Shown: positions 1 to 42,843 of the stretch, piece by piece
Position numbering within the stretch: the stretch's first letter is position 1
Layout: each line of letters begins with the position of its first letter
Assembly (NCBI GenBank): GCA_946623775.1
Contig: CAMORJ010000004.1
Coordinates: forward strand, 1 to 42,843
Direction: 5' to 3'
Source of the DNA: an uncultured Bacillota bacterium
GTDB taxonomy: Bacteria > Bacillota_I > Bacilli_A > RFN20 > CAG-826
Length of the DNA: 42,843 nucleotides
Made by a program: the position numbers and the translations under genes
Notes under the pieces: generated by a model
The model's database searches: none
Seen by the model: only the letters and a program-made list of their open reading frames with translations
What the model was told of the DNA's origin: nothing

Positions 1-1134
1 CGTTGGGGGCGTGTCTTGTTTTTTGCCTGCAGAATTGAGTTTTGCGAACCTTGCTTTTTCAAGCGCATAGCAATATTTCAACTGGCCAAAATAGAGACCG
101 CGCATATTGAGATAACGCTGTTTCTCCTCCTCGGAAACGGTCGCCATATAAAGGGAGGCGAATATCTTCTCGATTCGGAAGAAGGACTCATAGAGATTGA
201 GCAACGTTATGGAGAAGAAATAGTTCTTCCTTGAATAAATCAGAAGCGGGGAGCTGTGAGCGATTTCAGAAGACATCTCATAGACCTTTGAATAATCGCT
301 TAAACCCGCAACACGCTCAACGCCATCGCGGAAATTGAATTTGAATCCTTCCATCTGCATGACATCCGGCACGCCAAGGAGCCAGCCATACTCGATATAG
401 CGCTTCATGTCTTTGCTCTTTAAGCCTATGGCTTTCATTCCGTCTTTGATCTCGACGAAAACCGCATCGGTCTCCTCTTTGCTTGGGATGCCGCCGCGGA
501 AAGCGATGCCATAACGGATATGCTTAAGATAACGCTCAATAACGGGCTGCCCATATTTAACCACGACATGAAGAATGCACTCGTTTTCATGAAGGGTTCT
601 CCAAGTGGAGAATGCCTCCGTCTCAAATCCGCTTTCCAAAAGAGTGGAAACGCATTTGGATATCTGGAAAGCCTTGTTAAGCATATCAACGATCAAGGTC
701 GTCTTCGGATCGCCCTTCCTGTAGCGGGAAAGCATGCCCAAAATAAAATTCAGATATAGGTCAATCGTAGACATCGATGGATTGAATTTCGATGTCAACG
801 TCCCCATTCGGAATGCAAAATGCTCATTGGTGAAATATTTGTCAACGGAAATGGAAGCCAGGAACGACATATAATTCTCGTCGTTGGCAAGCTCTTCCAT
901 CTTCTTATCAGGGTGCGAACTTAGATATGCCGAATGCTCGGAGACAAGATACATCGTCAAATTGAGGGGGTTGATGCTCATGGATGCAAGTGCGGGATTC
1001 TCACCCCTCATGTCGCTTACGCCCTCAATCGAAAAACGAAAAGCGCGGTACAGGAATTCGTAGTCGAGCGCCTGCGGAACTTTTAGCTCGTTCAGGAACG
1101 CAAAGTATCTTTGTTTTTCGTCTTGCTCTGGCAT
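1..1134 (-). CDS. Uncharacterised protein, 3' end truncated by window edge (starts MPEQDEKQRYFAFLNELKVPQALDYEFLYRAFRFSIEG)
   Basis: Hand translation of the reverse complement from ATG at 1134 stays open as far as I followed it, and the frame is consistent with a gene running off the left edge. Absent from the ORF track because it has no stop in the window. TATAAT lies 6 nt upstream of the ATG. Confidence 0.75.
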   Translation of the reverse strand, partial: MPEQDEKQRYFAFLNELKVPQALDYEFLYRAFRFSIEGVSDMRGENPALASMSINPLNLTMYLVSEHSAYLSSHPDKKMEELANDENYMSFLASISVDKYFTNEHFAFRMGTLTSKFNPSMSTIDLYLNFILGMLSRYRKGDPKTTLIVDMLNKAFQISKCVSTLLESGFETEAFSTWRTLHENECILHVVVKYGQPVIERYLKHIRYGIAFRGGIPSKEETDAVFVEIKDGMKAIGLKSKDMKRYIEYGWLLGVPDVMQMEGFKFNFRDGVERVAGLSDYSKVYEMSSEIAHSSPLLIYSRKNYFFSITLLNLYESFFRIEKIFASLYMATVSEEEKQRYLNMRGLYFGQLKYCYALEKARFAKLNSAGKKQDTPPT

Positions 1135-1140
1135 GTCCCC

Positions 1141-1146
1141 ATTATA
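1141..1146 (-). promoter_or_regulatory. -10 hexamer TATAAT, 6 nt (GGGGAC) before ATG at 1134; putative leaderless start
   Basis: Reverse complement reads TATAAT-GGGGAC-ATG. Confidence 0.6.
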
Positions 1147-1151
1147 CAAGG

Positions 1152-1188
1152 AAAAAACCGTCACGTGTGTATGACATGTGCGCGGTTT
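1152..1188 (-). terminator. Rho-independent terminator-like hairpin downstream of glpK
   Basis: AAACCG...CGGTTT outer stem plus CACGTG/CATGTG inner stem; minus strand continues into a T-run (AACGGTTTTTTCC type tail). Confidence 0.55.
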
Positions 1189-1200
1189 CTTATTGATTAA

Positions 1201-2688
1201 TTATTTCTTGCGGGGTTTGAATGACCTGGTTGCTTTAACCGCTTCCAGCCACCCATCATATAGTTCCACCACTTCTTCGTGCTCTAGGCCAGGGACATAC
1301 GTCTTGCTTGTGACGTGATTGGCGATAATCGCTTCTTTGTTTTTCCAGAAGCCACAGCCAAGGCCAGCAAAATACCCGGCGCCCAACGCAGTCGTCTCAA
1401 GGCAGTGAGGCAAATGGACTTCGCACTCCAGGATATCGGCCTGGAACTGCATCAAAAGTCCATTGGAGCTAGCGCCACCGTCGACGCGAAGCGCCGTAAG
1501 CGTAAGGTTGGCTTCGCGCTTCATCGTCTCGATGACGTCTTTGGATTGGTATGCTACGGAATATAGCCCAGCCCTGGTGATGTTGTGGCGATCGGCGCCG
1601 CGGGTAAGGCCAAAGATCGCTCCGCGGGCATCATCATCCCACCAAGGCGTTCCCAAACCTACGAACGCCGGAACGAAGTACACTCCTGCCGTATCCGGAC
1701 GCTTTCTTGCGTACATTTCGGAATCGCAGCTATCCTCAAACCAACGGGTTTCATCTCGCAGCCATTGGACAATCGCCCCGCCGATGAAGACCGAGCCTTC
1801 CAATGCATAAGTCGTGACGCCATTCTCGCGCCATGCAACGGTTGTCAGCAATCCTTGCTTGGAGATAATCGGGGTTGTGCCGATGTTCATCAGCATGAAG
1901 CAACCGGTGCCATACGTGTTTTTGGAATCGCCTTTTTCAAAGCAGCATTGGCCGAACAAAGCGGCCTGCTGGTCGCCGGCGACGCCAGTGATGTGAACCT
2001 TTCCAGCGAAGTAGCTCGCCTCGCCATAATCGCTGGCATTATCGCGCACTTCGGGGAGCATCCTCATCGGGATATTCCATAGGCCGCAAAGCTCTTTGTC
2101 CCACTTCATTTTGAAGATATCGAACAGCATCGTTCTGCTTGCGTTGGTTACATCGGTCAAATGGGATTTGCCTTTGGTCATCTTGTAGATGAGCCAGGAA
2201 TCGATGGTGCCGAATAGCAATTCGCCCTTTTCCGCCCTCTCTTGGCCGTTTTCGATGTGGTCGAGGATATAGCGGATTTTGGAAGCGGAGAAATACGGGT
2301 TCATCCTAAGGCCGGTCTTGGATTGGATGAACTCCATTTTGTCCATCCTCTCTTCGCAAAGGCCTTGGGTCTGCTTCGATTGCCAAACGATGGCGTTATA
2401 GACGGCTTTGCCAGTCGACTTCTCCCAGACCACCGTGGTCTCGCGCTGGTTCGTGATGCCGATTGCGGCGACATCGTTCATCGAGCAAGATCCGACGACC
2501 ATCAATTCATTGATGACGTCGATGACGCTGATCCAGATTTTGTCGGCATTCGCCTCGACCCAGCCAGGCTCTGGATAGATCAGATCCAAAGGGCGCTGCG
2601 CCTTGAAAACCTCTTCCCCTTTTTTATTAAACAAAATGGCACGGGTGGAAGTCGTGCCTTGGTCAATGGCCAAGATATATTCTTTCAT
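1201..2688 (-). CDS. glpK: Glycerol kinase
   Basis: MKEYILAIDQGTTSTRAILFNKKG, GITNQRETTVVW, GVAGDQQAALFGQCCF, YGTGCFMLMN, LRVDGGASSNGLLMQFQADIL are FGGY/glycerol kinase signatures. Start set at the internal ATG 2688 rather than the ORF-track 2751. Confidence 0.97.
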   Translation of the reverse strand: MKEYILAIDQGTTSTRAILFNKKGEEVFKAQRPLDLIYPEPGWVEANADKIWISVIDVINELMVVGSCSMNDVAAIGITNQRETTVVWEKSTGKAVYNAIVWQSKQTQGLCEERMDKMEFIQSKTGLRMNPYFSASKIRYILDHIENGQERAEKGELLFGTIDSWLIYKMTKGKSHLTDVTNASRTMLFDIFKMKWDKELCGLWNIPMRMLPEVRDNASDYGEASYFAGKVHITGVAGDQQAALFGQCCFEKGDSKNTYGTGCFMLMNIGTTPIISKQGLLTTVAWRENGVTTYALEGSVFIGGAIVQWLRDETRWFEDSCDSEMYARKRPDTAGVYFVPAFVGLGTPWWDDDARGAIFGLTRGADRHNITRAGLYSVAYQSKDVIETMKREANLTLTALRVDGGASSNGLLMQFQADILECEVHLPHCLETTALGAGYFAGLGCGFWKNKEAIIANHVTSKTYVPGLEHEEVVELYDGWLEAVKATRSFKPRKK

Positions 2689-2695
2689 GGTACTT

Positions 2696-2701
2696 ATTAT
2701 A
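2696..2701 (-). promoter_or_regulatory. -10 hexamer TATAAT, 7 nt before glpK ATG
   Basis: Reverse complement TATAAT-AAGTACC-ATG. Confidence 0.55.
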
Positions 2702-2755
2702 TATTTTTTAATTGACTTATCGAATAGAAAAAATGATTTTCGGCTTTGCAAAAGA

Positions 2756-2779
2756 AAACTCGGACGAATCCGAGTTTTT
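2756..2779 (-). terminator. Intrinsic terminator after the M24 peptidase gene
   Basis: AACTCGGA-CGAA-TCCGAGTT with T/A runs on both sides. Confidence 0.7.
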
Positions 2780-2785
2780 CGTTCA

Positions 2786-4051
2786 TTATCTATTACGGTA
2801 GAAGGCTTCGATTTCCTCGACTTCCTTGATGATGCCGGAAGTAAGGACCTCGCAACCGTCTTCGGTGATCAGCAAATCGTCTTCGATGCGGATGCCGATT
2901 CCCTTTTCCTTGATGTATAGGCCAGGCTCATTGGAGATGATATTCCCCGGCTCAAGGGGGATTGCCCTGTCGCCTGGGTCATGCGTATCCAAACCGATGA
3001 AGTGGGACACGCCATGGAAGAAATAATTCCGGATGTCCTCCTTCTTCTCGATCAAGCCGCGTGCAAGGCATTCGCTTGCAAGGTATTCGTTGGTGAGGCT
3101 ATTGAGCTCGGCGATGGTGACGCCAGGCTTTGCGAAAGCCGCGACGGCTTTGTTGCAGCCAAGAACGATTTGATAGAGTTCTTTCTGCTCATCCGTGAAT
3201 TTGCCATCGGCTGGGAAGGTACGCGAAACATCGGCGTTGTAATAATTGTGGCGGGCGCCCAAATCGATGAGCACCAAGTCGCCCTGCTTCACTTGGCCAA
3301 GCGGCTTTGGATAATGAAGCGTGGTCGCATGGACCCCGGCGGCAACGATGGTGTTGAACGCCAAACCCTGATAGCCGGATTCGTCGTTGATGGTATGGAG
3401 GAACGTGTTGGCGAGCTCATATTCTTTCACGCCAGCGCGGAGCTGCGCCATCACGGCCATGATTCCGATGCGGGTATGCTCGACGGCGAGGCGATATTCA
3501 TCCACTTCCGCGCGGGATTTGATCATTCTTTGACGTATGATCAGCGGATAAGCGTTGAGGACGGTCAATCCAGGATAGGCCTGCATCAATGTGGCGCGGT
3601 AATCCTCGGTGGTATTGTCTTCGCCGATCTTGAGTTCTTTTTCGAGGTCGAGATAAACGGTTTTGAAAGCGCCGAAATCGCCGAAAGACCCGGAAAGCGC
3701 ACTGTCGACGCGCGCTTCGAAAGCGGTCATGAATAAGACATTGCGGCAGCCTGAAATCTCCCTTGCCTCATCGATGGTAAGGCGTTTGCCATACCATTTC
3801 TCTTTGACGGGATCGAAAGGCGGGATAAGCAAATACTCGCGGTGCTCGCCTTCGCTGTTGAGCAGCAAAAGCGCGCAGCCTTCTTCATCGATTCCGGTTA
3901 GGTAATAGAAATTGCGGTTCACTTCAAATGGATAATTCTCATCGGCGGTGCTTTTCTTGGCCACGCCAGAAAAGAGAATGGCGATGGAGCCGTCTTCCAT
4001 ATTCGAGAACAACTTGGCCCTGCGGGCGGATAATTCGCTGACGTTAATCAT
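2786..4051 (-). CDS. pepP: Xaa-Pro aminopeptidase (M24B family)
   Basis: N-terminal AMP_N-like domain (RRAKLFSNMEDGSIAILFSG) and M24 motifs: VLIDLGARHNYYNADVSRTFP, HGVSHFIGLDTHDPG, ISNEPGLYI, GIRIEDDLLIT. Confidence 0.93.
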   Translation of the reverse strand: MINVSELSARRAKLFSNMEDGSIAILFSGVAKKSTADENYPFEVNRNFYYLTGIDEEGCALLLLNSEGEHREYLLIPPFDPVKEKWYGKRLTIDEAREISGCRNVLFMTAFEARVDSALSGSFGDFGAFKTVYLDLEKELKIGEDNTTEDYRATLMQAYPGLTVLNAYPLIIRQRMIKSRAEVDEYRLAVEHTRIGIMAVMAQLRAGVKEYELANTFLHTINDESGYQGLAFNTIVAAGVHATTLHYPKPLGQVKQGDLVLIDLGARHNYYNADVSRTFPADGKFTDEQKELYQIVLGCNKAVAAFAKPGVTIAELNSLTNEYLASECLARGLIEKKEDIRNYFFHGVSHFIGLDTHDPGDRAIPLEPGNIISNEPGLYIKEKGIGIRIEDDLLITEDGCEVLTSGIIKEVEEIEAFYRNR

Positions 4052-4647
4052 GCTTCTTCTCCAATGATGCGGATAACTTTCGTGCTGGGTGGGATATCTA
4101 TGATACCCACTTCCTGAAGCACGGTATCGATTTTACCATTGCCGAGTAAAGATAGCTTAACGGAGATTGAAAAATCTTCATTTTCGACAAGGAATCCCCT
4201 CTTTTTGCAAATGCGGTTCAATTTCTCATAGGTCGGGTAGTCGACTTCGAGGCGATATTCATCAAGTTCTTTGGCGATGCCCCACTTCATCTGGCTTAGG
4301 GCTCCTTCGCCTGCGGAGACAAACGCTCTCCGCAGCCTGGGAATGCCGAGTTTCGTCCCGCCGAAGAAGCGGACCACGATTAAGTAGGTTTGGTCGGCTT
4401 CGCAGTTGTCCAGCAATCCCAAAAGAGCCTTTCCACCGGTTCCGCTTGGCTCGCCGTCATCCGAGGATTTGGTGTATTCGCCGACGCGGAAAGCATAGGG
4501 GATATGAGCGGCTTTCAGGTTGCTTTTGCGGATTTTTTGATAGATTTCCTCAAATTCGGAAGCGTCTTCGATCCGTCCGCAATACGCCTGAAAAGATGAG
4601 GATAGATCCTTGAATAGGAAGTCGGAGTCAGACAATGGGATACGCAT
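4048..4647 (-). CDS. YigZ/IMPACT family protein (UPF0029)
   Basis: Motifs SDDGEPSGTGGKALLGLL and VVRFFGGTKLGIPRLRRAF. ATGA overlap with the downstream peptidase gene. Confidence 0.93.
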   Translation of the reverse strand: MRIPLSDSDFLFKDLSSSFQAYCGRIEDASEFEEIYQKIRKSNLKAAHIPYAFRVGEYTKSSDDGEPSGTGGKALLGLLDNCEADQTYLIVVRFFGGTKLGIPRLRRAFVSAGEGALSQMKWGIAKELDEYRLEVDYPTYEKLNRICKKRGFLVENEDFSISVKLSLLGNGKIDTVLQEVGIIDIPPSTKVIRIIGEEA

Positions 4648-7600
4648 CAGAATACAGACGCAACGGCGTGGTAGAATCCGCCAAGCGCGGCGATGTCGGC
4701 TGGCGTTGCGGTGACTTCCGCCGTATAGGCATCGACGGTCATCGGAGCATTGATGTAGCCATGGGCGGCCGAAAGATTCGGAGATGGGAGGTCGGTGATA
4801 TTGGTGCCGTCGACTTTGAAGTAGGAGTTCATAAGGAAGTCATACATCGTTCCAAGGTAGAAGAGGTCGGCAGCGCTCTCCAAAGAGGCATCATCTAGGC
4901 TTGGCAAGATGGTGTTCTTGGTTTCATCGGGAATTTCGGTTGAGAGCACGATTTTGTTGATGAGGTCATGGAAAACCCTGAGTTCGCTGGCCATCGTCGC
5001 AGGCAATGCGGTCGCGCCATCGTCGCGCAGCAACGCATAGTTCGAATCATAAGTGCTCGGGATATCGGCGGAGCGCAACAGATTGATGCGCGTTCCGGAT
5101 TCGCCGGTGATGGCTGAGCCCGCAATCGTTCCGTTGAAATGGTTCACCATTGCAAGCTGAGCATTGTAGAAGTTTTTGATCAATCCCGCGGTGATTTCGC
5201 CGCAAAGCGTCGGATTGCTCCTTCCAAGCAGCGAATTGCCAACCCCAGCAATCTTGTCCGATTGATCGGCGAGCAATAGGTTCAACGAGGCCTTATCGGA
5301 AACCGTGGAGATGGTTGGGGTGTACATGTTATAAACATGAAGCGCAGCGGCGTTGATGATGTTTTGGTCGAACCAATTCGCTTCATCATCGACGGAGAAG
5401 TCATTCGCCCACCAAATATTGCGCAGGCGAGTCAGCCTCTCGTATTTGTTCGCGGCGTTCTCGCCGATGTTATCGCCTAAACTGACGGCTTCGGTTGCCC
5501 AGAGTCCGAAGTCCGGCTTAATCGAGATGATCTTATAGAAGGCGAATTCGCTGGCGGTGACATCCGACTCAGCGGCGGTTGCCTTGTAATCATCGGTGAT
5601 GAAGGTGCGGTACATCGAAGCGCCGCGGAAGAACCCGAGGATTCCGTTAGTGGAATGGCCACCTTCGATGAAGGCGGACAAAACGTCGTCGCCCTTGCCC
5701 GAGAACGAGTAGTACTCATTGCCTACGTCGTCATAAAGCGATTCGAGCAAGTTGAATAGCACGGTTGAGTCATTCGTCGCGAAGGCCTCCTGGCTGAAAC
5801 GATAGGAAGCCAAATCATAGCCATAGCCGGTGAAGGTAACGGGAACATCCGAAACGACTTTGGTTTGATACGGGACGTCATCGAGGATGACTTCAATCGT
5901 CTTGTTGGCGGTGTCATTATTGATCGTCGCGTAGTCAATCGCTTCAGACGCAGAGAAGGTTCCGTCCTCATCCTTATCGGCGTAAATCGTCAAATTGGGG
6001 CTAGACGTGTATTGGATATTGATCTTCCTGACATAAGGAAGCGCATCGGAGGAACCGACATTGATAAGCTCGGTCTCATAAGAGGAAGCGTAAATGGACA
6101 AAGGAACATCGACCGTGGTGTAGCTATCGAGGCCGATACCGGTCCCAGTCGCGGCGAACAGCGACTTCAAGGAGTACGGCAAGGAGTCGCGCACCACTTC
6201 GCAGAGGTTGAGCGACCTCATCAGGCTGGTCATGGTTTCAGGCGAGAGCGAAGTCAGCGTATCGGCATCTAGGTTGGCCGTTCCTCCTGAGATAACGCCG
6301 GAAAGCTGCAAGACATTGATAAGGCCGACGTCGTCATGGACGCCATCGCAGGTCAGATGGTCGATCTCATCGGCCCAGCCATTGGGATTGGCCCTCCTGG
6401 CTTGGATATTGAGAAGGAGCTTCTCTTTATAGCCGTTTGCGCCGTGGGCTTTGAAAAGCGCTCTGTCGTAAGCTTCGGAATAGGCGCGTTCCGCCAACGC
6501 GGATTTGTCGTAGACCAGGTAGACGATTTGCTCAAACACGGTCAAATCGCTGAAGCTGAATTCGTCGCCCGACCACGAATGCGCTGCGCCGTTTCCGATA
6601 TAGGGATCCATTCGCCCGTCGTTATGGAAGACGATCGAGTTGGACAGATCCAAGAATAAATTGCGCATGCTGACGGCGTCGATGGAGCCGATATCGAAGC
6701 TGGAGCCGATTTTGCCTTTCATCTTGCGGATGGTGTAGAAAAGGCTGGCGACTTGATCGATTTCATCCAAATCGACGGTTGTGTTCCAATTAGGATCGGA
6801 TAAACCGCGGAAGCCGCCGAATTCGTCAACCCAGTAGCAGTAGAAATAGTTCGCGCGTTTCAAATCGATGCCTTCGATTTCAAACGCATCGGAACCCGCC
6901 ATCGAGTAAAGCGCATTGGGGACGCAATCCCGATAGATCTCGCAGGAGGCAAGCGCTCTCAGTGTCTGCGACAAGACGCCCGGAGATACGGAGGCGAAAT
7001 CAAGGGTGGAACCGCCCGAAATCAAATCGCTGACGGCTGGGGAGGTAAGGGTCTCCAAAACGGAGCGTATGGAGCCATTCTGGCCATTGATCAAAGCGGC
7101 TTGCGCCTCTAGTTGCGATGCCGGCGCGTTGTAGCGGGAAGCGAATTTCGTCTTGACCATGTACGCGACTTTGGTCTTGAACGAGTTGTACAAGCCCGCA
7201 TTGGCCTGGTCTTTGGGGGACTCGGCCAAATAGAGGTAGTTTTCCATCGCATCCACTGCGATGACGCGGAGCATGAGCTCTTGGAAATAAGTGAAATCCT
7301 CGTCGTAAGTCGCGTCATGCTGCGCGGTGCAATTGAAAATGCCGGACTTGCTCATTTCGACGAGGACGTCGGTCAGCGCGTCCGCGTCGATCGACCCAAT
7401 GTTCTCGGCATTGGTCGATGCAAGTCCGGACAAACTTGCGAAGACATCGACGAGCCTATCGAGCTCGGATTGCTGATATGGCAAATAATCCGTCCCGTTT
7501 GAGGTATAGAACGGGTCGGCATAAGTGAGGAAGTCGCCGTCCAAGGTTCCGATCATCGAGGCGGAAGAGGCGGAGAATACGCTATCCAGACGAACCGCGA

Positions 7601-10600
7601 CGGCGCGGTATAGGAGTTTGGAATCGTTGAGTTTGTTGAGGACCCCCGCAAGTTCGGTTCGCTTTGCGGCGTTGGTCGCGGCGTCGCGTCCAAAGTAATC
7701 GACGGGGCTATTCAGGCTGTCGAAGGAAACATTGCCCGAGCCGTCGACGAAGGAGGAGGCTTGGAGCTGGGTTATCAAATCGCAGATGACATCGATTTCG
7801 ACGTCCCATTCCGCGCTGCTCATATCGCGGATGACGCCTTCCAAGGTCGCATCCGAATGACCCGTGTCATCGAAATGGTGCTCTCCATTGATATCGGCGG
7901 TATTGATGACGTCGTCATAGATGTTGGCTTTGCGGACGAGCATTCCCATCATCTGGCCGAATACCGAAAGCTCATCGGGATCGACGCCGGGATTGAGTTC
8001 GCTGAGGATATGGCTCTCTTTGAAGGTGGACATCAATGGCCGCAGCAGGTATTCGACCGATAGGCCGGTCAGGTTCATCGTGGAGAAATCGAGCGTTCCT
8101 CCGCGGATGATGCCGTAGGTCGGGTCATATGCGACATCCAAAGCGGCCATGAGATTGGCGATTTCGTTCTTCCTTTCAGGAACGCTTGAGGTCTTTAGGT
8201 ATTCGACGTCCGCCACGCTGAAATCGATGGAGTCTTCGCCCGATCCGCTAGGCAGGTTTTTGATCGCCATATGCATTCCGTTATACAAAACGACTCTGCC
8301 AAGGGCGTGGGAGTCAGCCAAATCATTCAGGGTCGCCTCCAATTTCGGGAAGGATTCCGAATTGAAGTTCGTCAAAGCGTCAAGGCCTCCCATCTCCCCG
8401 ATGTCGCCGAGGACCTTGGACATGCGGTCGATTTCGGCGTCGTCATTCACCCAATCGCTCTTGTCCGGCAGATCGGTGACCATGTCTTGGTAGAGTTGGG
8501 TCGTTGCGGCTTTGCGGAGATCCAGCGTCGAAACATCGGGCGTGGAATCCGGGTCGTCGGCAAAGAATTTGAGGGTATCCCAGGAAGTGAGGTTCTGCAG
8601 CAATTTGTTGTACATGTATTCCGGGAAGTAATACGTGCCCTCATGCATGAAGATGCCCGATTTCGCAAGCGCCTTCAAAAGCGGGAACAATTGGGATGCA
8701 TCGTTGAACAAATCGAAGTGAGACAGGTCGATGCCGTTGACCGAGAGGTTGACGATGGCGTCCATCGCCTTGCCTTCGTTGGCCCACTGCTCTGCCGTCT
8801 GGATGTTCTTGAAGGTCACCTGCTCGCCAAGCCCGATGGAGGCGGCGTCGATGATCGGGCTCAAGAAGGAATCGAAAGCCGATCCGGTGATCTTGCGCAA
8901 AACGACGGAATTGCCGATGTCGGTGAAGGTCTTTTCGAAGTTGAGCTTCTGCAGCACCTTGATGGCATCTGCCATGGAGGATGAGCCAAGGCTGGAAAGG
9001 CTGTCGATGACTCCACTGGAAGTGATGTCCACCAAGGCATCGACGATGGCGTCGGTCTCGCCGCGGGAAAGGATTTCTCCGTTGGGGCCATAAGTCCTGG
9101 TCATTTTGGCAGGCAAATCCTCAGGCTTGATTTCCTCGAAGTCGTTGGAGAGTCCGCCAAGCATGGTGTTGATCATCTTGCAGAAATTCTCATTGTTGCC
9201 GGGATTGAGGATCTTGGAGTCGATGAGGTGATCCAATAAGCGGACCATTTCATCTTGATCCTGTTCCAAAACGTCCAAGATCGAGTCGATGCCGCTAGAC
9301 AGATCGGCGCCGGCCAAATCGTGGATGACGTTGGGGCAGTCGATGGCGATGCGGAGGATCTTGCCTAATTCATACCCCAGATTCTCGCAATGGAAGTCCA
9401 AGGTCTCCAAGCCGAACGAAGCCAGGTCGACGTTGTTGGTCAGCACGTTTTCCGCGATCGTTGGCAGAATGCCGGTGAGCAAGCAGGAATTATCGATTCG
9501 CTCCACGCCTTCGATGATGGCGGTAGCCAGATCGGGGCTGATTTCATATAGCTTTCCATCCGGATCAAAGTAAACGCCCTCGCCTGCAGCGGGATCGCGT
9601 AAAAACACTTTGCCGGCGGTGGTAGAAGCGATGTGGCTGACGACGCCGAGGACGGCATTGATTTCTCGCTTGAAGTTTTTGCGCATATTGCCGGTGGTCA
9701 AGGTTTCTTGCGCATCCGATAGGTCGAAATCGCCCATGTTCATCGTCCCATCCATCGTCGCTTCAAGGAATGGGACAAGCGAGGGCATCGCGTTATAGAT
9801 AAGGGCACTATCCAATAGGTTCATCGGGCCCTTGGAGATGCCGGTGGTCTCATCGATATTGATGGGCTCACCGGAAGCGTCGACTTGGCCGATTAAGCAG
9901 CTTGGCACTTCTGAGGCGTGATCAAGGAGGAAATCGATAAGCTTCTGGCGCAGGGCATCGCTGATGAAGCTGGCTCCGGGGTCGGTTTCGGAAGACTCTC
10001 CTTCCGCCATCGGGCTTTTTGCATTGCGGCGGCCCATCGAGGTCTTTTCGGGAAGGGCATCAAAGATTTCTTTGGTCTCTTCCGCGTCGAGATTGAAGAA
10101 AGAATAAAGGGTGTCATAGATGATGCTCAATTCGTTCATCCATTTCATGTCCGCGATTTTCTCATACACGGGTGCCCCGTTTTCATCCAAAGGCAAGAAA
10201 TCGAATAGCTCAAGCGTGGCGGGGTCATCGTCTTTGACGGCGCCTTCTTTGGTCGCGAATTGCGTAATCAAACCGGCGATCAAATGGTTGAAGACATCGG
10301 AGTCGATCGCGTTGATGCCATCATGGAAGGCGCGATAGGTTTGTTCGGCATCCGGGCCGCTGAACATATTGTAGATCTGGCGGAAGTCGAAAGACGGGGT
10401 TTTCGAGACTTCATCGATGACGCAGTCGAATACGTTGGCGTCGACCAAGCTCCTGTACAAAGTGGCGATATGCCCAAGCTCGCCAGTCCAATCGACGGTG
10501 GTAGAAGCAAGCCACTCGACCGTCGAGTCTCCTAGCGTATCCTGAACCGCTTCGATGTTCGTGGCGAAAGTGACTGCAACGGGGATGGCGACCTTCATCA

Positions 10601-11567
10601 GCTGGGTCGAGAGAATGCCCTCGATGAGGTCGGGGATCAAATAGGAATTAAGCACGCTCCAGCGGATTCCTTCTTGACCCATATAGGAAAGCAAGCCGGA
10701 GTTGATGATGGTTTCGCCCACGTCGACGACGGAGGTCAGTTCGCTGACGATGCTGGTTTTAACCTCTTCGATTTGCGTTTCGGAAATGAATTTGACCAGT
10801 CGCGTATCAAGGGAATCCTCGCCGTTGAACACGGTCCAGGAGAAGAAGACTTTCGAGAAGATGGAGTTGGTGTAGGAATCCAAAACCGCGTACACCATCC
10901 CGACATATTCGTTTTTCTCCGCTTCGTCCGGATTGATTTTGAGGTGATTGGATAGCATGTTCACGAAGCTTGTGAACGGGGTGAGCAGCATCGCCAAAAT
11001 CGCTCCGCCCAAAAGCATTTCCTCAAACGCGGAGATGATACGCAGCTTCTTGATTTTGCGTTTTTCCTTGGGGATGAAGCGCTTGAAGATAAGGAACCAG
11101 AAGAACCAGCAGAGGAACTGCCCGATGGTCATGATGATCAGCCCGAAGACGAACAGCATGAAGATCTTGATGGTCGATATGGCCAAAGCGGATGCATAAT
11201 CCAGGATCGCGCTGGCATCGTCTTTGACGTTATAAGCGCGGAGCAAATCATTGAAAAAATCGGTCAATGAGCGGATGGGCGTGGTCCAATGGATCGTAAC
11301 GACCGACTCGCCAACGGAAACATCGACATCGGGAATATTGAAGGAGGAGAGATTGACGAACTCCACCACTGCGGTCAATTGATTGAGCAATAACAGCGAG
11401 CCCGCAATAAGCAGACCTAGGAAAATCAAACGGTAGGTGCCGTATTTCCAGCCGCGAATCAAACCGCGCAGGAAGCACAAAGCCAAAATCACGATCACGC
11501 CAATCAAAAGGCCAATCCAAACGTAATTGAGAATATTTAAAACTTGAGTGATGTCAAAAGATTCCAT
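4647..11567 (-). CDS. Giant uncharacterised membrane-anchored protein: N-terminal CvpA-like multi-TM region followed by about 2000 aa of repetitive, helix-rich sequence
   Basis: ORF track 4647..11573 (2308 aa). N-terminus has several hydrophobic segments (IGLLIGVIVILALCFLRGLIRGW; LIFLGLLIAGSLLLLNQL; IFMLFVFGLIIMTIGQFLCWFFWFLIF). Start placed at the second ATG (11567), 6 nt after CATAAT. Confidence 0.9.
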   Translation of the reverse strand: MESFDITQVLNILNYVWIGLLIGVIVILALCFLRGLIRGWKYGTYRLIFLGLLIAGSLLLLNQLTAVVEFVNLSSFNIPDVDVSVGESVVTIHWTTPIRSLTDFFNDLLRAYNVKDDASAILDYASALAISTIKIFMLFVFGLIIMTIGQFLCWFFWFLIFKRFIPKEKRKIKKLRIISAFEEMLLGGAILAMLLTPFTSFVNMLSNHLKINPDEAEKNEYVGMVYAVLDSYTNSIFSKVFFSWTVFNGEDSLDTRLVKFISETQIEEVKTSIVSELTSVVDVGETIINSGLLSYMGQEGIRWSVLNSYLIPDLIEGILSTQLMKVAIPVAVTFATNIEAVQDTLGDSTVEWLASTTVDWTGELGHIATLYRSLVDANVFDCVIDEVSKTPSFDFRQIYNMFSGPDAEQTYRAFHDGINAIDSDVFNHLIAGLITQFATKEGAVKDDDPATLELFDFLPLDENGAPVYEKIADMKWMNELSIIYDTLYSFFNLDAEETKEIFDALPEKTSMGRRNAKSPMAEGESSETDPGASFISDALRQKLIDFLLDHASEVPSCLIGQVDASGEPINIDETTGISKGPMNLLDSALIYNAMPSLVPFLEATMDGTMNMGDFDLSDAQETLTTGNMRKNFKREINAVLGVVSHIASTTAGKVFLRDPAAGEGVYFDPDGKLYEISPDLATAIIEGVERIDNSCLLTGILPTIAENVLTNNVDLASFGLETLDFHCENLGYELGKILRIAIDCPNVIHDLAGADLSSGIDSILDVLEQDQDEMVRLLDHLIDSKILNPGNNENFCKMINTMLGGLSNDFEEIKPEDLPAKMTRTYGPNGEILSRGETDAIVDALVDITSSGVIDSLSSLGSSSMADAIKVLQKLNFEKTFTDIGNSVVLRKITGSAFDSFLSPIIDAASIGLGEQVTFKNIQTAEQWANEGKAMDAIVNLSVNGIDLSHFDLFNDASQLFPLLKALAKSGIFMHEGTYYFPEYMYNKLLQNLTSWDTLKFFADDPDSTPDVSTLDLRKAATTQLYQDMVTDLPDKSDWVNDDAEIDRMSKVLGDIGEMGGLDALTNFNSESFPKLEATLNDLADSHALGRVVLYNGMHMAIKNLPSGSGEDSIDFSVADVEYLKTSSVPERKNEIANLMAALDVAYDPTYGIIRGGTLDFSTMNLTGLSVEYLLRPLMSTFKESHILSELNPGVDPDELSVFGQMMGMLVRKANIYDDVINTADINGEHHFDDTGHSDATLEGVIRDMSSAEWDVEIDVICDLITQLQASSFVDGSGNVSFDSLNSPVDYFGRDAATNAAKRTELAGVLNKLNDSKLLYRAVAVRLDSVFSASSASMIGTLDGDFLTYADPFYTSNGTDYLPYQQSELDRLVDVFASLSGLASTNAENIGSIDADALTDVLVEMSKSGIFNCTAQHDATYDEDFTYFQELMLRVIAVDAMENYLYLAESPKDQANAGLYNSFKTKVAYMVKTKFASRYNAPASQLEAQAALINGQNGSIRSVLETLTSPAVSDLISGGSTLDFASVSPGVLSQTLRALASCEIYRDCVPNALYSMAGSDAFEIEGIDLKRANYFYCYWVDEFGGFRGLSDPNWNTTVDLDEIDQVASLFYTIRKMKGKIGSSFDIGSIDAVSMRNLFLDLSNSIVFHNDGRMDPYIGNGAAHSWSGDEFSFSDLTVFEQIVYLVYDKSALAERAYSEAYDRALFKAHGANGYKEKLLLNIQARRANPNGWADEIDHLTCDGVHDDVGLINVLQLSGVISGGTANLDADTLTSLSPETMTSLMRSLNLCEVVRDSLPYSLKSLFAATGTGIGLDSYTTVDVPLSIYASSYETELINVGSSDALPYVRKINIQYTSSPNLTIYADKDEDGTFSASEAIDYATINNDTANKTIEVILDDVPYQTKVVSDVPVTFTGYGYDLASYRFSQEAFATNDSTVLFNLLESLYDDVGNEYYSFSGKGDDVLSAFIEGGHSTNGILGFFRGASMYRTFITDDYKATAAESDVTASEFAFYKIISIKPDFGLWATEAVSLGDNIGENAANKYERLTRLRNIWWANDFSVDDEANWFDQNIINAAALHVYNMYTPTISTVSDKASLNLLLADQSDKIAGVGNSLLGRSNPTLCGEITAGLIKNFYNAQLAMVNHFNGTIAGSAITGESGTRINLLRSADIPSTYDSNYALLRDDGATALPATMASELRVFHDLINKIVLSTEIPDETKNTILPSLDDASLESAADLFYLGTMYDFLMNSYFKVDGTNITDLPSPNLSAAHGYINAPMTVDAYTAEVTATPADIAALGGFYHAVASVF

Positions 11568-11573
11568 AGACAT

Positions 11574-11579
11574 ATTATG
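11574..11579 (-). promoter_or_regulatory. -10-like hexamer CATAAT, 6 nt before the second in-frame ATG of the giant gene
   Basis: Reverse complement CATAAT-ATGTCT-ATG. Confidence 0.5.
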
Positions 11580-11660
11580 CCTGTTTGCGCTTGCGCCCGC
11601 AACAAGGCATACACGTGGCGTGTGTGCTTAATTTATTGCCTTGCCGTCGTTCTTCCGTGA

Positions 11661-11666
11661 TAATAT
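11661..11666 (+). promoter_or_regulatory. -10-like hexamer TAATAT (or overlapping GATAAT), 7 nt before ATG 11674
   Basis: GTGATAATATCGGCGCTATG; no Shine-Dalgarno between hexamer and ATG. Confidence 0.45.
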
Positions 11667-11673
11667 CGGCGCT

Positions 11674-12561
11674 ATGAAATTCTACTTGTGGCGAAGCAAT
11701 TGCCCCTATTGCCATCAAATACACGATTCCACTTACTCCCGATGCCCGAATTGCAACGCGGATCAGCAGGACAAAGGCAAGCGTTTCTTCGACCAAATGC
11801 TGCACTGCAACATATTGAAGCAGCTTGGATTCCTTTTGTTGGCCTTGGTTGGATTGACCGCTTTGTCGACCATCGTCCAAAGCGTTCAGATGGTTCTTTA
11901 CAAGAACGACAATCCTTCTGCATCGGCCGATCAGATTAAGGAATTCCTGACTGCCGCCCCCAATCTTTTTGCCTCGAACTCGATCGCCTATGCCGTCCTT
12001 CTGACCGGTATGGGGCTGCTTCTATGGAAAGGCTGGAAGGAACTGCTTCCCTCCTTTAAAAACTGGAAAGCCTATGCATTCGGAGCCGCTGGCTTTGGCG
12101 CGATCATTCTCTTCAGCATGGTCTATAACACCGTGGTAAGTTCCATCTACGGCGCCATTGGACGCGAATTGCCATCCACCAATAACAATCAATCCTTAAT
12201 AAATGAGATGATTCTTTGGCAGCCCGTCGCATGCCTTATCGTGTTTGGCCTAATCGGTCCGATGACCGAGGAATTCGCATACAGGGTTGGCCTATTTGGG
12301 GCCGCGACCAGGTTTGGGAAAGTGTTCGGATACATCATCACGGCCATCGTTTTCGCCAGCATCCATTTCGATTTCGGCGCTTTCTCCGATCCCGATGCAT
12401 TGGAGCCTGAGCTGATCGCTTTGCCTTCGTACATATTCTCAGGCTTGGCTTTTAGCTTCCTTTATCAGAAATTTGGATTCGCCGCGAGCTTTGCGGCGCA
12501 CGCGACGAACAACGTCTTCTCGATCGTTGTTAATTACATGCAGATGACCAGACCACAATGA
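11674..12561 (+). CDS. CPBP family intramembrane metalloprotease with N-terminal zinc-ribbon
   Basis: N-term CPYCHQIHDSTYSRCPNC double CxxC; multi-TM; GPMTEEFAYRVGLFGA (EExxxR), SIHFDFGAF, FAAHATNNVFS motifs of the CPBP/Abi family. Confidence 0.88.
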   Translation: MKFYLWRSNCPYCHQIHDSTYSRCPNCNADQQDKGKRFFDQMLHCNILKQLGFLLLALVGLTALSTIVQSVQMVLYKNDNPSASADQIKEFLTAAPNLFASNSIAYAVLLTGMGLLLWKGWKELLPSFKNWKAYAFGAAGFGAIILFSMVYNTVVSSIYGAIGRELPSTNNNQSLINEMILWQPVACLIVFGLIGPMTEEFAYRVGLFGAATRFGKVFGYIITAIVFASIHFDFGAFSDPDALEPELIALPSYIFSGLAFSFLYQKFGFAASFAAHATNNVFSIVVNYMQMTRPQ

Positions 12562-13475
12562 ACGAACGAACCGGCTTTAGAATCCTTCCTTCCTTCGCGC
12601 TGAAAATCATTGCGATTCTTTTCATGACGTTAGACCACGTCGGCCTATTTTTGATGTCCTATAGCCGCAACCCGGATTACATCGGTTTGAATCAGCCCGG
12701 ATACTGGATGCGCTGCTTCGGAAGAATCGCCCTCCCGCTATTCCTTTTCATGCTTGCAGAAGGCATGAGGCACACGCATTCGAAATGGAAATACATCGGA
12801 AGGCTTGGCGCGATATGCTTGCCGATCCTTCTGGCGCAGATCATCGACAAATACGCTTTAGGCAGTTTGATTGGATTCGGCGAATTCAGCAATATCTTCA
12901 TAGATTTATGCCTTGGCGCCCTTACTTTGGCATTGCTGCAGGAGAAAGGCTTAAGAAAGTTGTATGCCCTTATCCCCATCGCATATGTCGGCTTGAGTTA
13001 CGGCGTAACGATTTTCGAACGTTACAATGACCTCAGCGTCGTTTGGCTTCCCGAGATGATTCGCTCCCCCTATGGCATGTATGGGTTGCTTCTCGTCATC
13101 GCGTTCTACTACTCCTCCGACATCGTTTATCTGATTGCGAAAAGCACCATTAACGAAATGGGCATTTCCAGGGATGAATTTGAAAAAGGACAGGGACGTG
13201 GACCGATTAACGCCCTTAGCGGCTCTTTCTTATTCCTCATCAATCTCGCCTTCTGGGGACTGAGTTTGATTTCCGTGGGGAAGGCTAATCTGCATCCTTG
13301 GGACGACCTCATGATGTCCGTTCAGGCGTGGTCGATCTTGGCCATTCCTTTCATCCTTATGTATAACGGCAAGCGCGGATACGATTCAAAGCCATTCCGG
13401 ATCGTGACCTATTTATATTTCGTGGTGCATCTTGTTATTATTTTCGCGGTATTCCGTTTATCATTTGGTTATTGA
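12558..13475 (+). CDS. TraX-like multi-TM protein
   Basis: IIAILFMTLDHVGLFL, GRIALPLFLFMLAEGMRHTHSKWKYIGRL resemble the TraX family; overlaps the upstream gene by 4 nt. Confidence 0.8.
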   Translation: MNERTGFRILPSFALKIIAILFMTLDHVGLFLMSYSRNPDYIGLNQPGYWMRCFGRIALPLFLFMLAEGMRHTHSKWKYIGRLGAICLPILLAQIIDKYALGSLIGFGEFSNIFIDLCLGALTLALLQEKGLRKLYALIPIAYVGLSYGVTIFERYNDLSVVWLPEMIRSPYGMYGLLLVIAFYYSSDIVYLIAKSTINEMGISRDEFEKGQGRGPINALSGSFLFLINLAFWGLSLISVGKANLHPWDDLMMSVQAWSILAIPFILMYNGKRGYDSKPFRIVTYLYFVVHLVIIFAVFRLSFGY

Positions 13476-13489
13476 AAGGAGATTCAACC

Positions 13490-13798
13490 ATGGAAATCAA
13501 TATCGAATCCAAAGAGCAATTCCTATCCGAAATCAAATCCCCTCGCGTCCTTGTCGACTTCTACGCCACCTGGTGCGGCCCTTGCAAGATGCTAAGCCCG
13601 ATCATCAGCCAAGTCGCAGAAGAGCATCCTGAAATCAAAGTCCTTCGCATCGACGTCGACGAAGTCCAGGAAATCGCGGCGGAGTACAACATCTTCTCGA
13701 TTCCCACCCTCTACTATTTCGAAAACGGCGAAGTCGTTCGCAATGGCGTCGGCTTCATGCCTAAGCCCAACGTCCTCCGCCTTTGCGGAATCGAATAA
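13490..13798 (+). CDS. Thioredoxin
   Basis: VDFYATWCGPCKMLSPI active site; SIPTLYYFENGE; AAAGGAG Shine-Dalgarno upstream of ATG 13490. Confidence 0.95.
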   Translation: MEINIESKEQFLSEIKSPRVLVDFYATWCGPCKMLSPIISQVAEEHPEIKVLRIDVDEVQEIAAEYNIFSIPTLYYFENGEVVRNGVGFMPKPNVLRLCGIE

Positions 13799-13809
13799 GG
13801 AATAATCAA

Positions 13810-13843
13810 GACAGCCATCGTCCCAATCGGTGACTGTTTTTTC
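13810..13843 (+). terminator. Intrinsic terminator after thioredoxin gene
   Basis: ACAGCCATCG...CGGTGACTGT stem (one mismatch, wobble) followed by TTTTTT. Confidence 0.55.
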
Positions 13844-13905
13844 TTACTATTTGTATGAAAAACCTTTGTATTGCGCATAATCATGTGCTATATTTAGCCC
13901 CGCTC

Positions 13906-13980
13906 GGACCATTGGTCTAACGGTTATGATGCATCCCTGTCACGGATGAGACAGGAGTTCGACTCTCCTATGGTCCGCCA
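13906..13980 (+). tRNA. tRNA-Asp (anticodon GTC), CCA encoded
   Basis: Acceptor GGACCAT/ATGGTCC, anticodon arm CATCC-CTGTCAC-GGATG, T-arm AGGAG-TTCGACT-CTCCT, GCCA end. Confidence 0.95.
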
Positions 13981-13985
13981 AGCAC

Positions 13986-14059
13986 GCAGGTGTAGTTCAG
14001 TGGTAGAACTCCAGCCTTCCAAGCTGGTCATGCGGGTTCGATTCCCGTCGCCTGCTCCA
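13986..14059 (+). tRNA. tRNA-Gly (anticodon TCC), CCA encoded
   Basis: Acceptor GCAGGTG/CGCCTGC, anticodon arm CCAGC-CTTCCAA-GCTGG, GGTTCGATTCC T-loop, TCCA end. Confidence 0.95.
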
Positions 14060-14069
14060 GCGAAATCAT

Positions 14070-14095
14070 CGCCCCGCCGCAATCGGGGCGTTTTT
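14070..14095 (+). terminator. Intrinsic terminator after the tRNA pair
   Basis: CGCCCCG-CCGCAAT-CGGGGCG-TTTTT. Confidence 0.8.
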
Positions 14096-14120
14096 CAATC
14101 TCAAGGGCGACTGACGGTCT

Positions 14121-14126
14121 TATAAT
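14121..14126 (+). promoter_or_regulatory. -10 hexamer TATAAT, 6 nt before tag ATG
   Basis: TATAAT-ATTCGC-ATG. Confidence 0.6.
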
Positions 14127-14132
14127 ATTCGC

Positions 14133-14699
14133 ATGTCGGAATTCTGCTTTGGACCAAACCCCAGCCCCTTGATGAGGCAATACCACGACGAAGTATGGGG
14201 AAAGCCATGCCACGATGATCCCACCCTTTTCAAAATGCTGATTTTGGAATGCTTCCAAGCCGGGCTAAGCTGGGAAATCGTTTTAAGCAAGCAAGAAGCC
14301 ATCGGCGCCGCCTTGAAAGGCTTCGACATCGAAGAAGTCGCCAACCTTTCGGAAGATGATTTCGAAGCGGGATTATTAATTCCGGGGATGATCAAAAACC
14401 GCAGGAAGATGGCGGCCGCCGTCAATAACGCGCGGCGCTTCATGCAGATACAGCAGGAGTTCGGATCGTTTGATAATTACATCTGGCATTTCACGGGCGG
14501 AGAAGTCATCGACCATTATTTGATGGATTATAAATGCATGCCGGCCCACGATGACCTTTCCGACGACGTTTCCGCATCACTCAAAGAACGCGGATTCCAA
14601 TTTGTCGGCACCGTTATCGTTTATTCCTATTTGCAAGCAATCGGGGTCATCAACGACCATCTGATAACATGCCCAACGAGGAGGAGCAACAATGAATAA
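14133..14699 (+). CDS. tag: DNA-3-methyladenine glycosylase I
   Basis: YHDEVWGKPCHDDPTLFKMLILECFQAGLSWEIVLSKQEA and KNRRKMAAAVNNARRF are characteristic of Tag. Confidence 0.95.
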   Translation: MSEFCFGPNPSPLMRQYHDEVWGKPCHDDPTLFKMLILECFQAGLSWEIVLSKQEAIGAALKGFDIEEVANLSEDDFEAGLLIPGMIKNRRKMAAAVNNARRFMQIQQEFGSFDNYIWHFTGGEVIDHYLMDYKCMPAHDDLSDDVSASLKERGFQFVGTVIVYSYLQAIGVINDHLITCPTRRSNNE

Positions 14700-15282
14700 G
14701 CCCATCGCATTAGCCACGAACAACAAAGGAAAGCTCGCTGAATACCGCGCCATTTTAGCGCCCATGGGATTCGTTATCTTTTCGCCTGCCGACCTGAATA
14801 TAGAATCTGAACCAGATGAGACCGGCGCCAATTACAGAGAGAATAGCTACATCAAAGCAAAAGCCTTGGCGGCAAAAGTAAACATGCCCGTCATCGCCGA
14901 TGACTCCGGCCTTGAAGTGATGGCCCTCGACGGATTCCCCGGCTTGCATAGCAGCAGATTCGCGTCTGAATGCGGGACTTATCCGAAAGCATACGAAGAG
15001 TTAAACCGCAGGCTGGGGGACAACCCCAATCGAGACGCTCGCTTCGTGTGCTGCATTTGCTATCTTGAAACACCCGAATCCAAGCCTCTCTACTTCGAGG
15101 GAATCTGTCCCGGAAAACTTCTAAAGCAAGCACATGGGTCCAACGGTTTTGGTTTTGACCCCATCTTCCACTCCTCTGAGATCGATAAAGACTTAGGTGT
15201 TGCGGAGGAAGACGAAAAGAACAAAATCTCCCATAGAGGGAAGGCGATTAAGAAGCTAGAGATTTATTTGGCTATCCAATAA
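14692..15282 (+). CDS. rdgB: Non-canonical purine NTP pyrophosphatase (RdgB/HAM1)
   Basis: LATNNKGKLAEYRAIL, VIADDSGLEVMALDGFPGLHSSRFA, GSNGFGFDPIFH, KNKISHRGKA. GAGGAGG Shine-Dalgarno upstream. Confidence 0.96.
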   Translation: MNKPIALATNNKGKLAEYRAILAPMGFVIFSPADLNIESEPDETGANYRENSYIKAKALAAKVNMPVIADDSGLEVMALDGFPGLHSSRFASECGTYPKAYEELNRRLGDNPNRDARFVCCICYLETPESKPLYFEGICPGKLLKQAHGSNGFGFDPIFHSSEIDKDLGVAEEDEKNKISHRGKAIKKLEIYLAIQ

Positions 15283-15940
15283 GGCCGAACACGATTCCGC
15301 AGAAAATAAGGACCTGAGCGCCCAAATAGGTAAGCATGATATAGAAATCGCGCCTTTTGATATCCTTTTTGAACATGGTGTATCCCAATATGCTATCGGA
15401 CAAAAGGAACATAAGCGCGCCACCAAGGGCCAAGAAGAACAAACCTTGATGGCCATTGACGAGCAAGAAGATGCTCACGAGGGTATCGCTTGTCAAAGCG
15501 GCGAAATACAAAGCCATCCCGATTCCCAAATATACTTTCTTGACGATTTTCAGCGACAAAGGAATCATGGCGAGGAATAGAACATAGTAGCAGCCAAGGG
15601 CGATGTAATATCCGATTTCAAGCGGGCCGGCAAGCGTTAGCATCGACGCGATGAACAAAGCATGGTTCACCATGAAGAACATGGCGCCAAGCAAAAGCAA
15701 CACGCCTCTATCCTTTTTCCGAAGCAGGAATGCATCGCCGATCGCGCCGCAAATCAAAGCGATTCCAAGCATCGGGACGTTGGGAAAGCCTACAAACGCC
15801 GCAACCGCAAGGAACACAAGAGGGAAGCATTTGGTGATGGCGCGCACTTTTTCGTTTTCCAAAAAGCAAAACGCCAAATGCACAAAAGAGCTTATTGCGA
15901 ACAATGCTATAAAAACATAGAAGGCAATGGGGTTTGTCAT
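15272..15940 (-). CDS. YhhN family (lysoplasmalogenase-like) membrane protein
   Basis: Multi-TM protein with ALICGAIGDAFLLRKKDRGVLLLLGAMFFMVNHALFIAS and GALMFLLSDSILGYTMF. Confidence 0.8.
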   Translation of the reverse strand: MTNPIAFYVFIALFAISSFVHLAFCFLENEKVRAITKCFPLVFLAVAAFVGFPNVPMLGIALICGAIGDAFLLRKKDRGVLLLLGAMFFMVNHALFIASMLTLAGPLEIGYYIALGCYYVLFLAMIPLSLKIVKKVYLGIGMALYFAALTSDTLVSIFLLVNGHQGLFFLALGGALMFLLSDSILGYTMFKKDIKRRDFYIMLTYLGAQVLIFCGIVFGLIG

Positions 15941-16034
15941 CTTTTCTGCTTATTAGTATACGGCATGCATGTGCATATAAAAAGATGACGCTTTTCATAA
16001 CTAAGGGCTACAATTACCGGTGGAGGCGTCAGAA

Positions 16035-17393
16035 ATGGAAAACAAAAGATTGGGCGCAAAGCTTTGGATTGCCATTATTTTGATCGGCATCGCAGGCCAA
16101 TTGGCGTGGGCCATTGAGAATCAATATATCAATCTATGGGTTTATTCTCAGACGGGGGATGCGAAATACATCACTTGGATGACCACCGCTTCTTCCATCG
16201 TTGCCACGGTCACCACGTTCTTCATGGGCGCGCTGTCCGACAAGCTTGGAAAACGCAAACTATTCATATCGCTCGGCTATACCGTTTGGGGCGTCATGGT
16301 TGCCTTATTCGGCGTCATGTCCTTCACGAATTTGCTCCCGCTTTCAGGAGGAGATGCCGTCATGGCATTGCTGATGGTCGGATTGATGAACACCATCATC
16401 GACTGTTTGATGACGTTCTTCGGATCGACTTCCAACGATGCTGCGTTCAACGCGTTCGTTACTGACCAGACCAACGAAAAGAATCGACCCCTTGTCGAAA
16501 GCATCATTTCCGTCATGCCTTTGATCGCCATGGCGCTGATGTTTGTTATCGGCGGAGCATTAGGGCTTCCTGGCGCGCTAGCCGAAGGCGAAGCGCAATC
16601 GGAATTCGCTGCTAGAATTGCGCAGCCTTGGTTCATTTTCTTCTTAATCGTCGGTGTCTTCACCACCGCAGTAGGCGTTATATGCTTCTTCCTCTTGCCA
16701 AAAGACACCATTCAGCCAAGCAGAGGCGAAAAGTATATCAAGAAGCTCGTCATTGGCTTCCTCCCAAAAACCATCAAGGAGAACAAAGGATTCTACATCA
16801 CCTTGCTTTGCTTCTTGTTCTTCAACATCGGCGTCGATTCCTTCATGCCCTACTATTTGGTTTATTTCCAAAGCACCTTGGGCATCGTCGAAGGAGATTT
16901 CTTCCTCGCCATGGCATTCATATTGGGCCTATCCTCCGCAATTGTCGTCGTGATCGGGTTCTTCTTGGAACGCATCGGCAAAATGAAGATGCTTTTCCCT
17001 GCCATCATTTTGATGTCCGCCGGCGCAATGTCATTCTTCTTCAGCGGTGACAACATGGTTCCCGCCATCATTTCGGGAATTCTTCTAATGACGGGATATT
17101 TAGTAGGGACCGCCGCCCTTGGCGCAGAGCTTCGTGACCAAACTCCGAAAAACGATGTCGGAGCCACCCAAGGCGTGCGTATGGTGTTCTGCGTCTTGCT
17201 GCCAATGGTTATCGGAAGCAATCTATCCAACGCCGTTTTCCAGTCGCAGTATATAAACGAATTCGGCCAAACCGCCGCCGCTCCGGATAAATGGATGTTC
17301 ATCGTCACCGCTTCCGCCGCGCTATTGGCGCTTGTTCCCGCGGTTGTACTTGCTTTATATAAGAAAAAGCATCCTGCGAATCAGGATGCATAA
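16035..17393 (+). CDS. MFS transporter (GPH/SLC45-like)
   Basis: About 12 TM segments, GALSDKLGKRK loop motif; GGTGGAGG Shine-Dalgarno upstream of ATG 16035. Confidence 0.87.
   Translation: MENKRLGAKLWIAIILIGIAGQLAWAIENQYINLWVYSQTGDAKYITWMTTASSIVATVTTFFMGALSDKLGKRKLFISLGYTVWGVMVALFGVMSFTNLLPLSGGDAVMALLMVGLMNTIIDCLMTFFGSTSNDAAFNAFVTDQTNEKNRPLVESIISVMPLIAMALMFVIGGALGLPGALAEGEAQSEFAARIAQPWFIFFLIVGVFTTAVGVICFFLLPKDTIQPSRGEKYIKKLVIGFLPKTIKENKGFYITLLCFLFFNIGVDSFMPYYLVYFQSTLGIVEGDFFLAMAFILGLSSAIVVVIGFFLERIGKMKMLFPAIILMSAGAMSFFFSGDNMVPAIISGILLMTGYLVGTAALGAELRDQTPKNDVGATQGVRMVFCVLLPMVIGSNLSNAVFQSQYINEFGQTAAAPDKWMFIVTASAALLALVPAVVLALYKKKHPANQDA
17364..17389 (-). terminator. Intrinsic terminator for the minus-strand lipoprotein gene, embedded in the MFS gene 3' coding end
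   Basis: Perfect 8-bp stem GCATCCTG-CGAAT-CAGGATGC; on the minus strand followed by TTTTT. Spans both convergent stop regions. Confidence 0.75.
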
Positions 17394-19045
17394 GCGGTAA
17401 TGCTTTCGAACCCCGCGTTCCAGTTTGCCGCGAAGTCGATTTCACCAGCGGTCTTTTTCTGATTGAATTCCGCCTGCGTCATGTCCAAATAAAGGGAAGT
17501 CATATTCGCATTGCCTTCGCAAATGTTCGAACCGACTTTCAGCAAAGAGGCTGGGAGTCTTAGTTCTTGCAGGCTCAAGCACCTGCGGAATGCATGGAAT
17601 TCGATATCGACGAGCTGAGTGCAATTGGTGAGGTCCAAGGAAGTCACGCGGAAAGCCATCATGGCGTTTGCGTATACCGCTTTGAGAGTGGTCGGCAGCT
17701 CAACCGAGGTGATTCGTTCGTATTCCGACTCGCCATCGAGATCAAAGTCCACGAGGGAAACGATCGGATAACGGGAGTCAAAAACACCCGACCCAACGAA
17801 ATCGGCGGCCGAGAGGGCGATGCTGCCGTCAACATCGAAATCTTCGAGGCCGTAACCTTTGTATTTGGAATCGTAACGATAGGAGAAACTGTAGTTCCTT
17901 CCGCCTTTGGTTCCGCTGACACTCTTTGTTTTGCTCACGGTTCCGGCATAAAGGGTGACATCTTCGGTGATGGAACTTAAATCGTATGGCTCGCCACTGC
18001 ATCCCGAATTATCAAACCAATCGCCGGTTGCAACCGTGTCGGCGGGCAACCCAGGGACCGTCACCGGCTCAATGGCTTGACCAAAAGCGACGGAATGCTC
18101 GGCCAAAACTGTATCTTGATATTTGAATGTAACCGTCAATGGCTGAGATTTGAATGTGGGAGTCAACGTGCAATCGTATCGGATGTGTTTCGGATCAACC
18201 GCCTTGCCGTTTAACGGACCAGCGGTATAGGTGCCTTCGAAACGATCAAAAACCATGGTCTCACCCGCCCCTGTAACGTAATTCGCGGGAATATAGGTGA
18301 CCTCGGCGTCGTATTCGACGGTTTCATCGGCGTGCCCATCAGTGAAGGAGACAGTAAACGAGTTGTTGGTTCCATCATCCCAATGCGCTTCGAATTTGAC
18401 ATCGCTGACTATCGAATAGTCGCCAGTCTCGGCAAAAGACAATTCTTCCGTAGCACCATCGACGGTGACGTCATATCCAAGAAGGGCATATGTCTTGTAA
18501 TAAGGAGGGTTCACATAGGCGACGTGCTCATAGTCAAAAGGGGTTGCCGGATCGTTCGTCGCATCAATAATAGTGGACCCGTGTATCAGCTTTCCTTCAA
18601 AAAGGGAGACTCCTTGACTTAGGACTTTGACGTTGTAATAGTTGTCGAGCCAATTGAATTTTGCAAACACGCTGCAGGACTCGGTGATTTCGTTCAAATC
18701 GACAAGAGTGTTGTCCGATTTATATCCGATCCATCCATCATATTCGGCATGCTTCCCGACGCGTTCATCTTGTCGCGTGGTCTTATAATCAATGGGATTG
18801 CCGGATCCGTCTTTTTCAACGTTAAGGAGCTTTGCGGCTTTTAAATCGGATTCCTTGCGGACGTATGCATGCCCCAAGTAGGTCGCAGAGCCCTCGACTG
18901 GGTGTTCGTAATCAATCCCTTCGTAGTCGCTGAAAAACTTGACCTCGTAATAATCGTCGCCGAGGCCCCCCGCTGACATGTCGCATCCCGTCAAAGCCAA
19001 AACGGCAAGGATAGGCACAAAAAATAAGCGTTTGGTTTTTCCCAT
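17381..19045 (-). CDS. Lipoprotein with C-terminal leucine-rich-repeat (BspA-like) segment
   Basis: Lipobox VLALTGCD; C-term ITSVELPTTLKAVYANAMMAFRVTSLDLTNCTQLVDIEFHAFRRCLSLQELRLPASLLKVGSNIC resembles LRR_5/BspA repeats; central beta-rich modules. Confidence 0.82.
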   Translation of the reverse strand: MGKTKRLFFVPILAVLALTGCDMSAGGLGDDYYEVKFFSDYEGIDYEHPVEGSATYLGHAYVRKESDLKAAKLLNVEKDGSGNPIDYKTTRQDERVGKHAEYDGWIGYKSDNTLVDLNEITESCSVFAKFNWLDNYYNVKVLSQGVSLFEGKLIHGSTIIDATNDPATPFDYEHVAYVNPPYYKTYALLGYDVTVDGATEELSFAETGDYSIVSDVKFEAHWDDGTNNSFTVSFTDGHADETVEYDAEVTYIPANYVTGAGETMVFDRFEGTYTAGPLNGKAVDPKHIRYDCTLTPTFKSQPLTVTFKYQDTVLAEHSVAFGQAIEPVTVPGLPADTVATGDWFDNSGCSGEPYDLSSITEDVTLYAGTVSKTKSVSGTKGGRNYSFSYRYDSKYKGYGLEDFDVDGSIALSAADFVGSGVFDSRYPIVSLVDFDLDGESEYERITSVELPTTLKAVYANAMMAFRVTSLDLTNCTQLVDIEFHAFRRCLSLQELRLPASLLKVGSNICEGNANMTSLYLDMTQAEFNQKKTAGEIDFAANWNAGFESITAYAS

Positions 19046-19051
19046 GCGTAT

Positions 19052-19057
19052 ATTATG
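19052..19057 (-). promoter_or_regulatory. -10-like hexamer CATAAT, 6 nt before lipoprotein ATG 19045
   Basis: Reverse complement CATAAT-ATACGC-ATG. Confidence 0.55.
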
Positions 19058-19216
19058 CGTGAAAAAGCGGCATTGCGAAAGTGCAAAACATTGGCGCTTA
19101 ACGCGTCCGAAAACGGTCCTGCAACAAAAACTCTTCCGTTTTTTTGAGATTTCGGCTATTCTCTTTGTTGCTCATTGCCATAGGCAAGGGTATATTAGTC
19201 GCTGGTAGGTTTTATT

Positions 19217-19684
19217 ATGAACAAGAAAATGAATCTGATTTTGGGGATTGGCAGCGCCATCATGGCACTCGTCGCGATCTTCGTTATGTTCTCCACCGGT
19301 TTCGGTGCTGACAGGGAATTGCAGTCTCCTCGTGGCAATGTCTTTACCATCATGTTTGGCAGCTCGACCATGAATTACAACGCGGTTCCAGTATTGATCG
19401 TGGGCTTTGTCCTTCTCTGCATTGCCGTTCTCGCCGCGTTGGTCGCTGGATTCCTTCCTGGAAAATCCGGTTCTCTTGGCTTCGTCGTCGTTGCAGTCCT
19501 CTTAATTGCCGCCGCTACGATGTTTGCTTTTGCCCCCGCCGCTTACAAAGCAGCGAACGCTTCAATAATCTCTTCGAACGCCGAAGAAATCACCCTTGGT
19601 CCGGGATGCATCCTCACGATGGTCTTCGGATATCTTGGCGGCGCGCTTTCCCTCTATGGCGCCTACACCAACTTCAAAGCCTAA
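19217..19684 (+). CDS. Small multi-TM membrane protein, uncharacterised
   Basis: 155 aa ORF with four hydrophobic segments; followed by a strong terminator. Confidence 0.8.
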   Translation: MNKKMNLILGIGSAIMALVAIFVMFSTGFGADRELQSPRGNVFTIMFGSSTMNYNAVPVLIVGFVLLCIAVLAALVAGFLPGKSGSLGFVVVAVLLIAAATMFAFAPAAYKAANASIISSNAEEITLGPGCILTMVFGYLGGALSLYGAYTNFKA

Positions 19685-19700
19685 GCAAAATCAATATTGA

Positions 19701-19733
19701 AAACAGCGAACCAGATGGCTCGCTGTTTTTTTG
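19701..19733 (+). terminator. Intrinsic terminator
   Basis: AACAGCGA...TCGCTGTT followed by TTTTTT. Confidence 0.85.
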
Positions 19734-19740
19734 TTTTGGT

Positions 19741-20223
19741 TTATAAGCGATCCTCTAGATATCCTGGAACTTGGTCATAAGGCATCGATAACGCCAACGC
19801 GAGTTCTCCGTAAACGATGGGTTCGGCCCTCGAGACGAACAATCCATCCATGGAATTCAAATGACCATCACGGACCTTACGTTGCTTGGCACCAGCAATG
19901 AGAGGCGCCATCTTGCTGATATCGCCGCTTGCCAAAGCGCTTTCGTATGCAAGCTTGCGAGCTTTCGAATCGACAATATAAAGATCGGTTTTGAAAGAAG
20001 GAAGATTCTTCACAACTTCTTCTGCAGCCTTTCTAGTCAAAGGCATGCGAAGGGAAGAGGGATTGCTTACAGGTACCCTCACGATGTTCGTTTTGCTATC
20101 GCCATAAAGAGGAGACAAAACGTAATATAAATCGCCATTATCATCCCCGGAAAGTGGGGCGATATCTTTTACATAGCAGACTCCGCAACGTAAATGAAAT
20201 ACATAGGAATCTTTAGGAAACAT
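19741..20223 (-). CDS. CarD-like/CdnL-family RNA polymerase-binding regulator
   Basis: MFPKDSYVFHLRCGVCYVKDIAPL...YYVLSPLYGDSKTNIVRVPVSNPSSLRMPLTRKAAEEVV fits the CarD/TRCF-RID N-terminus, followed by a helical C-terminal half. Confidence 0.8.
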   Translation of the reverse strand: MFPKDSYVFHLRCGVCYVKDIAPLSGDDNGDLYYVLSPLYGDSKTNIVRVPVSNPSSLRMPLTRKAAEEVVKNLPSFKTDLYIVDSKARKLAYESALASGDISKMAPLIAGAKQRKVRDGHLNSMDGLFVSRAEPIVYGELALALSMPYDQVPGYLEDRL

Positions 20224-20484
20224 AAAACGATTTACCCCCTTCCTAGGAAAACAACATACGGTTTCCTTTCTTTATTATATCAAAAAAACTGGGTTGTGGT
20301 TTCAAAAAATAACAAAAACTTTTATTGATCCTTTTTCCTATTTATGGACATTATGCTTCAAAAAGCATCGATAAACAAAGAAGAATTCATGAATCATTGT
20401 ACGGTTTTTAGATAAATATTTTTGTCACTGAAAAATAATGAAAATTTCTGAAAAAGTTTCCAAACCATTTCTATTAAGTGCAAT

Positions 20485-20508
20485 GAAAAAAGGACGCAAG
20501 CGTCCTTT
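20485..20508 (-). terminator. Intrinsic terminator downstream of hypB
   Basis: AAAGGACGC-AAG-CGTCCTTT hairpin; minus strand continues with T-run. Confidence 0.8.
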
Positions 20509-20531
20509 GTGATTATTGAAAGCGTTTATCT

Positions 20532-21197
20532 TCAAAAAGCTTGAACTGTTTTCAAAATGAATTCGGCCAGGTCATCCATCCCCTCACCGGTTTTTGCAGA
20601 AATCGGGAAGAAAATTGCATGTGGATTAAGTTTGTTTATTCTCTGTTTAGCTAAATCAACATCAAAATCGAAGACGACTTTGGTGTCCATCTTGGTGAAA
20701 ACAAACGCATCGCCCTTCCTAAACATCAATGGATATTTAAGAGGCTTATCGTCACCCTCTGGAACCGAAAGGATCACCAAGTTCATCGCCGCACCTGTAT
20801 CGAATTCTGCAGGGCAAACAAGATTTCCTATATTCTCAAGGATCAATAGATCCAAATTATCCTGGCCAATCGCGTGAACGGCTTCCGATGTCATTTTTGC
20901 GTCTAAATGGCATTCTCCAGAAGTATTGATTTGAATTGTACGAACGCCGGTCAAATCCTGAACGGTGTGCGCATCCACATCCGCATCCATATCGGCTTCG
21001 ATAACTCCAATGCGAAGTTTATCCTTGAGCATATTGATGAGCTTGACGAGCATGGTCGTTTTTCCTGCTCCAGGCGAAGACATAAGATTGATCAAATAGA
21101 CTTTGTTCGATTTGAGTTCGTTCCTAAGCGCTTCTGCCCTTGAATCATTGTTGGCCAATACGCTCTGTTTGACTTTGATTACACGCATGTCACCCAT
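20532..21197 (-). CDS. hypB: Hydrogenase/urease-type nickel incorporation GTPase HypB
   Basis: NLMSSPGAGKTTML P-loop, VIEADMDADVDAHTVQ, INTSGECHLDAKM, LENIGNLVCPAEFDTGA, FTKMDTK are HypB signatures. GGGAGGTCC Shine-Dalgarno. Confidence 0.93.
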   Translation of the reverse strand: MGDMRVIKVKQSVLANNDSRAEALRNELKSNKVYLINLMSSPGAGKTTMLVKLINMLKDKLRIGVIEADMDADVDAHTVQDLTGVRTIQINTSGECHLDAKMTSEAVHAIGQDNLDLLILENIGNLVCPAEFDTGAAMNLVILSVPEGDDKPLKYPLMFRKGDAFVFTKMDTKVVFDFDVDLAKQRINKLNPHAIFFPISAKTGEGMDDLAEFILKTVQAF

Positions 21198-21486
21198 GTT
21201 TGGACCTCCCGCGTTTATATATATTAGAGGTTCTGAAAACTAAGTCCAACAATCTCTTCAGCCTGCCCTTTCAAAATTGAGCGACCTAGTTTTTAGTACT
21301 AAATCATTTTTAATGTTTTTCATAAATATTTAAGTCTAATAACTTTAGAATATCATTCAAATTCAAATGCATGGGGTCAATATTTTGCTCTCTACGAATC
21401 GTAGAACTGCATTTCTTTAATATTGAAACATCGGTTTAGAGTGACTCTACACACGCCCGCATATTAAATAGACGCGGTAAAAAACC

Positions 21487-22470
21487 ATGGCAGAAAAAGT
21501 AAAGCCTGTTGAAGGCATCAGAAAAAAGAAAGCACTGCGCTATGTCCTGTCGATCGCCGGGACAATAGCAGTCGGAATCGGCGCGGGGTTGCTTGCAGGG
21601 AACTTCCTCAAGCCACCGATAGAAAACGCCACGGCCAATGCTTCGGATTACGCGCTGAGCGAATCCTACTATCAGGAAGCCGACACTGTGTTGAAGAAGG
21701 CAATTCAAAGCGGAACGCCCCTAAACGAGGCAATGACTCCCGACCAATTGCTCAATATAGCATTCCGGAATTTCGGGAAGTTGGATATGACCATGTCAAT
21801 CGGAATCGGCGTCTCGAGTTCCATCGGCGGAATCAAGCAAGAGATTCAATCAGCCGCATATCACGTCGGAGATGTCTATTTCGAGGAATCGAATTCCCTG
21901 GGCGTCGTGAACATCCATGACAGGATGTATCAAGAAGGCGACACAACAACGACTTACTGGGGAGAGAAAGCGGATTACGCGAACCATCCTAAAGAAGTGA
22001 TGAGCAACGCGGATTACGCGAAGAAGATGGGAAGGAAAGTCTCTGAGGGTCTCGTCTATATCGTTTCTCCGAAGACAATCTCCTACGAAACCGACCTCTC
22101 AGGCGACGGAGTGAGCAAAATAGCCAAAACCGAACAGGGTTACCAAGTCGATATAGAAATGGCCACAACCCTATCGCCGTCTGGAAAGACCTTGATGCCG
22201 GGCATCACGAACTACCAAAAGCAAATGAAGAGCATTTCTGGATTGAAGACATACCCGCCATTCCAGTATTGCCACCTCAAGCTCAACGTTGATAAAGAAG
22301 GGAACCTCATCTCCTTCCTGACACACGAAAAATACGATGCGAATATGCCGATTGGCCCAACCGCAATCGAGGCGACCTGCGAAGGAACCCTCTTCACGCA
22401 ATACTTCAGCGGCGGCAAGTACGAAATTCCATCGCTAACAACCCAAATCGATTACGACTCCTACAAATAA
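21487..22470 (+). CDS. Uncharacterised N-terminally membrane-anchored extracytoplasmic protein
   Basis: 327 aa; single N-terminal hydrophobic segment YVLSIAGTIAVGIGAGLLAGNFL; 15 nt upstream of the next gene. Confidence 0.82.
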   Translation: MAEKVKPVEGIRKKKALRYVLSIAGTIAVGIGAGLLAGNFLKPPIENATANASDYALSESYYQEADTVLKKAIQSGTPLNEAMTPDQLLNIAFRNFGKLDMTMSIGIGVSSSIGGIKQEIQSAAYHVGDVYFEESNSLGVVNIHDRMYQEGDTTTTYWGEKADYANHPKEVMSNADYAKKMGRKVSEGLVYIVSPKTISYETDLSGDGVSKIAKTEQGYQVDIEMATTLSPSGKTLMPGITNYQKQMKSISGLKTYPPFQYCHLKLNVDKEGNLISFLTHEKYDANMPIGPTAIEATCEGTLFTQYFSGGKYEIPSLTTQIDYDSYK

Positions 22471-22485
22471 AACGAGGTAACAACC

Positions 22486-25400
22486 ATGATTAAGAAAAAA
22501 CTACTAGTTAATGGACTGATCTTCACATTGGTTTTCGGCGTCGCGGCCGGAGGAACCTATTTCTTGGTCCCGCAGCGCATCATCGAAGGGGAAGGCGGAA
22601 ACGAAATCGGCGATGTCGAGCCCGACGATCCAGCTATCGAAACGGGCATAGAGAGGCTAATGAACTCGACCGTCGCTTCTTTGACAAGCGGAATCGAGGT
22701 GGATTTCAGCAAACTCCGCGTCGATATCGCAGGCAAAGACAACAACCCGCTCTATACGAACCACCTTATCGCGGATGACGCAAACCTAATGTTCTCCATG
22801 GGCGAGCTTTCCGTTCACGGCATCAATCTATCTTTGGAAGCCCCTGTCGCTTACCAGGTCGGGGCCGTGACCAAAAACCGTGGGCTCGACCTCAAATTGA
22901 TCCAAGATAATGTCTACTTTGATATTTATAACGCGGATAACGTGGACAAATGGGATTTTAAATACCACGTCTCCACCGCTACCATCGACGTCCCTGACGC
23001 AGGAGTCGATGAGCATACAGGCGGCACGTTCATCTATGAAATGGGCGAACTCTCCTGGGTCCTCGAAGACATCTTGGACGTTTTGACCGAAGGCGGAGTC
23101 CAAATCAGCCTGCCGTCTCTTTCTTCCTTGATCAAAGGCGATGACGCCGCCGAGCAGGAAGAAAGCCAAGAGGAGCAAGAGGAACAAGAAGAAAAATCCG
23201 GAATCGATCTCGATGCGATCATGGCGTCCATGGATTCCATGCAGGAATACCACCTCGACAACAACGCTTGCCACTACTTCGTTTGGAATCTCGAGATCAG
23301 CGATGAATTGACTTTGCCGCTTGGATTGAAGGCCAACGGGAATTACAACCTTTCCGGAATTGATTTCCCTGCCAAAAACGTCTCGGAGGATTCAACTTCC
23401 TACGCCGCTTTGACGCAAGGCGAATTCCAGTTCCCCAATTCCACCATCTCCATCTCGGTGTCCGCTGATGTTAAGACTTCCAATTCCGAGCTTGTCTGGT
23501 CCATCCCCGACGATGCCGCTTCCTACCGCGATCTCTCCGATTCTCTTGGCCTATTCAAAGGCATCGCCGCTTTGGCAGCCACTCCGAAATTCGGAATCGA
23601 CGGCAACATCTCCATCAACCATCACGTCGAAGGCGAGGATGCGACTGAGACGACCCTTGCCCAAGACGAAATCGATGAGACGGCGAATATCGCATTGAAT
23701 GCCGACGTCGACTTCTCTTCCTATAAGCTCAACGCTCTCTCCGTCGGCTTGGATATCTCCACAGCCGAGGATGAGAACACCGTATACTCCACCGGATTAA
23801 GCGCAAAGATGTTCGGCGACGAGGAAGGCAACGAAGCCTACGTCAACGTCGGAAACGTTTTGAAAGCGCACGCAACCAAATCCACCGTCGACGCCTTGAT
23901 GGGCAAAATCAAAGGCAGCAACGAGAACGACCAGGAAGGCCAAGCCCAAGAGCAAGTCGCCGAAGAGTCCACCTCCGCGCTTCTCGACACCATCAAGAAA
24001 ATCGAATCCATCAACAACATCCTTGATTCCGATATGGTCAAGGGCATCAAGGAAGGCCATTACGAATGGGCCCTCGACTTGCTTGACGTCTTCCGCAACG
24101 ACGACAATCTCATCGAAGTCGTCCTATCCTTCGCGCCGCTTGGCATCGTCGGCAAAGCATCTGTGACCCTCGATGGCCGCGAGAACAAATCGCTTTTGTC
24201 CATCTCCATCGAAGATCTGACCTTTGCTTCTTTGACCGTCAACGCGGATATTGTCCTCACAGACTTCGCCGACGTCACGGTGACCGAAGAAGAGCAATCC
24301 GAATACATCACCATGACCCATTTGGTTGGCACCGTCGACCAAATCGAAGCCTTCACCAACTCCAAGCAAGGCAAACTCGCCATCAACGCTTCCGTCTTGA
24401 AGGAAGGCACCTCCGATGTCGGCGGGCATCTCAAAGGCGTCGAGCTCTCTGGCTCCGCTGCCTTCGATTTGAATGTCAAACAAGCGACCGCGAGCATCAA
24501 GCTCGAAGAATACAACACCTCGTGGCGTCAAGACCACACCGTCAACCTGGATTTGACGTCCACCAACGACGGCGACCTCGACAAAGCCCTGTTCTCTTAT
24601 TCTTCATATAACGAGATCATCGAATCCGACGAGAACAACGACAACCTCTACAACCGCACCAACCCCACCGGCATTGCCAAGGAAGGCTATCAGAATACCG
24701 ATGGCGTCAAAGGCTATCTCTCCTTAACTTCCATCGGCGAGCTCATTGAAAGCCTCACATCTTTCTTCGGCGAGGCCGATCACCGCTTCTCCCGCGTGAT
24801 GAAGTCTCTCCAGAGCGAAACCGAAGTCAGCCTCATGTCCAAATTGACCTCCGGCAATTATTTCGCCATCATCGAGCTTCTCGAAGACGGCATCCTCAAA
24901 GAGGTCAACAAAGCCGGCGACGTCACGACCTTCGTCGTCAAAGGCTCGACATTCGGAATGAATAGCGACATCAGCATCGCGATCGAATTCAATCCCAACG
25001 CCACCGACGAAGAAGGAAACGTGACGGAAGGTGGCATCAAAAACCTCACCATCTCCCTGGCCCTCGGCAAAGAAGAAGGCAAGATGACCAACGTCGAAAT
25101 CACCCTTGGCAGCATCGAAAGCGAATTGGATGAAAACGATAAGCTCTCTTCCTTCGAGCTTGCCGACTTCGAGGCCGAAACCTTGGAATCCGCAGGATTC
25201 GTCGACTACACCTCCATCTTCGATCTCGTCGACTATGCCGTCGGCACCACGATGATCGGCGCCCCCGTCAACGGCGGCGTCTCCACCTTCGCCATTGAGG
25301 CTACGGTCTCGCTTGTCCTCGGCGAATATGTCTTCGACGCTTTGAAAGTCAAAGCCGGCGTTTATGTCCATGGCGCGAAAGTCAAAGCCTACCTCGAACT

Positions 25401-26181
25401 CAATGATCTCCCCGTCGTAAAAGGAATCAACGGACCCGAAGACAGCCATTACTTCCGCTCCTTCGAATATGAAGGAATGAGGGATGTGGCGATGTATTAC
25501 TACGCGGATGGCTTCAATCCCAAGGGATATTACCTCCTCACCCGCGACTCCACCTATGGTCGCCTCGCCCACGTCAAGGATTCCCTCTTCCTCACCGGCG
25601 CAGAATTCAATGAACACCCCGCCGAATATCTCTTGCAGTACCTTATCGGGGTCAATTCCGAATTCTTCAAGGCGGAAGAAGAGCCCGAACAGCCGCAGCA
25701 GCAAACCGAAGAGGCATCTTCCTCCATCATCAAGCACGCAATGCATGCGGAAGACTTCCTCAAGAGCTATCTCTATTCCTTCAATAACGGCAACCCGTCC
25801 TGGGACATCAATATCGACCTCGGCGCAATGCTAGGCTTATCCTTCCTCGGCGTTGCGAACCTCCATCTCGGCGGCACCAGAGTCGCATATGAGAAAGAAG
25901 GCGAAACCGCCTACTTCAAGGGCTTGAATAACCTTTCAGTCGATTTGGGAATCACGCTTGCAGGCAAGCTCAAAGTCTGCTCCGCCTCCGTCGACGCATC
26001 CATCACCAACCTCAGCGATGGCGTCTACACCGATGGCTGGGCATTCTATGAGAATACTTTCCAGACCTACTTCTCAAGCGCCGTCCGCGCCAACGGAATC
26101 GGTGACTACGGTTACCTCAACTACAACACTTCCAACATGGGAGAACTCGGCTACAACCTTTATTGGACCGCCGGCAATTAA
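22486..26181 (+). CDS. Large uncharacterised N-terminally anchored extracytoplasmic protein, paralog A
   Basis: 1231 aa; N-term hydrophobic segment LLVNGLIFTLVFGVAAGGTYFLV; GAGGT Shine-Dalgarno; beta-rich repetitive ectodomain, acidic/Gln-rich linkers; colinear similarity to 26255..29692. Confidence 0.88.
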   Translation: MIKKKLLVNGLIFTLVFGVAAGGTYFLVPQRIIEGEGGNEIGDVEPDDPAIETGIERLMNSTVASLTSGIEVDFSKLRVDIAGKDNNPLYTNHLIADDANLMFSMGELSVHGINLSLEAPVAYQVGAVTKNRGLDLKLIQDNVYFDIYNADNVDKWDFKYHVSTATIDVPDAGVDEHTGGTFIYEMGELSWVLEDILDVLTEGGVQISLPSLSSLIKGDDAAEQEESQEEQEEQEEKSGIDLDAIMASMDSMQEYHLDNNACHYFVWNLEISDELTLPLGLKANGNYNLSGIDFPAKNVSEDSTSYAALTQGEFQFPNSTISISVSADVKTSNSELVWSIPDDAASYRDLSDSLGLFKGIAALAATPKFGIDGNISINHHVEGEDATETTLAQDEIDETANIALNADVDFSSYKLNALSVGLDISTAEDENTVYSTGLSAKMFGDEEGNEAYVNVGNVLKAHATKSTVDALMGKIKGSNENDQEGQAQEQVAEESTSALLDTIKKIESINNILDSDMVKGIKEGHYEWALDLLDVFRNDDNLIEVVLSFAPLGIVGKASVTLDGRENKSLLSISIEDLTFASLTVNADIVLTDFADVTVTEEEQSEYITMTHLVGTVDQIEAFTNSKQGKLAINASVLKEGTSDVGGHLKGVELSGSAAFDLNVKQATASIKLEEYNTSWRQDHTVNLDLTSTNDGDLDKALFSYSSYNEIIESDENNDNLYNRTNPTGIAKEGYQNTDGVKGYLSLTSIGELIESLTSFFGEADHRFSRVMKSLQSETEVSLMSKLTSGNYFAIIELLEDGILKEVNKAGDVTTFVVKGSTFGMNSDISIAIEFNPNATDEEGNVTEGGIKNLTISLALGKEEGKMTNVEITLGSIESELDENDKLSSFELADFEAETLESAGFVDYTSIFDLVDYAVGTTMIGAPVNGGVSTFAIEATVSLVLGEYVFDALKVKAGVYVHGAKVKAYLELNDLPVVKGINGPEDSHYFRSFEYEGMRDVAMYYYADGFNPKGYYLLTRDSTYGRLAHVKDSLFLTGAEFNEHPAEYLLQYLIGVNSEFFKAEEEPEQPQQQTEEASSSIIKHAMHAEDFLKSYLYSFNNGNPSWDINIDLGAMLGLSFLGVANLHLGGTRVAYEKEGETAYFKGLNNLSVDLGITLAGKLKVCSASVDASITNLSDGVYTDGWAFYENTFQTYFSSAVRANGIGDYGYLNYNTSNMGELGYNLYWTAGN

Positions 26182-26190
26182 GCTCTATTT

Positions 26191-26229
26191 CCCCGCAGAA
26201 GCCTTTTAAGATATTGGGTTTCTGCGGGG
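26191..26229 (+). other. Intercistronic hairpin (stability element or partial terminator)
   Basis: CCCCGCAGAA ... TTCTGCGGGG, 10-bp perfect stem; only a weak T tract (CTTTCC) follows. Confidence 0.65.
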
Positions 26230-26254
26230 CTTTCCAAGCGCACGCAAAAAGAAA

Positions 26255-29200
26255 ATGGGATTTTTCAGCAAAGCAAAAACGGTATGGATCTCCGCCTTGG
26301 CGGGATTTTCCGTTTTTCTTTTCGCGTGCGCGCAAATCAAGCCTACGCTCGCGTTGGTAGATCCTCTGTCCGATGAATCCGATTCCGTTTCGTATTCTTT
26401 CGGTCAAGAAGCGATCGCCAAGCAAATCAAGAGCGCTTTTAGAGAAGGCATATCGGCTTCGGCGTCTGGCCATCTGGCTTTTACCGTATCCGGCAAAGAA
26501 GCAACCAACACCGTCGAATTGAACGATGCTGCGGTGAACCTGCGCATCGATGGCTTATCTCTAACGGGCATCATGCTGTCTCTGCATGCGCCCATTAGCT
26601 ACGGAAACAACCATTTCGATTTCGATTTGAGCCTAACCAGGAATCAAAGCAATGAGCCCTATCTCTATTTCTCGGTTGACTCGCAGGAAAACGCTGACCT
26701 CAATCACGTCCGCTATAAAGTCAGCCTGGAAAGGTACTTCCCCTATGGAACCTCTTCCGACGAGGCAATCGACGATGAGACCGGAGGGATCCTTTCCTTC
26801 TCATACGGCCAATTGGATTGGCTCATTCACGACATCGCTGAAATCTTGACCGGCGAAGGCAGCCCCATCTCCGCCCCAAGCGAGGAAGAGCCAAGCGAAA
26901 TCTCCACCTCCGACATTTTGGATTCCCTCAACGAGATTGCGCAGACAACCGTTGATGCCGCCCCCTATTTTGTTTGGAATCTCCCAATAGGCGAAAAGAC
27001 CATACCTTTGGGCTTTGCTAGCGATGCGTCCTACAAACTCACCCGCATCGATTTCCCATCCAAAACAAGCGTGGGGGATTACAAGATTTCGGACGCCTTA
27101 TCCATTGCGCTTTCTCTCGAGCTTCAGGCCAGCGATGCCCCGCTTTCTTTTGGCCCGAGATATCACGACGGCGCTTATAGGGAGCTGCAAAACAGCGCAT
27201 CGCTTTTCGAAAAAGTCGCAACATTGGTCACCGAACCTCAATTCGGCCTCACATTCGACGGAAGCCTCCGCAATTATGTCGCGCCGCAGACCAATCCAGA
27301 CGACCCAACCATCCTCGATCAGGAAGAAATCGATGAGCTATTGAATCTTCGCCTCAACGCGAACGTCGATTATTCATCATACGTCCTCAACGCTTTTGAT
27401 GGAGACATCGAACTTGGCTACGTCGAAGACAGCGTCGTCGCCAAAACCCAAGAAGCCTCTTTCTACTTCGACGCAGGCGAAGAAGGAATGGGGGCCGAGG
27501 CATTTTTCGAGGTAAACCACATCCTCATGGCCAAAGCCACCAAAACCGTTTTGGACGCCTTCATCGCCGACTTGGTCGAAGCGTTTGGGAAAATCGACAT
27601 CATCGAATTGCTGTTCGGCAGTTTGAAGGACGCGATAGAGAGCCTTCTGTCATCCGCGGCGGTCGAAGGCATTAAGGAAGGCACCTACGATGAGGTCGTC
27701 CCGCTTTTGGAATCCATCCAAACGGAAGACAATCTGATTTCGCTGACATTAAATGGCGAGGCCATGTCCCTTTCCGGGCAAATCAAAGTGACCTTGGACG
27801 GAAACGAAAACAATTCGCTCGTATCCGTGGAGTTCACCGACTTCTGCATCGACTCTTTCTACATCAACGGCACCCTGTCCATCGCGGATTATGAGGCACC
27901 GGCCATCGAGAATCCCGAGGATTATCACGAAATGACCCATCTGCAAAGCGTGGAAGAGCAAGTCGTGGGCATCCTCCAAAACGAATCCGCTTCTTTCGAA
28001 TTATCGGGGCATCTATATAAACTCGGGCAAAATGAGAAAGACGTCACAGGGCAGCCGCAGGGCTTCGATTTCTCCGGCACCGCTCACATCGACGTGGAGA
28101 ATAAGCGCGGAGCAGGCGAATTGACTTTCACCGATCGCAAAGACGAATACCGCAACGACCATCACCTCAAAATCAATGTCCAAGGGCCCGAAGGCGAATC
28201 CGAGGAGGACAACTACACCGCCTCCTATACTTCCGGCGTAAACAACATGCTCGTCACCTATGACTCCCGCAACGACTCGCATCCAAGCGGCGAGAACCGC
28301 ACGGATCCGAAATCGAGCCCCCTCGCGGCCAGATTCTCCATACACTCCCTCAACGACATAATCGATCTCGTCAAAGGGTTGCTGGACAGCGAAGATGACC
28401 GCTTCAAGAGGCTCTTCTCCTCCTTCTCCCAAGAACAGGCGACCGATTTGATTTCGGCGATTTCCAGCAAGCAGTACTTCAGTTTGTTCAAGTACGACCT
28501 CATCGAGGAAGCGAACCTTGGGGCGAATAAGTCGACCATCAAAATCCCCGGCTCCTTATTGGGTCAGACAAAGCCCTTGCAGATCGAGATGGAATATTAC
28601 CCCGAGGATTCCCTTAACAAAGGCATCAAAACGCTGAACGTCCTCGCTTATTTGGATGCGGAAGACGATGATGGCAATGCAGTGGAGCGCGAGCTTTACA
28701 TCAGCATTTCCTCTATCGCCACCCCCGTCGATCCCAGCGGTTTGGAAATCCTTTCCGCGGATTACGCGTCCAATCCATCCTCCTATATGGATTTCTCCAG
28801 CCTGTCGCCGCTTTTGGATTATCTCTACGGCACCGCAACCTTAGGCGAGACTGAGACAAGCAAAGCGTCAACCTATCAGTTGGAGGGAACCATCGCCGCA
28901 AGCCTCGGCTCATTGGATTTGAAGAAAATCGAAGTCAAGTTCTACGCTTACGTCAACGGAGCCACCACGAAATTGCACGCCCAGCTGAGCAAAATCCCGG
29001 TTATCTCAGGATTCACCGACAGCGGTTCTCTAGGCATCGGAGCGATCGGAAACGTCTTGCTCAACCAAAGGCAAACGGACATCTATTATTACGCCGACGG
29101 AGCCAACAAAGACGGCACCATCCTCATGATGAGGAAGGATGTGTATAGCAAAGTGTTCTGGAAGGATACCTATCTTTCCTATGCCTGCATGAGCGGACGC

Positions 29201-29692
29201 GAAATCCGCTCGGACATCGCTGGCTGGCTTGTTTCCTATGCGCTTGGCATCAACATGAATGCCTTCACCTCCGACAAAGACAAAGCAAAGAAATCTCCCC
29301 ACGCGGAAGACATCATTGAGAGCTTCTCATTCGCTTCCGGACCGAAATGGAGCGCGACCATCAATTTAGGCGAGGCGCTTGACACAACCGCGCTTGGGAC
29401 AACCTCTTTGACGATTTCCGGCTTGACCTGCAAGAAAGGAACGAATACTTGGAAAACGCTATCGTCCCTCACTGCTTCAGTCCCTGTCCAACTGCTTGGG
29501 CTTGATGTTCTAAGCCTTAACGTCAGCCTATCCTTGAAGAACGTATCGGCCACAAATTACAGCGACGGCTGGACGAATAACGCTTCCAGCTATAATTCCA
29601 ATTTCAACGATGGCAAATCGTCTTATGCCCGTAACCCGCTATATAACGGCAGTAGCGTCGCGGCCAACTATTATAAGGACAACAAAATTTGA
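26255..29692 (+). CDS. Large uncharacterised extracytoplasmic protein, paralog B
   Basis: 1145 aa; N-term hydrophobic segment WISALAGFSVFLFACAQ; colinear with paralog A (for example GIKEGTYDEVVPLLES..DNLI..VTLDGNENNSLVS versus GIKEGHYEWALDLLDV..DNLI..VTLDGRENKSLLS). Confidence 0.88.
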   Translation: MGFFSKAKTVWISALAGFSVFLFACAQIKPTLALVDPLSDESDSVSYSFGQEAIAKQIKSAFREGISASASGHLAFTVSGKEATNTVELNDAAVNLRIDGLSLTGIMLSLHAPISYGNNHFDFDLSLTRNQSNEPYLYFSVDSQENADLNHVRYKVSLERYFPYGTSSDEAIDDETGGILSFSYGQLDWLIHDIAEILTGEGSPISAPSEEEPSEISTSDILDSLNEIAQTTVDAAPYFVWNLPIGEKTIPLGFASDASYKLTRIDFPSKTSVGDYKISDALSIALSLELQASDAPLSFGPRYHDGAYRELQNSASLFEKVATLVTEPQFGLTFDGSLRNYVAPQTNPDDPTILDQEEIDELLNLRLNANVDYSSYVLNAFDGDIELGYVEDSVVAKTQEASFYFDAGEEGMGAEAFFEVNHILMAKATKTVLDAFIADLVEAFGKIDIIELLFGSLKDAIESLLSSAAVEGIKEGTYDEVVPLLESIQTEDNLISLTLNGEAMSLSGQIKVTLDGNENNSLVSVEFTDFCIDSFYINGTLSIADYEAPAIENPEDYHEMTHLQSVEEQVVGILQNESASFELSGHLYKLGQNEKDVTGQPQGFDFSGTAHIDVENKRGAGELTFTDRKDEYRNDHHLKINVQGPEGESEEDNYTASYTSGVNNMLVTYDSRNDSHPSGENRTDPKSSPLAARFSIHSLNDIIDLVKGLLDSEDDRFKRLFSSFSQEQATDLISAISSKQYFSLFKYDLIEEANLGANKSTIKIPGSLLGQTKPLQIEMEYYPEDSLNKGIKTLNVLAYLDAEDDDGNAVERELYISISSIATPVDPSGLEILSADYASNPSSYMDFSSLSPLLDYLYGTATLGETETSKASTYQLEGTIAASLGSLDLKKIEVKFYAYVNGATTKLHAQLSKIPVISGFTDSGSLGIGAIGNVLLNQRQTDIYYYADGANKDGTILMMRKDVYSKVFWKDTYLSYACMSGREIRSDIAGWLVSYALGINMNAFTSDKDKAKKSPHAEDIIESFSFASGPKWSATINLGEALDTTALGTTSLTISGLTCKKGTNTWKTLSSLTASVPVQLLGLDVLSLNVSLSLKNVSATNYSDGWTNNASSYNSNFNDGKSSYARNPLYNGSSVAANYYKDNKI

Positions 29693-29717
29693 ACTTGATG
29701 TTCCCAAGGTCTAAAAT
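29689..29717 (+). promoter_or_regulatory. Sigma70-type promoter for the membrane HTH gene: TTGAAC, 17-nt spacer, TAAAAT
   Basis: -35 at 29689-29694 overlaps the upstream TGA stop; -10 at 29712-29717; ATG 9 nt further downstream. Confidence 0.6.
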
Positions 29718-29726
29718 AGCAACGCA

Positions 29727-30350
29727 ATGGAAAACCTGGCTACGATAGTAGGCAAAAACATCGCCTCCCTCCGCAAGGCAAGGGGGCTTACCCAGCAAGA
29801 ACTCGCGCAGGAAATCAATTACAGCGATAAATCGATTTCGAAATGGGAGCTCGGCTATGCCGTCCCATCTTTGGATATCTTGATGGACATTGCTGCATTT
29901 TTTAATGTCACCATCGATTATCTGACGCAAGAGCACTCCCCGGAATCGATCGATGAAGCGGCCGCAACCAGCGAGAAAATGAAAATCGACCCGAACAGGC
30001 CGATCATCATCGCCCTGACCATGATGGTCATCATATTGGTGGGCCTATCGATTTTCCTGGCTGCGGTTTTTATGAGAAAAGACCCAAACGCCCCACTGCC
30101 ATGGTCGATCTTTTTTTGGATCATTCCTGTGTGCTGCTTCTTGGCCGCTCTGGAGGTCAAACACTTCTACCACAACAAGCTGTGGTTCGTCTCCCTTCTG
30201 AGCGCATTCGTATGGTCGTTGCTTCTATGCTTCTGCTTCCAGTATGCATTCTATAACCAAGTCAGGGAGAACATCTGGTTCATCTTGACCGTTGGCATAC
30301 CTGTGCAAGTCATCTTCATCCTGTTCCAAAAGATACAGCCAAAACAATAA
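29727..30350 (+). CDS. XRE-family HTH regulator with C-terminal membrane segments
   Basis: IASLRKARGLTQQELAQEINYSDKSISKWELGYAVPSLDILMDIAAFFNVTIDYL, then several hydrophobic segments. Confidence 0.92.
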   Translation: MENLATIVGKNIASLRKARGLTQQELAQEINYSDKSISKWELGYAVPSLDILMDIAAFFNVTIDYLTQEHSPESIDEAAATSEKMKIDPNRPIIIALTMMVIILVGLSIFLAAVFMRKDPNAPLPWSIFFWIIPVCCFLAALEVKHFYHNKLWFVSLLSAFVWSLLLCFCFQYAFYNQVRENIWFILTVGIPVQVIFILFQKIQPKQ

Positions 30351-30355
30351 ACAAA

Positions 30356-30375
30356 GAAGGGGCACGGCCCCTTTT
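30356..30375 (+). terminator. Intrinsic terminator after the HTH gene
   Basis: AAGGGGC-ACG-GCCCCTT-TTT. Confidence 0.75.
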
Positions 30376-30394
30376 TCAATCCGATTCTTTTGTT

Positions 30395-31066
30395 TCAATT
30401 AGCGGCGAATTCAATTGAGATGACGTACATGGCGTATTTACTGAGATTCGCCAATTTGAAATACCCTTCCATATCAAATTCGAATACACGTACCCCTTCT
30501 TTTTCGCTAACAGAAGGTGTTTTCTCGATGGTGGGATCCTCGCTTTGCCCAGCATAGAACGTTGGCACGCCGCTGAAATCATCGCCGTTGTATGCGCGGA
30601 TTTTGATGCCCATGGAGACATGGCAGGACGAGAAAGCGGATTTCGAATAGATATAGCTCTCATACTTCTTCATTTGAATGGTTCCGTCCCATTCGCCGTG
30701 ACCTGGTTGGATATAGTCGCCGAAGAAAGAAACGGTTTGCCCATCGCTTCTAGTTGCCTGGAATGGGTAATCGTTCAAATACTGGCTTTGCTGGGTGGAA
30801 ATCAATAAGTCGCTATTCAGGGTCAGCGTCCATGATTCCGCAGGCTCCTCTTTTTCCGAAGTGGAGCTAACGGCTGAGGACGTTGAAGATTCTTGCGAAA
30901 GAGTTGATGATGATTCCGAAGATGGCGCGGACGAAATGGATTCGCTAGATGCAACCGAGGAAGGCGCTTCCGTGCTGTTGCTATTGTAATCGGTGGATTT
31001 CGTTTCGCCGCATGCAACTAAGACAAACGCGGAGCCGAGCAATGCCACGAGTAATTCTTTTCTCAT
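30395..31066 (-). CDS. Ser/Glu-rich lipoprotein, uncharacterised
   Basis: MRKELLVALLGSAFVLVACGETKSTD lipobox followed by a Ser-rich linker. GGGGGT Shine-Dalgarno upstream of ATG 31066. Confidence 0.82.
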   Translation of the reverse strand: MRKELLVALLGSAFVLVACGETKSTDYNSNSTEAPSSVASSESISSAPSSESSSTLSQESSTSSAVSSTSEKEEPAESWTLTLNSDLLISTQQSQYLNDYPFQATRSDGQTVSFFGDYIQPGHGEWDGTIQMKKYESYIYSKSAFSSCHVSMGIKIRAYNGDDFSGVPTFYAGQSEDPTIEKTPSVSEKEGVRVFEFDMEGYFKLANLSKYAMYVISIEFAAN

Positions 31067-31194
31067 GAATGAATACCCCCAATAACGCATCGATTATACT
31101 CTTTTGCGAACGCGCGCGCATTTTCATGCGCATATATAGTGCAAAAAACGAAATGGGTGCTATGATTGCCCCGTGTCACGAAAGGAGACTCATT

Positions 31195-32967
31195 ATGAGT
31201 AAAACATCTTGGGACCTCTCCCCGTTCTTCAAAAGCGAAGAAGAATTCCTTGCCGCCCTTGAAGAATTTAAGAAAATCCCACCCATCATCGCCTCTTATG
31301 CCGGGCAATTATCAGACGAAGAAAAGCTGAAAGAATACTTCCGCCTGAACAAGAGGATGAACAAAGACTTGGCGCGTCTATATTATTTCGCCTCCATGCG
31401 CAGCGACCTCGATAAGAAAAACGTCGCCAATGCAAGCGATCTCAGCAAAGTGCAAATCGCCTTGCGCGATTTAGGGGAAGCCGCAAGTTTCGAAGAACCG
31501 GAACTCCTATCCCTGGGGAAAGAAAAGCTGGACGCCTTCATTGCCAAATACCCCGAATTCCAAGAGTACGCTTTCTCCATGGAAAAACTATTCCGCGGGC
31601 AAGCGCATGTTCTCACTCCAGACAAAGAGAAGCTTTTGTCGTCTTTCTCGGCCGTCGTAAGCGAATCCAGAAATCTGTATTCCGTGCTTTCCATCGCCGA
31701 TAGGAAACCCGCCAAAGCGACTTTGAGCGACGGAAGCATCGTCGATGTCAATCAAGCAAACTGGAGTTCGCTCGTCGCCAAAGCCAAATCGCCTGAAGAC
31801 CGTCAGAAGATCTTCGAAACCCTATACGCCTACTATGACGAGCACAAGACAACCTACGGGGAGATCTACAATCTTTCCATGCAATCCCAGCTCGCTTCCG
31901 TTAAGGCGCGCGGCTATAAATCCATATTGGATTTGCATCTGTTCCATAACGCGATTCCCGAGGACGTTTTCCATAATCTCGTGGAGGTCGCAAGCCAAAA
32001 CGCCGAACCCCTGCATGAATATTACGAGCTCCGCCGCAAATATTTGGGCTTAAAGAAGCATCGTTCATACGATCGTTTCATCCAACTCGCCGAGCCAAAG
32101 AAAAAATACACTTATGACGAGGCCAAAGACCTCTTCTTTGCCTCCATCGCCTCTTTCCCAGAGGACTTCCAGGCCAAAGCGCACGAAGTATTGAAAGATG
32201 GATACGTCGATGTATATCCCGCCGAAGGAAAACGCTCTGGCGCCTATTCTAACGGCGGCGATGATTTCCACCCCTATATCCTCCTCAACTTCAACGGAGA
32301 GCTTGACGACTGCTTCACGCTTGCGCACGAATCCGGTCACTCCATCCACACGCTTTATTCCGAGGAATCTCAGCCGACGCTATTGCAGGATTACACCATC
32401 TTCGTTGCGGAGATCGCCTCTACATTCAATGAGCATAATCTCTTGGACTACCTGCTTAAATCCGGGACGCTGTCCAAAGAAGACAAGATTTTCTTGCTCC
32501 AAAAGTCCATCGACGAAATCATGAGCACCTTCTACCGTCAAACTTTGTTTGGGCAGTATGAATACGAAATCTCAAAGCTCGTAGAGCAAGGCGAGCCGAT
32601 CGACTTCCAAGTCTTATCTGCCAAGATGGTGGAACTATACAAAATCTATTATGGAATCGACATCGAGGAAGAAGGGCTCAAGCCACTCGTATGGGCTTAT
32701 ATCCCCCACCTCTTCAATTCCCCCTTCTATGTATATCAATATGCGACTTCGTTCACTTCGTCTATGCTGATTTACGAAAGGGTCAAAAATGGAGAGCCCG
32801 GCGCATTTGAGCAGTATCTAAATCTGCTGCGTTCAGGCGGAAGCGATTACCCCGTGGCTCAAGTCAAAGCCGCAGGCGTCGACCTAACGACGAAAGAACC
32901 ATATCTAGCCGTTATCCGCCGCATGAAAGAGCTTGTTGCCGAATTGAAAGAGTTGCTCGAAGAATAA
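31195..32967 (+). CDS. pepF: Oligoendopeptidase F (M3 family)
   Basis: FTLAHESGHSIHTLYSEE zinc site (HExxH), PILLNFNGEL region, M3 C-terminus; AAAGGAG Shine-Dalgarno before ATG 31195 (ORF track start 31069 is too far upstream). Confidence 0.95.
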   Translation: MSKTSWDLSPFFKSEEEFLAALEEFKKIPPIIASYAGQLSDEEKLKEYFRLNKRMNKDLARLYYFASMRSDLDKKNVANASDLSKVQIALRDLGEAASFEEPELLSLGKEKLDAFIAKYPEFQEYAFSMEKLFRGQAHVLTPDKEKLLSSFSAVVSESRNLYSVLSIADRKPAKATLSDGSIVDVNQANWSSLVAKAKSPEDRQKIFETLYAYYDEHKTTYGEIYNLSMQSQLASVKARGYKSILDLHLFHNAIPEDVFHNLVEVASQNAEPLHEYYELRRKYLGLKKHRSYDRFIQLAEPKKKYTYDEAKDLFFASIASFPEDFQAKAHEVLKDGYVDVYPAEGKRSGAYSNGGDDFHPYILLNFNGELDDCFTLAHESGHSIHTLYSEESQPTLLQDYTIFVAEIASTFNEHNLLDYLLKSGTLSKEDKIFLLQKSIDEIMSTFYRQTLFGQYEYEISKLVEQGEPIDFQVLSAKMVELYKIYYGIDIEEEGLKPLVWAYIPHLFNSPFYVYQYATSFTSSMLIYERVKNGEPGAFEQYLNLLRSGGSDYPVAQVKAAGVDLTTKEPYLAVIRRMKELVAELKELLEE

Positions 32968-32970
32968 TCA

Positions 32971-33002
32971 AAAACTCGTTCCGAAGCCCGGAACGAGTTT
33001 TC
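32971..33002. terminator. Bidirectional intrinsic terminator between pepF and the convergent gene
   Basis: AAAACTCGTTCCG-AAGC-CCGGAACGAGTTTT-type hairpin. Confidence 0.85.
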
Positions 33003-33008
33003 TTATGC

Positions 33009-34025
33009 TTATTTTTCCCTTGCCTGACGCTTTTTGCCGCGTTGAATGGCTTTGGCGACTTCAGGCGAAACAGGCTCGTCTTCGCCGACGGTGATCAACG
33101 GAACTTCGACGACATTGCCCTTTGAGTCAACCGCTTTAACCGTCCTTGCGGGAGCAGGCGATGATTGCCTTCCCGCCTCAAGCGCGGCTTGTATTGCCTG
33201 CTGGTCTGCGCGCAAAGCGTCGAATTGCCCCGAGAAATATAAATAATCCAGCTCATCGCCTTTGGCACGACCATAGGAGTCGATGATATTTTCCCTCATC
33301 CTGCGGTATGTATCGGGGTCCATGGCCTGATTCATTCCCGGGACGGCGTGATCTTCGTATAGCAAGCGGACCATGGCATCGTAATCGCGATTGATCCACA
33401 TTTTGCGGAATGACTTCTTAAACGCCCTCTTTTCTTTGCCATTAAGCTTTCTCAGCATAAGGCTTCGACGAGAATAGATTGGGGAGAAGCGACCATGGAT
33501 CAACGGATCGAACCAAGAGAACATCCCTATCAACAATCCGAAACCATAGAAAGTGATTTCCGAGAACAAAATTATGAGTCGCACTATGTTGTGCACAGCG
33601 GGCGTATTATCTCCGAATATCGTAGGGAAGAAATGGAGGAAAACGTATTTAAATAGACCCGCCACCAATGCAACAGATCCGGCCAAAACAAGAAAAACCA
33701 GGAGGGGCGTGTATCCTTTTTTGCGCTTTTTCATCCATAGAACGAGGATGAAAGCGAGCAAGCCGCCAGGAACTCCCAAGATAGCCCAGCCACCAGCAAC
33801 GATGAACCTGTTGATCGTCAAGACATATACCCAGTTGTCAGTAAAAGCGACGGTCAGCTTAAATTGAGAAGCGAAGTTGATGAACGGCTGATAATACCTT
33901 GCTAAGCCATAGGAAAGGAAGGCAGCAAAGCATAGAAGGAAAACAAAAATGCCCATAACGGGGATGGCAACCCGATTTCGCGACGGCCTGCCGTCCTCGA
34001 GCAATTTCTCTGTGACCATTGCCAT
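33009..34025 (-). CDS. Uncharacterised multi-TM membrane protein
   Basis: Hydrophobic segments VAIPVMGIFVFLLCFAAFLSYGLARYY, GLLAFILVLWMKKRK, LLVFLVLAGSVALVAGLF. Start uncertain (ORF track 34070 is a TTG). Confidence 0.75.
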   Translation of the reverse strand: MAMVTEKLLEDGRPSRNRVAIPVMGIFVFLLCFAAFLSYGLARYYQPFINFASQFKLTVAFTDNWVYVLTINRFIVAGGWAILGVPGGLLAFILVLWMKKRKKGYTPLLVFLVLAGSVALVAGLFKYVFLHFFPTIFGDNTPAVHNIVRLIILFSEITFYGFGLLIGMFSWFDPLIHGRFSPIYSRRSLMLRKLNGKEKRAFKKSFRKMWINRDYDAMVRLLYEDHAVPGMNQAMDPDTYRRMRENIIDSYGRAKGDELDYLYFSGQFDALRADQQAIQAALEAGRQSSPAPARTVKAVDSKGNVVEVPLITVGEDEPVSPEVAKAIQRGKKRQAREK

Positions 34026-34156
34026 GATTGAAATACCTGGGTAAAGAAAAATTTTATTTTCCTTTAACAATCATGCAACCGATTGGGCAAAATGACAAGG
34101 GTTTTAGGCTTTCTCAAGACGGCAATAAGAAGTAAAATTAGAGACGAGGTAATCAA

Positions 34157-34708
34157 ATGAAAGACCACAAGATACTTATCGCTTATTTCTCTCATGGAGG
34201 AGAGAATCTCGTCGATGACGAAATCATCGATATCGGCCCAATTGGGAACACCAAGAAAGCCGCCCAGGAATTAGCTTGTCAGCTAGAGGCTTTGGGATAC
34301 AAGCCCAACTTATTTGAAATTGACGCTCTCATCCCCTACCCCGTCAGCTACGACGAGACCAACGCTAGGGCAAGGCAGGAAAAAGAAGATGGGGCGATGC
34401 CATTGATAAAAGATGGTCCGAACAACTACGAACTTTACGATACTATTTTCCTCGGCTATCCGAACTGGTGGGGAACCGCTCCTGCGCCCGTTTTCTCTTT
34501 CTTGCGCGATCATCAGACTAAAGGAAAGACGCTGGTTCCGTTTGTCACTCACGGCGGGCAGATGTTTATGTATTCCCTGGACGACATCAAAAGCGCGGCG
34601 CCGGAAGCTGAAATCAAAAAAGGATTCGCTATCGCGGCCGCATACCTATCCGCAGCCCCGAGCGTAATAAAGGGTTGGCTAGAATCCAACAAAGACTACT
34701 TTGAATAA
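34157..34708 (+). CDS. Flavodoxin family protein
   Basis: KILIAYFSHGGENLVDDE, DTIFLGYPNWWGTAPAPVFSFL, LVPFVTHGG are flavodoxin-type motifs. Confidence 0.92.
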   Translation: MKDHKILIAYFSHGGENLVDDEIIDIGPIGNTKKAAQELACQLEALGYKPNLFEIDALIPYPVSYDETNARARQEKEDGAMPLIKDGPNNYELYDTIFLGYPNWWGTAPAPVFSFLRDHQTKGKTLVPFVTHGGQMFMYSLDDIKSAAPEAEIKKGFAIAAAYLSAAPSVIKGWLESNKDYFE

Positions 34709-34712
34709 TAAC

Positions 34713-34760
34713 AAAGAAGGCACCTAGAAGCGCTTAAACGCATACACGGGTGCCTTCTTT
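34713..34760 (+). terminator. Intrinsic terminator after flavodoxin gene
   Basis: AAAGAAGGCACC ... GGGTGCCTTCTTTT long stem. Confidence 0.75.
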
Positions 34761-34775
34761 TAATTTTTTTCGGAA

Positions 34776-35336
34776 TCACTGAACCGAGAAATAAACCTGC
34801 GTAAGACGTTCTTCCATGGTCAGATATAAATCCATCTGATTCTCTTTTTCGCGGCCTCGCATCAAGGCGACAACTTCCTGTCGAATATCGTTTGCCTCTG
34901 GAACCAAATGATAGCCAGCTTGCACATAGTCTTCGATTGAGGAAGACAAGGAACATAGATATGGAAGGTGCTTATACGCTTCTTCGCGTTTGGAGATGGA
35001 ATGAGCGAAGGCACAATAAAGAATCGCCATATCGCACATGGGCGAATTTTCTTCTGGGAATGGATAAACTATATCGGTTTCTTCGGATTGAACCCGCCTC
35101 AATTTGTAAAGCTCATAGGCTTTGTATGGCAGAACAGATAACAACTCTTGCTGCATATACATCTCATCGAGAAGGCCATACAAAAATGCAAATACCTCGT
35201 AAAAGCCTGGCGCTTGCGCTTCTCTCCCAACCTTCGATATGAAATCGTCTTCAATCAAGCGAACCAAAACACCAAATCGTCCTGCTTCGGACAAAATGTC
35301 CTCTTCTTGCATGGGTGTTAGGAGTGTATCTTCCAT
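34776..35336 (-). CDS. Uncharacterised soluble helical protein (186 aa)
   Basis: Intact ORF with ATG start and consistent position between two terminators; no recognised motif. Confidence 0.7.
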   Translation of the reverse strand: MEDTLLTPMQEEDILSEAGRFGVLVRLIEDDFISKVGREAQAPGFYEVFAFLYGLLDEMYMQQELLSVLPYKAYELYKLRRVQSEETDIVYPFPEENSPMCDMAILYCAFAHSISKREEAYKHLPYLCSLSSSIEDYVQAGYHLVPEANDIRQEVVALMRGREKENQMDLYLTMEERLTQVYFSVQ

Positions 35337-35421
35337 ATCTATAAATGAATTTTAAGCGAAATGTGCAAAGTTTCCACTATTAATTCAGCAGCAAGTAATC
35401 ATTGCATTTGATGCGCCGAAG

Positions 35422-35444
35422 AAAAAGCCCGCATTTTAGCGGGC
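35422..35444 (-). terminator. Intrinsic terminator downstream of 35456..36295
   Basis: AAGCCCGC-ATTTTA-GCGGGC; minus strand ends CTTTTTC. Confidence 0.8.
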
Positions 35445-35455
35445 CGGTCGTAATA

Positions 35456-36295
35456 TCATTGCTTGACTTTGACTTTTGTAAAGAAAGGCTGGACCCTAAG
35501 TTGGGCTTCTCCGGTATAAACAGGAATTTTAGTAACGCCTTTTTTATTTAGCGACGGCATGCGGAATCTGCCTTGGACGATTCCAATGATGTCGGCTTGC
35601 ATATGATTGTCCACGGATCCTTCGGGCAGTTCCATGGTAAACTGCTTTCTCATTCTGTCGCCGCCTTGGTTGCGAGCGCCGATAACATGAGACTTCTTTT
35701 CCGCTTTCGCGTCCACCAGGATAAAGCCAAACCACGCATCCGGATCCGTGATATTGGTGATGTCAAAACCAACTTTGACCAAGAATATTTTGCGTGTCCT
35801 ATCATGAACTACTTCCGGATCCACATATAAAGAAATGCTGGTGTTGCCGATTGTTTTGCTGACGGTTGTGCCAGCGCCAGCGCCAATTTTATCGTAATCG
35901 ATTCGGAGATACGCTTCGTTGAAACCGTCGTATTTCAGCGCTGCAGCAAGTTTGGAAACCATCAGATTGTAAAGCATCGTCCCGGCTTGGACGGAATAGT
36001 ACTCCTCATCCTCGAAATAATAATGGATGCGGCCGAACAATTCCGCCTGTTTGGTTACATAAAGGAGCAAATAACGCAGGGAGCCTTCCAAATCCAAAAG
36101 GCTGGCTTTCGGGGACAGGATGCATGCATTCACAACTCCGGCCAAATAGCAGATGTGCGAGGCGAGAGTCGACTTGAATTTCTCCAGTGCGCCATCGCAG
36201 GAATACTGAATGAGCGCATTCAAATTGCCGACGGCCTTCTCGCCTTTCAAGAGCAGTCCAAGAGATTGGTCTGTTGAGTCACTTTTGACAATCAT
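35456..36295 (-). CDS. Uncharacterised soluble protein
   Basis: Long ORF; start set to ATG 36295 (MIVKSDSTDQSLGLL) because TATAAT lies exactly 6 nt upstream. Confidence 0.8.
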   Translation of the reverse strand: MIVKSDSTDQSLGLLLKGEKAVGNLNALIQYSCDGALEKFKSTLASHICYLAGVVNACILSPKASLLDLEGSLRYLLLYVTKQAELFGRIHYYFEDEEYYSVQAGTMLYNLMVSKLAAALKYDGFNEAYLRIDYDKIGAGAGTTVSKTIGNTSISLYVDPEVVHDRTRKIFLVKVGFDITNITDPDAWFGFILVDAKAEKKSHVIGARNQGGDRMRKQFTMELPEGSVDNHMQADIIGIVQGRFRMPSLNKKGVTKIPVYTGEAQLRVQPFFTKVKVKQ

Positions 36296-36301
36296 GGCTA
36301 A

Positions 36302-36329
36302 ATTATAACCCAAACAGGCATGTTGTCAT
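36302..36329 (-). promoter_or_regulatory. Promoter ATGACA, 16-nt spacer, TATAAT, then 6 nt to ATG 36295
   Basis: -35 complement of 36324-36329; -10 complement of 36302-36307; spacer to ATG TTAGCC. Confidence 0.6.
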
Positions 36330-36382
36330 TCTATATTCTCTTAAAGAATAGGATTCTTCGAGCGTTCAAAACATGCGAATGC

Positions 36383-36388
36383 TAATAT
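36383..36388 (+). promoter_or_regulatory. -10-like hexamer TAATAT (preceded by TGC), 6 nt before ATG 36395
   Basis: TGC-TAATAT-AGTTTC-ATG. Confidence 0.55.
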
Positions 36389-36394
36389 AGTTTC

Positions 36395-37153
36395 ATGGAT
36401 CCACATGAGATTGCGCATATAAAAGAGTTGTCCAGCGTGGCCTTGGAAAAAGGGTTTTTGACAGCTAGTCATTTTCTAAGGCCGGAAGAGATCGACGATG
36501 TGAGGGCATTGCATCTGAACAATGTCATTTTCATCGGTGGGCACGACGATTATGAACGTGGCATCGCCGTATTTTTACCAGACTATTTGTCCGCGGCGGA
36601 GGCCATGAAAAACGAAGCCGAGGACAATCAGCTAATTTGCTGCATGAAGATTGATGTATTGGGCGGAAGGTTTGCAGGAAAGCTTACGCATCGCGATTTT
36701 CTTGGCGCGATTCTATCGCTTGGGGTAAAACGTGAATTCGTTGGGGATATTCTTTTCGACAAAGGAATCGCTTACGTTTTCGTTTTATCCTCCATTGCTC
36801 CCGAAATAGAAAACGGGCTGTCGCAAGCGAAGCACGAGAAACTCTCCGTTGAACGCATCCCCTGCTCCGACTGCCCCGCAAAAGTCGTTTTCACGAAAAA
36901 GGAGCTACCCGTGTCATCGTTAAGACTCGATTTGGCAGTTGCATCAGCCTTCCATTTGTCGAGAGAAGAAGCAAAGCGAACCATTGAAGGCGGATTGGTA
37001 ATGGTGGGCGGTTTGGAAAGAATAGAGCCATCAACCCCTCTCAAAGAAGGAATGCGAATCTCGCTTAAAGGGCACGGCAAATTCATTTATTCGGGAGTAA
37101 CTGGGCAATCCAAAAAAGGTAAAACGATCATTGAAATCGCTATCTATAAATAA
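36395..37153 (+). CDS. YlmH-like S4-domain RNA-binding protein
   Basis: FLRPEEIDDVRAL...IFIGGHDDYERGIAVFLPDY; GAILSLGVKREFVGDI; C-term S4 domain SSLRLDLAVASAFHLSREEAKRTIEGGLVMVGG. Confidence 0.93.
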   Translation: MDPHEIAHIKELSSVALEKGFLTASHFLRPEEIDDVRALHLNNVIFIGGHDDYERGIAVFLPDYLSAAEAMKNEAEDNQLICCMKIDVLGGRFAGKLTHRDFLGAILSLGVKREFVGDILFDKGIAYVFVLSSIAPEIENGLSQAKHEKLSVERIPCSDCPAKVVFTKKELPVSSLRLDLAVASAFHLSREEAKRTIEGGLVMVGGLERIEPSTPLKEGMRISLKGHGKFIYSGVTGQSKKGKTIIEIAIYK

Positions 37154-37179
37154 TCGTTTTATTGATGGTCCCGTTGTCG

Positions 37180-37185
37180 CATAAT
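37180..37185 (+). promoter_or_regulatory. -10-like hexamer CATAAT, 6 nt before ATG 37192
   Basis: CATAAT-GAACCC-ATG. Confidence 0.5.
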
Positions 37186-37191
37186 GAACCC

Positions 37192-37836
37192 ATGAATTTT
37201 GAAACAGTGGTTTTTGATTACAACGGGACCTTAATCGACGATACCGATTTGTGTCATGAGCTTTTGAATAAGCTTCTGACCCTTAGGGGGCACCCGACCG
37301 TTACCAGAGAGCGCTATCTTGATATATTCCAATTCCCTATAAAGTCATATTATGTGGCGGCAGGTTTCGATTTCGCCACCGGGCGTGACGAATATGAGCC
37401 GTTGGCGAGGATCTTTACCGATGACTATCTGGCCCGCTATCCGAAAGAATGCCATTTATTCGATGATGTAATCTCTAGTTTTCAATCGCTTAAAGGAAAA
37501 GAGCTTCTGGTAATTTCGGCAACAGACCAACAATATCTGGACGAAGAGCTGAAACATTACGGCATCTGGGAGTATCTAACCGCCGCAGTGGGAATCAAAG
37601 GGATTGAAATCAATTCAAAATTAAAAGAGGCCGTATCTTATTTTTCTAATCATCCGCACGATATGGAAAAAGTTCTTTTCGTCGGAGACACCGACCATGA
37701 TGTGGAAGTGGCCAGAGCCATCGGGGCAAGGATTGCTTTGATTTCGAGGGGCCATCAATCCATAGAAAGACTTCAAAAAGCCAAACCAAACTTTATTTTC
37801 GGGTCAATCGAAGAAATGGTTAAAAACCTGTTTTAA
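37192..37836 (+). CDS. HAD-superfamily hydrolase (phosphoglycolate phosphatase-like)
   Basis: VVFDYNGTLIDDT, LLVISATDQQ, VLFVGDTDHDVEVARAIGARIALISRGHQ motifs. Confidence 0.92.
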   Translation: MNFETVVFDYNGTLIDDTDLCHELLNKLLTLRGHPTVTRERYLDIFQFPIKSYYVAAGFDFATGRDEYEPLARIFTDDYLARYPKECHLFDDVISSFQSLKGKELLVISATDQQYLDEELKHYGIWEYLTAAVGIKGIEINSKLKEAVSYFSNHPHDMEKVLFVGDTDHDVEVARAIGARIALISRGHQSIERLQKAKPNFIFGSIEEMVKNLF

Positions 37837-38285
37837 TTTTCAAACAATCCGTCAATCTTCTTAAACTCACCGAGGAGCTCTTCCTCGGTTTTTTGTTGAA
37901 CCAAAAGCGAGTGTGCAAGGTCAATGTATTCCTGCTCGGGATTCTCACGAAGAACGGAAATCTCTTTTTTTATAAATTCGATAGTTTCAGAGTTTGGAGG
38001 AAAGCGATCATTCTCATCGTGAGAAAGAAGGAAGAAAACGTTCGCGATAGGCTCGGCAGGAAAATCAATGACTTCATTATTTGATGAGGAAATTTGATTC
38101 TTTAAAGTCAATTCAAGAATCATTTCGTTCATAGCATTGAATTCATTCTTGGAAAGATCGGCGTCTGACAACAAACAGGCAGCCGCATGGTAAGCAATCC
38201 TTTTGTCATCAAGTTGCAAATCGAGTCCTTCGCGCTGATCCGCGATGCATTGAATTAAAGAGGAATAAAGTTTTATGAGTTCCAT
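37833..38285 (-). CDS. Uncharacterised small protein
   Basis: ORF starting MELIKLYSSLIQCIADQREGLDLQLDDK with GGAGA Shine-Dalgarno; stop codon overlaps the convergent HAD gene stop. Confidence 0.7.
   Translation of the reverse strand: MELIKLYSSLIQCIADQREGLDLQLDDKRIAYHAAACLLSDADLSKNEFNAMNEMILELTLKNQISSSNNEVIDFPAEPIANVFFLLSHDENDRFPPNSETIEFIKKEISVLRENPEQEYIDLAHSLLVQQKTEEELLGEFKKIDGLFEN
37869..37894 (+). terminator. Intrinsic terminator for the HAD gene, inside the 3' coding end of the convergent gene
   Basis: ACCGAGGA-GCTCT-TCCTCGGT-TTTTT, perfect 8-bp stem. Confidence 0.75.
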
Positions 38286-38388
38286 ATCGTTTCTCCAGTT
38301 TCCATTCACGTTGTCGAACATAGCAGTTTTTGAAGATAACAGCCACATCAAATATGCAACGAATTTATAAAAGGCAAAAAATGGAAAA

Positions 38389-38757
38389 TTACTTCTTTTT
38401 AGGCTCTTTTATTATTGACGCAATTTGACGCTTTTTATCATAGTCCAATTCATCGCTTAAAACTGCCGATAAAATGTTTTTGTCCATCGGAGACAAAGAA
38501 CCAATATCAATCGAAATGACGTTCGATGAAGCGAGCCTGGCTTTTACTAACGAGGACTTATAACGAACCGCATTCGGATAGTTGGAGATTAGCAGACCAT
38601 CCAACGACGCGGGGATATTCCTAAGCCCACGTTCAATCTCGGAAAGATACGCAGGAGACAGACCAAGCTTGGCAGACATCATCCGGAGGCTATCTCCAGA
38701 TTCAATACGAATCCTCATCAATAATTCGCCGTATTTTGTAGGTCCTTGAATAGCCAT
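38389..38757 (-). CDS. XRE-family HTH regulator
   Basis: LLMRIRIESGDSLRMMSAKLGLSPAYLSEIERGLRNIPASLDGLLI is a typical HTH_3; start at ATG 38757, 6 nt from TACTAT. Confidence 0.88.
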   Translation of the reverse strand: MAIQGPTKYGELLMRIRIESGDSLRMMSAKLGLSPAYLSEIERGLRNIPASLDGLLISNYPNAVRYKSSLVKARLASSNVISIDIGSLSPMDKNILSAVLSDELDYDKKRQIASIIKEPKKK

Positions 38758-38763
38758 GCAAAT

Positions 38764-38792
38764 ATAGTAATACAAATGCGTTTTGTTCACAA
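38764..38792 (-). promoter_or_regulatory. Promoter of XRE gene: TTGTGA, 17-nt spacer, TACTAT, 6 nt, ATG
   Basis: -35 complement 38787-38792; -10 complement 38764-38769. Confidence 0.6.
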
Positions 38793-38801
38793 GTTGTAAA
38801 C
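38785..38801. promoter_or_regulatory. Candidate operator GTTCACAA-G-TTGTAAAC overlapping the XRE -35
   Basis: Near-perfect 17-bp palindrome (7/8 half-site match); related sites at 39348 and 39448. Confidence 0.5.
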
Positions 38802-39347
38802 GGAGTTCTCAGGTGTTTTTCGGTGTTGGAAAAAACACAATTTATGACCGACTATCAAACTTTATGTCCAATGAGTAATCGACAAATTGTTGAGCATAGA
38901 TTTTGGTTAAATAAAGCAAAGCACAACACACTATTAGCCCAAAATAATGAATTAAAGAAGTAAGAGAAAAGGTCAAAGAATTGCCGAACAAGCAGAGAAG
39001 GAATAAACGTTAAAACACGGCTTAGACACAAGCTGGCTTGAATGCTAGTTCTCCATTAGAATCCAGGTTTTAGGATCTTGCGTGTGGAAGGATTCATAAC
39101 AAATTGTCATTCCAGATCATCTGTCACGATTACCTTGCTGTAGCTAAAATAGACATGAAGAATCCAATCGATGAACCGTCATTATTAGGTTGGGGTATTT
39201 AGCAACTCCCATTTTAGTTATGCATTAAAGTATCAGGCGATTCATAATCTCAGCAATGGTTTTAGTTGACAATATTTCTTGTATTATTTTTTTTGAAATT
39301 GTCGGATCGAACATCTAAAAGTCAAATATATAGCTTTGCTCCAGTTT

Positions 39348-39364
39348 GTCCATCTTTTGTAAAC
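39348..39364. repeat. Operator-like copy 2: GTCCATCTTTTGTAAAC
   Basis: Shares GTnCAn4TTGTAAAC with 38785-38801. Confidence 0.4.
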
Positions 39365-39447
39365 AGATAATTTGAGCTTTATGATTAATTATTAAACTTA
39401 TTTTACGGAAAGTTTATCCGATAGAAAGTCATTTATATATCAATGCT

Positions 39448-39464
39448 GTACATTTTTTGTAAAC
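39448..39464. repeat. Operator-like copy 3: GTACATTTTTTGTAAAC
   Basis: Shares GTnCAn4TTGTAAAC; exactly 100 bp from copy 2. Confidence 0.4.
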
Positions 39465-39716
39465 AAATCTTGATTTTGATTTTTCTTAGTTTTATTGACT
39501 TTCTTTTCCCGCCATTTTTTTCTGGTGAAATATGTATCTACGAAAATATATTCGATATCCTGCATCTTTTCCGATATTTCTCCCAAAAATCGTTTATCCG
39601 CTCCATTTTATACAATGTATAGTAATCTTTGGTTTTATTATGTATATCCGAATTTTCTACATCACTTTTATTCCTGGCTGTCTAGGTGCATTCATTTTCC
39701 CAATCAAAGGCACTAA

Positions 39717-39747
39717 AAAAGCGGTCATTTGATGCAATGCCGCTTTG
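39717..39747 (-). terminator. Intrinsic terminator downstream of the PfkB-family kinase gene
   Basis: AAAGCGG...CCGCTTT stem with minus-strand TTTTTT tail. Confidence 0.7.
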
Positions 39748-39770
39748 ATTCATTTGATTGAGTTTCCTTC

Positions 39771-40670
39771 TTAACTATCGTGAAACAACGCCATTGCGGA
39801 TTCTAACGTCGCCAGCTCATCAGAGAACGCAGATGCGCTTCCTGCGCAGCATGCAAACCGAGCGCACTCCTCATTGGGCCACCCCTTAATCATCCCGTAT
39901 AGATATCCTGCAACCGTTGAGTCGCCTGCACCCACAGAGTTTACAAGCACTCCTTTCGGAGCTTCAATTCGGTAGTCTTCGCCGCTGTTGTTTCGATAAT
40001 AAAGCCCGTCAGCTCCCAAACTAACAATGACGTTTTCGGCGCCTGCCGTTATAAGTTCCTGAGCCGCGGCCCTCATTTCATCTTCGGTTTGGATTCTTCT
40101 GCCTAATGTTTCTTCAAGTTCTTCTATGTTCGGCTTTACGAGGAATGGGCCATGTTTTAGGGCTTGCAATAATCTTTTGCCGTAAGTGTCAACGATAAAA
40201 CGTATTCCCCTCAGTTTCAGACTTGCCAGAAGATGCAGATATTGATCGTCGGTCATCGTTTTGGGGTATTTCCCACAGAAACAGACAATGTCACCTTCTT
40301 TGTATCGAAGCAGTTTTTCAAATAATTCTTCGATATCTTGCTCCTGGTAAACTGGCCCAACGCCATCGATTGCGGTCTCTGAAGGGGAAGCGATTTTCCA
40401 GTTGACTCTGGTAATCCCTTCAACGCGCACAAAATCGGTATTGATGCCTTCATTGTGGAGATAATCCAAGATAAAGTTCCCGGTGAAACCTCCTAGAAAT
40501 CCGGTTGCCACCGAAGGAATTCCGAAATTATTCAGCACACGAGATACGTTGATTCCTTTTCCGCCCGGCAGAATCTTTTCTTTGATGGCCCTGTTGATTT
40601 CGCCTTCGCGAAAAGAATCTAAATCAACGATGTAATCAACTGCCGGAGAGCAAGTTACTGTAACAATCAT
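39771..40670 (-). CDS. fruK: PfkB-family hexose kinase, probably 1-phosphofructokinase
   Basis: MIVTVTCSPAVDYIVDLDSFREGEINRA, LPGGKGINVSRVLNNFG, NSVGAGDSTVAGYLYG. Confidence 0.88.
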   Translation of the reverse strand: MIVTVTCSPAVDYIVDLDSFREGEINRAIKEKILPGGKGINVSRVLNNFGIPSVATGFLGGFTGNFILDYLHNEGINTDFVRVEGITRVNWKIASPSETAIDGVGPVYQEQDIEELFEKLLRYKEGDIVCFCGKYPKTMTDDQYLHLLASLKLRGIRFIVDTYGKRLLQALKHGPFLVKPNIEELEETLGRRIQTEDEMRAAAQELITAGAENVIVSLGADGLYYRNNSGEDYRIEAPKGVLVNSVGAGDSTVAGYLYGMIKGWPNEECARFACCAGSASAFSDELATLESAMALFHDS

Positions 40671-40689
40671 ATGAACAATGATATCAAAC

Positions 40690-41535
40690 CTACGAGCCTT
40701 TGGGCTTTTTCCTTTTCCGGATGCCAGTAATAATAATGGTCACGATCAATACAATTAGATTAACCATAACTATGACGCCACCGACGTGGAGCGAAATGGA
40801 AAAAGCCAAAAACAAACCCACAATCGCGCTGGCGAGCGAACAAACGATTGCAAGGATGTTTGTCATGAAGTTGGATTTGCCTCCACGCAGCGCGCACGCA
40901 ACCGGTATTGAGATAAAGCTGCTCACGAGCAAAGACCCGATTGTGTTGCTTGCCGCCGCAACGATCATCGAAGTAATGACGGTGTCAATCAGAGAAAGCG
41001 GAACGACCTTTACGCCATTGGCTTTAGCTTCAATCTCACTATAAGAAAGAAGCATATTCGAACGATAAAAGAGTATTTCGTAAACCAGTCCAGCCGCGCA
41101 GATCGCCCCCAAAGCAATCACCTGATCCCAACTAACGGTAAACAGCGAGCCAAACAAATAGGACTCGAACCTGCTGGATGAGGAGAAATTGCCGAGAATG
41201 CCGGTCAAACCCAAAGAAAAGCTCAGGATGATCGTAAGAGATAATTCAGAATACTTCGGGAATTTCCTTCGAATCGCTTCAATCAGAATGGATGCGATTG
41301 CCGAAAACACGATTGCCCACACCATCGGCAAACCTCCGCTGATAAGGCCTATGGCAATACCAGCCAAAGAGGTATGGCTCAAAGTGTCCGCAATCATCGA
41401 CGCGCCTCTTCCTGCGAGCCTTACGCCAACCAAAGGAAGGACCAAGGAGAGAATCGCCACGATCAATAAAGCGCGATTGAAAAACGAAAAAGAGAAGGCA
41501 TCGAATGGATTCATGATATCCAAGAGGGAAATCAT
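40690..41535 (-). CDS. Metal ABC transporter permease (ZnuB/AdcB-like)
   Basis: ABC-3 type permease: RGASMIADTLSHTSLAGIAIGLISG, SNTIGSLLVSSFISIPVACAL. Start at ATG 41535 overlapping the ATPase stop (ATGA). Confidence 0.92.
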   Translation of the reverse strand: MISLLDIMNPFDAFSFSFFNRALLIVAILSLVLPLVGVRLAGRGASMIADTLSHTSLAGIAIGLISGGLPMVWAIVFSAIASILIEAIRRKFPKYSELSLTIILSFSLGLTGILGNFSSSSRFESYLFGSLFTVSWDQVIALGAICAAGLVYEILFYRSNMLLSYSEIEAKANGVKVVPLSLIDTVITSMIVAAASNTIGSLLVSSFISIPVACALRGGKSNFMTNILAIVCSLASAIVGLFLAFSISLHVGGVIVMVNLIVLIVTIIITGIRKRKKPKGS

Positions 41536-42185
41536 TCCAGAGCCTCCGTTAAATCCGAGGAGCTTAGTAGCATTTTTTTGCATGGCTCCCCATATTCTTC
41601 GATATGATGGCTAACCACGATGATGGTCATGCCATGCTCTTTGTTCAAGTGACTTAAGATGTTTCGGATGTCTTCTCTGCTCGATTCATCTATTCCGGTG
41701 TCAGGCTCATCGAGAAGGAGCAAATCAGGCTGCGTAATCAGGCATTTAGCCAACCTTGCTTTTTGCTGTTGCCCGCCAGATAGCTCATCGAGCCTTCTGT
41801 ATTTCAAATCCGTTAGTTTGAAAACGGCCAGCCAGTCATCCACTTTTTGCCAATCAATAGTCTTCATGAACGAAAATGGACGATTCTTTATGCCTAGAGA
41901 CACAATTTCCCTGACGTTTAGCGCAAAGGAAGAACGTTTATCGGCATCCAATTGAGAAAGGTAGCTAATTCGAGGAGCGGAAACGGTAATCGAGCCTTTG
42001 TCGGGCTTGGCAATGCCCGCAATCAGTTTCAGCAACGTTGATTTTCCGATGCCATTTGGACCCGAAAGGATATAGTAGGCACCTTTATCGACGGAGAAAG
42101 TCAGGTCCGAAAAAACACGATTATCGTCGTCGTAATGATAATCCAGCCCATTGGCGCTTAGGATTGTCTCATTTAATCTAGACAT
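41532..42185 (-). CDS. Metal ABC transporter ATP-binding protein (ZnuC/AdcC-like)
   Basis: SGPNGIGKSTLLKLIAG Walker A, LSGGQQQKARLAKCL signature, LLLLDEPDTGID Walker B. Confidence 0.95.
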   Translation of the reverse strand: MSRLNETILSANGLDYHYDDDNRVFSDLTFSVDKGAYYILSGPNGIGKSTLLKLIAGIAKPDKGSITVSAPRISYLSQLDADKRSSFALNVREIVSLGIKNRPFSFMKTIDWQKVDDWLAVFKLTDLKYRRLDELSGGQQQKARLAKCLITQPDLLLLDEPDTGIDESSREDIRNILSHLNKEHGMTIIVVSHHIEEYGEPCKKMLLSSSDLTEALE

Positions 42186-42843
42186 TCCTTCAGAACCTCC
42201 AGATTTTCGCGCATGATTGAAAGGAAATCCTCTCCTTTTTCATAATTACCATCGTCAACGCATTCGTAGCAAGAGAGTTCCCGATATTCAACGGAATAAT
42301 CTCTTTTCGCAAGTTCGGATACAACGGTTTGGACAAATCCGGGAGAGTCCAATTCCTCCAAAAACAGATAGCGTACCCCGTTATTTTGAATAAAATCGAC
42401 GATTTCCTTTAGTCTAGAAGAGCTTGGTTCATGATCGGCCAAGTCGCCAATCCCAACCTGGGTCAATCCGAAATCGGAAGCCAAATATCCAAACGCCTCG
42501 TGGCTGGTGACTATATAAGGGGATTCTAAAGCGCCATCTTCGAGGGCCTCGGTATAAGAGGCTTCCACTTTATCAAAAGCCGTCAAAGCCTCCGAGAGAT
42601 TGGCTTTGTAGTAGTCGGAATTTTGTGTATCGAGCTCACAGATTTTATCAGCGATGTCTTTTAGCATCTGTTTGTCTCTTTCGAATGAGAGCCAGGCGTG
42701 AGGATCTTCTTGCCCGTCTTGGACGATGAACTTTACGTTTCCTGTGATTTCAAATTTTGCTTTAGGCTTCAGATTTTCTGCCCATGGATCGATGCCATGC
42801 CCAAATGTCAGAAGAAGATCAGACGATTCGATGAACGCCATCT
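42173..42843 (-). CDS. Metal ABC transporter substrate-binding protein (ZnuA-like), 5' end truncated by window edge
   Basis: LLLTFGHGIDPWAENL, DPHAWLSF, YIVTSHEAFGYLASDFGLTQVGI, YLFLEELDSPGFVQTV fit the ZnuA/TroA family. Confidence 0.92.
   Translation of the reverse strand, partial: MAFIESSDLLLTFGHGIDPWAENLKPKAKFEITGNVKFIVQDGQEDPHAWLSFERDKQMLKDIADKICELDTQNSDYYKANLSEALTAFDKVEASYTEALEDGALESPYIVTSHEAFGYLASDFGLTQVGIGDLADHEPSSSRLKEIVDFIQNNGVRYLFLEELDSPGFVQTVVSELAKRDYSVEYRELSCYECVDDGNYEKGEDFLSIMRENLEVLKECLD

Follow-up and report, generated by a model that had tools for sequence, protein, structure and literature searches.

A LolA/LprG-like protein and its tandem-repeat partners: candidate lipid-capture proteins of largely wall-less Bacilli

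Related envelope proteins

Most, not all, characterised proteins with the LolA fold bind lipids or lipoproteins, and the strands of this fold are split into a shelf I and a shelf II (PMC6363788). Members of the LolA/LprG/LppX superfamily (CATH 2.50.20) resemble the products of the gene cluster described here, which encodes one small protein (A) and two very large ones (B and C, the giants): A is anchored and predicted to form an 11-stranded half-barrel of 6+5 strands, and the giants' repeats are modelled with the same strand order. Unlike the known members, which consist of one unit, the giants contain four in tandem. Moreover, the Pfam LolA and LppX models match neither the giants nor A nor 20 family members by sequence or profile (Pfam, NCBIfam and PDB profiles), and the host is a monoderm which is largely wall-less.

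A functional analogy is offered by P116 of Mycoplasma pneumoniae, a large anchored ectodomain of a wall-less, lipid-scavenging bacterium, which extracts host lipids (PMC10023570); a comparable lipid-capture role is proposed for the giants below. P116 is composed of amphipathic helices, arranged in four pairs, and a single sheet of five strands, whereas the giants are modelled as mostly beta and do not show its helical-finger fold with a huge hydrophobic cavity, and no sequence relation was detected by a sequence search of the PDB. The bridge proteins of the AsmA/TamB/YhdP type are, like the giants, large, N-terminally anchored, beta-rich and proposed to move lipids. However, they form continuous grooves spanning to the outer membrane, while the giants consist of discrete repeats with internal helices. 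An AsmA/TamB-like fold, considered in an initial annotation of the locus, is unsupported: no AsmA or TamB Pfam match was obtained and no Omp85 was found in the genome (84% complete).

In a Firmicute, GerS of C. difficile is an anchored LolA-like protein as well, in this case a lipoprotein, and activates the amidase CwlD (PMC8496864). It differs from the module described here in being a single domain with a sporulation amidase as partner. RseB regulates sigma-E, and because of this and the activation of CwlD by GerS, the LolA fold has to be regarded as a protein-protein module, too. RseB and MucB are two-domain partners of a transmembrane anti-sigma factor, whereas the membrane protein linked to our module is of the HTH type.

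The A-B-C cluster and its tandem repeats

The three ORFs lie in tandem on the plus strand at positions 21487-29692 of the window, i.e., the whole stretch of 42,843 nucleotides that was analysed, and are separated by 15 bp (A-B) and 73 bp (B-C). B and C are full-length, end-to-end colinear paralogs, as aa 45-1196 of B align with aa 41-1117 of C in BLASTP (380 bits, E 1e-116, 28% identity). Searches of Pfam, NCBIfam, PHROGs and the PDB, with single sequences and with profiles, yielded no credible match for A or the giants. The initial annotation had described three tandem ORFs without a recognised domain, the two larger ones alignable from end to end, and had regarded a strong profile match to a characterised family as an argument against a new system. 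The description is borne out, and no such match was found in Pfam, NCBIfam or the PDB. Anchored, beta-rich ectodomains, also suggested there, agree with the N-terminal hydrophobic segments and the predicted structures.

Table 1. Features of the cluster in the window. The training set of the repeat HMM included B.
Feature	Position	Strand	Description	Basis
Gene A	21487..22470	+	327 aa; N-terminal transmembrane anchor and predicted LolA/LprG-type half-barrel	ORF, AF2 pLDDT 88, Foldseek
Predicted membrane anchor of A	21535..21609	+	about aa 17-41	hydrophobic segment; helix 11-41 in AF2 model
Predicted LolA-like domain of A	21739..22410	+	aa 85-308	DSSP on AF2 model
Gene B	22486..26181	+	1231 aa; giant with transmembrane anchor, four tandem repeats	
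B repeat 1	22645..23484	+	aa 54-333	repeat HMM i-E 1.5e-28
B repeat 2	23512..24273	+	aa 343-596	repeat HMM i-E 1.2e-38
B repeat 3	24289..25119	+	aa 602-878	repeat HMM i-E 2e-30
B repeat 4	25186..26016	+	aa 901-1177	repeat HMM i-E 8.8e-23
Gene C	26255..29692	+	1145 aa; B paralog, probable lipoprotein (LFAC), four tandem repeats	
C repeat 1	26405..27142	+	aa 51-296	hhalign and repeat HMM
C repeat 2	27164..27904	+	aa 304-550	hhalign R2 vs R3 prob 98.7, E 2e-16; repeat HMM
C repeat 3	27908..28714	+	aa 552-820	hhalign, sliding windows, repeat HMM
C repeat 4	28769..29554	+	aa 839-1100; most diverged of the C repeats	hhalign and repeat HMM
Regulator	29727..30350	+	N-terminal Cro/C1-type HTH (HTH_3), C-terminal transmembrane helices	Pfam HTH_3 E 2.7e-16

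A and B each possess a single N-terminal hydrophobic segment, and in C this segment ends in a lipobox-like Cys. With a simple pattern scan such a Cys was found in 13 of 19 C orthologs; in 16 of 17 B orthologs it was absent. Since C and most of its orthologs carry this residue, C is probably a lipoprotein, and B and C would represent duplicated versions with different anchoring, via a transmembrane helix and a lipid, respectively.

For A, a LolA/LprG-type half-barrel is predicted. The model comprises a helix, six strands, a helix, two strands, a helix and three strands (DSSP), and thereby the 11-stranded antiparallel half-barrel (strands 1-6 plus 7-11, with helix caps) characteristic of the superfamily. 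In Foldseek the top match was LprG, including its PIM-bound form (E 3.4e-5, probability 1.00), with modest TM-scores of 0.31 by query and 0.44 by LprG. Further best matches were LolA3, RseB, EPDR1, LolA, LolB and MTP. The structural matches obtained overall, for A and the giant, also include MucB. The LolA/LppX-type groove suggested at the outset thus fits the predicted fold of A and plausibly that of the giants' repeats.

By profile comparison and the repeat HMM, B and C each resolve into four consecutive repeats, roughly 215-270 aa long; the initial annotation had overlooked them. Within C, hhalign relates R1 to R2 (E 1.5e-6) and R1 to R4 (E 9e-6), and no similarity of R3 to R4 was detected by this method. 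Sliding-window profiles reached E-values down to 1e-13, compared with 5e-3 for the best reversed-profile control; the matching windows were 241-266 aa apart in C and, in a short relative, 205-224 aa apart. Two held-out giants from outside the HMM training set likewise contain four repeats each. Neither the repeats nor the A domain gave a significant match in the 2308-aa ORF that the window also contains. The mid-confidence AF2 model of C (pLDDT 76, pTM 0.57) is mostly beta and suggests the 6+5 strand order of the LolA/LprG fold in repeats 2-4. Because no profile similarity between A and the giants or their repeats was found by profile comparison, we infer a common fold of A and the repeats from predicted strand order alone and claim no sequence homology. 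When the whole chain of the giant was searched with Foldseek in the PDB and in viral libraries, no credible match emerged; hits such as LptD were long spurious alignments with a best TM of about 0.1 or less.

Distribution, neighbourhood and host

Among 281 genomes of the order, A was found in 187 and a giant in 155, and in 113 of 134 genomes the giant lies directly downstream of A. Within the window's genus, where 28 of 31 congeners carry A, the A-B-C cluster is conserved. The giant is usually single-copy per genome, and most genera have one giant beside A. The conserved unit is therefore A plus one giant, usually accompanied by a membrane-embedded HTH regulator, and not the B/C pair, which is a later duplication from a single event at or near the base of the window's genus. 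An obligate heteromeric pair of giants, as initially proposed, finds no support in this distribution. Of the suggested triad, with A as third component, the synteny within the genus stands; in most other genera a single giant lies beside A, and the usual third member is the regulator. A fused to repeats in one polypeptide occurs within the order (989 aa) and outside of it (1710 and 2477 aa).

At 33 of 41 loci a regulator with HTH and transmembrane segments is present, and its gene often points away from A. In two genera the giant is followed by a PAP2 gene, in one genus FakA/DegV(FakB)/PlsX genes lie near the giant, and at nine loci a patatin phospholipase is encoded within a few genes of the module; in the window no PAP2, patatin or Fak gene lies beside the cluster. 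An MFS gene, at 16020 in the window, is conserved nearby in 13 loci, only within this genus (compare LprG-Rv1410).

The RFN20 families CAG-288 and CAG-826 are peptidoglycan-deficient (PMC10868615). A transpeptidase is encoded in 31 of the 281 genomes, a beta-ketoacyl synthase in 17 (about seven of them strong). Penicillin-binding proteins (PBPs) are largely missing from the host family; judging from gene content, this family is apparently wall-less and unable to make its own fatty acids. The window's genome encodes homologs of the fatty-acid kinase FakA. The tests for an association of the module with fatty-acid and PBP genes (Fisher p 0.017 and 4e-4) are uncorrected for shared ancestry and regarded as weak. 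The module occurs in one PBP-containing genus, too, and is missing from many genomes that have neither PBPs nor ketoacyl synthase.

Possible functions

Our best explanation, held with a little more doubt than confidence, is that the three proteins make up an apparatus, anchored in the envelope, by which a wall-less cell auxotrophic for fatty acids captures lipids at its surface or relays them. The predicted fold of A and its Foldseek matches, the giants' repeats with their modelled strand order, the linkage, the fusions, the host physiology, the lipid-related neighbours and the analogy to P116 point in this direction. The modest TM-scores of A, the weak model of the giant, the missing profile link between A and the repeats, the protein-protein uses of the LolA fold, the absence of PAP2, patatin and Fak genes beside the cluster in the window and the imperfect match between the module and the loss of PBPs and ketoacyl synthase count against it.

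Alternatively, the giants could build a surface coat or act as adhesin stalks, the rods forming a structural layer or holding adhesive faces off the membrane and the half-barrels being merely robust beta modules. In favour of this, they are large and anchored, vary in length (948-1352 aa, and as much as 2477 aa in a fusion), diverge fast, as B and C illustrate, and are exposed on cells without peptidoglycan enzymes. We consider such a role unlikely, as the giant is strictly paired with the small LolA-like A, usually has a dedicated regulator and is mostly single-copy, and as A matches proteins in Foldseek that bind lipids or lipoproteins. The matches to RseB and MucB and the frequent regulator would also suit a stress or lipid sensor, in which A, with or without the giants, binds mislocalised lipids or lipoproteins and signals via the membrane-embedded HTH protein. 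Yet the extracytoplasmic loops of this regulator are short and without an obvious binding domain, its linkage is equally explained by autoregulation, and rods of about 1000 aa are needless for a sensor, which makes such a role quite improbable. A scaffold that cradles extracytoplasmic proteins instead of lipids and activates enzymes, for which GerS sets the precedent, is very improbable, since no enzyme was consistently linked to the module in the neighbourhood survey and the genomes mostly lack transpeptidases.

In the lipid-capture reading, A would be located near the membrane and the repeats would extend from the cell as a chain of open half-barrels. Together they may capture hydrophobic molecules outside the cell, be it fatty acids, phospholipids or glycolipids, and either deliver them into the outer leaflet or pass them along it, which would feed incorporation based on the fatty-acid kinase (FakA/FakB); the HTH-membrane protein may tune expression to the state of the membrane. 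It is conceivable, if rather doubtful, that the module is a machine not described before by which wall-less Bacilli auxotrophic for fatty acids acquire lipids, and a widespread counterpart of P116, with a LolA-like receiver at the membrane, rods of at least four tandem LolA-like half-barrels passing lipids down, and a membrane-sensing repressor.

The question addressed is how uncultured, largely wall-less Bacilli without fatty-acid synthesis are supplied with lipids. If the proposal is true, a family present in over half of the order's sampled genomes, and without a curated domain model, would be a lipid-capture system, and LolA-type half-barrels would be used as a tandem chain. The A-giant gene pair and its fusions are a clear target for structural and lipid-binding work.

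Protein families and repeat structure

An ORF check bore out the positions of the three tandem ORFs A, B and C in the initial annotation (Table), and also its end-to-end paralogy of the two giants B and C, which aligned over nearly their full length (380 bits, E 1e-116, 28% identity). As had been stated there, no recognised domain was present: Pfam, NCBIfam and PHROGs gave no match, nor did a PDB sequence search with B or family-level searches with the A and giant families.

In the AF2 model of C (pLDDT 76, pTM 0.57), DSSP yielded a recurrent pattern in which a helix leads into six strands, then helices, two strands, a short helix and three strands. A 49-sequence profile was cut at the boundaries of this pattern and the pieces, R1 to R4, were compared. 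R2 matched R3 (probability 98.7, E 2e-16), R1 matched R2 (E 1.5e-6) and R4 (E 9e-6), and R2 matched R4 (E 1.8e-5); this comparison did not directly detect R3 with R4 or R1 with R3. Unbiased sliding windows reached E 1e-13 in C (offsets 241-266) and E 2e-15 in a 948-aa relative (offsets 205-224), while controls with reversed profiles gave at best only 5e-3 and 1.4e-2. A repeat HMM found four repeats each in B and C, both within its training set, and also in four giants outside it (L097, L098). Each giant is therefore made up of four tandem repeats. By the strand order of the mid-confidence model, each repeat would form a LolA-type half-barrel.

Profile comparison revealed no similarity between A and the giant repeats. 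The AF2 model of A, built with 20 homologs (pLDDT 88), starts with a single helix, predicted to be the membrane anchor; after it come a further helix and six strands, another helix and two strands, and a last helix and three strands. In three more distant relatives (L073, L074, L076) A takes a lipoprotein form. In the LolA fold, 11 strands form a sheet divided into shelf I (strands 1-6) and shelf II (7-11) (PMC6363788), an arrangement also present in the modelled A. Top Foldseek PDB matches were LprG of M. tuberculosis (E 3.4e-5; TM-scores modest, 0.31 by query and 0.44 by LprG), LolA3, RseB, EPDR1, the LolA-family protein NE2245, LolB and microsomal triglyceride transfer protein.

Features in the window and in loci of relatives
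Feature	Locus	Positions	Strand
A, 327 aa	window	21487-22470	+
B, 1231 aa	window	22486-26181	+
C, 1145 aa	window	26255-29692	+
HTH_3 regulator	window	29727-30350	+
Conserved genus synteny	window	16020-34070	
2308-aa ORF, hydrophobic N-terminal segments	window	4647-11573	-
554-aa predicted lipoprotein, borderline BspA-type LRR match	window	17381-19045	-
A-repeat fusion, 989 aa	L072	446-3415	
A-repeat fusion, 1710 aa	L085	2813-7945	
A-repeat fusion, 2477 aa	L086	6262-13695	
~500-aa protein, C-terminal A-like domain	L091	2660-4156	
~500-aa protein, C-terminal A-like domain	L095	6108-7676	
~500-aa protein, C-terminal A-like domain	L096	5389-6951	

Gene linkage and duplication

A occurs in 28 of the 31 genomes of the genus and, by profile search, in 187/281 genomes of the order (29/56 genera); a giant is encoded in 155/281 (24 genera). 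The giant lies directly downstream of A on the same strand in 113 of 134 genomes with a strong A, within 50 bp in 92 of these 113, and contig breaks account for some exceptions. In 33 of 41 inspected loci the cluster includes an HTH_3 protein whose C-terminus carries transmembrane helices; no other gene was as consistently linked in these loci. Most other genera encode this regulator upstream of A and divergently, several congeners have it between B and C, and in the window it is found downstream of C. In L072 and, outside the order, in L085 (several significant repeats) and L086, a single polypeptide carries an A domain and, after it, giant-type repeats; these fusions argue for joint action of A and the repeats. 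Since fusions in other families carry long arrays, repeat number varies. The ~500-aa proteins have a second architecture and may represent a separate A-domain family.

In the giant tree, the first giants of the genus form one clade (support 1.0) and the second giants another (0.99), each with the matching copy from one genome of genus g50; another g50 genome duplicated its giant independently. Single giants of other genera branch outside both clades, so B and C stem from one old duplication and are not the basic design; an obligate pairing of the two giants, as in the heteromeric pair initially suggested, is not supported. The copies appear to differ in anchoring: in 16/17 B orthologs the transmembrane segment lacks a Cys, and most C orthologs have (13/19 by pattern; LFAC in the window) a lipobox-like Cys, lost in one C subclade.

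The genus synteny comprises an MFS transporter, a CarD-like protein and a CobW/HypB-like GTPase upstream; on the downstream side lie an M3 peptidase and a membrane protein. Elsewhere, a PAP2-family protein follows the giant (g7, g49), DegV (FakB-type), FakA and PlsX lie close to it (g49), and a patatin-like phospholipase is at most a few genes away (9 loci). None of these adjoins the cluster in the window, and such neighbours are lineage-specific hints. The 2308-aa ORF, without Pfam match or significant repeat or A-domain similarity, is a candidate for another giant membrane or surface protein.

Proposed function and host physiology

Surface lipid handling by A and the giants is the best-supported reading. 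The giants would be outward-reaching chains of hydrophobic-groove units, A a membrane-proximal LolA-like receiver, and the host cells would depend on fatty-acid import; direction, cargo and complex formation are inferred. A functional precedent exists in P116 of M. pneumoniae, whose fold is helix-rich and unrelated (PMC10023570). A coat or adhesin role, an RseB-like sensor role and a GerS-like partner role (PMC8496864) remain as alternatives to lipid handling.

The RFN20 families CAG-288 and CAG-826 are predicted to be peptidoglycan-deficient (PMC10868615), and host gene content suggests a resemblance to them: penicillin-binding transpeptidases (PBPs) occur in 3/57 sampled genomes of the window's family and 31/281 of the order, and beta-ketoacyl synthase matches in 17/281, strong in only ~7. 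The window's genome has FakA homologs; Omp85 was not found in it. The module of A and giants is rarer in PBP-containing genomes (5/31 vs 124/250) and occurs in 0/7 with strong ketoacyl synthase, both counts being uncorrected for relatedness; in genus g6, PBPs and module occur together. PBPs are kept in g6 and a few other genera, strong ketoacyl synthase in g51 and g53. The distribution of both across the order is well suited to testing for independent losses.
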